64,000 nucleotides of DNA from assembly GCF_009711055.1 (NCBI RefSeq), contig NZ_WMJY01000007.1, positions 1 to 64,000 of the forward strand. Reading direction: 5' to 3'. How positions within the stretch are numbered: the stretch's first letter is position 1; each line of letters starts with the position of its first letter. The notes under the pieces are model-generated. The model worked only from the letters and a program-made list of their open reading frames with translations, had not been told where the DNA came from and did no database searches. Below, piece after piece: positions 1-64,000 of this stretch. Origin of the DNA: Myroides pelagicus. GTDB taxonomy: Bacteria; Bacteroidota; Bacteroidia; Flavobacteriales; Flavobacteriaceae. Made by a program: the position numbers and the translations under genes.

Positions 1-4
1 TTAA

Positions 5-376
5 ATGCTGTTGCATTTATTTGTTGAATCTAAGATTGAAATAAGTTCCAATTTGGAAATCAAGAATAATTATATCGAGCAGAAGTGGATTGCTGCCCAT
101 TTTGACTTTACCCCAGACTGCGATAGAAATGCAAAAACAGCTTATCAAAAGTCAATCATAGAAATCGTTTTAAAAGATGGTCAGTATGCTGCCCATGATA
201 AATATAGTATGACATCTTCACAAGGTACTTACACACTAGAAGGAAGTCGATTGACAATGACTTCAGAACAAGGGAAAGTACATCAATATAAAATAACAGA
301 ATTAGGTAAGAGAGAAGCAAGAGTTGAGGTTTTAAATGATCCAAACTTACTAGCTGTAGAGTTAGTGAGTTTATAA
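5..376 (+). CDS. lipocalin-like small protein, N-terminus doubtful
   Basis: A 123-residue reading frame begins at an ATG directly after an in-frame stop at positions 2-4. The body from about residue 22 (YIEQKWIAAHFDF) through alternating strand-like segments (GTYTLEGSRLTMTS) looks like the small lipocalin-like secreted proteins of Bacteroidota. In that family the Trp in a KW motif follows a signal peptide or lipobox. Here the first 20 residues are neither, so the original signal sequence probably lay upstream in another frame or beyond the window edge. It may be a frameshifted gene. The family call is by pattern only. Confidence 0.45.
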   Translation: MLLHLFVESKIEISSNLEIKNNYIEQKWIAAHFDFTPDCDRNAKTAYQKSIIEIVLKDGQYAAHDKYSMTSSQGTYTLEGSRLTMTSEQGKVHQYKITELGKREARVEVLNDPNLLAVELVSL

Positions 377-406
377 TTATATCGTTGAGTTTTTAGGTTG
401 TGTTGG

Positions 407-436
407 AAAAAATGGGGCTATTATGCTCCATTTTTT
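407..436 (+). terminator. bidirectional intrinsic terminator
   Basis: An AAAAAATGG-rich stem (407-418) pairs with 425-436, which ends in TTTTTT. It lies 30 bases after the first gene and between convergent genes, so it can serve both strands. Confidence 0.7.
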
Positions 437-497
437 AATTATCTATAGTCCTTAAACAATTGAGAGTATTGACTTTTATGCAGGTGATCGCATTATT

Positions 498-1712
498 TTA
501 GTTTGTTTTTCGCGTACTTATATAAGTCGCTGCGATGGCTAAGATACTCAATAGTGTTAGTGTAATAAAGTATCCGGACCAATTGGCCTTGTTGACAAAT
601 ACTCCTGTGCTACTACCGAGAATACTTGATCCCAAGTAATAAAATAACCAATAGAGTGCTGTAGCCGAACTCTTTGCCTTACCAGCCATGGTCGTGACTA
701 CCTTACTAGCAATGGTATGTCCGCTAAAGAATGCCATCGTAAAGATGACCAATCCTGTAATGACAATGACTAGACTAGTTGTGGACATGGCTATAATTCC
801 AATTAGTAATAAGGTCAACGCAATAAAAAGGATTCGCTTAGCAGAGAATCTGTCGGATAGACTTCCGGCGACCATATTGCTAAATATACCAAAGGCATAC
901 ATCAAAAAGATTAAGGCAATTAGGTAATGGGGTAGGTTAAATGGGGCTGCTGCTAGTTTGAAACCTAAGAAGTTGTACACGCTCACAAAGCTTCCCATCA
1001 GACAAATTGCTACTACGTACATAGCCAATATCTTCTTGTTTTGGAAGATGCTTTTCATCTGGTCGAGCTTGTCGGTAAAGTTGAGCTTTTGTGGTTCGAA
1101 GAACTTTGAGTTTGGAAAGTATATATAAAAGACAACTGCGATAATCGCTGAAATGATACCAATGGATAATACTGCCATTTGCCAACCCAACCAGCCGCTA
1201 ATAAAAGCTGCTACTAATCGACCAAACATACCTCCAAAGGTGTTCCCCGCCAAATAAAAACTAATAGCTAAACCAATGTTCTTGCTGTCTATCTCTTCGG
1301 CTAGATAGGCCAGGGTAACTGCCGATACACCTGATATACACATTCCCTTGATCAGATTGATATTGATCAGTACAGGGAAGTGTTCTACCCAAATAGAACC
1401 AATGGTCAGTATAGTTGATGTTACTAGTGAAAAGACCATAATCTCTTTTCGTGTAAAGCGATCGGCTATAAAGGCAAACAACAATAATCCTATCGCCATA
1501 CCAAGTGTAGAGGCTGATACGAGATAGCTACTCTGGGTAGGGGTGACGTGAAAGTAGTCTGTAATTTCGGATAGAAGAGGTTGATAGTTATATAGTTGAG
1601 CAAATACGGATACACCAACAGAAAAGATTCCCCATTTGATGCGCTTGTATCGCCAAGTGCCTGGTATTGCTTTTTCTTGTGAATGTATTTGACGATAAGT
1701 TGTGGTAGTCAT
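498..1712 (-). CDS. MFS transporter, YnfM-like drug/solute exporter
   Basis: This 404-residue protein has about 12 hydrophobic segments and the major-facilitator layout. The loop after helix 2 reads FIADRFTRKE, a variant of the MFS motif A. The N-terminal YNYQPLLSEI stretch is typical of the YnfM/arabinose-polymer exporter branch, proton-driven efflux proteins of the inner membrane. It is transcribed divergently from a LysR-type regulator starting 88 bp away, the usual arrangement for an efflux gene controlled by its neighbour. Family is confident; the substrate cannot be read from sequence. Confidence 0.88.
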   Translation of the reverse strand: MTTTTYRQIHSQEKAIPGTWRYKRIKWGIFSVGVSVFAQLYNYQPLLSEITDYFHVTPTQSSYLVSASTLGMAIGLLLFAFIADRFTRKEIMVFSLVTSTILTIGSIWVEHFPVLININLIKGMCISGVSAVTLAYLAEEIDSKNIGLAISFYLAGNTFGGMFGRLVAAFISGWLGWQMAVLSIGIISAIIAVVFYIYFPNSKFFEPQKLNFTDKLDQMKSIFQNKKILAMYVVAICLMGSFVSVYNFLGFKLAAAPFNLPHYLIALIFLMYAFGIFSNMVAGSLSDRFSAKRILFIALTLLLIGIIAMSTTSLVIVITGLVIFTMAFFSGHTIASKVVTTMAGKAKSSATALYWLFYYLGSSILGSSTGVFVNKANWSGYFITLTLLSILAIAATYISTRKTN

Positions 1713-1778
1713 TTTTCTTTTTTTGGTAAAGTTACTCTACTGTTGTATATTAGTAAAACGTTATTTTTCTATCATATC

Positions 1779-1795
1779 AATCGATAAAACCGATT
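1779..1795. promoter_or_regulatory. putative LysR-type operator (T-N11-A)
   Basis: The interrupted inverted repeat AATCG-N7-CGATT contains a T-N11-A core (T1781, A1793) characteristic of LysR-family binding sites. It lies between the divergent MFS and LysR genes and abuts the LysR start codon, suggesting autoregulation and control of the exporter. Confidence 0.45.
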
Positions 1796-1800
1796 AGTCT

Positions 1801-2694
1801 ATGGAACTCAGACAGCTTAAATATTTCTTGAAGGCAAAGGAGTTGCTTAATTTTACACAGGCGGCTAAGCATTTGTATATTACCCAAAGTACATTATCCC
1901 AACAGATCAAACAGCTGGAACAAGAACTCAATATGCCTTTGTTTGATCGCATCGGCAAGCGCATTAGCCTTACCGAAGCTGGTGAACAGTTTGCTCAATA
2001 TGCGCAAAAGAGTGTTGATGCTGCTCAAGAGGGGCTTTTACTACTCAATGATCTCAATACGATGAATACTGGAGAGCTCAAAATAGGACTAACATGGGGG
2101 CTAAAGTCGTTGGTATTGACCTCTATGAAGGCATTTGCGGCAGCATATCCTAAAGTTAAGTTGACCGTTACCTTTGGTACTACAACAGAGTTGATTGTCG
2201 CCTTAAACAAGCAAGAAATAGATTTTGCCCTTACCTTCTTTGAAGGGGATCACGAAGACAATCTAGTCTATGAGCCTTTAATGTTGTCAAAAATGGCCCT
2301 TATTGTCTCAAAGCATTCTTCCTTAGCTTCTCGAAAGCAAATCACCTGGGCTGAGGTAGCATCGCTACGTTTGGCTTTACCAGTTAAGGGGTTTAGTACG
2401 CGCAACTTTTTAGATCGACAATTCGAACTGCACAATATACATCCTGAGATTGCTGTTGAGGTAAATCACACATCTACGGTTATTGATTTGGTTCGAGTCA
2501 ATGCTTTTAAGACAATCTTGACCTTGGCTACTGTACACGGTGAGTCTGGGGTTTGTGCAATTGATATAGCGGACTGCGATATGGATAGAGAGGCGGTTAT
2601 CATTACCCTGAAGGATTGTTATCAAAAGCGGGCGGTTAAGATATTTATAGACCTACTTTTGAGTGAAGACAAAGATTTGTATAACGAACTTTGA
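1801..2694 (+). CDS. LysR family transcriptional regulator
   Basis: This 297-residue protein has the LysR winged helix-turn-helix at residues 1-60 (LRQLKYFLKAKELLNFTQAA, then ITQSTLSQQIKQLEQEL). A type 2 periplasmic-binding-like effector domain follows from about residue 90. Length matches the family. It is divergent from the MFS exporter, which is its likely target. A strong terminator follows the gene. Confidence 0.93.
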   Translation: MELRQLKYFLKAKELLNFTQAAKHLYITQSTLSQQIKQLEQELNMPLFDRIGKRISLTEAGEQFAQYAQKSVDAAQEGLLLLNDLNTMNTGELKIGLTWGLKSLVLTSMKAFAAAYPKVKLTVTFGTTTELIVALNKQEIDFALTFFEGDHEDNLVYEPLMLSKMALIVSKHSSLASRKQITWAEVASLRLALPVKGFSTRNFLDRQFELHNIHPEIAVEVNHTSTVIDLVRVNAFKTILTLATVHGESGVCAIDIADCDMDREAVIITLKDCYQKRAVKIFIDLLLSEDKDLYNEL

Positions 2695-2711
2695 TTATTT
2701 AGGTAACTATA

Positions 2712-2723
2712 AGGTGATCACCT
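2712..2723. repeat. 12-bp perfect palindrome AGGTGATCACCT
   Basis: A self-complementary 12-mer, 18 bases after the LysR stop codon. It could be part of the gene's 3' untranslated structure or a protein-binding site. No function is assigned. Confidence 0.4.
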
Positions 2724-2779
2724 ATTTGAAAAGAGGTGTGTGGAATCACTATATATAAAGAATAAATAGAAGAGAGAAG

Positions 2780-2818
2780 ACCCCTTATTCTATTGGGATA
2801 GCCTAATGGATAAGGGGT
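2780..2818 (+). terminator. intrinsic terminator of the LysR gene
   Basis: ACCCCTTAT (2780-2788) pairs with ATAAGGGGT (2810-2818), with further pairing inside (ATTGGG/CCTAAT). A T-rich run follows. The rest of 2695-3071 is AT-rich and holds only this terminator and the promoter of the next operon. Confidence 0.85.
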
Positions 2819-3001
2819 GTTTTATTGTTTTTTTTTGTAGGTAGTTCGATTTATTAAAAAACGAAATAAAGTGTTGTTATTTTTAATTAAATTAAATAAG
2901 ATGTTATTTGTATTGTCCGAGTGTTAATCAAATATGCGGTATACTTAACGTTCTGATAATTTGTAATTCTGCAAAATCGTTATTCCTAAGGGTTTAAGTT
3001 T

Positions 3002-3030
3002 TTGTCGGCTTATTTACTTTTATATATTTG
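3002..3030 (+). promoter_or_regulatory. consensus Bacteroidota promoter of siderophore operon
   Basis: TTG at 3002-3004 (-33) is separated by 18 bp from TATATTTG at 3023-3030, an exact TAnnTTTG -7 element. Transcription would start within the palindrome described next, about 30 bp before the first ATG. Confidence 0.8.
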
Positions 3031-3033
3031 CCA

Positions 3034-3056
3034 TTATTTAAAAAAGTTCTAAATAA
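3034..3056. promoter_or_regulatory. candidate Fur operator
   Basis: TTATTTA (3034-3040) and TAAATAA (3050-3056) form a perfect 7-bp inverted repeat with a 9-bp spacer. It covers the predicted transcription start of the iron-siderophore operon. Size and A/T-rich arms resemble Fur boxes. Assignment to Fur is inferred from the operon's function. Confidence 0.55.
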
Positions 3057-3071
3057 ACACAACGGAATTAT

Positions 3072-4022
3072 ATGATAAGAATTCTTCTCGTTCTTATGCT
3101 GCTTATCCTATCTTTTTTATCCCTATTTGTAGGGGTCAAAGACATCTCAATATTTGATATACATCAGCTGGATAAGGACGAATTACTCGTTATTTTTGTG
3201 AGCCGAATACCTCGTATGGTGGCTGTTTTGATTGCTGGTGTAGGAATGAGTATATCAGGACTTATCGTTCAACAGATTTCCTTAAACAAGTTTGTGTCTC
3301 CCACAACTATGGGGACTTTAGACGCCTGTAAGATGGGAATTCTCTTTAGTATGATTCTTTTCCCCGGAAGTGGCATGATCACTAAGATGGTCTTGTCATT
3401 TGTGATAGCACTTGCCGCGAGTATGTTGTTTCTAAACATATCGAGCAAGATTAAGATGCGCAGTCTTATCTTTATTCCATTAGTAGGGATTGTATTTGGT
3501 AATATCCTTAGTGCGATATCGACATTTTTTGCTTATAAATACAATTTAGTTCAAAATATGGAAGGGTGGCTGATCGGTGATTTTTCGGCTATTATTAAAG
3601 GGAATTATGAGGTGCTGTATTTGGGTATTCCCATTGTGTTTATGAGCTACCTCTATGCCAATAAATTCACGATTGTAGGTTTAGGGCATGAGACAGCTAC
3701 AAGCCTTGGTCTGAACGCAAAGCGAGTGACTTATCTAGGATTGGGATTTGTCGCTATTACTTCTACGGTTGTTGTTCTAACAGCTGGTGTGATTCCATTT
3801 TTGGGACTAATTGTTCCCAATATTGTTAGCTTGATCTTTGGTGATAATTTAAAGAAGACCATCGGGCTAACGGCCTTGATAGGGGCTATTTTTTTACTGA
3901 TTTGTGATTTGATCAGCCGAACACTGATTGCGCCTTATGAGATACCAATTGGACTGACCGTTAGTATTATCGGTGGAATAATCTTCTTAGTATTAATTTT
4001 AAAAAGAGCCAAACATGTTTAA
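3072..4022 (+). CDS. ferric-siderophore ABC transporter permease (FecCD family)
   Basis: This 316-residue inner-membrane permease has 8-9 hydrophobic segments and FecCD landmarks: SRIPRMVAVLIAGVGMSISG near residue 47 and the EAA-like cytoplasmic loop GHETATSLGLNAKRV near residue 210. It most resembles the YclN/CeuB/FatD branch that imports catecholate or petrobactin-type Fe(III)-siderophores. Its end overlaps the next permease by 8 bp, indicating translational coupling in a four-gene importer operon. Confidence 0.9.
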   Translation: MIRILLVLMLLILSFLSLFVGVKDISIFDIHQLDKDELLVIFVSRIPRMVAVLIAGVGMSISGLIVQQISLNKFVSPTTMGTLDACKMGILFSMILFPGSGMITKMVLSFVIALAASMLFLNISSKIKMRSLIFIPLVGIVFGNILSAISTFFAYKYNLVQNMEGWLIGDFSAIIKGNYEVLYLGIPIVFMSYLYANKFTIVGLGHETATSLGLNAKRVTYLGLGFVAITSTVVVLTAGVIPFLGLIVPNIVSLIFGDNLKKTIGLTALIGAIFLLICDLISRTLIAPYEIPIGLTVSIIGGIIFLVLILKRAKHV

Positions 4023-4962
4023 GCATAAAATTATTACTATCCTGCTAGTGGCCTTGTTAATTTGTATTGGGATCTATATGTTCACTTTTACAGGAGTCAA
4101 TTTAGATTATGTCCTTCCACGTCGAGGTTTTAAGATTATAGCAATGATCTTGATTTCCTTTGCTATTGGATATTCTTCTGTAGTGTTTCAAACTATTTCA
4201 GCCAATCGTATTTTGACACCGTCGATAATGGGGTTTGACTCTTTCTATTTATTGATTCAGTCGACTTTAGTCTTTATCTATGGAGACAAGACATTTCAAG
4301 TGCTTAATGCAGAGTCTAATTTTGCAATATCTGTTGGGCTGATGATTTTGTTTTCACTTGCGATGTACTATTTAGTATTCAAACGCGAGAGTAAAAGTAT
4401 GTATCTCTTGCTATTAGTGGGTATGTTGATTGGTACGCTGTTTCGCAGTATATCGTCTTTTATTGTGATGTTGATTGACCCCAATGAGTTTATGATTTTT
4501 CAGGCGGCTATGTTTGCGTCTTTTGACAAGATTAACGTAAACTTACTTACGATATCCTCTGTGGTTTTAATTGGTGCTATGATTTTTGGCGCGCGATATT
4601 TCCGTCAGTTGGACGTGATGAATCTAGGGAGAGAGAACGCGATTAGTTTGGGTGTGGATTATCACAAGGTTATTCGCGTGAATTTGATGATTATCTCTGT
4701 GATGGTTGCGATATCCACTGCTTTAGTTGGACCGATTACCTTCTTGGGGATTTTAGTAGCCAATTTAGCCTATGAATTAGTCAAATCGAGCAAGCATATC
4801 TATATTGTTATTACTTGTTGTCTATTGACGGCAGTGACGGTTATTGGAGGACAGTATCTGGTGGAGCACCTATTTAATATGTCCACCACCATTAGCATTA
4901 TTATCAATTTTGTCGGTGGTATTTATTTCATTTATTTATTATTAAGAAGCAACAAAGGATGA
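4015..4962 (+). CDS. ferric-siderophore ABC transporter second permease (FecCD family)
   Basis: This 315-residue FecCD-family permease has TISANRILTPSIMGFDSFYL near residue 62 and the coupling loop LGRENAISLGVDYHKV near residue 204. It pairs with the upstream permease as the YclO/CeuC/FatC-type subunit of a heterodimeric channel. It overlaps both neighbours by a few bases, so stoichiometry is probably maintained by coupled translation. Confidence 0.9.
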   Translation: MFKHKIITILLVALLICIGIYMFTFTGVNLDYVLPRRGFKIIAMILISFAIGYSSVVFQTISANRILTPSIMGFDSFYLLIQSTLVFIYGDKTFQVLNAESNFAISVGLMILFSLAMYYLVFKRESKSMYLLLLVGMLIGTLFRSISSFIVMLIDPNEFMIFQAAMFASFDKINVNLLTISSVVLIGAMIFGARYFRQLDVMNLGRENAISLGVDYHKVIRVNLMIISVMVAISTALVGPITFLGILVANLAYELVKSSKHIYIVITCCLLTAVTVIGGQYLVEHLFNMSTTISIIINFVGGIYFIYLLLRSNKG

Positions 4963-5717
4963 TACAGGTAAAGAACGTCTCTAAAAAATACGGAGAGAAA
5001 AATATATTAGACAATGTATCTGTTACCTTTCCCAAAGGTAAGATTACTTGTCTTGTCGGTGGTAATGGAACAGGTAAGAGTACACTGCTATCGATTATCA
5101 GTCGATTGGTTTCGCGAGACCAAGGAGAGATAAACTTAGTTAACCAAGAGATTGTCAATTTTAAGAACAGAGACTTTGCCAAGCGCTTGTCTATCTTAAA
5201 GCAGGCTAATCACCCGAATGTTCGCTTGACAGTAAAGGAACTGGTAGCTTTTGGACGATTTCCTCATTCTCAGGGGCGATTGACTCATCAAGACCAGGAG
5301 AAGATACAGGAGAGTTTGGTATTTATGGGGCTTGTGGATATACAAGATCAATACATTGACGAGCTCAGTGGTGGACAAAAGCAGCGTACTTTTTTAGCTA
5401 TGGTATTAGCGCAGGACACCGACTATATTTTGTTAGACGAACCATTGAATAATTTGGATATGAAACACTCTGTTGAGATTATGAAGATTCTTCGTGTCTT
5501 GGCAGATGAATACGGGAAGACCATTATTATTGTTGTGCACGACATTAATTATGCCTCTTCTTACGCAGACTATATCGCAGCAGTGAAAGACCACAAGATC
5601 ATTCATTTCGGACCAACTGATGAGATCATTCGCGAAGACATCATGAAGGAAGTTTTTGATATTGACATGACGATTGTGGATAACTGCAATAATAAGGTCT
5701 GTATTTATTTTAAATAA
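4959..5717 (+). CDS. ferric-siderophore ABC transporter ATP-binding protein
   Basis: This 252-residue ABC ATPase has Walker A GGNGTGKST (residues 34-42), signature LSGGQKQR, Walker B YILLDEPLNNLD and the switch histidine in VVHD. It resembles YclP/CeuD/FepC ATPases that power Fe-siderophore import. Its start overlaps the upstream permease stop (ATGA). Confidence 0.94.
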   Translation: MIQVKNVSKKYGEKNILDNVSVTFPKGKITCLVGGNGTGKSTLLSIISRLVSRDQGEINLVNQEIVNFKNRDFAKRLSILKQANHPNVRLTVKELVAFGRFPHSQGRLTHQDQEKIQESLVFMGLVDIQDQYIDELSGGQKQRTFLAMVLAQDTDYILLDEPLNNLDMKHSVEIMKILRVLADEYGKTIIIVVHDINYASSYADYIAAVKDHKIIHFGPTDEIIREDIMKEVFDIDMTIVDNCNNKVCIYFK

Positions 5718-5741
5718 ATTGTAGAATTGTTAAGTAAAGTT

Positions 5742-6677
5742 ATGAGTAAATTATTTATCAGCTGTTTAGCAGCTTCAGCAGTACTTTTTGTTTCGTGCAA
5801 AGACACTAAAAAACAAGAAGATAATACCAATAGAACAAAAATCGAAGTAACCCATAGCTCTGGAAAGACAGAAGTATTAACCCAGCCAAAGAATGCTGTG
5901 GTTATCTCTTATGGAGCCTTGGATACCTTTGACGAATTGGGGATTCCTGTAAAAGGGGCACCAAAGACTAACCTGCCTTCTTACTTGGACAAATATGCGA
6001 AAGACGAGAATGTGGTAGATATCGGAGGCATCAAGAATCCTAATCTTGAAAAAGTAAATGCTACATCAACTGAGTTAATCGTTGTAGGAGCACGTAATGT
6101 GGCAATTATGGAAGAGTTAAATAAAATAGCGCCAAGCATTAATCTTGATGTGAATGCAGAGGACTATATGACTTCTTTTCGTGAAAATCAGCAGGCAATC
6201 GGACAATTGTACGGTAAAGAAGCTGAGGTAGAAAAAGAGCTAACAGATATTGATGCACGTATCGAAAGTATTAAGAAGAAAACAGCGGCTTCTAATAAGA
6301 AAGGATTAATCGTCTTGACTAATGAAGGACGCTTGAGTGCTTATGGGCCAGGTTCTCGTTTTGGAATTATACACGATGTATTTGGTGTGAAACCTACGGA
6401 TTCAAAAATTGAAGTAGCTAGACACGGTCAGTCGATATCTAACGAGTTTATCAAAGAGGTGAACCCAGATTATATCTTCGTGATTGACAGAGGAGCTGCT
6501 ATTAAGAAAGATGTGATGACACAAGAAGCATTTGCTAATGTGTTGATCCAACAAACAAACGCTTATAAGAATGGCAAAGTTATCTTTTTAGATCCAGAGG
6601 TATGGTATCTATCAGGAGGAGGACTGAAGTCAATCAAAATGATGATAAGCGAGATTGAAAAGGCAATCGCTGAGTAA
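5742..6677 (+). CDS. siderophore-binding lipoprotein (FatB/CeuE/YclQ type)
   Basis: The ATG at 5742 is chosen over an upstream TTG at 5727 because it directly opens a lipoprotein signal peptide, MSKLFISCLAASAVLFVSC, with the acylated Cys at residue 19. The mature protein is a class III solute-binding protein: a GALDTFDELGIPVKG motif near the N-terminus, a long backbone helix, and a C-terminal VWYLSGGGLKSI. It captures the ferric siderophore and hands it to the two permeases. No TonB-dependent receptor is encoded nearby, so the outer-membrane step must be supplied elsewhere. Confidence 0.9.
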   Translation: MSKLFISCLAASAVLFVSCKDTKKQEDNTNRTKIEVTHSSGKTEVLTQPKNAVVISYGALDTFDELGIPVKGAPKTNLPSYLDKYAKDENVVDIGGIKNPNLEKVNATSTELIVVGARNVAIMEELNKIAPSINLDVNAEDYMTSFRENQQAIGQLYGKEAEVEKELTDIDARIESIKKKTAASNKKGLIVLTNEGRLSAYGPGSRFGIIHDVFGVKPTDSKIEVARHGQSISNEFIKEVNPDYIFVIDRGAAIKKDVMTQEAFANVLIQQTNAYKNGKVIFLDPEVWYLSGGGLKSIKMMISEIEKAIAE

Positions 6678-6695
6678 GTTAATTTTAAATTTGGC

Positions 6696-6727
6696 AAAAG
6701 GGGCTGTGCGTATGTACAGCCTTTTTG
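6696..6727 (+). terminator. intrinsic terminator of siderophore operon
   Basis: GGCTGT (6702-6707) pairs with ACAGCC (6716-6721), flanked by an A-run and T-run that extend the stem. Confidence 0.8.
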
Positions 6728-6818
6728 TTTTTTAACAAAGACAACGAAGGGCTTTGTAAATATCCAGTCGAGCTGGCGGAGGTGCTGTGATGAGGTTATG
6801 TTTCCTTAGTTTATTTTG

Positions 6819-6826
6819 TATTTTTG
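6819..6826 (+). promoter_or_regulatory. -7 promoter element TATTTTTG
   Basis: Exact TAnnTTTG match 47 bp upstream of the ATG at 6873. No clear TTG -33 element is present. Confidence 0.5.
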
Positions 6827-6872
6827 TCCTTATAAGTAGTATAGTTAAGCTTATACAAAACAATTAAACCAT

Positions 6873-7799
6873 ATGAAAATAGACGCACAGACGGCCCTTG
6901 ATCAAATATATAATTACCTGGACAAGTACAGCTTAAAAACCAGTACAGCTACCCAGGCAGATCTAATCTCTTTTGTGGAAGAGCAATGGGCAGTGGCAGA
7001 TGAGACTAAATATCAAATAGCAAGTGCAAAGATCATCATGTCGCGTATGGTAAATGAATACATTCGCTTGAGCGACTATGATAATATGAAAGTCTGGCTG
7101 GACCAGATGGATAAACACAGTAGTGCCTCAGACAATCCGACGTATATTCGCCACTATTACAAAGGCGAATGTTGTCTTAGTTGTGGCAATGAAGAAATGG
7201 CGTTGCATTATCTGAACCTGTGTTATAAAGAGCAGCCAGATTACATATTTACGCGAGCGCCTTTTTGTTATACATTTTTTAATCAACACTTGGATGAACC
7301 AGTCGTTTTACCTGAACCAGAGGAGAGTGATGAATTAGAAATTGAAGGAACAGTCCATTTGGAAAAATGGTCATCTTTTTTCCAAACCAATAAGCCTATC
7401 CGCTATCAAGTACTGTTAGATGAGATGGAAGAACAAGCCACAGTAGAACAATTAACAGACTTAGCAGAGCAAGTGCTATTATCTATTCAAGCACAACAGC
7501 CACAGCTATTGACACGACTGTTAGACACTTTATTTCAAGAGTACAGACAGTGGCAGCCGATGTATGGCTATCAAGGGGAGGACAAGGAAGCCTTTATGCC
7601 TGATGTGCACACACACCAGGACTTCGCTAGACTCCTTACTCCGATGGTTATCTATATTCTACCCACTAGTATGCAAGAGACTCTAGCCGTAGGTTTTTTG
7701 TTTGATTGCTCTTGGGACAACGAACACGGACTGGGCTTTCTAACTAAAGAAGGTCAAGTGATTGACCTGGGTGGAGCTAATGTAGCTTTTGGTATGTAA
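6873..7799 (+). CDS. TPR-like protein with C-terminal DUF6985-like domain
   Basis: This 308-residue soluble protein has no signal peptide. Residues 1-150 are helical and TPR-like (NPTYIRHYYKGECCLSCGNE). The C-terminus (FLFDCSWDNEHGLGFLTKEG, then IDLGGANVAFGM) matches my recollection of DUF6985, a domain common among immunity-like and hypothetical proteins of Bacteroidota. Function is unknown. A similar style of standalone cytosolic protein recurs at 60.5-61.6 kb. The domain assignment is moderately confident. Confidence 0.6.
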   Translation: MKIDAQTALDQIYNYLDKYSLKTSTATQADLISFVEEQWAVADETKYQIASAKIIMSRMVNEYIRLSDYDNMKVWLDQMDKHSSASDNPTYIRHYYKGECCLSCGNEEMALHYLNLCYKEQPDYIFTRAPFCYTFFNQHLDEPVVLPEPEESDELEIEGTVHLEKWSSFFQTNKPIRYQVLLDEMEEQATVEQLTDLAEQVLLSIQAQQPQLLTRLLDTLFQEYRQWQPMYGYQGEDKEAFMPDVHTHQDFARLLTPMVIYILPTSMQETLAVGFLFDCSWDNEHGLGFLTKEGQVIDLGGANVAFGM

Positions 7800-7816
7800 G
7801 GACTTTTTTTGAACAG

Positions 7817-7861
7817 CTCAATACACTCAATAGTTAATTTATAACCAATGAGTGTATTGAG
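7817..7861. repeat. 13-bp perfect inverted repeat
   Basis: CTCAATACACTCA (7817-7829) and its exact reverse complement (7849-7861) enclose a 19-nt loop that can pair further. It lacks a trailing T-run, so it is not a classic intrinsic terminator, though it sits between convergent genes. Confidence 0.6.
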
Positions 7862-7970
7862 TAATTAGAGTTTCAAAAATTGCCTGTATAGTTTAGAGTA
7901 CTCCTGTTTTTTCTACCTATTAAGATATTTGATTGGCTAATTCGTTATCATACAGGAGTGATAATTCTTG

Positions 7971-7998
7971 TAAAAAAAGAGCGGATTATTTCGCTTTT
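7971..7998 (-). terminator. intrinsic terminator overlapping stop codon
   Basis: Read on the minus strand, an AAAAAAGCG stem pairs with CGC(T)CTTTTTTT. The hairpin overlaps the stop codon of the AhpD-like gene ending at 7986. Confidence 0.65.
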
Positions 7999-8423
7999 TT
8001 ATGGGTAGCAATAGCGATTCTATTCCAAGCATTAATAGTTACAGCACACATTACCAGCTGAGCGACATACAATTCATCAAACAAGGCGTGAGCCTCTAGA
8101 TAAGTGTGGTCGGTTATACCTTTTTCGCTGATAAAGGTAACTTCTTCCGTCAGCTGTAGTATTACGCGCTGCTCGGCTGAGAATAATTCAGTTTCTCGCC
8201 AAGCTGCGATAGCTAGAAGTTTTCTTGGGTCAGCACCAAGTTTTAAAGCGTCTTGGTTGTGTAAATCAAGACAATACCCACATCCGTTGAGTTGAGAAGC
8301 TCTTATTTTGATCAGCTCAATGTGAAGCGGTTCTAAAAGAGAGTTTTGCAAATACTTCTCTAAGGCGATCATACCGGTATAAGCGGATGGATCAATCTGG
8401 TAAATATCTTTTCTTGTCTTCAT
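7986..8423 (-). CDS. carboxymuconolactone decarboxylase / AhpD-like peroxidase
   Basis: This 145-residue alpha-helical protein has the AhpD-like active-site motif CGYCLDLHNQ, whose CxxC cysteines and downstream His act in peroxide reduction in AhpD relatives. RASQLNGCGYC is typical of the alkylhydroperoxidase-core subfamily. A Crp/Fnr-type regulator gene ends 61 bp upstream on the same strand, so the two may be co-transcribed and redox-responsive. The physiological substrate is not determinable. Confidence 0.88.
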   Translation of the reverse strand: MKTRKDIYQIDPSAYTGMIALEKYLQNSLLEPLHIELIKIRASQLNGCGYCLDLHNQDALKLGADPRKLLAIAAWRETELFSAEQRVILQLTEEVTFISEKGITDHTYLEAHALFDELYVAQLVMCAVTINAWNRIAIATHKKAK

Positions 8424-8483
8424 GTAGAGTTATTTTATATCTACAAAGTTTAGATTTATAAAGAGCAAAAAACTTAAACCAGT

Positions 8484-9062
8484 TTAAGAAAGTCTCTTCT
8501 TCTTTATTTCACTTAAATATTCAGGTGAAAAACCCAAATAAGAAGCGATGAGGTATTGAGGAATCCGTTGTATAAACCAGGGGAAATTAGACTCAAAGTG
8601 CAGGTAGAGTTCCTCTCTAGAAAAGTCGTAATGATAAGTGATTCGCCTTTGAGCAGCTGCACTTACCCGTTGATAAATACAGCGAAAATACTTCTCTAAT
8701 TCAGGGTATTGATCAAGTAGTAAGTTGTAGTTGTCACGAGTAATTTTAGCAATGGTCGTATGCTCGACCGCTTGAAAAGAGTATGCTGAGTTTGTCCTTT
8801 GTTCAAATGCCGTATAATCAGTTAACCACCAATTCTCAATAGCAAAGTCAATAGTTTGCTCACTACCGTTGTTTTTGATGTAGTAGCTGCGCATACACCC
8901 TTTTATTACAAAATATAAATCGTTACATTTATCATCTTGATGGAGTATAATCTGTTTTTTCTTTATATTTATCAAATCAAAGAAAACAGCAATCTCTTCC
9001 CAAGTGTTTTTTAGGTCTAGGTGTGCAATCTTTTGGATATGTAAAAGTAAAGGAGTGAGCAT
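8484..9062 (-). CDS. Crp/Fnr family transcriptional regulator
   Basis: A 192-residue cNMP-binding-fold protein. Residues 30-120 form the double-stranded beta-helix (DDKCNDLYFVIKGCMRSYYI). The C-terminus has a short helix-turn-helix (IPQYLIASYLGFSPEYLSEI). It belongs to the cysteine-poor Bacteroidota subgroup that lacks the Fnr Fe-S cluster motif. It probably controls the downstream AhpD-like gene. Confidence 0.88.
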   Translation of the reverse strand: MLTPLLLHIQKIAHLDLKNTWEEIAVFFDLINIKKKQIILHQDDKCNDLYFVIKGCMRSYYIKNNGSEQTIDFAIENWWLTDYTAFEQRTNSAYSFQAVEHTTIAKITRDNYNLLLDQYPELEKYFRCIYQRVSAAAQRRITYHYDFSREELYLHFESNFPWFIQRIPQYLIASYLGFSPEYLSEIKKKRLS

Positions 9063-9128
9063 TGTAGTTTAGTTTTGCTGGTTGATACCATAAAGATAAA
9101 GAGAAATAACAAGTAAAAAAGCAATAGT

Positions 9129-9413
9129 ATGGCATTAGTCAAGGTAAATCCAACTCGTAGTACATCAGATATACAAGTTTTTGAAGTAAACGCTCGTAGT
9201 TTGGCAGATTTATTAGTGTATCGGGAGGAATCGCGAAGCCTAGCCAAAGGCGTCGATCACCTGTGGTACTTCGTAGACTCTGTATCTGTGGCTGACACCC
9301 GCATCTTTATGACTTCTTCTCGTGCCACAGCGGATTTGTTAGTATATTATGTTCCGACTCGTTCACTGGCTGGCTGGAGCAAGCAACACCCCCTTCGCGG
9401 AAAGATAGGGTAG
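9129..9413 (+). CDS. DUF6150 family beta-repeat protein
   Basis: This 94-residue protein is built from short repeats of the form (S/T)RS-x-ADLLVY-x-V: TRSTSDIQVFEV, ARSLADLLVY, LWYFVDSVSVADTRIFMT, SRATADLLVYYV, TRSLAGW. This is the hallmark of DUF6150, whose members repeat an ADxxVYxVxS unit and end with an AGW motif, as here. The repeats predict a small beta solenoid or barrel. Function is unknown. It is divergent from the Crp/Fnr gene with a 66-bp shared intergenic region. Confidence 0.75.
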   Translation: MALVKVNPTRSTSDIQVFEVNARSLADLLVYREESRSLAKGVDHLWYFVDSVSVADTRIFMTSSRATADLLVYYVPTRSLAGWSKQHPLRGKIG

Positions 9414-9662
9414 ATATGATCGCTTAGAAGATCTTTTTAGGACTACTGAAAGCCTCAATACCCATTAGACTGATATTCGGGTTCGGTTTTACGCTTGTTC
9501 GAGTCTTGGTTCATTAAAAGGCTTATTTTCGTAACAAACTAGGAGAACTATTGTAGTTCTTGTCAAGTTGTGAAGGACGGAGAGAATGATTTGAGTTTTG
9601 AAGAGTTAATATATAACTGGTTTATAGAATACGTAATTAATAAACTGAATTAAGAGTTTTAT

Positions 9663-9698
9663 AATCGTAAGAAAGTAGTACCTCTCACGATTTTTTTT
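9663..9698 (+). terminator. intrinsic terminator without an obvious upstream gene
   Basis: AATCGT (9663-9668) pairs with ACGATT (9687-9692), followed by eight T. It lies 250 bp after the DUF6150 gene and just before the hsdM remnant. Confidence 0.6.
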
Positions 9699-9710
9699 AT
9701 ACATAGAATA

Positions 9711-9785
9711 ATGAGTACACAAGAGATTACTAATAAACTATGGAGCTTATGTAGTCGAACCTTAAAAAGTCATTTTGAAATTTAA
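9711..9785 (+). pseudogene. hsdM 5' remnant (type I restriction methylase start)
   Basis: A 24-codon frame begins MSTQEITNKLWSLC, the N-terminal signature of type I N-6 adenine DNA methyltransferase subunits. It loses similarity after residue 14 and stops at 9785. No further methylase sequence is visible downstream. It is interpreted as the scar of a deleted restriction-modification locus. The remainder of 9414-9923 holds only the terminator before it and the one after it. Confidence 0.5.
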
Positions 9786-9870
9786 ATTCCAAAATAGTAA
9801 GTTGGTTAATCTATAAAAAGCTTCATTAAATCTATTATCATCAATATCTATAGGGATATAGACAAAAAAA

Positions 9871-9898
9871 GCCCATCAGAATGAATACTCAGATGGGC
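9871..9898 (-). terminator. intrinsic terminator of thioesterase gene
   Basis: GCCCATC (9871-9877) pairs with GATGGGC (9892-9898). On the minus strand the stem is followed by an uninterrupted T-run. Confidence 0.8.
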
Positions 9899-9923
9899 TT
9901 TTTAGGTATCGATAAAGAATAAA

Positions 9924-10349
9924 TTATTCTTCTATTTCGTCTAATACAGGAACAGGTCGTTTGCTCTCGTTAATGGCTACTAAAGTAAACGAACCACTGA
10001 TTGCTTTTTCGCGTCCATCTCTGTACATACTTTCTACGAATACATCTACGCGTACGTCAAGACTGGTACGTCCAACACGTGTAACAGTACCGATTAATTC
10101 AACTAAAGTACCTGCAGGGATAGGGTGATTAAAGTCAACTTTATCACTAGATACAGTTACGATAGGCTTGCGACAAAAGCGTGTAGCTGTCATAAATGCG
10201 ATCTCATCCATGATGTAAAGGACTGCTCCTCCAAACATCGTGTTGTGGTGATTGGTTTGTCCAGGGAATACTGTTCTGAATACGTGAGTTTCCGAGTCTT
10301 TAATCTTCTTTTGAATGCGTAGTTCTCTGTTTGTTAATTGACCTTCCAT
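9924..10349 (-). CDS. acyl-CoA thioesterase, hotdog fold (YciA/BACH-like)
   Basis: This 141-residue single-hotdog protein carries the acyl-CoA thioesterase active-site region NHHNTMFGGAVLYIMDE, with the catalytic Asp in MDE, and the VTVSSDKVDFNHPIPAG strand typical of YciA and acyl-CoA hydrolases. It hydrolyses acyl-CoA to free acid and CoA in the cytosol. Its 300-nt upstream region on the same strand contains a cobalamin riboswitch, an unexpected regulator for this family. Confidence 0.88.
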   Translation of the reverse strand: MEGQLTNRELRIQKKIKDSETHVFRTVFPGQTNHHNTMFGGAVLYIMDEIAFMTATRFCRKPIVTVSSDKVDFNHPIPAGTLVELIGTVTRVGRTSLDVRVDVFVESMYRDGREKAISGSFTLVAINESKRPVPVLDEIEE

Positions 10350-10438
10350 ATTGTTGTAATGAATATTTTATTACGTTGTTAAGTTTTTACCTTTTTCTAT
10401 GATGGTATAGCTTATGGTTTGGGTTAATTCAGTAAAGC

Positions 10439-10466
10439 CTATTTCCTAGTGTCATAAGGGAAATAG
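10439..10466 (-). repeat. hairpin between riboswitch and thioesterase
   Basis: CTATTTCC (10439-10446) and GGAAATAG (10459-10466) form a perfect 8-bp stem with a 12-nt loop in the leader between the riboswitch and the thioesterase ATG. There is no T-run on the minus strand, so it is a poor terminator. It could be part of an expression platform. Confidence 0.5.
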
Positions 10467-10512
10467 CGGTTCTGCTGACTTAGCTTCAAATCGCGAAAGC
10501 ACTTGCCATTTT

Positions 10513-10655
10513 TTTGTAGGGAGAGCAAGGGTGGTAATCTGACTTGTCATGCTATTTTTGATAGACTGACTTACAGTTGCGCGACAGTTCGTGAATTGCA
10601 CACGATTCCCCACATTTCACACCGTAGTGTTCTCGTTCTTTGTATCCTTACAAAG
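10513..10655 (-). ncRNA. cobalamin (B12) riboswitch
   Basis: Read on the minus strand, the RNA contains in order GGTGTG, GGGGAATCGTG, a CGTG/CACG stem, the hallmark CGCAACTGTAAG core, and the B12 box AAGTCAGATTACCACCC (forward 10529-10545). These match the conserved elements of the cobalamin riboswitch family. Outer segments TTTGTAAGG and CCCTACAAA can close the element. A TATATTTG -7 element (forward 10659-10666) lies just upstream, so the aptamer would start the transcript. The first gene downstream is the thioesterase, about 165 nt away. Confidence 0.88.
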
Positions 10656-10658
10656 AGG

Positions 10659-10666
10659 CAAATATA
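10659..10666 (-). promoter_or_regulatory. -7 promoter element for riboswitch transcript
   Basis: Minus-strand TATATTTG is an exact TAnnTTTG match immediately 5' of the riboswitch. No TTG -33 element is evident. Confidence 0.6.
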
Positions 10667-10839
10667 CGAAGTATTAATGGGATAGTGTTTATTTCTCTGT
10701 AAATATTGATAGCAAGTAGTCGCGCTAAGAAATATGGACAGAAGTGTCCACCTGGATTAGATATAATATGTTAGTTTGTACATAGATATGATTTGTAGTT
10801 ATCTGCATTTTTTGTTAATTTATAACTCAAAAAGATTGA

Positions 10840-11220
10840 ATGTCTTTGTGTATGAACAAGTTGTCGAAGTTTATTGTAGTGGTTTTAGCTATTATAGGGA
10901 GTCTATTTATAAGTATATATTGGAGAATTGGCTTGATTGATGTAGAGGTATTACCAATGGAAATCTCTGATATTCACGTATTCCTTAGTGTGTTATTTCA
11001 ACTAGAATTATCTATTTTGTTTGTAGGTATTCTCCTAAGGCTATTTGTTGTTCGATTTCAGTTTGCTATAGCTCAAGTCTTTCATTTGTTTCTCCTTATT
11101 TGGTTTAGAGATTACGGTTTTTGTGTGGTGCTCTACTTGACTCTGTCTTTTCTGATAGCGACGATTATTTTTAGATTGTTGGTGATGTATATTCAGTTTA
11201 CTTTTTACCGATCGCAATGA
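10840..11220 (+). CDS. small hydrophobic membrane protein of unknown function
   Basis: This 126-residue protein has three to four predicted membrane helices (about residues 8-27, 46-68, 72-92 and 97-120) and few charged residues. No family is recognised. It is followed by 350 bp without a clear gene. It is accepted as coding because of its length and coherent hydrophobic pattern, but confidence is limited. Confidence 0.5.
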   Translation: MSLCMNKLSKFIVVVLAIIGSLFISIYWRIGLIDVEVLPMEISDIHVFLSVLFQLELSILFVGILLRLFVVRFQFAIAQVFHLFLLIWFRDYGFCVVLYLTLSFLIATIIFRLLVMYIQFTFYRSQ

Positions 11221-11572
11221 GAAGAAGATAGAAGAGAAATAGTAGGGAAAGGGTGAGCTTTTTAATTGTTTAAATAAGTGATTATAAGTCCTGTGGTTAG
11301 TTTGGGAAAAGTAATCTTTATAGAAAGCGAATTTAATATTAAATAAAAAGAATAAAGTTTTACTTTTGCTGAAGGATTTCCAAAATTGGAACCAGGAAGT
11401 GACCTATCCAAGAGGATTGAGCAAAGTGTACACATTGCGTTTAGAAATGAATAATCACTAGACAATCCCATTTGTGAAAGCTTTAGTCAATACAGGCCTG
11501 TCTTAGGTAGGTTTGATATACCGCCAGAGAAACTGGTGAGAACAAAATAAAAGAACTACACAACTTAAATAT
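11221..11572 (+). other. intergenic region with possible gene remnant
   Basis: TACTTTTG (11361-11368) matches the -7 promoter element and may serve purC with a 190-nt leader. A stop-bounded stretch just after it (11362 to about 11452) translates to coding-like residues (FAEGFPKLEPGS) without an ATG and without recognised homology. It is either a worn gene fragment or an untranslated leader. Confidence 0.3.
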
Positions 11573-12523
11573 ATGAATAACACAATCACTAAAACAAACT
11601 TTTCGTTTCCAAATCAAAAGTCTGTTTATCACGGAAAAGTAAGAGAAGTGTATACAATTAATGACGACTTATTAGTCATGATTGCTACAGATAGACTTTC
11701 TGCTTTTGACGTTATTATGCCTAAAGGAATTCCTTATAAAGGGCAAATCTTAAATCAAATTGCAACAAAGTTTATGGAGATGACAGCTGATATCGTGCCG
11801 AATTGGCTCGTAGCGACTCCAGACCCTAATGTAGCTGTAGGACATGTATGTGAGCCGTTCAAAGTGGAGATGGTTATCCGTGGATACTTGGCGGGTCATG
11901 CTGCTAGAGAGTATCAAGCAGGTAAGCGTGTACTGTGTGGGGTGACTTTAGCAGAAGGTTTAAAAGAAAATGATAAGCTGCCAGAGCCGATTATTACACC
12001 TTCAACTAAGGAGGAAATAGGCTTACATGATGTAGATATTTCTAGAGAAGATATTTTGTCTAGAGGGATTGTATCAGAAGAGGATTACTTGGTGTTAGAA
12101 AAATACACACGAGCACTTTATGCTAGAGGAACAGAAATAGCAGCTAAGCGTGGACTTATATTGGTAGATACAAAATACGAGTTTGGAAAGACTAAAGATG
12201 GTCAGATTGTATTGATTGATGAGATACATACGCCAGATTCTTCGCGTTATTTTTACGCAGAAGGATATCAGGAGCGTCAAGCAAAAGGAGAAGCTCAAAA
12301 GCAATTGTCTAAAGAATTTGTTAGACAATGGTTGATTAGCAAAGGATTTCAAGGAAAAGAAGGGCAGCAAGTGCCAGAGATGACAGATGAATATATCAAT
12401 TCTGTCTCGGAGCGTTATATCGAGTTGTATCAACAAATTATCGGAGAGCCATTTGTTAAAGCAGATGTGTCAAATATAAATGAGCGAATTGAAAAAAATG
12501 TTTTATCTTTCCTTTCAAAGTAA
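11573..12523 (+). CDS. purC: phosphoribosylaminoimidazole-succinocarboxamide synthase
   Basis: This 316-residue SAICAR synthetase catalyses ATP-dependent ligation of CAIR and aspartate in de novo purine synthesis. Clear family blocks are [13 protein letters not shown] (nucleotide-binding start), [26 protein letters not shown] (here VIRGYLAGH) and [14 protein letters not shown]. Length matches the longer SAICAR synthases. A nitroreductase gene follows 11 bp downstream, probably in the same transcript. Confidence 0.96.
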
Positions 12524-12534
12524 GATAAAAACAG

Positions 12535-13176
12535 ATGCAAATGCAGTTATTAGATAATTTAAAGTGGCGCTATGCTACAAAGCGATATAATAGTCAGGTA
12601 AAATTAGCTGATGATAAGGTCATGCAGATTGTCGAAGCGGCTCGATTAGCACCTACCTCAAGTGGACTTCAGCCTGTAGAGATGATTCTGATTAAGAACC
12701 AAACATTAAAAGAAGAGTTGGTGCCTATTGCTATGAATCAACCTCAAGTAAAGGAGTGTTCGCATTTACTGGTATTTGCGGCTTGGGATACCTATACAGA
12801 AGAGCGCATTGATAGGGTTTTTAGTAATATGGAACAAATACGCGAATTGGCAACTGGAGAGATGAGCGATTATCGCGATAGTTTAAAAGCACATTTTGGC
12901 GCTATGACTGCCGAGAAACAATTTGAACATGCAGCAAGACAGGCATATATTGCATTAGGATTGGCTATTGCGGCAGCAGCAGAATTAAAAATAGATTCTT
13001 CACCTATGGAAGGTTTTCACAATAATCAATTGGACGAGGTATTGGGACTGTCAGCTAGAGGTCTTAAGAGCGTCACGCTTTTAGCCTTAGGACATCGAGA
13101 CCATGAGAATGATTGGTTGGCTCCGATGAAAAAGGTGAGATTAGAGACTGAAGAAGTTTTGACGATTATAGAGTAA
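12535..13176 (+). CDS. nitroreductase family NAD(P)H oxidoreductase
   Basis: This 213-residue FMN-dependent protein of the NfsB/NfnB type has LKWRYATKRYN near the N-terminus (flavin phosphate contacts), ARLAPTSSGLQPVE (flavin ring region) and the late LGLSARGLKSVTLLALGHR segment. It reduces nitro compounds or quinones using NAD(P)H; the native substrate is unknown. It is likely co-transcribed with purC and followed by a strong terminator. Confidence 0.9.
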   Translation: MQMQLLDNLKWRYATKRYNSQVKLADDKVMQIVEAARLAPTSSGLQPVEMILIKNQTLKEELVPIAMNQPQVKECSHLLVFAAWDTYTEERIDRVFSNMEQIRELATGEMSDYRDSLKAHFGAMTAEKQFEHAARQAYIALGLAIAAAAELKIDSSPMEGFHNNQLDEVLGLSARGLKSVTLLALGHRDHENDWLAPMKKVRLETEEVLTIIE

Positions 13177-13197
13177 GGATAGGATTACTTTTTATAT

Positions 13198-13231
13198 GAG
13201 CTAGAAGCAATTGTTTCTAGCTCTTTTTTTT
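13198..13231 (+). terminator. intrinsic terminator after nitroreductase
   Basis: GAGCTAGAA (13198-13206) pairs with TTCTAGCTC (13215-13223), followed by eight T. Confidence 0.9.
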
Positions 13232-13378
13232 GTTTGAAGGTGAACGAATAAAAGAAAGGAATAAGAGCCTTGTATCCGAATATTTTTTGTATCTTGCTTG
13301 AAGTTGTATGAAATTTGCGTTATGCACGTAATTAGTTGTGTTATTACGGAGAACTATACATAGCGTAAAAAACCAATG

Positions 13379-13416
13379 AGATTGTGAAAAGTAAAACTTT
13401 TGACAATCTTTTTTTT
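13379..13416 (+). terminator. second intrinsic terminator, possible sRNA 3' end
   Basis: AGATTGTGAAAAGT (13379-13392) pairs with ACTTTTGACAATCT (13396-13409) with one mismatch, followed by a T-run. No protein gene lies between this and the previous terminator, so it may end a small RNA transcribed from about 13280-13340. The remaining stretch to 13689 is AT-rich with no gene seen. Confidence 0.7.
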
Positions 13417-13689
13417 GTTTATATCCTTTGTATTAGGTTGTTTATCACTGTAAATATCGATTAGTGAATTCGAGCGTATTTCGCTTATATTTTGCGAAGA
13501 AGTCAATTGTTAAATATTTAATAAGAAGCTTAATATTAAGATGAAATTATTGCATTGGTAATTTTTTGTATTATTTTTTATTGATTTATCAATTGTGTTA
13601 GGTATTATTTTTGGATAAACGATGTGGTGAAATTAGCTTTTTTATCTATAATATTTTATCTTCGTAACCAGTAAATTAGTGTTTTTACA

Positions 13690-16095
13690 ATGAGTCAGAC
13701 TAAAAAAAATGAAGCTCTTTCTTTTGAAGATTTCAAGAAAGAAGTATTACAAGATTATACGATAGCAAAGATTAGTAGAGAATGTAGTCTATTAGGTAGG
13801 CGAGAAGTACTAACTGGTAAGGCTAAGTTTGGAATATTTGGAGATGGTAAAGAAGTACCTCAATTAGCACTTGCTAAGGCATTCCAAAATGGTGATTTTA
13901 GATCAGGATATTATAGAGATCAAACCTTTATGATGGCCATTGGTCAATTGACCGTAGAGCAATTCTTTGCTGGCTTATTTGGACATGCAGATATTGATCA
14001 TGATCCAATGTCAGGAGGTCGCCAAATGGGAGGTCACTTTGCTACGCACAGTATCGATAAGGATGGTAATTGGAAAAAGTTGACAGCACAAAAGAACTCA
14101 AGTGCTGATATTTCTCCAACAGCAGGACAAATGCCTAGACTATTAGGATTAGCGCAAGCTTCAAAATACTATAGAGAATTTCCTGGAGCAGATAAACAAC
14201 AAAACTTTTCAGTAGAAGGAAATGAAGTAGCGTGGGGAACTATTGGAAACGCATCGAGCTCAGAAGGATTATTCTTTGAGACAATCAATGCAGCAGGGGT
14301 ATTGCAAGTTCCTATGGTAATGAGTGTATGGGATGATCAATACGGAATCTCTGTGCACGCGAAGTACCAGACAACAAAAGAGAATATTTCGGAAATACTT
14401 AAGGGATTCCAAAGAGATGAAAACGGTAATGGGTATGAGATTATCCGTGTTAATGGATGGGATTACCCAGGGTTAATAGAGGCCTATAACAAGGCATCTA
14501 AAATCGCTAGAGAAGAACACGTGCCAGTGCTTATTCACGTGCAGGAATTAACACAGCCTCAAGGGCATTCAACCTCAGGGTCTCACGAAAGATATAAGAG
14601 CAAAGAGCGTTTAGCATGGGAAGCAGAGAAAGACTGTGTGCTACAAATGAGAAATTGGATGATAGAGTCTAATATCGCTACAGAAGAGGAATTAACTCAA
14701 CTAGACAAGGAGCTTAAGAAACAAGTATTAGATGGGAAAAAAGCTGCGTGGAAAGCGTATCTTGATCCAATTGTAGCTGAACGCAATGAGTTAGTCGATG
14801 TGTTAAATACAGTTGCTTCAGCTAGTGCAAATAAAGTTTTCTTAGAGAAATTAGCAGTTGATATAGCAGCAATTAAAGAACCTATTCGCAAGGACGTAAT
14901 AACGGTTGCTAGAAAGGCATTGCGCATGGTAATTAGTGAACCTGTGAAATCAGCTTTAATTGCTTTTATCGAGAAGTATTATGCAAAAGTACAGCCGAAG
15001 TACAGCTCTCATTTGATGTCAGAGTCAGCTTATAAAGCAGAGGCAATCGCAGAGGTTAAGCCAGTATATGATGAGACGAGTGAGGAAGTAGATGCACGTA
15101 TTATCGTGAGAGATAACTTTGATAATATATTGTCAAAGCACGAAAACGTAATGATTTTTGGGGAAGATTCAGGTAATATTGGAGACGTGAACCAAGGATT
15201 GGAAGGCTTACAAGAAAAACATGGAGTAAACCGTGTAACTGATACAGGGATTAGAGAGGCGACGATATTAGGACAGGGTATAGGTATGGCTATGCGCGGA
15301 CTAAGACCAATTGCAGAGATTCAATATTTAGACTATTTGTTGTATGCAATTCAAATCATGAGTGATGATTTGGCTACTTTGCAATACCGTACGGTAGGAA
15401 GACAAAAAGCGCCATTGATCGTGCGTACGCGTGGTCATCGTCTAGAAGGGATTTGGCATTCGGGATCACCTATGGGAATGATCATCAACGCAATTAGAGG
15501 AATGCATGTGTTAGTTCCTAGAAATATGACTAAAGCGGCAGGATTCTACAATACACTGTTGGAAACAGATGAGCCAGCTTTGTTAATTGAGTGTTTGAAC
15601 GGGTACCGTTTGAAAGAGAAAATGCCGAATAACTTAGTGGATATGCGTACACCAATTGGAGTTGTAGATACCATGAAAGAAGGAAGTGATGTAACTATCG
15701 TTTCTTATGGATCGACACTTCGCATCGTGGAGCAAGCAGCTAAGGAACTATTAGAAGTAGGTATTGATGTAGAAATTATTGATGCGCAATCATTATTGCC
15801 ATTTGATATCAACCACGATATTGTGAAGAGTTTGGAGAAAACAAATCGCTTATTGGTGGTAGATGAAGATGTGCCAGGAGGGGCATCTGCTTATATTCTT
15901 CAAAAAGTATTAGAAGAGCAGGGTGGTTATCGCCATTTAGATAGCGAACCACAAACGTTGACTTCGAGAGCACACCGCCCAGCGTATGGTACTGACGGAG
16001 ACTACTTTAGTAAACCGCAAATAGAAGATGTATTCGAGAGAGTTTATGCAATGATGCATGAACAGAATCCTACGAAGTATCCAAGTTTGTATTAA
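13690..16095 (+). CDS. fused E1 alpha/beta 2-oxoacid dehydrogenase (BCKDH type)
   Basis: This 801-residue protein joins the two E1 subunits in one chain. The thiamine-diphosphate-binding alpha half is at about residues 1-400: GSVDKD-like surface, GNASSSEGLFFETINAAG as the TPP/Mg region, and VPMVMSVWDDQYGIS. The beta half begins at about residue 460: IFGEDSGNIGDVNQGL, TDTGIREATILGQGIGMAM, and the C-terminal HRPAYGTDGDYF. It decarboxylates branched-chain 2-oxoacids, delivering the acyl group to E2, and in this phylum supplies iso-branched fatty acid primers. No E2 or E3 gene is adjacent. Confidence 0.92.
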   Translation: MSQTKKNEALSFEDFKKEVLQDYTIAKISRECSLLGRREVLTGKAKFGIFGDGKEVPQLALAKAFQNGDFRSGYYRDQTFMMAIGQLTVEQFFAGLFGHADIDHDPMSGGRQMGGHFATHSIDKDGNWKKLTAQKNSSADISPTAGQMPRLLGLAQASKYYREFPGADKQQNFSVEGNEVAWGTIGNASSSEGLFFETINAAGVLQVPMVMSVWDDQYGISVHAKYQTTKENISEILKGFQRDENGNGYEIIRVNGWDYPGLIEAYNKASKIAREEHVPVLIHVQELTQPQGHSTSGSHERYKSKERLAWEAEKDCVLQMRNWMIESNIATEEELTQLDKELKKQVLDGKKAAWKAYLDPIVAERNELVDVLNTVASASANKVFLEKLAVDIAAIKEPIRKDVITVARKALRMVISEPVKSALIAFIEKYYAKVQPKYSSHLMSESAYKAEAIAEVKPVYDETSEEVDARIIVRDNFDNILSKHENVMIFGEDSGNIGDVNQGLEGLQEKHGVNRVTDTGIREATILGQGIGMAMRGLRPIAEIQYLDYLLYAIQIMSDDLATLQYRTVGRQKAPLIVRTRGHRLEGIWHSGSPMGMIINAIRGMHVLVPRNMTKAAGFYNTLLETDEPALLIECLNGYRLKEKMPNNLVDMRTPIGVVDTMKEGSDVTIVSYGSTLRIVEQAAKELLEVGIDVEIIDAQSLLPFDINHDIVKSLEKTNRLLVVDEDVPGGASAYILQKVLEEQGGYRHLDSEPQTLTSRAHRPAYGTDGDYFSKPQIEDVFERVYAMMHEQNPTKYPSLY

Positions 16096-16109
16096 TATAT
16101 AAAATAAGG

Positions 16110-16133
16110 CCTTTCAATTTGAAAGGTTTTATT
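16110..16133 (+). terminator. intrinsic terminator after E1 gene
   Basis: CCTTTC (16110-16115) pairs with GAAAGG (16121-16126), with flanking AAAATAA and TTTATTTTTTT extending the stem. Confidence 0.75.
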
Positions 16134-16295
16134 TTTTTGTTAGATTTGTTGTCCAAAAACAAATTAACAGGCATGCTTATTGTATATAATTGAAAATTGT
16201 GTTTTTATACCTTGTGATAATTTTTTTATCATTATTTAGATAGGTTATGGACTCAATTAATAGGTGAATTATTATGAAAGCATATAAAATATAAT

Positions 16296-16303
16296 TAATT
16301 TTG
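16296..16303 (+). promoter_or_regulatory. -7 promoter element TAATTTTG
   Basis: Exact TAnnTTTG match 28 bp upstream of the alpha-oxoamine synthase ATG. Confidence 0.55.
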
Positions 16304-16331
16304 CATTTGTTTTTTTAAACATTGTTATATT

Positions 16332-17591
16332 ATGGTAAACGATTTATTTGACAGAATACAGAAAAATAAGGGACCTTTAGGAAAATGGGCTTCACAAGCG
16401 GAGGGATATTATGTTTTTCCTAAGTTAGAAGGACCTTTGTCAAATCGTATGATGTTTCATGGAAAAGAAGTGATTAACTGGAGTATTAATGACTATTTAG
16501 GGTTGTCTAATCATCCAGAGGTAAGAAAAGTTGATGCTGAATCAGCTGCAGAGTACGGAGCAGCATACCCAATGGGAGCTCGTATGATGTCAGGGCATAC
16601 TTCAGTGCATGAACAATTACAAGAAGAGTTAGCGTCATTTGTACATAAAGAGTCAGCTTATTTATTGAATTTTGGTTACCAAGGAATGGTGTCTATTATT
16701 GATGCATTAGTAACTAAAAATGATGTAATTGTATATGATGTAGATTCGCACGCGTGTATTATTGACGGTGTACGTCTTCACATGGGAAAACGTTTTACGT
16801 ACCAACACAATGATATTGACAGTTTAGTGAAGAATTTAGAACGCGCAACTAAAATGGCTGAAACAACAGGCGGAGGTATTTTAGTAATTACTGAAGGAGT
16901 ATTCGGTATGCGTGGTCAACAAGGTAAGTTGAAAGAGATTGTTGCTTTAAAAGAGCAGTTTAACTTCAGATTATTGGTTGATGATGCACACGGATTTGGT
17001 ACTTTAGGACAGACAGGAGCAGGAGCAGGAGAAGAGCAAGGATGCCAAGATGGTATTGATGTATATTTCTCTACCTTTGCTAAGTCAATGGCTTCTATCG
17101 GTGCATTCGTTGCTGCAGATAAGGATATTATAGATTATTTAAAATATAACTTGCGTTCACAAATGTTTGCTAAATCGCTACCAATGATCTTTACAAAAGG
17201 AGCATTGAAGCGTTTAGAGCTTTTAAGAACTCAACCAGAGCTTAAAGGTAAGTTATGGGAGAATGTGAACTTGCTTCAAAATGGATTAAAAGACAGAGGA
17301 TTTAATATTGGTGATACTAATACATGTGTTACACCAGTATATCTTGAGGGAAGTATTCCAGAAGCAATGGCAATGGTAAATGACTTGAGAGAAAATTATA
17401 ATATTTTCTTGTCAATTGTAGTTTATCCAGTAATTCCAAAAGGTATTATTCTACTTAGAATGATTCCTACCGCTACTCATACAAAACAAGATATTGATGA
17501 GACATTATCGGCTTATGAAGCGATCCGTGAGAAATTAGAAAATGGAACGTATAAGAAAATTGCTGAAGCTACAACAGTAGACGTATCTTAA
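16332..17591 (+). CDS. alpha-oxoamine synthase family PLP enzyme (SPT/KBL/BioF-like)
   Basis: This 419-residue fold-type I PLP enzyme condenses an amino acid with an acyl-CoA or acyl-ACP. Family landmarks are SINDYLGLSNHP, MMSGHTSVHEQLQEELASF, VDDAHGFGTLGQTG (the Asp contacts the pyridine nitrogen) and the Schiff-base Lys in YFSTFAKSMASIGAF. Related enzymes are BioF (pimeloyl), KBL (acetyl), serine palmitoyltransferase and cysteate acyltransferases. No bio or tdh genes are nearby, so a sphingolipid or sulfonolipid role, both known in Bacteroidota, is plausible but not proven. The upstream fused E1 could supply its iso-branched acyl chains. Confidence 0.85.
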   Translation: MVNDLFDRIQKNKGPLGKWASQAEGYYVFPKLEGPLSNRMMFHGKEVINWSINDYLGLSNHPEVRKVDAESAAEYGAAYPMGARMMSGHTSVHEQLQEELASFVHKESAYLLNFGYQGMVSIIDALVTKNDVIVYDVDSHACIIDGVRLHMGKRFTYQHNDIDSLVKNLERATKMAETTGGGILVITEGVFGMRGQQGKLKEIVALKEQFNFRLLVDDAHGFGTLGQTGAGAGEEQGCQDGIDVYFSTFAKSMASIGAFVAADKDIIDYLKYNLRSQMFAKSLPMIFTKGALKRLELLRTQPELKGKLWENVNLLQNGLKDRGFNIGDTNTCVTPVYLEGSIPEAMAMVNDLRENYNIFLSIVVYPVIPKGIILLRMIPTATHTKQDIDETLSAYEAIREKLENGTYKKIAEATTVDVS

Positions 17592-17613
17592 CGGGAGTAT
17601 AGATAAATTGCGT

Positions 17614-17645
17614 AAAAAGGACAGCTTAAGGGTTGTCCTTTTTTG
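17614..17645 (+). terminator. intrinsic terminator
   Basis: AAAAAGGACA (17614-17623) pairs with TGTCCTTTTT (17634-17643), with further T following. Confidence 0.85.
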
Positions 17646-17756
17646 TTTTTACAGTAATGCTTTTTTAACTTGCTAGGATTTTTAGCACAATATAGTGTTG
17701 ATTTATAGCGTTTAAGTATTAAATTAGATTATGTAAAACATAAAAAATATGTACTT

Positions 17757-18185
17757 ATGGCAACAACAAACACGTATTTGACTTTTGAAGGAACTTGTGA
17801 GCAGGCTTTTACTTTTTATAGATCTGTCTTTGGCGGAGAGTTTACCTACATAGCACGCTTTAGTGATATACCGCCGAGTGAAGAGTTTTTTGTAGAAGAG
17901 GGAGATAAAGATAAAATTATGCATGTATCGTTACCGATTGGTCAATCGGTCTTAATGGGAAGTGATAATTCGTGTGCTAATCCGGTGAAATTTATTCAAG
18001 GTAATAATTTCTCTGTCTCTGTGATTGTTCAGAGTAAACAAGAGGCAAATGATATATTCCAGGGGTTGTCAGATGGAGCTACAATAGTAATGCCTTTAGC
18101 AGATATGTTTTGGGGAGACTACTACGGAATGTTAGTGGATAAGTTTGGGATTCAGTGGATGGTTAATTTTAGTAATGAACAATAA
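17757..18185 (+). CDS. VOC superfamily protein, PhnB-like
   Basis: This 142-residue vicinal-oxygen-chelate protein has the PhnB subgroup opening NTYLTFEGTCEQAFTFYRSV, then FGGEF, a central MGSD, and the C-terminal WGDYYGMLVDKFGIQWMVNF. VOC members bind a metal in a paired beta-alpha-beta fold. The PhnB-like branch has no settled activity and is often called glyoxalase/bleomycin-resistance related. It is a single-gene transcript bounded by terminators. Confidence 0.88.
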   Translation: MATTNTYLTFEGTCEQAFTFYRSVFGGEFTYIARFSDIPPSEEFFVEEGDKDKIMHVSLPIGQSVLMGSDNSCANPVKFIQGNNFSVSVIVQSKQEANDIFQGLSDGATIVMPLADMFWGDYYGMLVDKFGIQWMVNFSNEQ

Positions 18186-18207
18186 TAAAATAAATACCTG
18201 AGTATTG

Positions 18208-18241
18208 AAAAAGGCTGCACTTAATATATTGCAGCCTTTTT
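18208..18241. terminator. bidirectional intrinsic terminator
   Basis: AAAAAGGCTGCA (18208-18219) and TGCAGCCTTTTT (18230-18241) form a perfect 12-bp stem between convergent genes. Confidence 0.9.
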
Positions 18242-18250
18242 ATTTAGTGA

Positions 18251-19321
18251 TTAGATTACTCGTTTATCTACATAGTCGGAGTTCATAATTCGAAGTATTC
18301 CCATATAATTCATGTGGAAAGGAATAGTGTCACCTACTTTGAGTCCTCTAGGGTTGTCTCCAAGATCAATAACGATCATGTCAGAACTAGCTCCTACGAT
18401 GCTGGCATCTTCCCATAGAGGGGAGAAGTGTTCAGTATCGATATCTAATAAGCCTAAGTCAATAATCGCTCTGTAATTAGTGGTATTCTCCCAAGCTGGA
18501 TCAAAGGTTACTTTTTCCCCTGTCATATTTAAACCTACTTCGCCATCTGGCATCATTGGTTTTTCGTGTAATTCGATGATTTCCGTATGAAGTTTAAAGA
18601 CGTTTTGTTTTAAGTGTTCATATCGGCTTGCATCATACGCATTAGTTCCCATAAACAAAGTCTCTCCGATGCGGAAGTGATTAATGGCCTCGGGTAAGGT
18701 TTGGTTTTGAATAAGGGGGATTGTTACAGATGCTCCTCCAGAGATAAAAGGAATGTGCTTGTCGAATCTCAATTCAAGTACTTCCTTGTATAAGGCTAAT
18801 TGAATGAGTTTATCTGCATTAGGCAATATGCCGTACATACAAGTTAGATTGGCTCCTAGGCCAACTATTTGAACATTGGGTAGCTCGAAGACCTGTTGGT
18901 AAAAGTCAACTAAATCATCTCTTAAGACCCCCTCTCTTAGTTCGCCAAGCTCTACCATAATAATCACTTTATGTATGGTATTCTGTCTTTTTGCTTCTGC
19001 TGAGAGTAGTTTGATGGTTTCTAGTTCGGTATTAAAGCTAATGTCAGCGTATTTGACAATTTCTTCGATACTAGTATTGGGAGCTGGTTTGATGTATATT
19101 GTTTCTACATCAGGGTCTATATTTTTGATAGCCGTGAGATTTGAGACTCTTGAATCACAAATCTGTTTGGGTTTTAAGTCAAGAACTTCATTTAAAAAGA
19201 TTTCGTTTCCACAAAGTAATTTAGCTACAACAGCCCATTGAATATTATTTTGATCAAATAATTCAGTGAGTGCAGTGAAATTATGCTTTAACTTGTTTTT
19301 GTCTAAAGTTATAAAAGCCAT
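18251..19321 (-). CDS. alanine/ornithine racemase-like PLP enzyme
   Basis: This 356-residue protein has an alanine-racemase-type N-terminal TIM barrel (FITLDKNKLKHNFTALTELF), with the PLP Lys in AVVAKLLCGN near residue 34. GLGANLTCMYG and SGGASVTIPL match the ornithine-racemase branch rather than canonical Alr, and the C-terminal domain is shortened. It would interconvert L/D forms of an amino acid. A GNAT acetyltransferase gene sits 7 bp upstream in the same operon and may act on the same or related substrate. Exact amino acid unknown. Confidence 0.8.
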   Translation of the reverse strand: MAFITLDKNKLKHNFTALTELFDQNNIQWAVVAKLLCGNEIFLNEVLDLKPKQICDSRVSNLTAIKNIDPDVETIYIKPAPNTSIEEIVKYADISFNTELETIKLLSAEAKRQNTIHKVIIMVELGELREGVLRDDLVDFYQQVFELPNVQIVGLGANLTCMYGILPNADKLIQLALYKEVLELRFDKHIPFISGGASVTIPLIQNQTLPEAINHFRIGETLFMGTNAYDASRYEHLKQNVFKLHTEIIELHEKPMMPDGEVGLNMTGEKVTFDPAWENTTNYRAIIDLGLLDIDTEHFSPLWEDASIVGASSDMIVIDLGDNPRGLKVGDTIPFHMNYMGILRIMNSDYVDKRVI

Positions 19322-19328
19322 AATTCAA

Positions 19329-19772
19329 TTACTTAGTTAAACGCATTTCAATATATTTCTTTTCGAATCCTTCTCTTTCGTATAAGTTTTGAGCGGGGTT
19401 GTCTCTATCAACGTGTAGGGCAATAGAGCCTTTGGCTTCTTGTTTGACGCGCTTGATTAATTGTGCACCAATTCCTTTACCTCTTTCTTTGCTATCTGTG
19501 GCAATATAAACAAGGATGTGTTCGGGAATAAAACCTTGCATTAGTGTATCTAAAACAACAGTTATTCCTACGATGGTGTTGTCTTGTTTGGTTGCAACTA
19601 ATAAAAAACCGCCAGGTTTATTGTTGTGGGCTAGTGCGTATTCAATAGCTTTGACGATGTCTTCTTTTTTGTCGCCGTACTGTTCGAGATGCTGATTTAG
19701 AAAATCTGCGTACTGGTTGATTTCATTAGGGTTAGTGTTACTTTGTTGGTCAATTTTTTTAATGCTTAGCAT
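19329..19772 (-). CDS. GNAT family N-acetyltransferase
   Basis: The start is placed at the internal Met (MLSIKKIDQQSN) because the eight residues encoded upstream from 19796 are low-complexity basic. The GNAT acetyl-CoA loop is visible as KERGKGIGAQLIKRV, followed by LHVDRDNPAQNLYEREGFEKKYIEMRL, the typical fold end. It acetylates an amine of unknown identity. It lies directly upstream of the racemase-like gene (7 bp). Confidence 0.85.
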   Translation of the reverse strand: MLSIKKIDQQSNTNPNEINQYADFLNQHLEQYGDKKEDIVKAIEYALAHNNKPGGFLLVATKQDNTIVGITVVLDTLMQGFIPEHILVYIATDSKERGKGIGAQLIKRVKQEAKGSIALHVDRDNPAQNLYEREGFEKKYIEMRLTK

Positions 19773-19923
19773 ATAGTTGTTTTTTCGCTTACGCAATACA
19801 TTTTAGACCTTAAAACCGATAAGGAAAGTGTGTGGTGATAAGGGTGTAAGCTGGTTATTAAAATAATGTATTTGTTTCAAATTTACGAAAATATATGCTT
19901 TAAGTCAAATGTTTACTGTTTTA

Positions 19924-19939
19924 TCGCTTTTTAAAGCGA
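19924..19939. promoter_or_regulatory. inverted repeat TCGCTTT-TT-AAAGCGA in divergent region
   Basis: A near-continuous 16-bp palindrome between the divergent GNAT and META-lipoprotein genes is a possible shared operator. Nothing else is distinctive in this intergenic region. Confidence 0.35.
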
Positions 19940-20034
19940 AATATAATTAAGAAAAACAGTATTGATTTAAAAGTTTACTTTTTGTATATTTAGAAAAAAT
20001 ATGCTCGTTTATTGGGTGCAAAATTATAGTAAAT

Positions 20035-20499
20035 ATGAAAGTGAAAATACTAACTCTTTTGTTTGCTTTTACCTTGTTTTCTACAGTGGGGTGTAGCAGT
20101 AAGCAAAAGACAATACAAATAGATCAGGAACAAACAATGGTAGAGAGTGATTTGTATCGATCATGGGAACTTGTAAAGTTGTATGATGATAAAGGACAAG
20201 AAGTCGATTTAAAGGAGGCTTATAAGGGTGGTTTGCCAACCGTAGCGTTTAACAAGGAAAAAAACAATGTTAAGGGGTTTGATGGTTGTAATAGTTTTAA
20301 TGGTAATGTACTTGAGGTCTCAGGTAGTCAGGTAGATTTTGGAGACTACTATATGTCTACTGAGATGTATTGTGAGGGTGTTGGTTCGGGTGATTTTCTA
20401 AGAGCTTTAGCTACAGCAACTTCCTATGCTTTTGACAAAGGGGAATTACTGCTTAAATTTGATGGGGCAGTAATAGCGGTTTTTAAACCAACGAAGTAA
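20035..20499 (+). CDS. META domain lipoprotein (HslJ-like)
   Basis: A lipoprotein signal peptide ends in STVGC (Cys at residue 20). The mature part is one META/DUF306 domain: YRSWELVKLYDDKGQEV, FDGCNSFNGNVLE and FDGAVIAVFKPTK are its conserved strand pattern. META proteins are envelope-located and linked to stress or heat resistance in a few cases. Single-gene transcript with its own terminator. Confidence 0.85.
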   Translation: MKVKILTLLFAFTLFSTVGCSSKQKTIQIDQEQTMVESDLYRSWELVKLYDDKGQEVDLKEAYKGGLPTVAFNKEKNNVKGFDGCNSFNGNVLEVSGSQVDFGDYYMSTEMYCEGVGSGDFLRALATATSYAFDKGELLLKFDGAVIAVFKPTK

Positions 20500-20516
20500 A
20501 TTGATTTATATTAGAT

Positions 20517-20560
20517 AGAAACTTCCCTAGACTAGTGTTAACTAGCTTATGGGAGTTTCT
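20517..20560. terminator. bidirectional intrinsic terminator
   Basis: AGAAACTTCCC pairs with GGGAGTTTCT (one bulge), with an inner CTAG/CTAG pairing, between convergent genes. It overlaps the 3' end of the minus-strand methyltransferase gene. Confidence 0.65.
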
Positions 20561-21735
20561 ATTTTTATGCAACAGATAAATACTTTATCATTGTTGGCTA
20601 ATGTAGTAAAGAAAATATAGTCTTGACCACCGTCTTTTATTTTCCATTTCTTTCGTAGCTCCTCTACTTTTAAAGGGAAGTTACGCGTAGTGATATTTGC
20701 TTTTATATTGGTCAAAATGCTTTTAGCACTAGCCTTATTATATGGGTGAGTAGCTATAATCTCAAAAGAGCGACCTGCAAAGTTTTGCACTAAATCTGCA
20801 CTAGTGTACAAATGGGAGTGAGCTTGTAATTTGTTTATATTGTAGTGTTGTGCTACACAGTCAAACTTCCCCGTTTTAAGTACTGCACTATTGGGCTCAT
20901 ATAAATACTTTAGAGGGTCGGATAGATTGCTCACACAATCCTTGTTTAAAGAAGCTGTAAAGGTACTTGTAGAGTCTCCTGTTAGGTTTACAGCGATAAG
21001 TTGAATAGGTGTCTGATTGCCTTTTTCGAGTATCCATAACAATTCTTTTACCTCGTTATTGAGCGCTACAATATGAATGGCTTTTACATCTTTTAATTCG
21101 CTAATGCCTACCTGTATGTCTAGTAGAGGAGATGTCTTGATTAATACGTTGTTTGTGTGATTAAATAGTGTGTCTATATTTTCTGGCAAATTAGGCACAC
21201 AGTCTTTTAAGAAGAAAACTTTTTCCTTGGATTGATTTCTTCTTGCGGGGTCAACATAGATCCAATCCCAACGTTTATTGCTCTGTTGGAGATATGTTAA
21301 ACTATCCCCACAGTTTGTCGTAATATTATCAACACCGAGAGCCTTGTAGTTGTGGTGCACAATCTCACTAAGGTACTCTTGCATCTCTCCGTGTACTACT
21401 TGCTTGGTTTTTTTGGCAAAATAATAGCAGTCTATTCCAAATCCTCCAGTTAAGTCTATTAATGAGTCTGCTTGAATCAAACTAGCTTTATAAGCAGCAC
21501 AGGCTTCGGAAGAAGTTTGCTCGATGGACAGTTTTGCGGGATAGAGTATATTTGGGGTGTTGTACCAAGTAGGTAGTTTGCTTTTGGCTTTTTGTTTAGC
21601 TTGTATTTGTGTGATTAGATCAATCATTGAAACCGCTGTAAAAGGAGATTTCTTGAAAGCTAATTCTTTTGGATCGGTATTGATGTGCTGGTTGATATAA
21701 GACTGCACATCATCGGCTAATAATGGATTTTCCAA
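20542..21735 (-). CDS. THUMP-like domain SAM-dependent methyltransferase
   Basis: This 397-residue protein of the PG_1098-type family found across Bacteroidota has an N-terminal helical region, a Rossmann methyltransferase core with DLTGGFGIDCYYFA (SAM loop) and WIYVDPARRN (catalytic DPAR), and a C-terminal THUMP-like/ferredoxin-like domain. Such architecture implies RNA methylation, but the target base is unknown. It is the last gene of the tsaD-rsmE-AI-2E operon with no gap to the upstream gene. Confidence 0.82.
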   Translation of the reverse strand: MENPLLADDVQSYINQHINTDPKELAFKKSPFTAVSMIDLITQIQAKQKAKSKLPTWYNTPNILYPAKLSIEQTSSEACAAYKASLIQADSLIDLTGGFGIDCYYFAKKTKQVVHGEMQEYLSEIVHHNYKALGVDNITTNCGDSLTYLQQSNKRWDWIYVDPARRNQSKEKVFFLKDCVPNLPENIDTLFNHTNNVLIKTSPLLDIQVGISELKDVKAIHIVALNNEVKELLWILEKGNQTPIQLIAVNLTGDSTSTFTASLNKDCVSNLSDPLKYLYEPNSAVLKTGKFDCVAQHYNINKLQAHSHLYTSADLVQNFAGRSFEIIATHPYNKASAKSILTNIKANITTRNFPLKVEELRKKWKIKDGGQDYIFFTTLANNDKVFICCIKIETPIS

Positions 21736-22827
21736 TTAGAGTTTCTTGGTTAACATTTGAACAAAACGAACATTGGGTAAAAATTCTTTACCGATTACCT
21801 TAAGACAGGTATACATAGGTATTGCAGCAATCATACCGAAAATACCAGAGAACATACCAGAAGCAAGGATTACAATAAATATCTCAAGAGGGTGCGACTT
21901 CACACTGTTTGAGAAAATTAAAGGTTGATTGACTATATTGTCAAATAATTGTATGCCTAAGAAACCAATAAATACAATAATTGCATTGGGTAGGGTAACT
22001 TCTGTAAAGTTGTCTCCTAAAAAGCTCAACATCGTAAATAAAACAGCTAGTATATTTCCAATTAGTGGTCCGATATAGGGAATGATGTTTAGTATCGCAC
22101 ATAAAAAGGCAATCATCAATGCTCCGTTTACACCTACTGAGGCCAAAAGTATAAAGGCTAAAGTAAAAATGATGAAACTCTGTATCACTAGTCCTACAAA
22201 GTATCTCGACAATAAGTTGTTGATCTTATCAATAGAGGTTAATACTTTATTTTCGTGACGAGGTGGGAATATTTTCTTGAATTGATATTCTAAAATCGAT
22301 TGATCTTTTAAAAAGAAAAAGGTGATAAATAGAATAGCAAATAATCCCATTCCAAATTCACTTAATATACCTAAGATGCGGTTGAGTAAGTTAGGTACAA
22401 ATTCAAAGTTTAAGAGAGAGTTGATATTTGCACTTTCTATTATTGTCTCTAGGCTAAATCCTTTGCTAGAAAGGTATAGATCTAATTTTTGTAGTAATCC
22501 TTGTATATCTTCTTGTAAATGGGAAGTGTTTAATACGGATAAGTTTTTTGCCTGTGTGGTAAAAAGTGGAATGAACATAAAGACAAATCCAATAAAAAAG
22601 GCAATAAAAACAACCATTGTTATACTTACTGCTGCTGTGCGTCTAAAGTGAAGTTTCCTCTTTAAGAACTCGACAAGTGGCTTGCCAATTAAGGCTAAGA
22701 CGAATGCTAAGGCAGTGTAAATAAATAGTGAGCTAATCTTTTGGGCTAACAATGCTCCTAGGAAAATAACTACAAGGATCAGTACAGCTCTTACGATACC
22801 TTTTGAAATAGTCTTTGAATCAGTCAT
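21736..22827 (-). CDS. AI-2E family transporter (putative permease)
   Basis: This 363-residue protein has about eight membrane helices and the AI-2E/PerM family signature at its C-terminal half: LNIIPYIGPLIGNILAVLF, then FLGIQLFDNIVNQPLIFSNSV and SHPLEIFIVILASGMFSGIFG. Family members include AI-2 exporter TqsA and Na+/H+ antiporter-like proteins. The transported species here is unknown. Starts 8 bp after rsmE. Confidence 0.9.
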   Translation of the reverse strand: MTDSKTISKGIVRAVLILVVIFLGALLAQKISSLFIYTALAFVLALIGKPLVEFLKRKLHFRRTAAVSITMVVFIAFFIGFVFMFIPLFTTQAKNLSVLNTSHLQEDIQGLLQKLDLYLSSKGFSLETIIESANINSLLNFEFVPNLLNRILGILSEFGMGLFAILFITFFFLKDQSILEYQFKKIFPPRHENKVLTSIDKINNLLSRYFVGLVIQSFIIFTLAFILLASVGVNGALMIAFLCAILNIIPYIGPLIGNILAVLFTMLSFLGDNFTEVTLPNAIIVFIGFLGIQLFDNIVNQPLIFSNSVKSHPLEIFIVILASGMFSGIFGMIAAIPMYTCLKVIGKEFLPNVRFVQMLTKKL

Positions 22828-22835
22828 AGTGTTTT

Positions 22836-23543
22836 TTATTCATTAGTGAATACGAAACTGTGAACAGCTACTAATGCGGCAGTTTCTGTTCGTAGTCTAG
22901 TGTGTCCTAGAGATACAGGTTTATACCCTTTTTCTAAAGCTAGTGATATTTCACTAGCAGAGAAGTCTCCTTCTGGACCAACTAAAAGTAAGTAATTTTT
23001 GTGAGCTGGTATAGCTTCTTTTAACAAAACTTTTTCTTGGTCGTTTTCACAATGTGCAATATAACGCTCGTCTTGGTGATTTTGATTTAAGAAGTTTTTT
23101 AGTGTGATTGGCTCATTTAGTTTTGGCAAATAGGTTTGTAAAGATTGTTTCATTGCGGATTGAATAATTTTTTCAAATCGCTCTGTCTTTACTACCTTTC
23201 GTTCAGAATGCTCACAGATGATAGGGGTGATCTCGTGGATACCTATTTCGGTAGCTTTCTCTAAAAACCACTCGTATCGATCATTCATCTTAGTTGGAGC
23301 TACCGCCAAGTGTAGGCGAAAGGGAGTAGCTTCTTTAGTCTCATAACTAAGGATATGAGTCTTACAAGCTTTGTCTGAGTCTAGTACGATTTCGGTAGTG
23401 TATAGGTTGCCCAATCCGTCCGTTACGTAGAGTGTATCTCCTATCTTACGACGAAGTACTTTGACGATGTGTTTGCTTTCTTCTTTGTCGAAAGTAAAGT
23501 CTGTGTGGTCAGGTTGTATATTTGGGGAATAAAATAATTGCAT
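22836..23543 (-). CDS. rsmE: 16S rRNA (uracil1498-N3)-methyltransferase
   Basis: This 235-residue SPOUT-class enzyme methylates U1498 of 16S rRNA. Motifs include the N-terminal HIVKVLRRKIGDTLYVTDG (PUA-like), EKATEIGIHEITPI, and the knot region LLLVGPEGDFSASEI with LGHTRLRTETAAL. It is 11 bp downstream of tsaD in a translation-related operon. Confidence 0.95.
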   Translation of the reverse strand: MQLFYSPNIQPDHTDFTFDKEESKHIVKVLRRKIGDTLYVTDGLGNLYTTEIVLDSDKACKTHILSYETKEATPFRLHLAVAPTKMNDRYEWFLEKATEIGIHEITPIICEHSERKVVKTERFEKIIQSAMKQSLQTYLPKLNEPITLKNFLNQNHQDERYIAHCENDQEKVLLKEAIPAHKNYLLLVGPEGDFSASEISLALEKGYKPVSLGHTRLRTETAALVAVHSFVFTNE

Positions 23544-23554
23544 AAATAAGTGAT

Positions 23555-24577
23555 TTAAAATTCAATACGCGCTTTAGAGACAACTGATGAATCGGCAAAT
23601 ATTTCTTCTTTGAATCGGTAGTATCCTACAATTCCAATCATTGCTGCATTATCAGTAGTATATTCAAACTTCGGTACAAAACACTTCCACTTGTACTTTG
23701 TCTCTGCATCTTTTAAGGTCTGTCGTATCCCTGAGTTAGCAGATACACCACCACCTATAGCGATCTGTTTAATTCCTGTTTGTTTTACGGCTAGTTTTAA
23801 CTTATCCATCAGGATATTGATAATGGTGTGCTGTATAGAGGCGCAGATGTCTGCTTTGTTTTCTTCAATAAAGTTTGGGTTCTCTTTTACTTGTTTTTGT
23901 ATGAAGTATAAGATTTGAGTTTTCAGTCCGCTGAAGCTGAAGTTTAACCCATCTACTTTTGGTTTGGTAAAAGCAAAGGCTTTTGGGTTTCCTTCTTTAG
24001 CATATTTGTCTATTAGTGGTCCCCCTGGGTAAGGAAATCCCAGTATTTTAGCTGATTTGTCAAAGGCTTCTCCTACGGCGTCATCTGTCGTTTCTCCTAA
24101 GACTTTTAAGTCAAAGAAGCTATTGACTTGTACTATCTGTGTATGTCCACCTGAAATAGTCAATGCCAGAAATGGAAATGTTGGTTTGTCAAATCCTGCT
24201 TCATCGATAAAGTGACACAAGATGTGTGCATGCATGTGATTGACTGCAACCAGTGGTATGTCTAAAGCTAAAGAGAGCGACTTGGCAAATGATCCACCAA
24301 CTAGTAATGACCCCATTAGGCCTGGTCCTTGTGTGAAAGCGATTGCGCTAAGGTCTTGTTTTGTAATCCCTGCTTTTTTTATAGCAATATCTACTACAGG
24401 TACGATATTTTGTTGATGTGCGCGTGAAGCTAATTCAGGTACTACACCTCCGTATTGTTCGTGAACTTCTTGACGTGCTACCACGTTGGACAAGACTTTG
24501 TTGTTTTCAAGTACTGCTGCTGAAGTATCATCGCATGAACTTTCAATAGCTAAGATATAAGTGGAGTTAGAAGACAT
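23555..24577 (-). CDS. tsaD: tRNA N6-threonylcarbamoyladenosine transferase
   Basis: This 340-residue ASKHA-fold protein begins ILAIESSCDDTSAAV and contains the metal-binding NHMHAH motif, TISGGHTQI, and FPYPGGPLIDK. With TsaB/E/C it transfers threonylcarbamoyl to A37 of ANN-decoding tRNAs. First gene of its operon; divergent from tamB. Confidence 0.97.
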   Translation of the reverse strand: MSSNSTYILAIESSCDDTSAAVLENNKVLSNVVARQEVHEQYGGVVPELASRAHQQNIVPVVDIAIKKAGITKQDLSAIAFTQGPGLMGSLLVGGSFAKSLSLALDIPLVAVNHMHAHILCHFIDEAGFDKPTFPFLALTISGGHTQIVQVNSFFDLKVLGETTDDAVGEAFDKSAKILGFPYPGGPLIDKYAKEGNPKAFAFTKPKVDGLNFSFSGLKTQILYFIQKQVKENPNFIEENKADICASIQHTIINILMDKLKLAVKQTGIKQIAIGGGVSANSGIRQTLKDAETKYKWKCFVPKFEYTTDNAAMIGIVGYYRFKEEIFADSSVVSKARIEF

Positions 24578-24691
24578 TCTTTCGATGTAAAATTTGTTTA
24601 TTATATGGTCGTTTTATGTTTATAAAACTAGTAATCTCTATGGAAAATTACTTAAATTTGCTTTCCTTATCTTAAATAAGGGAAGGTGTGA

Positions 24692-27600
24692 ATTAGGGGC
24701 AAATTTAAAACATTATACGTTATCAAAAAATTTAAAAAAATAGTTTTTCGCGTACTGCTGGCGCTTATTAGTCTATTGATTATTCTAGTGGCGACACTCT
24801 CTTTGCCGATTGTACAGAGTGGATTGGCAAGTATGGCTACTGATAAACTGAATGAGAAATTAGGTACTAAGTTTGACATAGAGCGCTTGTACATAGATTT
24901 TTTGGGAAGAATTACTATTAAGGGGTTATCGGTTCGCGATAATCACGACCATCCTTTTATTGTTATTGGTGATTTTAAAACGCGTATAGCTGATTTTAAT
25001 GCCCTCAAACAAGGTCATATCTTTGTTGGCGATACTACTATTGATGAATTGTATTTGAATATTCACAAGTACAAAGATGAGGAACTGTCAAATCTTGATG
25101 CCTTTATCGCTGTATTTGACAACGGTGAGCCAGGTGATGGAAAGTTTAGACTGAAATCTAGAAAGATATATTTGTCCAATGCTCACTTTATCGTGTCCGA
25201 TGACAATCATCCAGAACCAATTGCGGTTGATTTTAAAGACCTAAATGGTGAAGTAGATCAGTTTTTTATCAAGGGGCCTGAAATATATGGAAATATTAAG
25301 AAGGCTTCTTTTAAAGATCATTGGGGACTGAATGTAAAGCGACTTACTGGGGACTTCTCTCATACCAAGACTTCTATTGGAATGAAGGAGCTAGTATTGC
25401 AGACGGACCAATCCTTAATTGAAGGGGATTTATTATTTACTTTTCAGCAAGGTGATATGAAGTACTTTGTCGATAAAGTAGATTGGGACTTTAAGGTTAA
25501 GAATGCTTCTTTAAATACTTCGGATATCAATGTATTTGCACCTGTATTTGCGTCCAATAAGCACCTGTATTTTGCAGGTGATATGCGCGGGGTGATGAAT
25601 AACTTTCAATTGTCCAATGCGAATCTAACCGATGACAATAATTCTAGAGTTAATGGTCGTTTTGCCTTTAAGAACGTCTTTGATAAAGACAAGCCTTTCT
25701 GGATGAAAGCCAAGGTCGGTCGTCTGTACATTTCTAGAGCTAACTTGGTTGGTTTAATGCCTTCGGTATTGACTGATTTACTACCTCCTACCTTAGAGCG
25801 ATTCGGAATGTTTGATATCTCTGGTGATATCGAACAGATGAAGCGTATGCTTAAAGCAGATGTGACAGCTATTACGGGTTTGGGTAAGGCTAAAGCACAA
25901 CTCGATATTATTGATTTAGACAATCCAAATATAGCGGCCTATAAAGGAAATATAGTATTGGATCAGTTTGACTTGGGGACTTTTCTTGAAAGCAAGCAAT
26001 TTGGACTGACTTCTTTAGATGTCTATATCGATGGGAAAGGCTTTAATAAAGAGTCGATTAATACTTCTGTAAAAGGAGACGTGTTTTCGTTTTACTTTGC
26101 TGATTATAATTATACACGTATTGCTGTTGATGGCAAGTTAAAGCTACCTTTTTATAAAGGGCTTGTTAATGTGTCTGATCCTAATTTACAATTAGACTTT
26201 AATGGGAAAGTTGATATTAGTTCACAAGTGAAGAGTTATGATTTTGTGGCTGATATTGACTATGCGGATCTAAACGCTTTGAAGTTTGTCAATGATAGTA
26301 TTGCTAAATATAAGGGAAATTTCTCTTTCGCTGCCAAAGGGAATACCCTTGAAAATTTAGAAGGAGAGTTTAAAGTTAATTCTGCAACTTATCAAAATAG
26401 TAAAGATGATTATGTGTTTACTGCTTTTGCTCTGACTTCTACTTTTAATCAAGATGGAGAGCGCTCGATTAAGTTATCTTCTAAAGAGGCTTTAGATGGA
26501 TATGTAATAGGTGACTATCGTATAAGAGATTTAAAATCTTTATTCACTAATGCTTTGGGTAGTTTGTACACGAACTATAAACCATATAAAATTGAAGAGG
26601 GTCAATATCTTGACTTTGATATTACCATTAATAACCGATTGATCGAAGTTTTCTTTCCTCAATTAACCGTTAGTGAACGCACCCATATAGAAGGTGTGAT
26701 TAACAACGACAATAAAGAGTTTAAACTGCGCTTTGACTCTCCGGGTATATCTGTAGAAGATTTTAACTTCCACAACATTATGCTTTATGTCAATAATAAT
26801 AACCCGCTGTACAATACTTATGTATCTATAGATAGTGTGCGCAGTAATATGTATAAGATAGCTGATTTCAACTTGCTGAACTTAACGCATAACGATACCT
26901 TGTTTATACGCTCTGAGTTCAAAGGAGGAAGCGATAACTTAGATGAGTATAAACTCAATTTATATCACACGATTAATAAAGAGAATTTATCAGTAGTTGG
27001 TTTTAAAAAATCAGAGGTATTCTTCAAAAAGAACTTGTGGAATATTAATGAAGAGGAGGACAAGTCCAACAAAATTATTTTCAATAAGAAACTAACCGAC
27101 TTTACGATTGATTCGCTTGCGATGACACATGAGGGGCAACGTGTAGCTCTTAGAGGTGTTATGCGCGATTCGACCTATAAGCAATTGGATTTAGAATTTT
27201 CTAAGGTTGACTTGTCGAAAATTACTCCGGATATTGCAAACTTATCCTTTGAAGGAAAAATAGACGGTGATGTTCACTTCTCACAGGAAGGGGAGTTATT
27301 TCACCCTGAAGCGAATATTGTCATTGATTCATTGGGAATTAATACATATCCGTTGGGTAATATGGTTTTTAACGTGGATGGAAACCATCGTCTAGACAAT
27401 TTTAAAGTAAGCTCTTCTATCGTGAAAGAGGATAAAGAGTTGTTTTACCTCGATGGAGATATTGATCTGCTTAATAAGCAAACTCATTTTAATTTAGAAT
27501 CGGGTTTCAAAGATTTCGATCTGAAGCCTATTGAGCCTTTATTGAGCAGTGTAGCTAGTTCTCTTCGAGGAACAGCATCGGGAAAAATAAGTATACTGGG

Positions 27601-29206
27601 TACAGCCAAAAAGCCTGAGGTCAATGGGCGATTATACCTGAGTGAGTCAGGATTCTTGTCTAAGTTTACTGGTGTGGATTACAATTTTGAAGAGCACACT
27701 CCATTAGATATCACGGAGAATCAGTTCATTTTGCGTCAAGCAAGAATTATAGACGTGATACACAAGACGGAAGGGGTAGTAAACGGTAGTGTATCTCACA
27801 ATATGTTTAAAGATTGGGTATTAGACCTAAATCTATCTTCACCTAATTTGTTTGCCTTGAATACAAAGTATGCAGAGGGTAGTATTTATTATGGAACTGC
27901 TTTTATTAACGGATCTGCTAAGTTAACTGGGCCTGTGGAGATGTTAAACATTAAAATTAATGCTACCTCAAATAGAGGTACAACCATTAAAATTCCACTG
28001 AAAGAGGCTCAAGGAACTGGAGAGAATAACTATATTCATTTCTTGACTAAAAAAGAAAAGGAACTTCGTCTTAAAGGAAAAGAAGGAGACTTGTATAAAT
28101 ACAGAAATAGTGGTATCGAGTTAGACTTTGAATTTGTGCTGAATCCTGAAGCAGAGATTGAGATTATCCTTGATCGCGATTCTGGTCATGCCATGAAGGG
28201 AAGAGGAGCTGGATTTATCACAATGGAGATTAATACTCTAGGTAAATTCAATATGTGGGGAGATTTCCAAGCGTATGAAGGGGAGTATAATTTCCGCTAC
28301 GGTGGATTAATTGACAAGAAGTTTGTAGTAAAGAAATACGGAACTATTCGCTGGGATGGAGATCCGATGAATGCAATCTTGGATTTACAAGCGATTTATC
28401 AGACAGAGGCTAACCCTCGTGTGATTGTAGATAACTCGATTATTAATAGGAAAGTTCCTACGGAAGTGGCGATTATTCTAAATGGTAGTTTGAGTAATCC
28501 GGAGGTTGACTTTGGTATCAACTTCCCTACGGTGAGTTCGGTGGTGCGTTCAGAGCTCGACTATAAGCTGAATGATAGAGATACGCGTGAGCGTCAAGCA
28601 ATGGCTTTATTGGCTACAGGTGCTTTCTTCTCTTCGGACAATTCTTCTTCTTCTCTAGCGGGAAGTTTGTTTGAACGAGCAAGTAGTATTTTTGATGATA
28701 TCTTTTCGGATGAAGATGATAAGTTTAAGGTGGGGTTAAACTATGCCCAAGGAGAACGTAACCCTTATACGCAAACAGAGGGACGTCTAGGAGTGACCTT
28801 CTCTACAAAAGTGAATGATCGCATCTCAGTAAACGGTAAACTTGGAGTGCCTGTAGGTGGAGAAGAACAGTCCGTTATCGTTGGGGATATTGAGATGTTA
28901 CTTCGATTAAACGAAGATGGAACCTTGAACGCGCGTTTTTTCAATAGAGAAAATGATATAAACTATCTCGGAGAGGGGATTGGATACACCCAAGGTGTCG
29001 GATTGACGTATGAAGTAGATTTCGATACTTTTAAGGAATTAATTGCCAAAGTGCTTGGTCAAGCTGATAAACGTGCTAAACAAAAGGCTAAAAGTGATGA
29101 AAATGATACTAATCGTTCAGAAGAGCTTCCAGACTCTGACTTTAACAGAGATTTTATTCGCTTTTATGAACAGCGAAACCGATCGAAGTCTAAATCAATA
29201 CAATAG
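24692..29206 (+). CDS. tamB: TamB-like translocation/assembly module protein
   Basis: This is a roughly 1,480-1,505-residue AsmA/DUF490-type protein: an N-terminal signal anchor, a very long beta-rich groove, and the C-terminal DUF490 domain (about the last 380 residues, including VDFGINFPTVSSVV and ALLATGAFFSS). It spans the periplasm for outer-membrane protein assembly or lipid transport. Start uncertain: the first usual start codon is TTG at 24776, which would cut the membrane anchor. The frame is open back to 24692 and encodes IKKFKKIVFRVLLALISLLI upstream of it, so translation probably begins earlier at a non-AUG codon. The downstream terminator separates it from pfkA. Confidence 0.88.
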   Translation: MRGKFKTLYVIKKFKKIVFRVLLALISLLIILVATLSLPIVQSGLASMATDKLNEKLGTKFDIERLYIDFLGRITIKGLSVRDNHDHPFIVIGDFKTRIADFNALKQGHIFVGDTTIDELYLNIHKYKDEELSNLDAFIAVFDNGEPGDGKFRLKSRKIYLSNAHFIVSDDNHPEPIAVDFKDLNGEVDQFFIKGPEIYGNIKKASFKDHWGLNVKRLTGDFSHTKTSIGMKELVLQTDQSLIEGDLLFTFQQGDMKYFVDKVDWDFKVKNASLNTSDINVFAPVFASNKHLYFAGDMRGVMNNFQLSNANLTDDNNSRVNGRFAFKNVFDKDKPFWMKAKVGRLYISRANLVGLMPSVLTDLLPPTLERFGMFDISGDIEQMKRMLKADVTAITGLGKAKAQLDIIDLDNPNIAAYKGNIVLDQFDLGTFLESKQFGLTSLDVYIDGKGFNKESINTSVKGDVFSFYFADYNYTRIAVDGKLKLPFYKGLVNVSDPNLQLDFNGKVDISSQVKSYDFVADIDYADLNALKFVNDSIAKYKGNFSFAAKGNTLENLEGEFKVNSATYQNSKDDYVFTAFALTSTFNQDGERSIKLSSKEALDGYVIGDYRIRDLKSLFTNALGSLYTNYKPYKIEEGQYLDFDITINNRLIEVFFPQLTVSERTHIEGVINNDNKEFKLRFDSPGISVEDFNFHNIMLYVNNNNPLYNTYVSIDSVRSNMYKIADFNLLNLTHNDTLFIRSEFKGGSDNLDEYKLNLYHTINKENLSVVGFKKSEVFFKKNLWNINEEEDKSNKIIFNKKLTDFTIDSLAMTHEGQRVALRGVMRDSTYKQLDLEFSKVDLSKITPDIANLSFEGKIDGDVHFSQEGELFHPEANIVIDSLGINTYPLGNMVFNVDGNHRLDNFKVSSSIVKEDKELFYLDGDIDLLNKQTHFNLESGFKDFDLKPIEPLLSSVASSLRGTASGKISILGTAKKPEVNGRLYLSESGFLSKFTGVDYNFEEHTPLDITENQFILRQARIIDVIHKTEGVVNGSVSHNMFKDWVLDLNLSSPNLFALNTKYAEGSIYYGTAFINGSAKLTGPVEMLNIKINATSNRGTTIKIPLKEAQGTGENNYIHFLTKKEKELRLKGKEGDLYKYRNSGIELDFEFVLNPEAEIEIILDRDSGHAMKGRGAGFITMEINTLGKFNMWGDFQAYEGEYNFRYGGLIDKKFVVKKYGTIRWDGDPMNAILDLQAIYQTEANPRVIVDNSIINRKVPTEVAIILNGSLSNPEVDFGINFPTVSSVVRSELDYKLNDRDTRERQAMALLATGAFFSSDNSSSSLAGSLFERASSIFDDIFSDEDDKFKVGLNYAQGERNPYTQTEGRLGVTFSTKVNDRISVNGKLGVPVGGEEQSVIVGDIEMLLRLNEDGTLNARFFNRENDINYLGEGIGYTQGVGLTYEVDFDTFKELIAKVLGQADKRAKQKAKSDENDTNRSEELPDSDFNRDFIRFYEQRNRSKSKSIQ

Positions 29207-29231
29207 ATAATATTTTGCGAATATTTGTATA

Positions 29232-29256
29232 AAAAGTCCCTATTTGGGGACTTTTG
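29232..29256 (+). terminator. intrinsic terminator of tamB
   Basis: AAAAGTCCC (29232-29240) pairs with GGGACTTTT (29247-29255). Confidence 0.75.
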
Positions 29257-29260
29257 TCCT

Positions 29261-29290
29261 TTGCTAGGTTTTAATTTATTGCTAAATTTA
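29261..29290 (+). promoter_or_regulatory. promoter of glycolytic operon
   Basis: TTG at 29261-29263 and TAAATTTA at 29283-29290 (one mismatch to TAnnTTTG) are separated by 19 bp, just upstream of pfkA. Confidence 0.5.
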
Positions 29291-29307
29291 CTCAAAATGT
29301 TAATCAA

Positions 29308-30294
29308 ATGGGTAAAGCAATAAAGAGAATAGGTGTCCTAACTTCAGGAGGTGATGCACCGGGAATGAATGCAGCAATCAGAGCGATTGTTCGTACATGT
29401 TCATATCACGAGATTGAGTGTATGGGAATCTTCAGAGGATTTCAAGGGTTGTTAGATGGAGATTTTGAAGTACTAGGGCCTAGAGATGTAAACTATATCA
29501 TCAATAAAGGTGGAACAATATTAAAGACTGCCAGATGTAAAGACTTTCGCAATCCTGAGGGAAGAAAGTTAGCTTATAATAACTTAAAGAGTGCTGAGAT
29601 CGATGCGCTAATTGTAATCGGTGGAGATGGAAGCTTCACAGGAGCAATGGTGCTAAGCAAAGAGTTTGATATCCCTGTAATGGGAATCCCTGGTACAATA
29701 GATAACGATATTCACGGAACTAGTCATACCATTGGCTTTGATACTGCGTTAAACACAGTGGTAGATGCAGTGGATAAGATTAGAGATACTGCGAGCTCGC
29801 ATAAGCGTTTATTCTTTGTAGAAGTAATGGGGCGTGATGCGGGACATATAGCTTTAAACGCAGGTATTGGAGCAGGTGCTGAAGAAATTCTTATACCAGA
29901 AGAAAACATGGGACTAGAACGTCTGTTAGACTCACTTAAAAAGAGTAAAAAGTCAGGGAAGTCTTCGAGTATTGTATTAGTAGCTGAAGGCGAACGTATA
30001 GGAAAGAATGTTTTTGAACTAGGTGAATACGTAGAAGAGAATCTTCCAGAATACGAGGTACGCGTCTCTGTACTTGGGCATATGCAACGTGGAGGAGCAC
30101 CTTCTTGCTTTGACCGTGTTTTGGCGAGCCGATTAAGTGTGAAGGCTGTAGAATCACTATTAGAAGGTAAGAGCAACTTTATGGTTGGTTTGCTGAATGA
30201 TCAAGTAGCTCTGACTCCATTAGAACAAGCTGTAAAAGGGCATTCGCCAATCGATAAAGAACTACTTAGAGTATCTGATATAATCACAATATAG
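29308..30294 (+). CDS. pfkA: ATP-dependent 6-phosphofructokinase
   Basis: This 328-residue PfkA has [17 protein letters not shown] (ATP binding), [10 protein letters not shown] with the catalytic Asp, [10 protein letters not shown], and the late [15 protein letters not shown] effector region. It phosphorylates fructose-6-phosphate. It leads a four-gene glycolytic operon with gap, an N-acetylglucosamine-kinase-like gene and mgsA. Confidence 0.97.
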
Positions 30295-30320
30295 AATTTA
30301 ACAATAAAAAAAAGATAAAG

Positions 30321-31322
30321 ATGAAAACAAGAATAGGGATTAACGGTTTCGGACGTATTGGTCGCTTGATGCTTAGAGAAGCAGTAAAAAGCAATGACGT
30401 TGAAGTAGTAGCTGTAAATGACTTAATGCAGGTAGAGCACTTAGCTTACTTGATAAAGTATGACTCAGTACACGGACGTTTTGACGGAACAGTAGAAGTG
30501 AAAGATGGACATTTGGTAGTCAATGGAAAAACTATCCGCGTAACCGCTGAGAAGGATCCATCACTGTTGAAATGGGATGAAGTAAAAGTTGACGTAGTAG
30601 CTGACTGCACAGGTATTTTCAAAGATTTGAAAGGGGCACAAAAACACATTGATGCAGGTGCTAAAAAAGTATTAATCTCGGCGCCATCGCCAGATGCACC
30701 TATGTTTGTTATGGGTGTGAATGAAAAAGAGTTAAAATCTACTGATACTATTATTTCAAATGCGTCTTGTACTACAAACTGTTTGGCGCCATTGGCTAAA
30801 GTATTAAATGACAATTTCGGTATCGCAGAAGGATTAATGACAACGATTCACGCCACTACAGCAACTCAGTTTACTGTTGATGGTCCTTCTAAAAAAGACT
30901 TTAGAGGAGGGCGTTCTGCTTTAGTGAATATGATTCCTGCTTCTACAGGGGCTGCTAAGGCAGTAGGGAAAGTTATCCCTGCTTTAAATGGTAAATTAAC
31001 TGGTATGTCTATGCGCGTACCTACTGCAGATGTATCAGCAGTGGATTTAACGGTGAAATTAGCCAAAGAAACTACATACGAGCAGGTAATGGCTGTACTT
31101 AAAAAAGCAAGTGAAAATGAGCTTAAAGGGGTGATGGCTTACGTTGAAGATGACGTAGTATCTCAAGATTTCGTATCTGATACGCATACTTGTATCGTTG
31201 ATTCTAAAGCAGGTATTGCATTAAACAGCACATTTTATAAATTTGTAGCGTGGTATGACAATGAGTATGGTTATTCTGCTAAGATGGTAGAGATGGCCGC
31301 ACTTATGAATAGTTTAAAATAA
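30321..31322 (+). CDS. gap: glyceraldehyde-3-phosphate dehydrogenase, type I
   Basis: This 333-residue enzyme has the NAD-binding opening [15 protein letters not shown] and active site [17 protein letters not shown] with the catalytic Cys. [15 protein letters not shown] closes the fold. It oxidises glyceraldehyde-3-phosphate. It lies 26 bp after pfkA. Confidence 0.97.
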
Positions 31323-31331
31323 ATTTATTGA

Positions 31332-32177
31332 ATGAAGATTATAGTCGATAGTGGTTCTACTAAGGCTGATTGGATCTTCTTTGATCAAAAAAATAACTTA
31401 ATAACTTCGGTGACTAGCCTTGGACTAAATCCCGAAGTTATTACCCTAGAAGAGTTCTTTACCCGCGTTGATACGATTCCTGATATTAGGAAGAATAAAG
31501 ACCAGGTTAGAGAACTCTATTTTTATGGATCAGGATGTGGATCAGATAGAACCCAAAGTATAGTTAGACGCTTTTTTGAAACGTATTTTTCCAAATGTAC
31601 TGCCATTCACGTACACGAGGATACTTACGCTGCTATTTATGCAACAGTAGCTAGAGGAGATAGAGGAATCGTGTGTATCAATGGTACCGGATCGAATGTT
31701 ACCTATTTTGACGGGGAGAAGATGCATCAACGCATTCAATCGTTGGGGTATATGGCAATGGACGATTGTAGTGGTAGTGCTTTTGGGCGTTTGCTGCTCA
31801 AGAGTTTTTTCTTGAAGATCTTACCTGTGGATTTGGCAATTGCCTTTTCGGCTAAGTACGATATTGATGCAGATGTGGTGAAGTACAACTTCTACAAAAA
31901 GGAAAACCCCAATGCCTATATGGCATCGTTTTTACCTTTTTTAATTGAGCATAAAGACCATCCATTTTTTCAAAAGCTGATCAGAGAGCAAGTACAGTTC
32001 TTCGTGGATCACTATATTAAAAACAATCCAGAATATATGGATTGTCCTGTGCACTTTGTCGGATCTGTAGCTTATTTTTTACAAGATGAGTTTAAGGAGA
32101 TTCTCGATAAAGAAAACATTACAGTCGGGAGAATTATTCAAAAACCACTAGACGGATTAATCGAATATCACAAATAA
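31332..32177 (+). CDS. BadF/BadG-type ATPase, N-acetylglucosamine kinase-like
   Basis: This 281-residue ASKHA-fold protein has the phosphate-1 loop IVDSGSTKADWIFF at the start and a second loop IVCINGTGSNVTYFDG. It matches the short Bacteroidota NagK/BcrAD-like kinases that phosphorylate free GlcNAc or related sugars. Position between gap and mgsA, 9 bp from gap, ties it to sugar catabolism. Substrate not proven. Confidence 0.85.
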   Translation: MKIIVDSGSTKADWIFFDQKNNLITSVTSLGLNPEVITLEEFFTRVDTIPDIRKNKDQVRELYFYGSGCGSDRTQSIVRRFFETYFSKCTAIHVHEDTYAAIYATVARGDRGIVCINGTGSNVTYFDGEKMHQRIQSLGYMAMDDCSGSAFGRLLLKSFFLKILPVDLAIAFSAKYDIDADVVKYNFYKKENPNAYMASFLPFLIEHKDHPFFQKLIREQVQFFVDHYIKNNPEYMDCPVHFVGSVAYFLQDEFKEILDKENITVGRIIQKPLDGLIEYHK

Positions 32178-32184
32178 TAATCGT

Positions 32185-32565
32185 ATGGAAATAGCAATAG
32201 TAGCACACGATGCTAAGAAAACGGATATGCTGGATTTTATCAAGCACAATCGAGAAGTACTAATGCGTGAAGATGTCAATCTAATCGCTACAGGTACGAC
32301 AGGAAGTATGGCAGAAGACGCAGGATTTACTGTTCGACGCATGTTGTCAGGGCCTCTGGGAGGCGATGCGCAAATCGCTGCACGCGTAGGAGAAGGCAAA
32401 ACGGGTATGGTGCTATTCTTCAAAGATCCATTAGGGAAACACCCTCACGAACCAGATATCAATATGCTGTTGCGTATCTGTGATGTACACAATGTGCCAC
32501 TGGCTACTAATGAAGCGACCGCTCAGATGTTAATCGACGCATTTAAACACCGCAAAGAAATCTAA
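32185..32565 (+). CDS. mgsA: methylglyoxal synthase
   Basis: This 126-residue enzyme converts dihydroxyacetone phosphate to methylglyoxal and phosphate. Family blocks are IAIVAHDAKKTDML, TGTTGSMAEDAG (phosphate loop), MLSGPLGGDAQIAARV with its catalytic Asp, and FKDPLGKHPHEPDINML. It closes the operon pfkA-gap-nagK-like-mgsA, coupling the phosphate-releasing bypass to lower glycolysis. Confidence 0.96.
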   Translation: MEIAIVAHDAKKTDMLDFIKHNREVLMREDVNLIATGTTGSMAEDAGFTVRRMLSGPLGGDAQIAARVGEGKTGMVLFFKDPLGKHPHEPDINMLLRICDVHNVPLATNEATAQMLIDAFKHRKEI

Positions 32566-32590
32566 TCTCTATTGATTTTATAAACAAAAA

Positions 32591-32622
32591 GACCACCTAT
32601 TCTCGATAGGTGGTCTTTTTGT
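32591..32622. terminator. intrinsic terminator of glycolytic operon
   Basis: GACCACCTAT (32591-32600) pairs with ATAGGTGGTC (32606-32615), with A-run before and T-run after. Confidence 0.92.
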
Positions 32623-32652
32623 TTTTTACTTACCTGGGGAGATACGTGCAGA

Positions 32653-32718
32653 ATACGTGCAGTTTCCTTGAGGTATTCTTCCCAAGGAATACCTTCTGGG
32701 TAGGAAAAGTGCACGTAT
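32653..32718. repeat. nested inverted repeats
   Basis: ATACGTGCAGTTTCC (32653-32667) pairs imperfectly with 32703-32718. Inside, AGGTATTC/GAATACCT (32671-32694) competes with TTCCTTG/CAAGGAA (from 32664). ATACGTGCAG is also directly repeated at 32643. The remaining sequence to the next gene shows nothing else. Confidence 0.45.
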
Positions 32719-32999
32719 ACTGCACTCATTGGTAAGGATTGGTATCAAATAGGCAACAAATCTAAAGACGGAAATATGCTGGTGAAGTAAGAGCGTCTAA
32801 ATGGTAGATGTCAGGAGGTGTGATCTCAGTAAGTTGAAAGTAAAATCTTTCACTCAAACAAATGTGCACTTGACGAATTATTGTGTAAAGAGAGTTAATA
32901 AACTTCCTAGTTTTGTTGGCTTTATTGGATAGGTGTGTCGAGTTTTTGTATTTGATTGGTTTATCCAACTGAAAGTAACTTTAACGAATGATTTTAAAA

Positions 33000-34208
33000 A
33001 TGAGAAAAAAACTACTTCTACTATTGTCTATTTTGTCTTTTTACGCTTTTCAAGAGAGACAAGTTTCTAAAGATGATGTGGTCATACTTAATGGAATATG
33101 TGTAGAAAGAGAGAATAAAAAACCTTTTACGGGAGTATTGAAGCTTACTACATCTACTAAAAAAGAGGGTTTGTACCTCCGTTTTATAGAGGGTATTAAT
33201 CACGGGGTAAATTACTGGTATTTTAATAGTGGAGAACTAAAGGTTGCGTGTGAAATTGATAGAGGAAAGCGCCATGGCTCTTATCGTGAGTACTATATAA
33301 CAGGACAGGTGAAAAAGGAGCATAACTTTGTGGAAAATGTACGTGAAGGCATATATAAGGAGTATTATGCAAATGGTGAATTGAAGCTAGAGCGCAATTA
33401 TGAGAAAGGAAAGTTGGAAGGAGTAAGCAAAGGCTATTATGAAAATGGAGATCTGAGATTTACTGTGTTATTTAAAAAAGATAAGCTCAATGGCGTATAT
33501 GCTGCGTACTATCAAGGAGGGGGTTTAGAGTTAGAGCAGATGTATAATGACGGAGTACAACAGGGATTTTACAAAGAATATTATCCAAACGGAGCCCTAA
33601 AGTCAAGTGTAATGATCAAGGATAACTTAGCTCATGGAGAGGCAAATAAATATACAGAAAAAGGTCAGTTAGTATTAGTTCAGTACTATAAAGACGGTCA
33701 ATTAGACGGTCAGTATACAGAATATTACGACAATGGTCAATTAGGGGTTCAGCAGTTGTATAGAAAAGGTTTGTTAGATGGCTTAGCTAAGTACTATGAT
33801 ACTGATGGGAATTTAATAGAAGAAAAAAACTATCGAAAAGGGGAGCTTGAGGGTATGTATAAAAAATATACTTCTACAGGAATTTTACTTTTGACCATTG
33901 ACTATAAAAATGGAATGAAAGACGGTGTGTATAAAGTGTATAGTCATGGCGTTCAAGTTGCCTTTGAACAGAGGTATAAAAAGGATAAACTTCATGGTGA
34001 TTATATAGAGTACTACGACAACGCAAAAGTAAGCCTTGTAGTACCTTATAACAAAGGTATAGTTGAAGGAGAAGTGAGGAGTTATTCTGAATCTGGAGAA
34101 CTCGTTTATAAAGAGAATTATGACCATGGTTTTTTTGATGAAAAACTAAGAAAGAGAATTGAGGATATTCAGTTAAAAATAGATAAACATACCAAAGAAA
34201 CTAAATAG
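33000..34208 (+). CDS. MORN_2 / YwqK-like repeat protein
   Basis: The start at 33000 is chosen because it opens a signal-peptide-like segment (MRKKLLLLLSILSFYAF); an ATG 12 bases upstream is in frame. The body is about 13 tandem repeats of roughly 23 residues with the pattern G-x-Y-x-x-Y-Y-x-N-G-x-L-K-x-E-x-x-Y-x-x-G-K-x-x-G, the MORN-variant repeat found in YwqK proteins. These make extended beta-hairpin ribbons. YwqK-type proteins are annotated as antitoxins in some systems, but an exported form like this is probably an envelope protein of unknown role. Confidence 0.8.
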   Translation: MRKKLLLLLSILSFYAFQERQVSKDDVVILNGICVERENKKPFTGVLKLTTSTKKEGLYLRFIEGINHGVNYWYFNSGELKVACEIDRGKRHGSYREYYITGQVKKEHNFVENVREGIYKEYYANGELKLERNYEKGKLEGVSKGYYENGDLRFTVLFKKDKLNGVYAAYYQGGGLELEQMYNDGVQQGFYKEYYPNGALKSSVMIKDNLAHGEANKYTEKGQLVLVQYYKDGQLDGQYTEYYDNGQLGVQQLYRKGLLDGLAKYYDTDGNLIEEKNYRKGELEGMYKKYTSTGILLLTIDYKNGMKDGVYKVYSHGVQVAFEQRYKKDKLHGDYIEYYDNAKVSLVVPYNKGIVEGEVRSYSESGELVYKENYDHGFFDEKLRKRIEDIQLKIDKHTKETK

Positions 34209-34258
34209 TAAGCAGGTAAATTATTTTTAAATCTGTTATCTTTATGAGTTATTAATTA

Positions 34259-35317
34259 ATGATAGTTGAAAAAGAAGCTATGAAATACCATATAGACTTA
34301 TATGCTAGTGTAAAGATCAATATCAATAGCGATGCCAAGGCGTATGCTAATATCTTGTGTTTGGGTGATCGCTGTAAGAGTTTTGCAGAAGGGTTCTCAG
34401 AAAACTCCCAATCGCGTATATCGCTAATGGGAATCGTCAAAGGACTTGAACAAATCAAACAAGCGGCAGTAGTAACTATACATAGCAGTAGTAAGTACGT
34501 CTGGAATACGTATGAGAAAGGATGGCTTGTGCGGTGGCGTGCGAATAATTGGCTGAAGAAAGATGGTGAACCACCGCTGAATTTGGACTTGTGGAAGCGT
34601 TTTGCCCTGCAATTGGATAGACATCAGATACAGTTTAACTACGTCCCTTACAAGCAAGAAAACGCGTATCTAGCAAAAGCGAAAGCGCTAGGAGCAGAAG
34701 CATTGGTCAGTAGTGCGTTGAAAGTCGATGAGGTTTATCATATGTATCTGGAGGAGTTGAACCTTCATTTGAATGCAGTGCCTGAGATTGTAGCTTTAGA
34801 TGAGCAGGAACAAGCTGTGGTATCAGTGGTGGACACAACTCAAGAGGCAAAAATAACGGAAGGTGTTGATCAATTTATTGAAGAGGATTCATTCACTGAA
34901 ATTGAGATAGTAGCAGACAAAGAAGATACATCTATCGTTCCCCCTGCCTTTGAGTCATTAGCCTCATTGGAAGATGAAGAAGAGGATACAGAACAGGAGG
35001 AGGAAGATAGTCAGGTAAATAGCCGTCCGACAATACTTCAAAAGATGCCTAGTGAAATCAAAGTACTTGTTGGTATTCGAGATTTACTGAATAAATACTT
35101 TGCAAGTCATACTAGTCAAGAGATTTTGCGCTCAACGGATCTCTATGACTTAATCAAGAAAAACAAGGTGCTCAAGGAGCGTTTTCCGCATTCAGTATTG
35201 TTAAATAGTTTTTTGAGACGTCAGCACCAAGAGGGTATTTTAAAGCAAATTATTCCTAACTGCTGTGTAGATACTTTTAATGAAGATTTTTATCAGTGGC
35301 GTTTTCATCGATTGTAA
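34259..35317 (+). CDS. RNase HI-fold pseudoenzyme with extra C-terminal domain
   Basis: Residues 8-150 follow RNase HI closely (KSFAEGFSENSQSRISLMGI, SSSKYVWNTYEKGWLVRW, LNLDLWKRFALQLDRHQIQF). The catalytic carboxylates appear lost: the Glu of the helix motif is Ser (SRISLM), the Asp before the QYV-like strand is Ser (HSSSKYV), and the last Asp is replaced (ENAYLAKAKA). After about 90 acidic low-complexity residues (EDEEEDTEQEEEDS), a 95-residue basic helical domain ends the protein. It probably binds nucleic acid without cutting. The internal ATG at 34280 (MKYHIDLYAS) is an equally good start. Confidence 0.7.
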   Translation: MIVEKEAMKYHIDLYASVKININSDAKAYANILCLGDRCKSFAEGFSENSQSRISLMGIVKGLEQIKQAAVVTIHSSSKYVWNTYEKGWLVRWRANNWLKKDGEPPLNLDLWKRFALQLDRHQIQFNYVPYKQENAYLAKAKALGAEALVSSALKVDEVYHMYLEELNLHLNAVPEIVALDEQEQAVVSVVDTTQEAKITEGVDQFIEEDSFTEIEIVADKEDTSIVPPAFESLASLEDEEEDTEQEEEDSQVNSRPTILQKMPSEIKVLVGIRDLLNKYFASHTSQEILRSTDLYDLIKKNKVLKERFPHSVLLNSFLRRQHQEGILKQIIPNCCVDTFNEDFYQWRFHRL

Positions 35318-35369
35318 AGGAAAGGATGTTACTTTTATGTATTTAAAGGAAATATTAAAATTGTGAAAA

Positions 35370-36038
35370 ATGAGAGTGTTAACAGTACTTATCTGTCTAA
35401 TGACATTGACCACATTTGCTCAGCCCAAAGCTGTGGTGGGTAAAACGACTTATCAGTTTTGGTTAAATGTACCTAAGGTTGTGGAAGCGAAGAATCCATT
35501 GATTATCTTTTTGCACGGCAAGAGCTTATCGGGTACGAATATTGATCAGGTAAAGCGATATGGAGCGTTGAAGGGTATCGAAAACGGGCTAGATATTCCC
35601 GCCTATTTAGTAGCGTCACAGTTGCCTTCAGGACCGTGGAATGCGGATAGAATAGACGAAATAGTTCGTTATGTAATAGCTAACTATCATATAGATGAAT
35701 CTCGAATTTATGTCACGGGAATGAGTTTGGGTGGATATGGTGCGATGAAGTATGCAGGAGAATACTCTAATCGGGTAGCTGCTGCTGTGGCTTTGTGTGG
35801 AGGAGGAGATGAGCGCGATGCTTGTGCCTTGGCGACTATTCCTATTAAGTTGATTCACGGGGATAAGGATTTTATTGTCCCGCTGAAAGAATCTAAGAAG
35901 ATAATGAAGGCTATTCAAAACTGTGACCAACAGGCACCTATTGAATTAGAGGTAGTGCAGGGGGGGACACACGGGAGTGTGGAGGACTTGTTCAGGCACA
36001 TGGAGTTATACAACTGGCTACTGAAGCATCGGAAATAA
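35370..36038 (+). CDS. secreted alpha/beta-hydrolase esterase
   Basis: This 222-residue protein has a signal peptide (MRVLTVLICLMTLTTFAQ) and a compact alpha/beta hydrolase fold of the phospholipase/carboxylesterase type: oxyanion region FLHGKSL, nucleophile elbow GMSLGG, acid in HGDKDFIVP, and His in GGTHGSV. The triad is complete. Likely a periplasmic or secreted esterase; its substrate is unknown. Confidence 0.85.
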   Translation: MRVLTVLICLMTLTTFAQPKAVVGKTTYQFWLNVPKVVEAKNPLIIFLHGKSLSGTNIDQVKRYGALKGIENGLDIPAYLVASQLPSGPWNADRIDEIVRYVIANYHIDESRIYVTGMSLGGYGAMKYAGEYSNRVAAAVALCGGGDERDACALATIPIKLIHGDKDFIVPLKESKKIMKAIQNCDQQAPIELEVVQGGTHGSVEDLFRHMELYNWLLKHRK

Positions 36039-36102
36039 TTGGAATTTGGGTTTGTCAGTTATATTATTAGAATGAGCTACTCCAAATAAGGATTAATTAT
36101 TG

Positions 36103-36131
36103 AAAAACCGAAGTAGCACTTCGGTTTTTTT
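36103..36131 (+). terminator. intrinsic terminator of esterase gene
   Basis: CCGAAGT (36108-36114) pairs with ACTTCGG (36118-36124), with A-run and seven T. Confidence 0.9.
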
Positions 36132-36181
36132 ATTCCCTAAAAGAAACATAGTCTTTACGGATTTCCACTTGTTGGAAAATC

Positions 36182-36419
36182 TGGAAGGGGACCCTTTATT
36201 CTTTTATAGAAGATTTAAGGCAAATGTATGTTTATCACCAGTTCTATAATGCTACGCGTAGCCTTAGTTTATCCAAGTTAGCAAGCGAAGGACCACAAGG
36301 AGTATTACCTAAAGGGGTGTGAAGGCTATATTTGTCATCTAATTCATTTAGGCGTGAAAGATATAAGTGAAAATTTTGAAGACCAGATTCAATCTATCAT
36401 TGATAAATGGATAAAATAG
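36182..36419 (+). pseudogene. McrC-like restriction protein 3' remnant, frameshifted
   Basis: One frame (from 36182) reads SFIEDLRQMYVYHQFYNATR, the conserved C-terminal nuclease-domain pattern of McrC-family specificity subunits, and hits a stop at about 36320. A second frame then continues CEGYICHLIHLGVKDISENF to a natural end at 36419. The two frames are one gene split by a frameshift, with no N-terminal part left upstream. A terminator follows. It marks this site as a former or active insertion hotspot for defence genes. Confidence 0.55.
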
Positions 36420-36438
36420 AAGAGTCAAAATAAGTATA

Positions 36439-36462
36439 GCCCATCGAGAGATGGGCTTTTTT
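36439..36462 (+). terminator. intrinsic terminator after McrC remnant
   Basis: GCCCATC (36439-36445) pairs with GATGGGC (36450-36456), followed by six T. Confidence 0.88.
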
Positions 36463-36536
36463 ACATTGGTAAATATAGTTATGCAAATCGAAGATTTATT
36501 AATTTATTAAAAGTCTTTACTTAAAAAAGTGGGTGG

Positions 36537-36556
36537 TTTACGGATTTCCGTAAACT
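36537..36556. promoter_or_regulatory. 20-bp palindrome GTTTACGGA-TT-TCCGTAAAC
   Basis: Perfect 9-bp arms around a 2-bp centre. The half TTTACGGATTTCC recurs at about 36154-36166 before the McrC remnant. A TACATTTG -7 element (36575-36582) follows 19 bp later, so the palindrome sits where an operator would be. Confidence 0.5.
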
Positions 36557-36677
36557 AAGTTAAAGTATTCATTTTACATTTGTTGGTGTGCACTTTGTGA
36601 AAGCAAGCAGTAATTAGAAGAGGAGCAGTGTTGAAAAATATAAAAGGAAAAATAATGAAAGTTATTGTAAGTAAGTA

Positions 36678-36826
36678 GTGGATAAACAAGGAAACTTCTA
36701 TGGCTATTTTTGGGTAAATAAATATCAATCAAAAAGATTTGAATCGTCACTTGGCTTGATTATTTATGAATATTATGAAGAAATAAGAGAAGATGTAGGT
36801 GAGTGGTATGATAAAATATTTGATTA
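36678..36826 (+). pseudogene. short frameshifted gene remnant
   Basis: From a GTG at 36678 the frame reads coding-like aromatic-rich sequence (DKQGNFYGYFWVNKYQSKRF and on to IIYEYYEE), stopping at 36783-36785. A shifted frame then continues REDVGEWYDKIFD to a stop at 36826. No family recognised. The rest of 36463-37109 is AT-rich, with only the palindrome/-7 element upstream and no exact promoter match directly before 37110. Confidence 0.4.
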
Positions 36827-37109
36827 AGGCTTTGTTAACACTTGAAGATAGGTGTTTACTCAAAAAAAAGGAGGTTTGACGGAAAATAACAGTAAATAGA
36901 GTTAATAAGGGTTAAATTTATATAATTATGTTTACATGTCAACAGCTTTAGCAATTATAGATACTATTAAGTTTAGCTTTTGTAATCTGTTTATGGTTTA
37001 TAGAAAGGACTGTTAACTGTCTTTTATAATTTTTATAATAAAGTGTGGTTTAGTTTGTTATTGTGTTATTTTAGAATAACTTTATTGTTAATAATAGTTA
37101 ATTATATAT

Positions 37110-38021
37110 ATGAGATATAAGATTAAAGGTAGCTTGATACTTGGGATAATACTTTTAGTAAGTAGCTGCCAAAATAAAGAACCAGAAACAGAGTTGAAAT
37201 CTGAATTTGGAAAGTCAATTTACTATGATGCATTTTTGTGGAAGCAAGGTAGAAACGACACATTAACAAAGTCATTTGTTTATGATTTTAATCAATGGGC
37301 AACTGAGACAGATTCGTACGTACAATTATCTTTAAGCGATCATACTAGTGAGCCAATCTCTTCCTCTAATAAAACTTATCACTTTCTAGTTAATGACAAA
37401 CCAGTGGTTAATGGTTTGTTTTCAATCGAATCATCTAAAAAGAGCCTTGATACAATTCGCCTACAGATAGTTTTTAAAGAGAAAATTAATAGTGAGTTCT
37501 ATGGTTTTATCTCTATTAAAGAGCACAACATAGATAGGGTGAATGATATTGATCAATTAAATAGCGCAAATATATATAAGTGGTCAGCTTCTCAGCAAGT
37601 TAAGATGAATCCTCTTCAGTTTAGATTAATTTGTATTGCAGGTGTACTTTTGACATTATTACTTATTTATTTATTGGTATTACGCCCTATTATGTTTAAA
37701 AGGTTTGGAAGAGGTGTAGTTACAATTCAAAGTCCATTTTATAAGAATACACCAGTTAAAAATAGGATTAAGATTGTCTACACAAATAAAAAAGAAAAAC
37801 AAGGCTTTTTAAATAAAGTATTTAAAGGGAAGATTGTCTATGTGGTGCATGATTACTTTAACGCACCTTTAATTTTAACCCCTGGAATTAAAGGAAGGAT
37901 AAGAGTAAAAACTAATGGAGCGTATTCTATTGAGCCTTTTACAAGTAATATGGAAAAGGGAAAAACATTTAAAATAACTAATACATCAACAAACGAAGAA
38001 ATAACACTAACATATCTATAA
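37110..38021 (+). CDS. membrane-anchored lipoprotein of tubulin-like operon
   Basis: This 303-residue protein is of no recognised family. It has a lipoprotein signal with LVSSC (Cys20), a 150-residue extracytoplasmic region, a clear transmembrane helix at residues 172-192 (ICIAGVLLTLLLIYLLVL), and a 110-residue beta-rich tail that should face the cytoplasm. A lipidated N-terminus plus a transmembrane helix places it in the inner membrane, able to link the periplasmic vWA protein to the cytosolic tubulin-like proteins. Two bases separate it from the tubulin gene, so it is co-translated. Confidence 0.7.
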   Translation: MRYKIKGSLILGIILLVSSCQNKEPETELKSEFGKSIYYDAFLWKQGRNDTLTKSFVYDFNQWATETDSYVQLSLSDHTSEPISSSNKTYHFLVNDKPVVNGLFSIESSKKSLDTIRLQIVFKEKINSEFYGFISIKEHNIDRVNDIDQLNSANIYKWSASQQVKMNPLQFRLICIAGVLLTLLLIYLLVLRPIMFKRFGRGVVTIQSPFYKNTPVKNRIKIVYTNKKEKQGFLNKVFKGKIVYVVHDYFNAPLILTPGIKGRIRVKTNGAYSIEPFTSNMEKGKTFKITNTSTNEEITLTYL

Positions 38022-38023
38022 TT

Positions 38024-40822
38024 ATGGCACATATTTTAAAGAGAAGTTTATTTATTGGACTCGGAGGAACTGGAGCTCAAGCTTTATTACATACTAAGAA
38101 AAGATTTTTAGATACCTATGGTGAATTGCCTCCGATGATTGGTTTTTTAGCAATAGACACCGATATCAGTACGGGAGAAAAATCAATTACAAGAGATTGT
38201 ATTTTAGATAAACATAAAGTTAGAGATAGTAAGGTTTCATTTACTCCATCTGAAATTATTCATATTGGGGTACAAGAAGCAGCCTCATCATATGAGAAGA
38301 ATAGAGACACTATTTTCGATTGGATGCCTCAAGAGAATGAATATGCTTTAAAAAATTTGTGGCAAGGTGCAGGACAGGTAAGAACAAATGGTAGGTTTGG
38401 AACATATTTTAATCAGAACAATATCATGAATGCCGTTCAGAATAAAATAAATGATATTCGAAATATAGATATAGCAAATCAAAATACATTTATTCCAAAA
38501 GACAGCGGTATTGAAATTAACTTTGTTTTTTCAATTGCTGGAGGTACAGGAAGTGGGACTTTTATAGATATAGTTTATTTGGTCAAACATGCATTGGCTG
38601 GAGTAAATAATGTTAAGTCCATTGGTTTTGCAGTTCTTCCTGATGTATTTAACGCAATGCAGCAAGGTATTTCCATGGCAAATACAAGGCCTAATAGTTA
38701 TGGTGCATTAGTAGATTTAGATTTCTTGATGAGTAAAAATGTAGAACATTTAGGATTGTCGATTAATTTGAATCAACAGCTAATTGATATAAAGGAGAAT
38801 CCATTTGATATTTTGTTTACCATAGGTAATAAAAATACAAGTGGTGCGGTAATTGATCATATATCAGATATCTCTGAACAAATTGGACTAGCAATGTTTA
38901 CAGGGGCAAGCGAATTAAGTGCGAATGTAAATAGTGTATATGATAATGTGATAACTGTGCTGGTAGGGGGGCAACTAGATATTTTGAATAAACGTGCATG
39001 GGCCTGTGGAATGGGAGTAAGTGAATTGTATTATGATGGAAATGGTCTAGCAAATATTTACGCGCGTAGAGTAGCTCATAGCATGATTAATAATTTATTG
39101 ACACAAGGAGTTGGTGCTCAGCCATTGGCCAATAATTTTATTGATAGCCCTGAGGTAAATATTAGAGAGAATAATGGAAGCGACAATCTAATTAATGCTT
39201 TGTTAAGTAAAACACCTCAGAATCAATTTCCATATATTAATGATGTTTCTGATATATTGAATCAAATAAACGCATATCTACTTAGCATCGATAAGACTTC
39301 TCAGGCAAATGTTGATGAGAATTCTGAAGTTAAATATAACAATGTCTCTAAAGAACTAAAAAGCTTTATTGTAAAAGTATTAGATGATAACAATGGTATT
39401 GGTAATACGGAACATTTTTTAGAAGACTTGAAGCAACAGTTAAATATTTTCTTTAATGAAATGGACGATGAAGAAGGTATTTTTCTAAACAATAAGAATA
39501 ATAACGATCAAGCTATTAAAAGTGAAGTTGAAAGTTTGCAAGCGCTTTCAAAAGGTTTTTCGTTCTTAAAAAAATCTTCAATTAATGATAGTAAAGAAAG
39601 TCTGAATGATTTAGTTAACAATCAGTCTATTACGATTAATGAAATTAAAAGAAGAACTTCGGCTAAACAATTTATCACTAAACTTATAGGAGAGGTTAAT
39701 GATTATCAGAAAACCATAAGTACAATTAAGAATAAATTAGAGCGTATTCAACAAACAATACAATCTTATGTAAATAACGCAATAAACTCGACAAACGAAA
39801 GACAAAAAACATTTGTTATTGATTTGCATAAGCTTGATTTGAATAAAACCTATCCAAAAGAAGGAGATTATCTAATGGTTGATTTTATTAATGTATTGAA
39901 TAAATCCTTGGATAATGGAATACTGGATTTTGATACATTGAAAGATGAAAATATAGAGAGAAAATTCTGGAAATATACTAAGGAGCTACCTAAGTCTAAG
40001 GAATTTGTAAACAAATCTATTGACGATGTTTTAAGAGGTTTAAGTGAAGAAGAAACTAAAGCGATTGCTAATCAGTTAATCACAAAATCACATGCCTTAT
40101 GGCAACATAGTTCAAAAGGTTATGCTATAGGTCAAGAACTCTTCGATTACTTTGTTATCGGTTTACCTACAAGTAATTCTACATTTAAAAAATCATTTGC
40201 TACACTTGTACAAAATCAAAACATTGAATATGTTTCCACAGGTATACATAATAAAGTAATTTGTTATCGTATGGAAGCAGCATCTCCTATTTTTGGGGTT
40301 CTAGATGTTGAAGGATATTGTAGGGACCATGATAGGGTTAAAGAAAATTCTAATTCTATGATCTATAATATAGATAAGAACTGGTTAACTAAAATGCAAC
40401 GTTCAAATTTCTCAATATGGCCAGCTAAAAAAGAAGATAATAGTTTGCAAGCTTGGGTTTTAGCTTTTGGTTATGACCTTGTGCGTTTGGATTCAGATAC
40501 AAAGAAATACAAAGTATATTCTAGAGAACAAGGAAATCCATTACGAAACTATTGGTATGAGCTTTCTGAATATAGAGATGAATCATTTGATTTGTTTAAA
40601 CGCGGGAAGTTTATAGATGAGATAATTACAGGAATTAATGAAATCAGGCAAAAAGATGGAGAGGTGAAAAGCAATGAATTGATTTCAAAAATGAAGCAAG
40701 ATTATTTAGCTAATTATGCTCAAATTAATGTAAGTATGGAAGATATTGAAAAACCCATCTATTCAAAAATAAAAGATTTGGTTATTAGAGAAATTGATTT
40801 TGTAACAAAAGAATTAAAGTAA
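38024..40822 (+). CDS. tubulin/FtsZ-superfamily GTPase-like protein
   Basis: This 932-residue protein's N-terminal 250 residues have the tubulin nucleotide-binding layout: FIGLGGTGAQALL (residues 10-22, T1-like loop), a strand LAIDTD, the phosphate-binding tubulin signature AGGTGSGTFID (residues 172-182, T4 loop), and NSYGALVDLDFLM near residue 224 in the position of helix H7. The remaining 650 residues are helical and family-specific. It matches the bacterial tubulin-like group (Pfam Tubulin_2 type), far longer than FtsZ. It is expected to bind GTP and polymerise or act as a switch. Central gene of a four-gene operon. Confidence 0.82.
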   Translation: MAHILKRSLFIGLGGTGAQALLHTKKRFLDTYGELPPMIGFLAIDTDISTGEKSITRDCILDKHKVRDSKVSFTPSEIIHIGVQEAASSYEKNRDTIFDWMPQENEYALKNLWQGAGQVRTNGRFGTYFNQNNIMNAVQNKINDIRNIDIANQNTFIPKDSGIEINFVFSIAGGTGSGTFIDIVYLVKHALAGVNNVKSIGFAVLPDVFNAMQQGISMANTRPNSYGALVDLDFLMSKNVEHLGLSINLNQQLIDIKENPFDILFTIGNKNTSGAVIDHISDISEQIGLAMFTGASELSANVNSVYDNVITVLVGGQLDILNKRAWACGMGVSELYYDGNGLANIYARRVAHSMINNLLTQGVGAQPLANNFIDSPEVNIRENNGSDNLINALLSKTPQNQFPYINDVSDILNQINAYLLSIDKTSQANVDENSEVKYNNVSKELKSFIVKVLDDNNGIGNTEHFLEDLKQQLNIFFNEMDDEEGIFLNNKNNNDQAIKSEVESLQALSKGFSFLKKSSINDSKESLNDLVNNQSITINEIKRRTSAKQFITKLIGEVNDYQKTISTIKNKLERIQQTIQSYVNNAINSTNERQKTFVIDLHKLDLNKTYPKEGDYLMVDFINVLNKSLDNGILDFDTLKDENIERKFWKYTKELPKSKEFVNKSIDDVLRGLSEEETKAIANQLITKSHALWQHSSKGYAIGQELFDYFVIGLPTSNSTFKKSFATLVQNQNIEYVSTGIHNKVICYRMEAASPIFGVLDVEGYCRDHDRVKENSNSMIYNIDKNWLTKMQRSNFSIWPAKKEDNSLQAWVLAFGYDLVRLDSDTKKYKVYSREQGNPLRNYWYELSEYRDESFDLFKRGKFIDEIITGINEIRQKDGEVKSNELISKMKQDYLANYAQINVSMEDIEKPIYSKIKDLVIREIDFVTKELK

Positions 40823-40832
40823 AAAAAGATAT

Positions 40833-42995
40833 ATGATAAGTCCTTGTATTAATATAGGAATTGGTAAGGATGGAATAACATGTCTTAATGGACTCGCGCG
40901 AAATTTTCATTCGCGTGAGTCTGTATTACCTACATTAATGTCTTTTTTAACAGTGGACTTAGAGGGAGCTCAAAAGTTCAATGTTTATGAAAAGGATAAA
41001 GAGGAATATGTAGAATATGAGTTACCTAATAAAGTAGATTCTGAGTTAACAGACGAGCATGTTTTTTTAGCAAAAGCTTATAATGATTTGATTTCTATTT
41101 TAAATGTATTACATAAAAGTCTACAGTATACCTATATAAATTTAAACTTGGTGTATTCTGCACTTGAACAAGACTTGACGATAATAGAGTCTTTTTCTAA
41201 TATTGTAAGAGAGTATACCCGTGATGGTACTTTTGGTACGGTGATTATTAAGAATTTTGTAATTATATCAGACGGAATAGGTATCTTATCTAATGAAGAA
41301 GAAAGTAGAGTTACTGAAAATTTATTGTTTATTGAAAGTGTTAAAAAGAATAGTCCAATAGTGGATACTATATTTCTTTTAGATGACAAAAACTTAAAAG
41401 CTATTTTCTTAGGATATAAAAATGAGTATTTATCATTTGCTCTTTATGAATTTATCATAGCTATTATGACAAATCAGTATAAAGTGCTTAGTAATCTTTC
41501 TGGAAAAAGTAACTTCTTGTCTTTTGGTATTGGCTCTATATTTTTTGATAAGTTATATTTTAACGCCTATTTTGATTATGCGATTTTTAGAAAATTTCTT
41601 AAAAATGAAAAAATTAGTCTTGATGGGAAAAATAAGTATGAATTATCAAGCCTAACAGAAGTAAAAAAAATATTCAATGAGTATTATTCTAATATAACCA
41701 CTGATTTAGAACCTGTTTTTGATTTAGTAAATATAGAATCTAATGAAAAAGGAGATTTAGCAATTGGATCTTATCAATACACTTTGCAACTTATGTTAGG
41801 GGAGCAAAAGGATAGGGTTATTGATGTAGATAATTTTGTTTTAAAGTATAATATTAAGGAGTTAATATTCAATATTATTTATAAGTATGTATTAGAAGAT
41901 AAAGAGAAGAAGGAAGTACTATCTGTAGAGGAAGGTAAAAGAGAAATTGTTAGAGCTCATTATCAAGAAATAGAATTATCTGAGTTAAGATCTTTAGAAG
42001 AAGATGATTACAAGAGTGATATTGAAGTTTTGAAAAGCCAATTAGCAGAAGCAAAACAGAACTTGTCTAAATACGAAAATCAACTTAAAAAAAGCTTCTT
42101 TAAGTATAAAAAACCTCTTGAACGAAAGTATATTAAACTAAGTCGTCAACAAGAATTATCGGATAAACTAGATAAGTTATATGAAAAGAAAAAATTAGTA
42201 GAGTTAGAACATAGTAAAAAGTTTTTTATTAATAGGCTCTTTTCTTGTAGAGCTTTCAGGAATACAATTGAAGAGATAGAGTTTGAAATAGGTGATTTAA
42301 AACATGAAATTAGCCTTAAAAGTAAAAGTGTTTCGGAAGTTCAAAAAGCATTAGGTGAACTTTATGAGCTCTATGAGCTCTGTGAAACAAAAAACAAGAG
42401 AATTACATCGGTTATTAATGTTTTACAAGACCAAGGGAAAATATTTGAAAGAAGATGGTTTGCTACGCCTTATATTGATTATTCTTTTGTTCAAAATGTT
42501 ATAGATCTTCAATTATTAAAAGCATACTTTAAAACTAATCAGTGGGAGTTAACCAATAATATAAAACAGTCTTATTCTACATTAATGGACAAAGATTACG
42601 ATAGGTATGAAATATTAGAAAACTATCTGGATATATCAATAAATAATAGAATAGGAATAATTGATTTCGATGCAACTGAATATATGTTGGGCTATTATGA
42701 TCAAATGAACTTATTTACTGGGTTTAATTTTGATGAAGATATTAAAAAACTTCAAGAAAGAGGAAGGCCTTTTATTAATGTTATACCTACCTATATTGCA
42801 CAAACACATGAGCTTTATTCTGTGTACAACGCAGAATGCAGGGATAAAGTGATGATTAAAATTAAAGATTACTTTGCTAGCACACCACCTTCTGTAATAG
42901 ATTGTCTTAATAAAGACCGTTTTTTATCTATTAATATTGAGAGCTTCAATTCAATAGATAATCTAGCAAAATCATTTAAAAATGATAGACAATGA
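40833..42995 (+). CDS. divergent tubulin-like partner with dead nucleotide loop
   Basis: This 720-residue protein's N-terminus aligns by eye with the preceding tubulin-like protein: INIGIGKDGITCLNGLARNF against FIGLGGTGAQALLHTKKRF, and LPTLMSFLTVDLE against LPPMIGFLAIDTD. Where its neighbour has NFVFSIAGGTGSGTF, it has NFVIISDGIGILSN (residues 141-154), so the glycine-rich phosphate loop is gone. Residues 390-525 form a strong coiled coil. It is inferred to be a non-hydrolysing structural partner. Ten bases follow the first tubulin gene; its stop overlaps the vWA start. Confidence 0.65.
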   Translation: MISPCINIGIGKDGITCLNGLARNFHSRESVLPTLMSFLTVDLEGAQKFNVYEKDKEEYVEYELPNKVDSELTDEHVFLAKAYNDLISILNVLHKSLQYTYINLNLVYSALEQDLTIIESFSNIVREYTRDGTFGTVIIKNFVIISDGIGILSNEEESRVTENLLFIESVKKNSPIVDTIFLLDDKNLKAIFLGYKNEYLSFALYEFIIAIMTNQYKVLSNLSGKSNFLSFGIGSIFFDKLYFNAYFDYAIFRKFLKNEKISLDGKNKYELSSLTEVKKIFNEYYSNITTDLEPVFDLVNIESNEKGDLAIGSYQYTLQLMLGEQKDRVIDVDNFVLKYNIKELIFNIIYKYVLEDKEKKEVLSVEEGKREIVRAHYQEIELSELRSLEEDDYKSDIEVLKSQLAEAKQNLSKYENQLKKSFFKYKKPLERKYIKLSRQQELSDKLDKLYEKKKLVELEHSKKFFINRLFSCRAFRNTIEEIEFEIGDLKHEISLKSKSVSEVQKALGELYELYELCETKNKRITSVINVLQDQGKIFERRWFATPYIDYSFVQNVIDLQLLKAYFKTNQWELTNNIKQSYSTLMDKDYDRYEILENYLDISINNRIGIIDFDATEYMLGYYDQMNLFTGFNFDEDIKKLQERGRPFINVIPTYIAQTHELYSVYNAECRDKVMIKIKDYFASTPPSVIDCLNKDRFLSINIESFNSIDNLAKSFKNDRQ

Positions 42996-43975
42996 AATTA
43001 AAAGAAATATTTGTTTTGGCAATTTGTATATTAGTAACAATGCCAGTTTTTTCTCAACATAGCCTTAAGGATAAGAAGTATATATTTGAGTTAGATATTA
43101 CAAAGTCTATGTGGGGAGTTGGAGAGCCCGGGTCAATTGATATTTTCGATAAAGTTAGAAATCAGTTAATAACCGCTATTGAAGGGATACAGGATCCTTC
43201 TGCTGAGATTGTCTTAATAACATGGCAAGATCAAATTATAAATACTTGGCAAGAGAAAGCAACACAACAAGGAAAAGAGAACTTGATAACTCAACTTAAA
43301 GAAATTACAAAGAAGAGTGTGCCAGGTCAGAATACAAACATTTATAATGCTTGGGTGGAAGCTAAAAAACATGTGGTGGGTGATAAGATAAACATTGTTT
43401 ACTTATTAACCGACGGAAGACATAGTGTGAGTAACCCACCAATTACTAAGTTGTATAATGAAATTCCTAAATGGTCTAGTTTTGTGGCTGATAAAGATGC
43501 TTATATGTTCGTAGTAGAACTTACCTCTCAAGCTATTGATGAAAAAATGCGTTCTCAAATTGAGGCTACTGATCATGTAAATTTTATACATGGAATAGAA
43601 TTTTACACTTTGTTTATCAATAATAGTATGTCGATAATAAATTTAGATGAGAATCTTCAGTTTGAGTTGAGTATTAATAAGCAGAATCTATCAAAGACTT
43701 ACGATAATCTAAAACTTAGAATTAAATTAGAAAGTGATTTATTTGATGTTGTAAATGATGAAGTTGTCTTAAATGAAACACCGAAGATTATTAAATTAAG
43801 GTTAAAAAAAACCTTAGAACAGACGAAAGCTTCTTTAGCAGAAGTGTCTTATCTTCCAGTTACTATTTCCATTGACCAGGAAGATAAGTATTCAAATATT
43901 AAATTAGTTAATAGTGATATAACATGTAAAATAGTGAATAAAAAAGAGAAAGTACTCTATTTTAAAGAACTGTAA
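42992..43975 (+). CDS. secreted vWA domain protein of tubulin-like operon
   Basis: This 327-residue protein has a signal peptide (KEIFVLAICILVTMPVFSQ) and a von Willebrand A domain at residues 28-210. The MIDAS metal site is complete: DITKS (35-39), the Thr in GQNTNIYNAW (115), and Asp141 in LLTDGRH. A 110-residue beta-rich C-terminal domain follows. It is periplasmic and probably engages a partner through the metal site. Its ATG overlaps the preceding stop by 4 bp. In predicted bacterial tubulin-like membrane-remodelling systems, a vWA protein is a recurrent partner. Confidence 0.82.
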   Translation: MKLKEIFVLAICILVTMPVFSQHSLKDKKYIFELDITKSMWGVGEPGSIDIFDKVRNQLITAIEGIQDPSAEIVLITWQDQIINTWQEKATQQGKENLITQLKEITKKSVPGQNTNIYNAWVEAKKHVVGDKINIVYLLTDGRHSVSNPPITKLYNEIPKWSSFVADKDAYMFVVELTSQAIDEKMRSQIEATDHVNFIHGIEFYTLFINNSMSIINLDENLQFELSINKQNLSKTYDNLKLRIKLESDLFDVVNDEVVLNETPKIIKLRLKKTLEQTKASLAEVSYLPVTISIDQEDKYSNIKLVNSDITCKIVNKKEKVLYFKEL

Positions 43976-44009
43976 TTACATTAATTATAGTGTTAGAGTT
44001 TATATTAAG

Positions 44010-44032
44010 CCCATCGTACGATGGGTTTTTTT
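44010..44032 (+). terminator. intrinsic terminator of tubulin-like operon
   Basis: CCCATCGTACGATGGG (44010-44025) is a perfect 16-bp palindrome followed by seven T. Confidence 0.9.
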
Positions 44033-44136
44033 AGTTTTATACTTCGTTGATTATTAAGGAGTAAGGATTCTTTTTGTAGAATTGTTTAAGTTGTTTTAAG
44101 GAAACTTTACAAATTAAGAGGACCTCTACTCACCTT

Positions 44137-44144
44137 TAATTTTG
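44137..44144 (+). promoter_or_regulatory. -7 promoter element TAATTTTG
   Basis: Exact TAnnTTTG match 49 bp upstream of the aldehyde dehydrogenase gene. Confidence 0.5.
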
Positions 44145-44193
44145 TAACTTCATAGAAAATAAAATTTACGTTTAAACTTAATTTTAATAAAAT

Positions 44194-45594
44194 ATGAGTA
44201 CTACAATTAAATCAAATATCAAAACAATAAACCCGACAACAGGGAAAGAAGAAAAAGTATATCCTGTAATGACTGCTCAAGAGATCGATCAAATCTTGAC
44301 TAAAGCAGATTCGACGTTTAATTCTTGGGGTAAGACAACAGTGCAAGAGCGTTCGGCTATTATTAAAAGTGTAGCACAGGCATTTCGTGCGCGTAAAGAA
44401 GAGTTAGGAGCCTTGATCACTAAAGAGATGGGAAAACTTTTAAAAGAGGGAATAGGAGAAGTACTATTATGTGCTGATATCTTTGACTTCTACGCTGATA
44501 ATGCAGCGGAGCTATTAGCTGATGAGAAGATTGCTACACCTCACGGTGAAGCGTTCATCAGTAAAGAGCCTATTGGAACGATTCTTAGTGTACAGCCTTG
44601 GAACTTTCCTTTTTATCAAATTACACGTTCGGCAGCACCAAACCTAATGGCAGGAAACACAATGGTATTAAAACATGCCTCGAATATCCCACAATGTGCG
44701 GAGATCATGGAAGTGATTTTTAAAGAATGTGGTTTGCCAGATGGTGTTTATACTAACTTATTTGTACCTGGAGCTTCTATAGAGGCGATTATAGCTGATC
44801 CTCGTGTGAAAGGTGTTGCTTTTACAGGTAGTGAAGTCGCTGGATCGAGTGTAGCTGAAGCTGCTGGAAAATATATCAAGAAGACTACTTTAGAACTTGG
44901 AGGTAGTGATGCTTTCGTGGTATTGGATGATGCGGATATTAACAAAGCGATTAGAGGAGCAGTGGAAGGAAGACTGTGGAATGCTGGTCAAGTATGTGTT
45001 TCTCCTAAACGTCTAATCGTTGATAAAAAATTAGCCAAAGCCTTTATTGAAGGCGTTGTGGAGCAAGTGAAAAATGCTAAAGTTGGGGATCCTATGTTAG
45101 ATGAGACACAATTAGCTCCATTGAGTAGTGAACGCGCAAGAGAAGATGTGCTAAAGCAAGTAAATAAAGCTGTAGAGCAAGGTGCTACACTAGTGTATGG
45201 TGGACACAAACTAGACAGAGATGGTTGGTTTATGGAACCTACTATTTTGACAGGTATTACCAAAGATATGGATGCGTATAGCCAAGAGATTTTTGGCCCT
45301 GTATTTATGATTTATGAAGTGGAAAATGAGGCAGAAGCTATTGCTTTAGCTAATGATACTCCATTTGGATTAGGTGGAAGCGTATTCACTGAAAATAAAG
45401 AAAGAGGAGTACAGGTAGCGCGTCAGATTGTGACGGGTATGGTGTATATTAACCATGTGACAGGTATCTCTCCTGAGTTGCCATTCGGAGGTACGAAGAT
45501 GTCAGGATATGGTAGAGAGCAAGCTAAATACGGTATTCATGAGTTTGTTAACGAGAAACTAATTCGCGTAACGGATATTGATAAGGCATACTAA
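44194..45594 (+). CDS. NAD(P)-dependent succinate-semialdehyde dehydrogenase
   Basis: This 466-residue aldehyde dehydrogenase has SVQPWNFPFYQITR, the nucleotide loop FTGSEVAGSSVAEAAG, the catalytic Glu in LELGGSDAFVV and the nucleophile Cys in NAGQVCVSPKR. The short class and EIFGPVFMIY spacing match the SSADH/GabD subfamily, oxidising succinate semialdehyde to succinate. No gabT neighbour. Substrate assigned by similarity only. Confidence 0.88.
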   Translation: MSTTIKSNIKTINPTTGKEEKVYPVMTAQEIDQILTKADSTFNSWGKTTVQERSAIIKSVAQAFRARKEELGALITKEMGKLLKEGIGEVLLCADIFDFYADNAAELLADEKIATPHGEAFISKEPIGTILSVQPWNFPFYQITRSAAPNLMAGNTMVLKHASNIPQCAEIMEVIFKECGLPDGVYTNLFVPGASIEAIIADPRVKGVAFTGSEVAGSSVAEAAGKYIKKTTLELGGSDAFVVLDDADINKAIRGAVEGRLWNAGQVCVSPKRLIVDKKLAKAFIEGVVEQVKNAKVGDPMLDETQLAPLSSERAREDVLKQVNKAVEQGATLVYGGHKLDRDGWFMEPTILTGITKDMDAYSQEIFGPVFMIYEVENEAEAIALANDTPFGLGGSVFTENKERGVQVARQIVTGMVYINHVTGISPELPFGGTKMSGYGREQAKYGIHEFVNEKLIRVTDIDKAY

Positions 45595-45615
45595 TCAGCG
45601 CAATTAAGTTGATTG

Positions 45616-45652
45616 AAGAGTCGTCTTTACTTTATGTAAGGGCGACTTTTTG
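45616..45652 (+). terminator. intrinsic terminator
   Basis: AAGAGTCGTCTTTAC (45616-45630) pairs with GTAAGGGCGACTTTT (45636-45650) with wobble pairs, then T. Confidence 0.85.
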
Positions 45653-45763
45653 GCTTTACACAGTAGTTTATAATAGAGAATATTGACTTTTAGAGAGAAT
45701 ACCAAGCGATGAGAATTTGTTCAAGTATAGTTTTAGCTGTTAGAAGTAATAGGTTTACCTATA

Positions 45764-45771
45764 TAATTTTG
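45764..45771 (+). promoter_or_regulatory. -7 promoter element TAATTTTG
   Basis: Exact TAnnTTTG match. Transcription from it would give a leader of about 30 nt for the ATG at 45811, favouring that start. Confidence 0.5.
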
Positions 45772-45810
45772 TAAATTTGATTATCGATGTACGATAGAAA
45801 AAATAGAGAT

Positions 45811-47754
45811 ATGATAAAGAGAATTTTGCTGGTAGTAACGGTAGCGTGTACTTCTATAGTTTATGGACAAGAGTATGACTTTAAGAATGTAGGCTTTCAA
45901 GAAGTATCTGATCAGCACATAAAACAGTTAGATAATCGCGATGGATTGTTGCTATTTGATCAACGAAATGAGCTTCAGTTGGACTTAGCTTCAGGTGAGA
46001 TGATTCAGTATAATATGTTGCATTATCAGCAGTATATTGCTACGGACTCTACAGCGGCTAGCTTTAAAAAAATATTGTTGCGCAATACTAAGGATCTAGG
46101 TACGCTCAAGCAGATGTTTCGCGTAGTCGATCCTCAGGGAGTGGCTTATATTTATCCCAATGATAGTATCAAGGAAGTAACTAATCCACATACAGGAGAA
46201 ACATTGATGTATTTTGATGTTTCTGGGGTTAAAAAGGGGAGTGTTGTAGAGCTCTTAACACAGTGGAAAGAACCAAGTGTTATTGACGGACAAGACATAA
46301 TGTTACAAATGGAATTGCCAATTGTTGAGAGTCGCTATGAGTTGATTTACCCAGAAGATGTAGCTTTGAATATCAAATCGTATAATGGAGTTCCTCCTGG
46401 AGAAGAACAGGAGTTAGAAGGTAAAACCAAAATGGTGTTCAAGGCTGACAATGTAACGCCTATTCCTTTGAATGAAGAATATGCCGTACCCTATAAGTCT
46501 GTTCGTTTTTTGCGATACAAAGTTGACGGGATATTTGGTGGAGTAGAAAAGAACATGTTTACAGCTAAGTTATTTGCCGATGAATTAGTTATGCAGATCC
46601 GTAAACCGTTGTCGAATAAAGAGGTAGAAGCAGTACAAGCCTTTGCAGATAAAATTGAGAAGAATATGTCGCCTCTGTTGACAGTGCGCAATATAGAGTA
46701 TAAAATAAAAGGAGCAGTTCAAGTAGGACATACAATAGCTAGTCAGCCATTGGGTCAGGCATTAGAAGAGCATTCGGCCAATATGTTAGACATTGTTCGT
46801 CTATACGAGGCTACTTTCGATTATTTTGGCATTCGCTATGACTTAGTTTTGACAACTAAAGGGGATGAGTTGAAATACGATGCTAAGTTTCCAACACGAT
46901 TGAATTATAATGATGTATTGTTTTACTTTCCTAGTTTAGATGCTTATTTGGCTCCTTTTTCATTTGATAGCTTGATTCCTTTGTCTGATATGAGTTATCA
47001 CAACAATGAAGGTTTATTTGTAGTGACTAAGCAGTATGCAGGGATGGAGACTACAGCATATGAGAATAAGAAGGTTGTGTTAAATACTTTCTATACAAAG
47101 GACAACTTTACTTGTTTCGTGGATCTACAAGACTTAAATAAGGTTAATGTACAGACTAAGCACAGTGTGATGGGCGAACGCGGTATAGATTTTCAAAAGT
47201 ATTTCGTCTTTTTGTCTGCGAGTAAGCACAAGGAATTGGAGCAGTTTATCGCAGAGGCTTATTCAGCAGGTGCTACAGACTATAAAATTAAAGTGAACAA
47301 TATAAGATATGAGGATTATGGTATTCAGCCATTTGTCTTCGATTTAGATTATAACGGTAATTTTCTAGTGGATTATCAAGGTGATGTCGCTTATGTGAGC
47401 ATTGGTAAAGTAATTGGAAACCAAGTGAAATTGGAGGATAAAAAGCCTCGTGTATTACCAATCGAATTGACTACTGCTGTGGATTACAGTAGAGAGATTA
47501 AGGTCAAATTGCCTAAAGGGTATAAAGTAGAGAATTTGTCAGACTTGAAGATGAAAGAAAAGCTTGTAGTCGATGGCAAACAGGTGGGGTTATTTGAATC
47601 GAGCTATACTTTGAAAGCAGGTGAATTGACGATTGATTGTAAAGAGGTTTATGACTTTTATTCAATTGATAAAAAGTATTGGGAAGACTATAAAAGGGTG
47701 ATCAATGCAGCTTCTGACTTTAGTCTTATTAAGTTGAAATTAGTAAAGAAATAA
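45811..47754 (+). CDS. DUF3857 / degenerate transglutaminase-like exported protein
   Basis: Start placed at 45811 (MIKRILLVVTVACTSIVYGQ), a clean signal peptide; an in-frame ATG at 45787 is upstream. The 647-residue protein follows the DUF3857-transglutaminase architecture common in Bacteroidota: beta-rich N-terminal half (TQWKEPSVIDGQDI), a central transglutaminase-like core (LLTVRNIEYKIKG to FDYFGIRYDLVL), and a C-terminal beta domain. The catalytic Cys-His-Asp set is not evident, so it is probably non-enzymatic. Envelope location, unknown function. Confidence 0.75.
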   Translation: MIKRILLVVTVACTSIVYGQEYDFKNVGFQEVSDQHIKQLDNRDGLLLFDQRNELQLDLASGEMIQYNMLHYQQYIATDSTAASFKKILLRNTKDLGTLKQMFRVVDPQGVAYIYPNDSIKEVTNPHTGETLMYFDVSGVKKGSVVELLTQWKEPSVIDGQDIMLQMELPIVESRYELIYPEDVALNIKSYNGVPPGEEQELEGKTKMVFKADNVTPIPLNEEYAVPYKSVRFLRYKVDGIFGGVEKNMFTAKLFADELVMQIRKPLSNKEVEAVQAFADKIEKNMSPLLTVRNIEYKIKGAVQVGHTIASQPLGQALEEHSANMLDIVRLYEATFDYFGIRYDLVLTTKGDELKYDAKFPTRLNYNDVLFYFPSLDAYLAPFSFDSLIPLSDMSYHNNEGLFVVTKQYAGMETTAYENKKVVLNTFYTKDNFTCFVDLQDLNKVNVQTKHSVMGERGIDFQKYFVFLSASKHKELEQFIAEAYSAGATDYKIKVNNIRYEDYGIQPFVFDLDYNGNFLVDYQGDVAYVSIGKVIGNQVKLEDKKPRVLPIELTTAVDYSREIKVKLPKGYKVENLSDLKMKEKLVVDGKQVGLFESSYTLKAGELTIDCKEVYDFYSIDKKYWEDYKRVINAASDFSLIKLKLVKK

Positions 47755-47782
47755 GAGCTTATTTGTAAGGCTATTGAATACA

Positions 47783-47817
47783 AAAAAGGGATTGCCAGAT
47801 CGGCAATCCCTTTTTTT
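47783..47817. terminator. bidirectional intrinsic terminator
   Basis: GGGATTGCC (47788-47796) pairs with GGCAATCCC (47802-47810), with A-run and T-run on the two sides, between convergent genes. Confidence 0.92.
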
Positions 47818-47833
47818 GTATGATCAGATGATC

Positions 47834-48214
47834 TTATTTTGAAGCGATCATTGAGATTTCTACGTTTACGTTTCTAGGTAGCTTAACTACTTGGATACAT
47901 TCTCTAGCTGGAGCAGATGCTGGAGAGAAGTGACTTCCATACACTTGGTTTACTGTAGCAAAGTCGTTCATGTCTGTTAGGAAAATTGTCGCTTTCACTA
48001 CGTTTTCAAAAGTCATTCCAGCAGCCTCTAAGATAGCCTCTAGGTTTGCCATTACCTGTTTAGCTTCATCCTCAATACCTGTTGTAACCAAAGTTTCTGT
48101 AGCTTGGTTGAAAGGTATTTGACCTGAGATAAACAGTAAGTCACCCGTCATTACAGAGTGATTGTATGGACCTATTGGTGCTGGTGCCTTGTCTGAGTTA
48201 ATAATCTTTTTCAT
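47834..48214 (-). CDS. ridA: RidA family enamine/imine deaminase
   Basis: This 126-residue YjgF/YER057c/UK114 protein has APIGPYNHSV, LFISGQIPFN, the carboxylate-binding Arg in ARECIQVVKLP, and VEISMIASK at the end. It hydrolyses reactive 2-aminoacrylate-type enamines from PLP enzymes. It sits 17 bp downstream of lptD on the same strand and is probably co-transcribed. Confidence 0.94.
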   Translation of the reverse strand: MKKIINSDKAPAPIGPYNHSVMTGDLLFISGQIPFNQATETLVTTGIEDEAKQVMANLEAILEAAGMTFENVVKATIFLTDMNDFATVNQVYGSHFSPASAPARECIQVVKLPRNVNVEISMIASK

Positions 48215-48231
48215 AAGGTTATTTATTTCTA

Positions 48232-50955
48232 TTATCTATATCGTTTGTCTGGAGCTTTTCGTTTTTCCCATTTCACATCGCTTAAAACAGAAGAGCGAAT
48301 ACCGATGAAGAATCCCCAGCTTGTATAAGATCCAACAGGAACCCAGCTAAAGTCCATACGCCAGCTCTCTAAGTCTCTCTCAAAGCGCAATTGTGTAAAT
48401 GTTACCCCGTTTTGTACGAAGTCATATCCACTTGAGAATCCTATTTTCCATTTAGGTGTTAAATCGACATTCCCTGATACCATGACTGAGTTATTGACAA
48501 TTTGGTTTTGACGCTGTGCATTGCTGTAAGTAAGCGAATAAGCAAAGGTTAAGTCCCACGGCAGTTTTGCATTGAAGAATCCTGCTAAAGGATCTTCTCC
48601 ATCATCTTTTTTATTATTGTTGTTAAACATACTCTGTCTGGTATCTCCTAGCTCAACTGCACGACCAAATAAGTCATCTCCACGTCCACCATTGTCCATT
48701 GAGTTTTGGTTTCTGTTGTCTCCTTCTCCTCCAAACCAAGGATCTTTACTTGACATAGACCAGTTTACTGTAAGGTTGGCACTTGTTAGGCGGAAAAGAC
48801 TTCCTCCGTTGTCTATATTGAATTTATCGATACGACGGTTGTTGTTGTCTAAGGCATAAGGATCTAAGGTGGCATTCAGGTTAATTTGCATTTTATCCTT
48901 GAAAATAGCCGTTCCTGTACTTACACGCATTGGTGCCCATCTCAACGAGTCTGCAGACATATTGTAACTTGTAGAGAAGTTTAAGCTGTTTAGCAGCATG
49001 ACTTTTTTTGGTTTTCCATCTTTGCTTTCATCGTCCCTTACTTTTGCCTCAAAAGTATTACTCAGGTTGAAATTCATCATATTAGAGTTCATTCTTCCTG
49101 GTGCACCAAAGATACCGCCTTGGAATCGGGTATAGTCTTGTACGGTTTGACCAGTAGCATCGATGGCATAGGTATCGTAGTACTGTTCGAAGCTTGGAGT
49201 GTAGGAGTATCCTACGCTTGGTCGCATTACGTGGCGAATCGCTTGAATTTTAGCTTTTGGATTAAAGTTAAAGGTACCGTAAATTGTTGTTCCAATATTA
49301 GTGTTAAAGTTGTAGGTTCTAAAGCTGTCAAAGCCATTAACACGTGTATCTTCTACTTTATTGCTTTCCGGGTTAAATTCCTTTTTTGTTGTATTCATAT
49401 ACCAAACTTCGTTGTAGTTAGCTCCTGCTGTCACAGAGAAGTACTTGAATAATTTAAAGTTTGTAGAAATTGGAATACTGTGTTGAAATCCGGTATTTAA
49501 GCTATCGAACATTTCGCGTTTAAAGAAGTTGTCTTCGTGAATGCGTACGCGGTTTTCTCCTCTTAAACTATAAGAAAAGTTCAAGTTTTTAATAATTCCT
49601 TTTTTAGTACCGTATTTTGGAGCAAAAGGGAATACACGATCCATATTTACCTGAAGGGTAGGTAGGGTCATGTTCACTTGCTTTGTATTTGTTGATTGAG
49701 AGTGTGTTGCTGTTAATGACATATTAACTTGAGGTACACTTTCAAATGTTTTCGAATAGTTGATCGATGAACTCATTGTATTGTTCAACGATGCTCCAAC
49801 GTTATAGGAGTTATTAGTTTGTCTAAAGTATTGGCTACTACCTAAGTTAACAGAAGCTGAGAAGCGAGAGCTAGGATTAGCTTTTGCATCTTGGCTATGT
49901 GTCCATTGGATATTGTACACTTTTGATGATGAGTAGTCAGGCAATCCTTTTTCGCTAAAGATATTGTTCTCGTAGCGAAGAAGTACACGGCCATTGTATT
50001 TATAGCGTTGAGCGTATTGGCTACTTCCGCGAAGCCCCCAGCTACCGTTGGTATAATAGTCTCCTTGGAGTGTTAAGTCTAAGTTGTCACTTACCGCAAA
50101 GTAGTATCCTCCGTTTTGTAAGTAGTATCCTTGTTGGTTTGTATCCCCCACACTTGGTATGATAAATCCTGATTTTGCTTTTTCACTCATTGGAAAAAAT
50201 GCAAATGGAAGTCCTATAGGAGTAGGTACGTCAGCGATTACCATATTAGTTGGGCCTGTGACTACTTTTTTTCCTGGAACTAATTTAATCTTTCTAGCTT
50301 TGAAGTAATATTCTGGATTGTCTAAGTCTTTTGCTGTTGTGAAAATTACGTCCCCCATAAAGTACACAGAGTCATTCTCTTTCTTGGTTACGTCTGCTTT
50401 GATATTAAACTCTCCTTGAGAAGTACGCGATTGAAATACTAAAGCCTTGTGTGTTTTAGTGTTGTATCGAATAGAGTCAGGCTCTACTACTTGACCTGCT
50501 TGTGTGAATACAGGGTACTGAGATAATTGCCCAAGGCTATCTTTGATACCACCGGCATAGATTTCATTCTTATCGTAGTTAAAGACGATTTTACCAGCTT
50601 TTAGATTAAAGTCTAAATAGTTGATTTCTGCCTCGTCATATAAGGTGATCTCTCTTTTTTTGTGATCAAGAGTCTCGTAACCTTTAGCTTTTCTATCAAC
50701 AACTCCTTCCAAAAAAGACTTTGGTTTTTCCACTTTCGTACTTGGTAAGGTGTCTTTTGATGCTGTTAGACTATCTTTAGGTAGAGGTAATAAAGGAGTG
50801 GCTATGCTATCCTGAACAGGAGTGATAGGTTCGGGTAATTTGTTGTCTTTTATTACTGTACGTTTATTTCCAAACTCTTGTGCGCTTATGTGATAAGACG
50901 ATAATGCACTACATAGAAATAAAACTAAAACGATATTGAAAATATTTGTACGCAA
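48232..50955 (-). CDS. lptD: LptD-like LPS-assembly outer-membrane protein
   Basis: This 907-residue protein has a signal peptide (NIFNIVLVLFLCSALSSYHI), an N-terminal OstA/LptA-like beta-jellyroll (GYETLDHKKREITLYDEAEI to about residue 250) and a C-terminal barrel with many alternating strands and conserved SGFIIPSVGDTNQQGYYLQN near the junction. It inserts lipopolysaccharide into the outer leaflet. The start codon is TTG, with no ATG in frame upstream. Confidence 0.88.
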   Translation of the reverse strand: MRTNIFNIVLVLFLCSALSSYHISAQEFGNKRTVIKDNKLPEPITPVQDSIATPLLPLPKDSLTASKDTLPSTKVEKPKSFLEGVVDRKAKGYETLDHKKREITLYDEAEINYLDFNLKAGKIVFNYDKNEIYAGGIKDSLGQLSQYPVFTQAGQVVEPDSIRYNTKTHKALVFQSRTSQGEFNIKADVTKKENDSVYFMGDVIFTTAKDLDNPEYYFKARKIKLVPGKKVVTGPTNMVIADVPTPIGLPFAFFPMSEKAKSGFIIPSVGDTNQQGYYLQNGGYYFAVSDNLDLTLQGDYYTNGSWGLRGSSQYAQRYKYNGRVLLRYENNIFSEKGLPDYSSSKVYNIQWTHSQDAKANPSSRFSASVNLGSSQYFRQTNNSYNVGASLNNTMSSSINYSKTFESVPQVNMSLTATHSQSTNTKQVNMTLPTLQVNMDRVFPFAPKYGTKKGIIKNLNFSYSLRGENRVRIHEDNFFKREMFDSLNTGFQHSIPISTNFKLFKYFSVTAGANYNEVWYMNTTKKEFNPESNKVEDTRVNGFDSFRTYNFNTNIGTTIYGTFNFNPKAKIQAIRHVMRPSVGYSYTPSFEQYYDTYAIDATGQTVQDYTRFQGGIFGAPGRMNSNMMNFNLSNTFEAKVRDDESKDGKPKKVMLLNSLNFSTSYNMSADSLRWAPMRVSTGTAIFKDKMQINLNATLDPYALDNNNRRIDKFNIDNGGSLFRLTSANLTVNWSMSSKDPWFGGEGDNRNQNSMDNGGRGDDLFGRAVELGDTRQSMFNNNNKKDDGEDPLAGFFNAKLPWDLTFAYSLTYSNAQRQNQIVNNSVMVSGNVDLTPKWKIGFSSGYDFVQNGVTFTQLRFERDLESWRMDFSWVPVGSYTSWGFFIGIRSSVLSDVKWEKRKAPDKRYR

Positions 50956-50978
50956 ATCTATTATATATGCTATTTTTG
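50946..50978 (+). promoter_or_regulatory. candidate promoter of amidase gene
   Basis: TATTTTTG at 50971-50978 matches TAnnTTTG, with TTG at 50946-50948. The 22-bp spacing is slightly long, and the leader to 51080 is about 95 nt. Confidence 0.4.
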
Positions 50979-51079
50979 TAAATGCTTGACTCGGTAATTT
51001 TAGCGTGTCAAACTTACATATATTTTTTCTGAAAAATGTAATTTAATTCAAATTATACGTAATAATAAAGAACTTTTTT

Positions 51080-52207
51080 ATGAAATACAGTCACTCGAAA
51101 CTGTTTACTTTACTGACGTTGTTATTTTTATCAATCGGTGTGTTTGCGCAAGGATCTTCAAAGTTTAAAGTGGTTATTGACCCTGGACATGGAGGTAAAG
51201 ATACAGGAACTAATCACGGGAAATATAAGGAAAAGGATATTGTTCTGTCCGTAGGTCTAGAAGTAGGTAGACTATTAAGTAAACACAGTGATATAGAAGT
51301 TGTCTATACGCGTAGTACAGATGTATTTGTTCCAGTTAAAGAGCGCTCGGTTATCGCTAATGAAAAAGGGGGAAATGTATTTGTGTCTATTCACTGTAAT
51401 GGGGTAGCTAGTACCTCTGCGTATGGGACAGAGACTTTCGTTATGGGTTTGAGTAAGAATAAATCCAATTTAGAAGTCGCGAAAACGGAGAACTCGGTAA
51501 TTATGTTGGAGGATGATTATAAAACTAATTATGCAGGATTTGATCCTAGTTCGCCAGAGTCTATTATTGGACTTACTTTAATGCAGGAGGACTATATTCA
51601 CCAGAGTATTGATTTGGCTAGTCGTGTACAAGATGGCTTTACCAATGATTTGAAACGTCGCAACAGAGGTGTAAAGCAAGGTCCATTTTGGGTACTACAC
51701 GGAGCTTTCATGCCTAGTATCTTAATCGAACTTGGATTTGTGTCTAATAAGGAAGAAGGAGCTTATTTATACTCTAAAAAAGGGCAAAAAGAATTGGCTG
51801 AGTCTATTGCAGTGGGTATTATTGCTTATAAGAAAGCATATTATGGTTCAGGGGTGACTACAGGTACGGTTGTTAAAGAGAATCAGTCTAAACAAACTAA
51901 AACTACATCAACTAAAAACACATCTTCTAAGTCTACGGAAACTAAAGTTGCTAAGGGAGTGTCGTTTAAAGTGCAGATTGCAGCTAGTAAGCGTGTGTTG
52001 CCTTTAAAACCACAGAATTTCAGAGGATTGCGCAATGTAACAATGCTCAAATCTGGTAGTCTCAATAAGTACTTTTATTCAGAAACGACAAGCTATGAAA
52101 GGGCAGAAGAGCTATTAAAAGAAGCGAAGGATAAAGGACACAAAAGCTCGTTTATCGTAGCCTTTAAAAATGGTAAAATCATTTCGCTAGAGGAAGCATT
52201 GAAATAA
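51080..52207 (+). CDS. N-acetylmuramoyl-L-alanine amidase (Amidase_3)
   Basis: This 375-residue protein has a signal peptide to FAQ (residue 24) and an Amidase_3 zinc domain at about residues 30-255: VVIDPGHGGKDTGT (first Zn His), KEKDIVLSVGLEVG with Glu, VSIHCNGVAS (Zn His), and ILIELGFVSNKEEG (catalytic Glu). A Thr/Ser/Lys-rich linker (TKTTSTKNTSSKSTETK) leads to a C-terminal 80-residue SPOR-like domain (FKVQIAASKRVL) that would target septal glycan. It hydrolyses the MurNAc-L-Ala bond. Confidence 0.93.
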   Translation: MKYSHSKLFTLLTLLFLSIGVFAQGSSKFKVVIDPGHGGKDTGTNHGKYKEKDIVLSVGLEVGRLLSKHSDIEVVYTRSTDVFVPVKERSVIANEKGGNVFVSIHCNGVASTSAYGTETFVMGLSKNKSNLEVAKTENSVIMLEDDYKTNYAGFDPSSPESIIGLTLMQEDYIHQSIDLASRVQDGFTNDLKRRNRGVKQGPFWVLHGAFMPSILIELGFVSNKEEGAYLYSKKGQKELAESIAVGIIAYKKAYYGSGVTTGTVVKENQSKQTKTTSTKNTSSKSTETKVAKGVSFKVQIAASKRVLPLKPQNFRGLRNVTMLKSGSLNKYFYSETTSYERAEELLKEAKDKGHKSSFIVAFKNGKIISLEEALK

Positions 52208-52233
52208 AATTAAACGCATTGCAAATAAAAGTT

Positions 52234-52241
52234 TATTTTTG
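52234..52241 (+). promoter_or_regulatory. -7 promoter element TATTTTTG
   Basis: Exact TAnnTTTG match 23 bp before the TTG start of the MCE gene. The -33 element is unclear. Confidence 0.4.
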
Positions 52242-52263
52242 CGACACATAAAATATAAAAGTT

Positions 52264-53235
52264 TTGAAAATATCTAAAGAAATTAAAACGGCTATTTTAG
52301 TGCTAGGTGCTATAGCGTTGTTTATATGGGGATACTCTTTTTTGGACGGTAAAAACATATTTGACAACAGTACAAAGTATTATGTAGAGTATGAAAATGT
52401 GGAAGGAATTACTACTTCTTCTAATGTAACCATTAACGGTTTAGTTGTAGGTAAAGTATCGAATATTACTATCGATCAACAAACAGGTAAAATAGTAGTA
52501 GAGCTTTTAATGACAAATCCGATTCAGATTTCTAAATCAAGTGTTGCTTCTATTTACTCTCCTGGACTTATTGGAGGTAAGGCAATTTCAATTGATCCAA
52601 TTTTTGGGGACACACAATACGCAGAAAAGAACGCACATCTAAAAGGAGCTGTAGTACCTGAGATGACTGATAAATTGTTAGGAGAGCTTTCTCCAATAGC
52701 AGAAAAGCTTTCGTTAGTATTAGATAATGCTAATAAAATGTTGGTGTCTGTAAATGGTATTGTTGATGAGAATATGCAACAAAACTTAAAACAGTCTATC
52801 GCTGAATTACAAGGGACACTCGCGGGTACAAATCGCTTGTTTAAAACAGCAGGACCTCAGTTGGACGGGACGATGAAGAACTTAAACCACATGAGTGCTA
52901 ATTTCGCAGAATTATCTACAGAATTAAATTCTTTGGATATTCAAGCAACGTTTAGTAAATTAGACAACGCTTCAGGAAGTATAGATAAATTATTAGCCGA
53001 TATTCAGAGCGGAAAAGGTTCTGTGGGAATGCTATTGAAAGACGAACAATTATACAATAATTTAGAAGGAGCTTCTAAAGAGTTGGAACAATTGATGCGC
53101 GATTTAAAACAAAACCCTAAACGTTACGTACACTTCTCTTTATTTGGTAAGAAAGCGACACCTTATCAAGTGACAGAACAAGACTCAAGTGTAGAGGTAG
53201 TCAATACCACTGAAGACCAAACAAACAAAAACTAA
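52264..53235 (+). CDS. MlaD/MCE family lipid-transport protein
   Basis: This 323-residue protein has a membrane anchor at residues 9-26 (TAILVLGAIALFIWGYSF), one MCE domain (YYVEYENVEGITTSSNVTIN to SIYSPGLIGGKAISID) and a long helical C-terminal region (about 150-290), which in MCE proteins forms hexameric tunnels. It moves phospholipids between membranes. The start codon is TTG. No mlaE/mlaF genes are adjacent. Confidence 0.9.
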   Translation: MKISKEIKTAILVLGAIALFIWGYSFLDGKNIFDNSTKYYVEYENVEGITTSSNVTINGLVVGKVSNITIDQQTGKIVVELLMTNPIQISKSSVASIYSPGLIGGKAISIDPIFGDTQYAEKNAHLKGAVVPEMTDKLLGELSPIAEKLSLVLDNANKMLVSVNGIVDENMQQNLKQSIAELQGTLAGTNRLFKTAGPQLDGTMKNLNHMSANFAELSTELNSLDIQATFSKLDNASGSIDKLLADIQSGKGSVGMLLKDEQLYNNLEGASKELEQLMRDLKQNPKRYVHFSLFGKKATPYQVTEQDSSVEVVNTTEDQTNKN

Positions 53236-53283
53236 GAAAAACGAATTAAAAAACTAACAATTACTGAAACAATTATTACCACT

Positions 53284-54609
53284 ATGCAGTATTTAGGCCA
53301 AGTATTATTTTTATTATTATTGGTTGCTGGGTTCGGTTTTTTTATTAAAAATATAAAGAAGCTTATACGCAACATTAAGTTGGGTCGTGATATAGACCGT
53401 AGTGACAATCCAAAAGCACGTATGCGAAATATGATTCGCGTTGCTTTAGGACAGTCTAAAATGGGCAAACGACCAATACCTGCTATTTTACACATATTCG
53501 TATATGTAGGATTTATCATTATCAATATTGAGATGCTAGAGATTATCATCGATGGTCTTTTTGGGACACACCGCGTGTTTAGTTTCTTGGGAGTAGGGTA
53601 TGATTTCTTAATCGGATTTTTTGAAGTATTAGCCTTCTTAGTAATTTTTGGAGTCGTTGTTTTCTGGATTCGTAGAAATGTGATTAAGCTAAAACGTTTG
53701 AACCAACCAGAAATGGAAGGATGGGCAAAACGCGATGCAAATAATATTATCTATATAGAAACAATATTAATGTGTTTCTTTTTGATTATGAATGCTGCTG
53801 ATGGATACTTACAAAGTATCGGTCATGGACATTATTTTCAAGCTGGATCATTTCCAATTTCTGGATTGATTAGCCCTTTATTTGAAGGAATGAATCCTGA
53901 TACAGTGGCGTTAATAGAGCGTTTTTGTTGGTGGGGACACATTATTGGGGTAATGTTGTTTATGAATTATTTATACTATTCTAAACACCTTCACATCTTC
54001 CTTGCTTTTCCTAATACGTATTATGCAAATCTAAAACCACAAGGGGAGTTCAATAACTTAGAGTCTGTAAAGAAAGAAGTTGCACTGATGATGGACCCAA
54101 ATGCAGATCCATTTGCGGCACCTGCAGAGCCTGTTGGTGAGCCTGAGAAGTTTGGTGCACAAGATGTTATGGATTTAAACTGGGTGCAGTTGATGAATGC
54201 ATATTCATGTACCGAATGTGGTCGTTGTACTTCTTCTTGTCCACAAAACACAACAGGAAAGAAATTATCACCTCGTAAGATCATGATGTCAACACGTGAT
54301 CGTCTTGAAGACGTGAGTAAAATATTAGATGCTAACGCAGGTCAGTTTGTCGATGATGGTAAAACATTGTTGAATGACTATATTACTCCAGAAGAATTAT
54401 GGGCATGTAACACTTGTAATGCGTGTGTTGAGGAATGTCCGATTGATATTAGTCCACTATCTATTATTATGGATATGAGACGTTATTTAGTTATGGAGCA
54501 GAGTGCTGCACCTGTTGAGTTAAACAATATGATGCAAAATATTGAAAACAACGCAGCTCCTTGGCAGTATAATCAGATGGATCGTTTGAATTGGAAAGAC
54601 GAAAATTAA
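53284..54609 (+). CDS. membrane-bound (Fe-S) protein, heterodisulfide-reductase-like
   Basis: This 441-residue protein has four to five membrane helices in the first 240 residues with conserved His pairs (GHIIGVMLFMNYLYYSKHLH) suitable for heme or quinone contact. It ends in a cytosolic ferredoxin-like domain with two 4Fe-4S motifs: CTECGRCTSSCP and CNTCNACVEECP. It pairs with the CCG-domain protein downstream as a membrane redox complex of the HdrD/GlcF kind, common in Bacteroidota but of unproven role. Confidence 0.88.
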   Translation: MQYLGQVLFLLLLVAGFGFFIKNIKKLIRNIKLGRDIDRSDNPKARMRNMIRVALGQSKMGKRPIPAILHIFVYVGFIIINIEMLEIIIDGLFGTHRVFSFLGVGYDFLIGFFEVLAFLVIFGVVVFWIRRNVIKLKRLNQPEMEGWAKRDANNIIYIETILMCFFLIMNAADGYLQSIGHGHYFQAGSFPISGLISPLFEGMNPDTVALIERFCWWGHIIGVMLFMNYLYYSKHLHIFLAFPNTYYANLKPQGEFNNLESVKKEVALMMDPNADPFAAPAEPVGEPEKFGAQDVMDLNWVQLMNAYSCTECGRCTSSCPQNTTGKKLSPRKIMMSTRDRLEDVSKILDANAGQFVDDGKTLLNDYITPEELWACNTCNACVEECPIDISPLSIIMDMRRYLVMEQSAAPVELNNMMQNIENNAAPWQYNQMDRLNWKDEN

Positions 54610-54668
54610 TCAACTAAATGGTGGTAATCTGTATGAATTGATTATCACTACAAAACACAGCAAATAGT

Positions 54669-55460
54669 ATGTCACAAAATATAGTAGTGCCAACAATGGC
54701 AGAAATGATGTCTCGTGGTGAGACGCCGGAAGTTTTGTTCTGGGTAGGATGCTCTGGAAGTTTTGACGATAGAGCAAAGAAGATTACAAAAGCATTCGTT
54801 AAGTTATTAAATAAAGCTAATGTTTCTTTTGCTGTATTAGGTACAGAGGAAGGGTGTACGGGTGACCCTGCTAAACGTGCGGGTAACGAGTTTGCTTTTC
54901 AAATGCAAGCAATGATGAATATCCAAGTATTAGATGGGTATGAAGTTAAAAAGATTGTTACCGCTTGTCCTCACTGTTTTAATACACTAAAAAATGAATA
55001 TCCTGATTTAGGAGGAAAATACGAAGTGGTTCACCATACTGAATTCTTAAAGTCTTTATTAGACCAAGGGAAACTTAGTATTGAAGGTGGACAATTCAAA
55101 GGAAAGAGAATTACCTTCCACGATCCTTGTTATTTAGGGCGTGCGAATAAAGTTTATGAAGCACCTCGTCAGTTAATCGAAAAGTTAGATGCTGAATTAG
55201 TTGAGATGAAGCGTTCTAGAGCAAATGGTTTTTGTTGTGGAGCAGGTGGGGCACAATTGTTTAAAGAACCAGAACACGGAGATAAAGAGGTACACGTAGA
55301 GCGCACAGAAGAGGCGCTAGGTACGCAACCTGAAATTATTGCGGCTGGTTGTCCTTTCTGTAATACTATGTTGACCGATGGTGTAAAATTCAAAGAAAAA
55401 GAAAGCGAAGTCAAAGTTATGGACGTTGCTGAATTAATTGCAAACGCAGAAGATTTATAA
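54669..55460 (+). CDS. CCG-domain (Fe-S)-binding protein
   Basis: This 263-residue protein has two cysteine-rich CCG modules: CPHCFNTLKNEYP with DPCYLGRANKVYE, and GFCCGAGGAQLF with AGCPFCNTMLTD. These coordinate the unusual clusters of heterodisulfide-reductase HdrB/LldE/GlcF proteins. It would be the catalytic partner of the preceding membrane Fe-S protein and lies 59 bp downstream. Confidence 0.92.
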   Translation: MSQNIVVPTMAEMMSRGETPEVLFWVGCSGSFDDRAKKITKAFVKLLNKANVSFAVLGTEEGCTGDPAKRAGNEFAFQMQAMMNIQVLDGYEVKKIVTACPHCFNTLKNEYPDLGGKYEVVHHTEFLKSLLDQGKLSIEGGQFKGKRITFHDPCYLGRANKVYEAPRQLIEKLDAELVEMKRSRANGFCCGAGGAQLFKEPEHGDKEVHVERTEEALGTQPEIIAAGCPFCNTMLTDGVKFKEKESEVKVMDVAELIANAEDL

Positions 55461-55464
55461 TACT

Positions 55465-55950
55465 ATGTATATACCAATAGATCAAATGCCAGACCACTCA
55501 CGTGTCTGGATTTATCAATCAAACCGTAAATTCACAGACGAGGAAGTACAGGAGATTGAACAAACACTACAAAGCTTTGTAGAACAGTGGGTAGCACATG
55601 CTACACCATTGACAGCTTCTTTTGAAGTGAAGCACAATCGCTTTATTATTTTAGCTGTTGACCAAGAGATCCACGCAGCTTCAGGTTGCTCGATTGATGC
55701 GTCAGTACGTGTTATTCAAGAGCTAGAAGCTAAGTACGGTGTGGATTTATTAGATAAGATGAATGTAACGTATAAGACAGGAGAGTTTATTGCATTCAAA
55801 ACTTTAATTGAATTTAAACAAATGGTAAAAACAAAGGCAGTATCTGCTAACACCATTGTTTTTAATAACTTAGTAAATGATTTAGGAGAGTATAGAGAAT
55901 TTTGGGAGGTTCCTGCTGGTGAAAGTTGGCATGCTCGCTTTTTTAAGTAA
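55465..55950 (+). CDS. conserved Bacteroidota protein of unknown function
   Basis: Start moved to 55465 (MYIPIDQMPDHSRVWIYQSN), 4 bp after the CCG gene stop; the longer frame would overlap it. This 161-residue family is widespread in Flavobacteriia next to these Fe-S genes and is often labelled ABC transporter ATPase, but no Walker A or signature motif is present. It contains a conserved HAASGCSIDASVRVIQELE segment. Function is unknown. Linkage suggests a role with the redox pair. Confidence 0.8.
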   Translation: MYIPIDQMPDHSRVWIYQSNRKFTDEEVQEIEQTLQSFVEQWVAHATPLTASFEVKHNRFIILAVDQEIHAASGCSIDASVRVIQELEAKYGVDLLDKMNVTYKTGEFIAFKTLIEFKQMVKTKAVSANTIVFNNLVNDLGEYREFWEVPAGESWHARFFK

Positions 55951-55981
55951 ATAGTATTTTCTAAATTTACAAATATCAAAG

Positions 55982-56018
55982 AATCATCATCAAGCTTTTT
56001 GATGATGATTTTTTTTTA
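55982..56018 (+). terminator. intrinsic terminator before GH3 gene
   Basis: AATCATCATC pairs with GATGATGATT, followed by eight T. Any GH3 start upstream of this hairpin is unlikely. Confidence 0.85.
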
Positions 56019-56037
56019 TGAGCAAATAAGACAACTA

Positions 56038-58917
56038 ATGAAAAGACTTACACTAGTAACATTACTGTTCTCATCACTTGGATGGGGACAGGCAAATGAT
56101 TATGCCCTTGAGAAAAAACAATGGGTAGATAGCGTTTACAATACGTTAAGCTTAGAAGAAAGAGTAGGCCAATTGTTTATGGTAGCTGCTTATTCGAACC
56201 GCAATGACTCACACCTGAACGACTTAGCATCTTTGGTAGAAAATCAACATATAGGAGGGTTGATTTTCTTTCAAGGAGGCCCAGTGCGTCAAGCAGAGAT
56301 GAATAATAAATTGCAGAGTTTGAGTCGATTACCGATGTTGGTGGGGATTGATGGAGAGTGGGGGTTGAGTATGCGCTTAGATTCTACCTATAAGTTTCCT
56401 TATAATATGACCTTAGGAGCTATTCAGGATATGAAACTGATTGAGCAGACAGGGGTAGCAATGGCCAAACAGGCCAAACGTATGGGGATGCAGTTCAACT
56501 TCGGTCCTGTGGTGGATATTAATACCAATGCAAAGAATCCTATTATTGGTGTGCGTTCCTATGGAGAGACGGCTGAGATTGTATCTAAGCGTGCTGTTGC
56601 CTTTACTAGAGGGTATGAGAGCCAGAATGTATTTGCTACAGCTAAGCATTTTCCAGGTCACGGAGATACTTCTGTCGATTCGCATTACAAGCTTCCGGTA
56701 GTGGCTTTTGATAAGCAGCGCTTAGAGGAGGTGGAGCTTTATCCGTACCGCGAATTAATCAAAGAAGGATTGGGGAGTGTGATGGTTGCTCATCTTAATT
56801 TACCTGCCTTAGAGCCAGATGCGAATATTCCTAGTTCACTGTCTTACAATATCGTGACTAAATTATTGCGCGAAGAGATGGGATACGAAGGTTTAATTTT
56901 TACAGATGCTTTGAATATGAAAGCAGCTGCCAATTATGCTAAACCTGGTGAGGTTGATTTAGCTGCCTTTAAAGCAGGGAATGACTTGTTATTGTTCTCA
57001 GAAAATGTACCTGTGGCTCTTAGGATGATTGTGTCAGCTTATCAATCTGGAGAAATAACTGAAGAGCGTTTAGCGTATTCTGTTAAGAAGATTTTAGCTT
57101 ATAAGTATAAGTCTAATATGACAAAGTACCAGCCAATCGAATTGACTAATTTGGTAGAGGACTTAAATGCTAGCCAATATGATGATTTGAATTATAAATT
57201 GTATAGTGCGGCAATGACAGTTATCAAAAATACTGAACACCAATTGCCAATCAAGCATTTGGATCGTAAAAAAATAGCTTATTTAAACTTAGGTGATGAT
57301 TCAAATGGAGAGTTTTTATCTTATTTGAACCAATATGCAGAGGTTAAAGAGATTAATAAGAATAACTTAGGAGACTTAAGTTTTTATACAACTGTGATTA
57401 TTGGGTATCACAAAGTAGATAACCCATGGAAAAATCACAACTACTCAGCTCAAGAAAAACAGTTAATTGAGCAGATATCTGCTGAGAAAAATACGATTTT
57501 AGTGTCTTTTGCTAAGCCGTATGCTTTAAGTGGGCTAACCAATACACAGGATATCAATAGTATTGTCGTTGCTTATCAAAATAATGATTTTGCGCAACGA
57601 GCAGCAGCAGATGTAATCTTCGGGTCTATTGGTGCAAAAGGAGAGCTTCCAGTAACGATTAATTCAAAGTTTAAGGTAGGTAAAGGAATCAAGACTAAAG
57701 CAATTGATCGTTTGGGATTTTCTACCCCAGTTAATGAAGGTATGGACGCTACTGTTTTAGCGAAGATCGATAGCATTGCTAATTATGCCATTGAACAAGA
57801 ATTAACTCCTGGTATGCAAATCGTTGTGGCACGTCACGGAAAGGTCGTGTATCAAAAGGCTTTTGGATATCATACCTATGATAAGCAGCAAATAGTTAAA
57901 AATACGGACTTATACGACTTAGCTTCCTTGACCAAGATATTGGGATCTTTACCTGTACTGATTAAAATGTATGATGAAGGAAAGCTTTCAATGACTTCAA
58001 AACTGGGTAATCTTGTTCCTGCATTTAAGGGATCGGATAAAGAGGATATTACCTTTAAGTCATTGATGACACATCAGTCTGGACTGCCAGCATGGATTCC
58101 TTTTTACAAACGAACTCTAGATGAAAACGCAAAGCCTGACTTGACGATTTATAATTACTTTTTAACCTCAGGGTTTTCGACACAAGTAGCAGAAAATTTG
58201 TTTATTCGAAAGGATTACAATAGAGAGATTTTACAAGAAATTATAGACTCTAAGTTAAGTTCTAACCCTAAGTACAAATACAGTGATTTAGGATTTATCG
58301 CTTTAAAGGAGTTTATAGAACGAAAATATGAGTTGCCTTTGGACGAAGTGGTTCAAGCAGAATACTTTGCTAAAATAGGTGCTAAACGCTTAACGTACTT
58401 GCCTCTGCGCAAGTTTGATCTTAGTGAGATTCCTCCAACAGAAAAAGATACGTATTACCGCTATACGACAGTACAAGGCTATGTTCACGATATGGGGGCA
58501 GCTATGCAGGGTGGAGTAGCTGGGCATGCTGGATTATTTGGTACAGCACTAGATGTGACCAAGATGATGCAAATGTATCTCAATGAAGGAGAGTATGGTG
58601 GAGAGCGTTTCTTTTCTACAGAGACTTTCCACGATTTTAATGACTGCGTGTATTGTACAAAAGGCAATAGACGTGGTATAGGCTTTGACAAACCTCAAGA
58701 AGAGGGTAAACCTGGACCAACTTGTGGTTGTGCATCAATGACGAGCTTTGGACATACAGGGTTTACGGGTACCATGGCGTGGGCTGATCCAGAGCAGGAT
58801 TTAATCTATGTATTCTTGTCTAATCGTACTTATCCAGATAGTAGCGTGAATCGCTTGTCAAAAGAGAATATTAGAGAAAATATACAAACGTTGATTTATC
58901 AGTCAATCGTAGAATAA
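56038..58917 (+). CDS. GH3 N-acetylglucosaminidase / serine beta-lactamase-like fusion
   Basis: Start set at 56038 (MKRLTLVTLLFSSLGWGQ, signal peptide), after the terminator. In this 959-residue protein, residues 25-370 are a NagZ-like GH3 domain with KHFPGHGDTSVDSH (acid/base loop) and FTDALNMKA (nucleophile Asp). A GH3 C-terminal domain follows. Residues 575-959 are a penicillin-binding/beta-lactamase-like hydrolase with LASLTK (SxxK), a YSDLGF motif and HTGFTGT (KTG-type triad). It probably recycles or edits peptidoglycan in the periplasm. This fusion is known in Bacteroidota. Confidence 0.9.
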   Translation: MKRLTLVTLLFSSLGWGQANDYALEKKQWVDSVYNTLSLEERVGQLFMVAAYSNRNDSHLNDLASLVENQHIGGLIFFQGGPVRQAEMNNKLQSLSRLPMLVGIDGEWGLSMRLDSTYKFPYNMTLGAIQDMKLIEQTGVAMAKQAKRMGMQFNFGPVVDINTNAKNPIIGVRSYGETAEIVSKRAVAFTRGYESQNVFATAKHFPGHGDTSVDSHYKLPVVAFDKQRLEEVELYPYRELIKEGLGSVMVAHLNLPALEPDANIPSSLSYNIVTKLLREEMGYEGLIFTDALNMKAAANYAKPGEVDLAAFKAGNDLLLFSENVPVALRMIVSAYQSGEITEERLAYSVKKILAYKYKSNMTKYQPIELTNLVEDLNASQYDDLNYKLYSAAMTVIKNTEHQLPIKHLDRKKIAYLNLGDDSNGEFLSYLNQYAEVKEINKNNLGDLSFYTTVIIGYHKVDNPWKNHNYSAQEKQLIEQISAEKNTILVSFAKPYALSGLTNTQDINSIVVAYQNNDFAQRAAADVIFGSIGAKGELPVTINSKFKVGKGIKTKAIDRLGFSTPVNEGMDATVLAKIDSIANYAIEQELTPGMQIVVARHGKVVYQKAFGYHTYDKQQIVKNTDLYDLASLTKILGSLPVLIKMYDEGKLSMTSKLGNLVPAFKGSDKEDITFKSLMTHQSGLPAWIPFYKRTLDENAKPDLTIYNYFLTSGFSTQVAENLFIRKDYNREILQEIIDSKLSSNPKYKYSDLGFIALKEFIERKYELPLDEVVQAEYFAKIGAKRLTYLPLRKFDLSEIPPTEKDTYYRYTTVQGYVHDMGAAMQGGVAGHAGLFGTALDVTKMMQMYLNEGEYGGERFFSTETFHDFNDCVYCTKGNRRGIGFDKPQEEGKPGPTCGCASMTSFGHTGFTGTMAWADPEQDLIYVFLSNRTYPDSSVNRLSKENIRENIQTLIYQSIVE

Positions 58918-58942
58918 TATCAAGTTAATAATCTTTAAACCG

Positions 58943-58991
58943 AAAGTAGCTTATTGTAGTTTTTAAACAAATTGCGGTAAGCTACTTTTTT
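58943..58991 (+). terminator. intrinsic terminator of GH3 gene
   Basis: AAAGTAGCTTA (58943-58953) pairs perfectly with TAAGCTACTTT (58978-58988), then T-run. Confidence 0.88.
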
Positions 58992-59196
58992 ATTTTATAA
59001 ATATTCTAGGACAAGGGTGAAGAGAGATCGCTTAAAATATCTTCTTGTGGCTGTGTGGATTAGACCTATCTTTTCTGAGGTAGTCAGCGTTATTCGAGTG
59101 TTAAATAAAGACATTGTAGTAAAACTAGCCAGAGAAATATAAGGTGTTTTTAAATATATAACTTACCTTTAAGCAGTCAAAATAAGCATATATAAT

Positions 59197-60324
59197 ATGA
59201 AAATCGCCATCGTATGCTATCCTACCTTTGGAGGAAGTGGTGTTGTTGCTACTGAACTTGGGTTAGAGTTAGCCAAAAGAAATCACGAAGTGCATTTTAT
59301 TACTTATAGTCAACCAGTTCGTTTAGCTTTGCTAAACCCTAATATACACTATCACGAAGTAAATGTACCGGAATATCCATTATTCCACTACCAACCATAC
59401 GAGCTTGCTTTATCTAGTAAGTTAGTAGATATGGTCAAGTTATTTAAGATTGATGTACTACATGTACACTATGCTATTCCTCATGCCTATGCAGGATATA
59501 TGGCCAAGCAGATGTTGAAGGATCAAGGAATCCACCTGCCGATGATCACTACCTTGCACGGGACAGATATTACCTTAGTTGGAAATCATCCAAATTATAA
59601 AACAGCTGTAGCTTTTAGTATTAATCAATCGGATTATGTAACTTCTGTATCAGAGTCGCTAAAGCGTTCTACTCATAGTTTATTTAACACTGACAAGGAA
59701 ATACACGTTATTCCAAACTTTATAGAGGTCAAAGAGTTTGATTGTGATGACACGCCTTGCAAGCGAAGTGCTATGGCGGAAAAAGATGAGTTTATTATCA
59801 CGCATATAAGTAATTTTAGAAAAGTGAAACGTATCAGTGATGTTGTTTCTGTGTTTTATGGAATTCAACAACACCTACCTGCTAAACTCATGCTTGTAGG
59901 TGATGGTCCTGAGAAAGAAAGGGCTGAACGCTTGGCTTTAGAACTAGGTATATATGACAAGATTATTTTCTTTGGTAATAGTAATGAGATTGAGCATATT
60001 TTATCGTATTCTGATTTATTTTTATTGCCTTCAGAGACAGAGAGTTTTGGATTAGCTGCCTTAGAAGCTATGGCTATGGGGGTACCTGTAATCTCTAGTA
60101 ATACTGGGGGGTTACCTGAAGTAAATGAGGCTGGAATATCGGGGTATTTGAGTAGTGTAGGTGATGTTGATGATATGGTAAGTAATGCCCTGAAAATACT
60201 AAAAGACAAGGATACTTTATGCGGATTTAAGGAGCGTTCTAGAGAAGTGGCTCGTAAATTTAGTATTGATAGAGTGTTGCCTTTATATGAGAAGCTGTAC
60301 GAAGCGGCAATCGAAAACAAATAG
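59197..60324 (+). CDS. bshA: N-acetyl-alpha-D-glucosaminyl L-malate synthase
   Basis: This 375-residue GT4 glycosyltransferase opens with KIAIVCYPTFGGSGVVATEL, characteristic of BshA, and has HVHYAIPHAYAGYMAKQM, TTLHGTDITLVG and the donor site PSETESFGLAALEAMAMG. It transfers GlcNAc from UDP-GlcNAc to L-malate, the first step of bacillithiol synthesis. bshB and bshC are not in this window. Confidence 0.95.
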   Translation: MKIAIVCYPTFGGSGVVATELGLELAKRNHEVHFITYSQPVRLALLNPNIHYHEVNVPEYPLFHYQPYELALSSKLVDMVKLFKIDVLHVHYAIPHAYAGYMAKQMLKDQGIHLPMITTLHGTDITLVGNHPNYKTAVAFSINQSDYVTSVSESLKRSTHSLFNTDKEIHVIPNFIEVKEFDCDDTPCKRSAMAEKDEFIITHISNFRKVKRISDVVSVFYGIQQHLPAKLMLVGDGPEKERAERLALELGIYDKIIFFGNSNEIEHILSYSDLFLLPSETESFGLAALEAMAMGVPVISSNTGGLPEVNEAGISGYLSSVGDVDDMVSNALKILKDKDTLCGFKERSREVARKFSIDRVLPLYEKLYEAAIENK

Positions 60325-60340
60325 TAATGAATATAGAATA

Positions 60341-60367
60341 AAGGGACCAATAACTGGTCTCTTTTTT
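60341..60367 (+). terminator. intrinsic terminator of bshA
   Basis: AGGGACCA pairs with TGGTCTCT (one G-U pair), followed by seven T. Confidence 0.8.
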
Positions 60368-60439
60368 TGTTTTTAAAGCAAAAGTGATGGAAGGATCTTT
60401 CTAAAGGATGACCAATGGAAGAAACTAAAGGATTCTTGT

Positions 60440-60447
60440 TATATTTG
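60440..60447 (+). promoter_or_regulatory. -7 promoter element TATATTTG
   Basis: Exact TAnnTTTG match. It implies transcription starts near 60454, so translation begins at the ATG at 60473 rather than 60449. Confidence 0.5.
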
Positions 60448-60472
60448 GGTGAAATGCTTAACATATTTTGAG

Positions 60473-61240
60473 ATGGATGAAATACAAGAATTACTCCACG
60501 AGATTAGTCGTTCGGTTACCCTATTTACTACAGGAGGATTTAGGCCTACCCATACGATAGAAGAGTCTTGGATAGGAAAGGTTAATTGTTATGGAGTAGA
60601 TGAAGAAATACCTCTAGATGAACACGGAGCACTAATGCTTCCTATTGCGCAGTTTTACTTACCTTCTTTACCTTTTATCCCAGAAGCTGTAAAAGATACT
60701 CAGATCGTTACGGTATTTGCTTCAGCTAAGTTAGCAGATCCTTTAGAACCCATGGGGGCCAATTGGCTTATAAGGGAGTATAAAGCTTTAGAGGATATCC
60801 AGATAAAAGAATTATCTCATGCACATTCGTTCTTGAAAGCATTCCCTCTTCAGCCAGCTTATGCTGCTGACGACTGTCCACTATGGGATGGTGGAGGGCT
60901 AACTGCAGCACAAGAAGCTCGAGTAATTGCATTGGAGGAGAAAGGTGTGATAGATAGTTACTACGATATTACTCAGCATCATTACCAGACCAAATTTGGA
61001 GGTTATCCATCTTATTGTCAATCAGGTATAGGGATAAGTGGAGATGACTTATTCTATCTTCCTCTTGAAGTAGAAGGAGTTGCAGTTCATGAGCCACAGG
61101 GATATGGTGAGGGCTTTGAATTTGTATTTCAAATAAGTTCAGATGAGAAAGCAGGTCTAAATGTAGTGGATAGTGGTAGTCTGATGTTTGCGAAGAACAA
61201 GCAGACAAAACAGTGGAGTATGTATTACGACTTTTATTAG
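60473..61240 (+). CDS. DUF1963 / YwqG-like protein
   Basis: This 255-residue cytosolic protein begins at MDEIQELLHEISRSV. DUF1963/YwqG features include an early GKVNCYGVDEEIPL strand, LPIAQFYLPSLPF, and the conserved KFGGYPSYCQ motif near residue 180. Members cluster with polymorphic-toxin and immunity loci, but no toxin is next to it here. It is followed 29 bp later by another small gene, likely its operon partner. Confidence 0.75.
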   Translation: MDEIQELLHEISRSVTLFTTGGFRPTHTIEESWIGKVNCYGVDEEIPLDEHGALMLPIAQFYLPSLPFIPEAVKDTQIVTVFASAKLADPLEPMGANWLIREYKALEDIQIKELSHAHSFLKAFPLQPAYAADDCPLWDGGGLTAAQEARVIALEEKGVIDSYYDITQHHYQTKFGGYPSYCQSGIGISGDDLFYLPLEVEGVAVHEPQGYGEGFEFVFQISSDEKAGLNVVDSGSLMFAKNKQTKQWSMYYDFY

Positions 61241-61269
61241 TGAATATCGTTATTAAATAAGAATAAGAG

Positions 61270-61653
61270 ATGATAGCAGCGTTTAAAAAGAAGGCAATGG
61301 CATTAATGCAACAGATAACGACAGATCGGCGATGGGATATTGAAGATCAGACGTTGTTTGTTGTGATGGGAATGACCTACTACGGGTATTGTCTAGGTTA
61401 TGGCAAATTGGTTTGTATGCTAGATGATCAGCAGGTCAATGAAGAAGTAGTAGAGATTTTGCATCGACTAGGGGCAGGTGATAAGTATGTAAGAGGGCTC
61501 ATTAGTGCAGCGAATACTAGTTTTTATAGTCAAGAACAGACTTTATATAATCAACTTGTCAATATCGGTCATAATTATTTTATGATGGATCAATTGAAGG
61601 AATTAGTTGACGGTATCTACCTCAATGCACAAACTGTTGCCCAACAGCGATAA
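61270..61653 (+). CDS. hypothetical protein downstream of DUF1963 gene
   Basis: This 127-residue, mostly helical cytosolic protein belongs to no family I recognise. A hydrophobic mid-section (LFVVMGMTYYGYCLGYGKLV) is not long enough for a clear membrane span in context. It ends just before a bidirectional terminator. Co-transcription with the DUF1963 gene suggests a shared but unknown role. Confidence 0.6.
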   Translation: MIAAFKKKAMALMQQITTDRRWDIEDQTLFVVMGMTYYGYCLGYGKLVCMLDDQQVNEEVVEILHRLGAGDKYVRGLISAANTSFYSQEQTLYNQLVNIGHNYFMMDQLKELVDGIYLNAQTVAQQR

Positions 61654-61657
61654 ATGC

Positions 61658-61692
61658 AAAAGAGCAGTAAGGAATAATCCTTCTGCTCTTTT
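61658..61692. terminator. bidirectional intrinsic terminator
   Basis: AAAAGAGCAG (61658-61667) pairs with CTGCTCTTTT (61683-61692), with inner AAGGA/CCTT pairing, between convergent genes. Confidence 0.9.
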
Positions 61693-61734
61693 GTCTTTGT
61701 ATTACTTGTAAAATAGTTGTTCTTCGTTTAAATC

Positions 61735-63210
61735 CTACCAGAACCCTAAGAACTTCCACCATAAACTACCTACACTTAACCAGATAATTAGGTTGATTAC
61801 GGTCACTACAAAACCAGCTTTCCACCATTCGCCTAAGGTTGTATATCCCGAACCAAAGATAATAGGAGCAGTACCTGTTCCATAGTGTGTTAGTGATGAC
61901 ATGATCGATGATGAAAAGGCTAATGCAAAAGCTAATAACATTGGTGGTGCACCTAAGGCAATTCCTGCTGCAAAGAAGGCTCCAAACATTGCGGTAATGT
62001 GTGCAGTGGTACTAGCAAAGAAGTAGTGTGTAAATACGTAAATCAATACTAATAAAATCGAACCAGCCCACCAGCTCACACCTAAATGGTTGATGCCAGT
62101 ACCTACTGAATTTGCTAGCCATGATACTAAACCTAGTTTTCCAAGGAAACTAGCCATCATCACTAAGGCAGCAAACCATACGATCGTATCCCAAGCTCCT
62201 TTGTTTTTCAATACATCGTCCCAAGTCAGTACGCCCGAACAAATCAAGATTGCTAATCCTAAGAAGGCTGCAGTAGTTGGCTGTACAATAAATGCATCTC
62301 CAAAAATCATCGCTGGTACTCCTGCCCATAACATTAATAGCAAGATGAATGTTGACATTGTTATCTTTTCTGCTAGCGTTAATGGCCCTAATTCTGCTAG
62401 TTTTTGTTTAGCAAATTTTGGTGCATCTGGCGTCTTTTTGATTTGAGGTGGATAAATCACATAGATAATCAAAGGCAATAAGATCAAGGAAATAAGCGCA
62501 GGTAATAAAGCTGCTTTAGTCCATGTCAGCCAAGATATTGTATAGTTAGGATCTGTACCTTCATAAATCAAACTTACAATCAGCGGGTTTGGCGCTGTAG
62601 CTGTAATGAATAGAGCAGAGGTGATCGGGTTGAAGTTATAGTTAACCAAAGCTAAATAACGTCCAATTTTTTCTGTTGATCCACGTTCTGGTTTTGAACC
62701 AAAACTATCCGCAATAGAACGCATAATCGGGTGGATAATACCTCCTCCACGCGCTGTGTTACTTGGTGTTACAGGAGCAAGTGCTGTCTCAGCTAGCCCT
62801 AATGCGTAGGCAATACCTAAAGTACGCTTACCAAAAATTGCGATTAGGGAGTAACCAATTCTACTTCCAAGACCTGTCTTTCCAAGACTGATAGATAACA
62901 TAACAGCTACCCCAATTAACCAAATCAGGTCATTAGAAAACCCACTTAAGGCATCAGCTAAAGCTGCTTTGCTATTTCCTGGATTGGTTACTCCAGTAAT
63001 TGCCACAAGCGCAATGGCTACGATGGACACACCTCCAATAGGTAATGCCTTTCCGATGATTGCTGCGATTGTACCTACGAATAAGGCTAAAAGATGCCAT
63101 GCATTAGGAGCTACTCCTTCTGGAATAGGAATCACAAACCAGATAATTAACGTCAGTGCAATGCTAATTGCTGCTGGAATTGGTTTGATTGGGTCAAGTC
63201 TATTTTGCAT
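61735..63210 (-). CDS. DASS family anion (di/tricarboxylate) transporter
   Basis: This 491-residue protein has about 12-14 membrane segments. Family marks are the two inverted-repeat substrate loops: APVTPSNTARGGGIIHPIM (an SNT motif) and the second-half FFASTTAHITAMFG (STT), plus SSLTHYGTGTAPIIFGSGY near the end. It resembles bacterial 2-oxoglutarate/malate or citrate carriers. Whether it is a Na+ symporter or exchanger is not evident. Confidence 0.9.
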   Translation of the reverse strand: MQNRLDPIKPIPAAISIALTLIIWFVIPIPEGVAPNAWHLLALFVGTIAAIIGKALPIGGVSIVAIALVAITGVTNPGNSKAALADALSGFSNDLIWLIGVAVMLSISLGKTGLGSRIGYSLIAIFGKRTLGIAYALGLAETALAPVTPSNTARGGGIIHPIMRSIADSFGSKPERGSTEKIGRYLALVNYNFNPITSALFITATAPNPLIVSLIYEGTDPNYTISWLTWTKAALLPALISLILLPLIIYVIYPPQIKKTPDAPKFAKQKLAELGPLTLAEKITMSTFILLLMLWAGVPAMIFGDAFIVQPTTAAFLGLAILICSGVLTWDDVLKNKGAWDTIVWFAALVMMASFLGKLGLVSWLANSVGTGINHLGVSWWAGSILLVLIYVFTHYFFASTTAHITAMFGAFFAAGIALGAPPMLLAFALAFSSSIMSSLTHYGTGTAPIIFGSGYTTLGEWWKAGFVVTVINLIIWLSVGSLWWKFLGFW

Positions 63211-63265
63211 ATCTAATATTTATGTGTTGACAAATAATTGTTTGCAATTTTAATACCAAAGTTTT

Positions 63266-63286
63266 GTGTTTTTCTGTGAAAAACAC
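63266..63286. promoter_or_regulatory. 9-bp inverted repeat upstream of DASS gene
   Basis: GTGTTTTTC-TGT-GAAAAACAC lies 55 bp 5' of the transporter's start codon, a position suited to an operator or a leader hairpin. Confidence 0.4.
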
Positions 63287-64000
63287 TTGTTTAATGTTAT
63301 AGGGTGTAAAGTGTTTTATTCTTTTCTTATAACATCTTTTGGTGTTTTTGATATTATTATATGCTAAATTATTAATTTTAATTTATTTAATTGTGCTTTT
63401 TGTTGTGTTTTATTTTAGGTGTTTTTTACTTTTATACTTGTGGTATAGTGGGAAAAGTACTACTAAAGTTGACCTTATGATGATTTTAGTTTATAAGTAG
63501 GCTCTTTTATGTATATGTCTGTTAGCTGTAATAGGCGGATATAAGTTGATATTTCTCTAATTAGACAACAGTGAATTACTTTTCAAATAGATGGTATGTT
63601 TTTTTTATACTTCTGAATTAGCTACTACTTTTTCTATTAACTTATTAGTTTGTTGCAAAGCTTGTGCTATACTACATGTATAGATCAAGAAAGCATGGAC
63701 ATAAATCTTCTTTGGCGTTTTTGAACGCTTAATTGGCCATTTCACTTTTGTGTTTTTGATTCAAAAAGGAGTATTTAACGATTATTCACTAGCTGTATCA
63801 CATTTTTTTGTATTAAAATGAGTGTTTATTAAATTAACTGCCACCCGTTGTAAATAGGGGGGTAAAAGATAAATATTGTGTGATTATTTCTGTTTATTTG
63901 ATTATTTTTTTTCAAAAAAATAAAAATAAATCGTCTGGGTGTTTATTTTTTGTTAATTTAGTTCCACTTATGAGAGACAACAATAAGACATATAATATTC
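63287..64000. other. long AT-rich region without a recognised gene
   Basis: No convincing reading frame on either strand. Minor inverted repeats exist (CTATAC/GTATAG at 63668-63684 and GCGTT/AACGC at 63715-63728). The end of the window may be the promoter region of a rightward gene beyond it. Confidence 0.5.

Follow-up and report, generated by a model that had tools for sequence, protein, structure and literature searches.

A Tubulin_2 protein, a predicted pseudo-tubulin partner and a vWA-membrane protein module encoded by one operon of Myroides pelagicus

Described counterparts and operon layout

Operons that combine FtsZl1 (Pfam Tubulin_2, PF13809) with a vWA gene were first reported in 2010, when the function of FtsZl1 was not known (Makarova and Koonin, PMC2875224). 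The authors could not confidently identify T6-H7 or a tubulin likeness of the FtsZl1 C-terminal domain, and a reviewer asked how a cytosolic tubulin would have periplasmic partners and how its missing tubulin elements compare with known filaments (PMC2875224). The main text of the paper holds no words beginning with "protease", "peptidase" or "papain" (PMC2875224), and our searches of an open-licence PMC library found no paper in which FtsZl1 is described with a partner that bears a papain domain or is a pseudo-tubulin.

We analysed a window of 64,000 nucleotides from M. pelagicus (contig NZ_WMJY01000007.1), in which four co-directional ORFs on the + strand encode membrane protein L (303 aa, 37110..38021), TUB, a tubulin-like putative GTPase of the FtsZl1/Tubulin_2 type (932 aa, 38024..40822), its partner, a predicted pseudo-tubulin without T1/T4 motifs (720 aa, 40833..42995), and a vWA protein (327 aa, 42992..43975). 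All four reading frames are intact and closely packed, with successive gaps of 2, 10 and -4 bp, so that the ORF coordinates agree with the spacing given in a first-pass annotation of the window; the terminator that it placed at the end of the operon corresponds to a hairpin at 44007..44028 (+) that has a T tract and resembles a terminator. The same annotation described the region upstream as eroded. This 1,071-bp 5' flank (36039-37109) looks non-coding (longest ORF at most 58 aa) and contains a second terminator-like hairpin (36438-36457). The decay of a part of this system is not supported: a small lipoprotein gene adjoins the operon upstream in Myroides odoratimimus, and a tblastn search of the flank with that lipoprotein family gave nothing better than E 2.3, so that a decayed accessory gene at this place gained no support.

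The operon resembles the FtsZl1/vWA operons in an N-terminal FtsZ-like domain with T1 and T4 followed by a coiled coil and a C-terminal domain, in a vWA gene with an intact MIDAS accompanied by adjoining membrane proteins, and in a patchy distribution in addition to FtsZ. A canonical FtsZ gene is present on another contig of the same genome, and TUB is therefore not the division tubulin. Two differences stand out against that description: the TUB model shows a second tubulin domain behind the coil (predicted), and the P-loop GTPase, OmpA-like or kinase gene, frequent in those operons without being defining, is absent from ours. None of the four window proteins matched the Pfam P-loop GTPase, OmpA or kinase families, which supports the proposal of the first-pass annotation that the operon is a distinct subtype.

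A predicted tubulin-fold pair

TUB matched PF13809 with 190.9 bits (cut-off 27) over model positions 1-355 of 356. Using the family alignment, we located the T1 loop GLGGTG at residues 12-17 (38057..38074, +) and the T4 glycine loop GGTGSG at residues 173-178 (38540..38557, +); each of the two loops, first noticed in the 932-aa protein alone, is conserved in 79 of the 81 TUB rows from the best 80 of 182 loci. In the AlphaFold2 (AF2) model, helices 411-453, 458-509 and 517-591 (assigned with DSSP) separate two alpha/beta parts, giving a long coiled-coil hairpin (residues 411-591; 39254..39796, +) predicted to lie between two tubulin domains, the second of which spans about residues 598-800 (39815..40423, +; AF2 model and structural alignment). 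The structural alignment with FtsZ runs across the coil (TUB model 5..755 against 11..316 of 2vxy), and the model has the order expected from PF13809, that is, an N-terminal tubulin domain, a long coiled coil and a C-terminal domain. The TUB model also hit alpha-pore-forming toxins (among ranks 12 and lower); we set these hits aside, as they seem to reflect long helical hairpins. TUB is thus predicted to have two tubulin domains with a coiled-coil hairpin inserted between them, and the Pfam match together with the predicted structure supports the tubulin fold for which AlphaFold had been suggested as a check.

The partner was modelled in the same way. T1 and T4 motifs were found in 0 of 76 partners, including that of the window (from the best 80 of 182 loci). 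Its model matched tubulin-type folds with a best Foldseek E-value of 1.4e-3, and the structural match to tubulins covers both domains, with alignments extending to residue 720; a coiled-coil hairpin (residues 341-544; 41853..42464, +; DSSP of the AF2 model) is predicted between them. A phmmer search of the partner against the PDB returned weak matches only, located in the coiled coil (lowest E-value 0.09), and hhalign comparisons with the TUB profile gave a probability of 24.5 over 84 columns of the C-terminal part (partner alignment A3) and of 3.6 over 39 columns of the N-terminal part (alignment A2). Since sequence profiles do not join the partner to TUB, the pseudo-tubulin assignment relies on predicted models, which point to the arrangement predicted for TUB, two tubulin domains parted by a coiled-coil hairpin, but without T1/T4; the degenerate tubulin partner of the first-pass annotation was recovered in this form. 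The window partner has no Peptidase_C1 domain and no TM segments. At the turn of its hairpin (helix break 461-465) lies an aromatic/basic motif, KKFFINRLF (residues 462-470; 42216..42242, +), which falls in the alignment columns occupied by the TM segments of long partners.

The BtubA/BtubB and alpha/beta-tubulin heterodimers differ from this putative pair in that the window partner lacks T1/T4 and both window proteins carry a coiled-coil insertion. Compared with CetZ and FtsZ, TUB has a long coiled-coil insertion, a partner gene and a predicted trans-envelope operon.

The membrane module and the relatives of the operon

The sequence of L shows a lipobox whose cysteine is Cys20 (codon 37167-37169, +); the lipobox column is Cys in 12 of the 12 split-form rows of alignment A5. 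A hydropathy scan gave one TM helix at residues 173-191 (37626-37682, +), for a predicted topology of an extracytoplasmic part, a single TM helix and a cytosolic tail of about 110 aa, in agreement with the lipidated single-pass protein described before. The vWA protein begins with a hydrophobic stretch (residues 3-21), a predicted export signal. All 24 of the 24 vWA rows share its MIDAS residues D35, S39, T115 and D141, and T37 is found in at least 90%; the VWA Pfam models matched 10/24 and 8/24 family members, the window member not among them, and the family profile matched vWA chains of the PDB (best 4cn8, E 9.4e-14), upholding the MIDAS vWA protein with export as a prediction. In 79 loci (from the best 80 of 182), the vWA and TM proteins form one chain in 40, are split in 34 and take other forms in 5, and L aligns with the C-terminal half of the fused proteins. 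Fusion in 40 of 79 loci supports a coupling across the membrane, as had been proposed for a cytosolic module and a periplasmic module joined through L.

We surveyed the best 80 of 182 loci, and linkage is therefore shown only for this clade. The partner lies directly 3' of TUB in 74/75 testable loci, and a member of the vWA/TM family lies within three genes in 75/77; L014 and L059 count as misses since the selection fell on a second TUB copy, whereas L071 is a real miss. The window gene order is also kept in M. odoratimimus and L014. Because the same genes recur adjacent to each other in relatives, the four-gene arrangement is more than chance, and a search for conserved neighbourhoods in Bacteroidota, suggested in the first-pass annotation, thus returned recurrent ones. 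For the distant relative L011, the gene after TUB (659 aa, ending at the contig edge) was unmatched by the partner profiles. On a Thermus oshimai plasmid, a vWA gene, a TUB gene and a 677-aa gene stand in matching order, a possible case of the partner outside Bacteroidota and Fibrobacterota. With E-values of 0.96 and 0.12 and an hhalign probability of at most 1.4, however, the 677-aa protein does not match the partner profiles, and we take the locus as a lead.

A papain-like peptidase domain (Peptidase_C1; E 1.3e-19 in the L010 partner) is present in 67 of 76 scored pairs, and the C/H/N triad is intact in 65 of 68 papain domains (both from the best 80 of 182 loci), the exceptions being L070 (S replaces C), L062 (degenerate) and L024 (cut off). 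In partner alignment A3, the coil contains TM segments in 26 of 28 rows with a papain domain and in 0 of 11 short rows without a protease. Neither feature of the relatives is visible from one window, which is why both had been missed.

We built a TUB tree by a quick method with SH-aLRT support only, flagging long branches for L011, L085, L059 (second copy), L092, L080, L073 and L068. Of its 81 rows, 67 are papain-bearing and 9 protease-free; for 3 others (L011 and, for L014 and L059, the second copy) no partner was matched, and in the remaining 2 (L017 and L080) the partner is truncated. On starred branches the protease-free label switches 5 times or more. In the lineage of the window the protease domain was most likely lost. 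In this quick tree the Fibrobacterota rows L031 and L047 nest within Bacteroidales, a position suggestive of horizontal transfer.

That the window partner has neither protease nor TM segments, and that the partner (53% identity) and L (51%) diverge fast from M. odoratimimus compared with TUB (76%), could also mark a decaying system without current function in the Myroides-like lineage. We consider this very improbable, given four intact, closely spaced frames, the retention of T1, T4, lipobox and MIDAS, and a gene order retained in M. odoratimimus and L014.

We then compared the neighbourhoods, taking as the near set 66 co-directional proteins at most 120 bp downstream (loci L013-L092, at most 4 genes each, 70-1300 aa) and as the far set a random 66 of 149 distant proteins. 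Endonuclease_NS (Pfam) matched 8/66 near and 1/66 far proteins, and Ion_trans (Pfam) matched 3/66 near proteins and is absent from the 25 listed of the 88 families matched in the far set; as related loci are counted separately, these differences are suggestive only. In this small sample, 5 PADLOC families were matched among the near and 38 among the far proteins, many of the 38 being alternative Cas1 models for one protein type.

These data bear on a defence against phages or competitors, in which the vWA protein would sense damage to the envelope or the adsorption of a phage and the two tubulins would set off a toxic response, in relatives through a protease, a nuclease or an ion channel. Consistent with such a role are the patchy spread (PF13809 in 5/299 genomes of the family, its own included; the TUB profile in 1/61 genomes of the genus, its own only), the possible horizontal transfer and repeated label changes in the tree, the nucleases and Ion_trans channels downstream at some loci, and brxL near a Thermus relative. 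However, PADLOC matches of the four operon proteins are at chance level (E 0.027 and 0.047), no enrichment of PADLOC families was seen beside the operons in this small sample, the window copy has no recognised toxic domain, and no close relative turned up among plasmid records (7 matches in 72,556, all below 60% identity and over at most 39% of the query) or phage records (1 match in 50,697, at 23% identity over 45%). We judge defence quite unlikely; of the earlier interpretation, the tubulin fold, degenerate partner, trans-membrane coupling and distinct subtype were supported, and defence was not.

The nuclease neighbours also bear on membrane remodelling, the original prediction from genomic context (Makarova and Koonin 2010, PMC2875224), in which TUB, alone or with the partner, would assemble into filaments able to curve the inner membrane or to produce vesicles, with the vWA protein as regulator or anchor. 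The two-domain tubulin fold of the TUB model and the possible membrane-facing tip of the partner would suit such filaments, but we would expect them to be interrupted or capped by a partner that lacks T1/T4, and both the papain domain in most relatives examined and the nuclease neighbours fit poorly with a role that is mechanical alone. Transport or signalling was favoured by a reviewer of the 2010 paper (PMC2875224), and we regard remodelling as unlikely.

Proposed mechanism and significance

The papain domain in most relatives examined makes the gene set likely a signalling switch and not cell-division machinery. With a confidence a little short of even, we propose that the operon is an envelope-spanning switch, in which the vWA protein and the predicted lipidated TM protein would pass a signal on to two predicted tubulin-fold proteins in the cytosol, of which one has conserved GTP-binding motifs and the other lacks them. 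The vWA protein, exported as predicted, would bind a ligand or ion at its MIDAS and thereby change the TM protein, which may in turn promote GTP-dependent association of TUB and partner beneath the inner membrane. The models predict that the partner reaches the membrane through its coil, by TM segments in most relatives and perhaps by the aromatic/basic motif in the window. In most relatives, where we infer that the papain domain faces the cytosol, this association would juxtapose papain domains and lead to proteolysis of cytosolic targets. As the window copy has no protease, the clearest output of its relatives cannot be its own, and its lineage may work by scaffolding, by deforming the membrane or with a protease from another source.

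A more specific version, which we hold to be doubtful, is a tubulin-gated protease receptor, in which a live/dead, alpha/beta-like tubulin pair tied across the inner membrane to a MIDAS sensor would switch on a cytosolic papain-type protease, the Flavobacteriaceae version in the window being a protease-free derivative that keeps the sensor and the pair.

The results offer testable answers to the questions of 2010, namely a vWA-TM chain (40/79 loci), a hidden second tubulin domain and a protease-bearing pseudo-tubulin partner in most relatives examined. If the proposal is true, a tubulin would here serve as a signalling switch, and not as a cytoskeleton or division ring.

The operon and its surroundings

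The operon consists of four co-directional genes on the + strand, encoding membrane protein L (37110-38021, 303 aa), the tubulin-like putative GTPase TUB (38024-40822, after a gap of 2 bp), its partner, a predicted pseudo-tubulin (40833-42995, after 10 bp), and the vWA protein (42992-43975, spacing -4 bp). The vWA gene is the last of the operon, with a terminator-like hairpin 3' of it (44007-44028); the first gene past this hairpin begins at 44194, 218 bp after the vWA gene, and by eye encodes an aldehyde dehydrogenase. The 1,071-bp stretch upstream of the operon contains no ORF longer than 58 aa. RNase-H-like and hydrolase-like genes (by eye) upstream of the operon (34259-36038) also adjoin it in Myroides odoratimimus (L013), where their order differs; of 61 genomes of the genus, the window's was the only one in which the RNase-H-like gene was found. 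A family of small lipoprotein-like proteins (about 200-230 aa) adjoins the operon, upstream or downstream, in L013 (8308-9000) and in three other relatives' loci (L062, L069, L073), and a search for a match in the window found none. TUB is the single PF13809 gene of this genome, which carries one canonical Tubulin/FtsZ-domain gene (PF00091) on a different contig.

Linkage and distribution among relatives

Scanning genome contigs with the TUB profile yielded 182 relative-encoding places, of which the best 80 were retained and counted together with the window (81 loci). The gene directly after TUB, at most 200 bp away and on the same strand, encoded the partner in 74 of 75 testable loci; a member of the vWA/TM family lay at most 3 genes away in 75/77. 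Recorded misses were L014 (partner) and L059 and L071 (vWA/TM); for L014 and L059 the second TUB copy was scored, and the first copies are complete. L014 has two full-length TUB copies, with partner and vWA gene adjoining the first copy only. The window's order TUB-partner-vWA recurs in M. odoratimimus (L013) and L014. Contig L052 of M. phaeus likewise has the vWA gene 3' of the partner; a TUB start located after both may be a second copy, as in L014.

The distribution of the operon is patchy. Among 61 genomes of the genus, the TUB profile matched the window's alone; in the phylum it matched 7 of 395 genomes including the window's, the remaining six with far lower scores and covering only part of the profile. 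PF13809 was detected in 5/299 family genomes, again including the window's (4 above cut-off). In L012, from the same family, PF13809 occurs in an operon of another kind, alongside vWA-like proteins and a protein with an Hsp70-like region, and trypsin-like and patatin-like proteins are encoded downstream (protein labels by eye). On Thermus oshimai plasmid pTHEOS01 (L101, 7404-13758), genes for vWA, TUB and a hypothetical protein of 677 aa are arranged in the same order and are similar in size, with brxL after them; the hypothetical protein shows an aromatic/basic stretch by eye and did not match the partner profiles.

We compared 66 co-directional proteins encoded at most 120 bp downstream of the operons with 66 proteins drawn at random from 149 distant ones. 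Using Pfam, we identified 8 DNA/RNA non-specific endonucleases in the near set, as well as 3 Exo_endo_phos, 3 Ion_trans channels, 3 DUF6804 and 3 DUF6565 proteins. The 25 families listed for the distant set included a single endonuclease and a single DUF6804 protein. In this small sample (66 near versus 66 distant proteins), PADLOC families showed no enrichment beside the operons. Defence remains a rival to the trans-envelope switch that we propose below. The gene downstream of the partner is Ion_trans by Pfam in L031 (Fibrobacterota, 17457-19523), and those of L047 (Fibrobacterota, 9848-12163) and L035 (9069-9872) were placed with it by clustering or by eye.

The papain-like domain and coil of the partner

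Pfam Peptidase_C1 was detected in the partners of L010 (E-value 1.3e-19) and L054. A papain-domain HMM built in this study matched 68 proteins, every one from the partner family, with the Cys/His/Asn triad intact in 65. Where a partner was scored (76 TUB rows), the domain is present in 67 and absent in 9; in 5 further rows the partner was unmatched or truncated. Since the protease-free label requires at least 5 changes on starred branches of the TUB tree, the domain has been gained or lost repeatedly. Repeated loss is the simpler reading because the domain occupies one site in the partner; caveats to this reading are the placement of the tree's root and the early-placed, long-branched L011 and L085, without papain domain or without matched partner.

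A hydropathy scan of the partner alignment found TM segments in the coil of 26/28 papain-bearing rows (exceptions L057 and L069), of both papain-free Fibrobacterota rows (L031 and L047), and of 0/11 short papain-free rows. The aromatic/basic motif KKFFINRLF of the window's partner (residues 462-470) falls in the same column range as these segments.

A vWA module probably tied to the cytosol

Membrane protein L has a predicted TM helix at 173-191 and a lipobox cysteine (C20) present in all 12 split-form rows of its alignment (vWA and TM proteins as separate genes). The 327-aa vWA protein has an N-terminal hydrophobic stretch and MIDAS residues D35, T37, S39, T115 and D141. Pfam models PF00092 and PF13519 matched 10 and 8 of 24 family members respectively, and neither matched the window's copy; against the PDB, the family profile matched vWA chains (best E-value 9.4e-14). 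Both proteins form a single chain of more than 500 aa in 40/79 loci, ordered vWA, TM helix, cytosolic tail (predicted topology), and are separate genes in 34; the other five comprise L017, L026, L029 and L081, where TUB is at or near the contig start, and L071. Such fusions argue strongly for a physical tie between the vWA module and a chain entering the cytosol.

FtsZl1/vWA operons were already known and proposed to be membrane-remodelling systems (Makarova and Koonin, 2010), and this function remains a rival. In the open-licence literature, and for the 2010 study in its main text, we found no description of the predicted second tubulin domain hidden in TUB, the pseudo-tubulin partner, the papain-like domain, or the physical link that the vWA-TM fusion provides. 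Building on the observed components, linkage, fusions, motifs and protease domain, and on predicted folds and topology, we propose a trans-envelope switch, for which we infer the signalling direction, GTP use, the association of TUB with its partner, and what the protease-free copy in the window would put out: the vWA and TM protein would sense on the outside, TUB and its pseudo-tubulin partner would respond on the inside, and the output in most relatives would be a papain-like protease.
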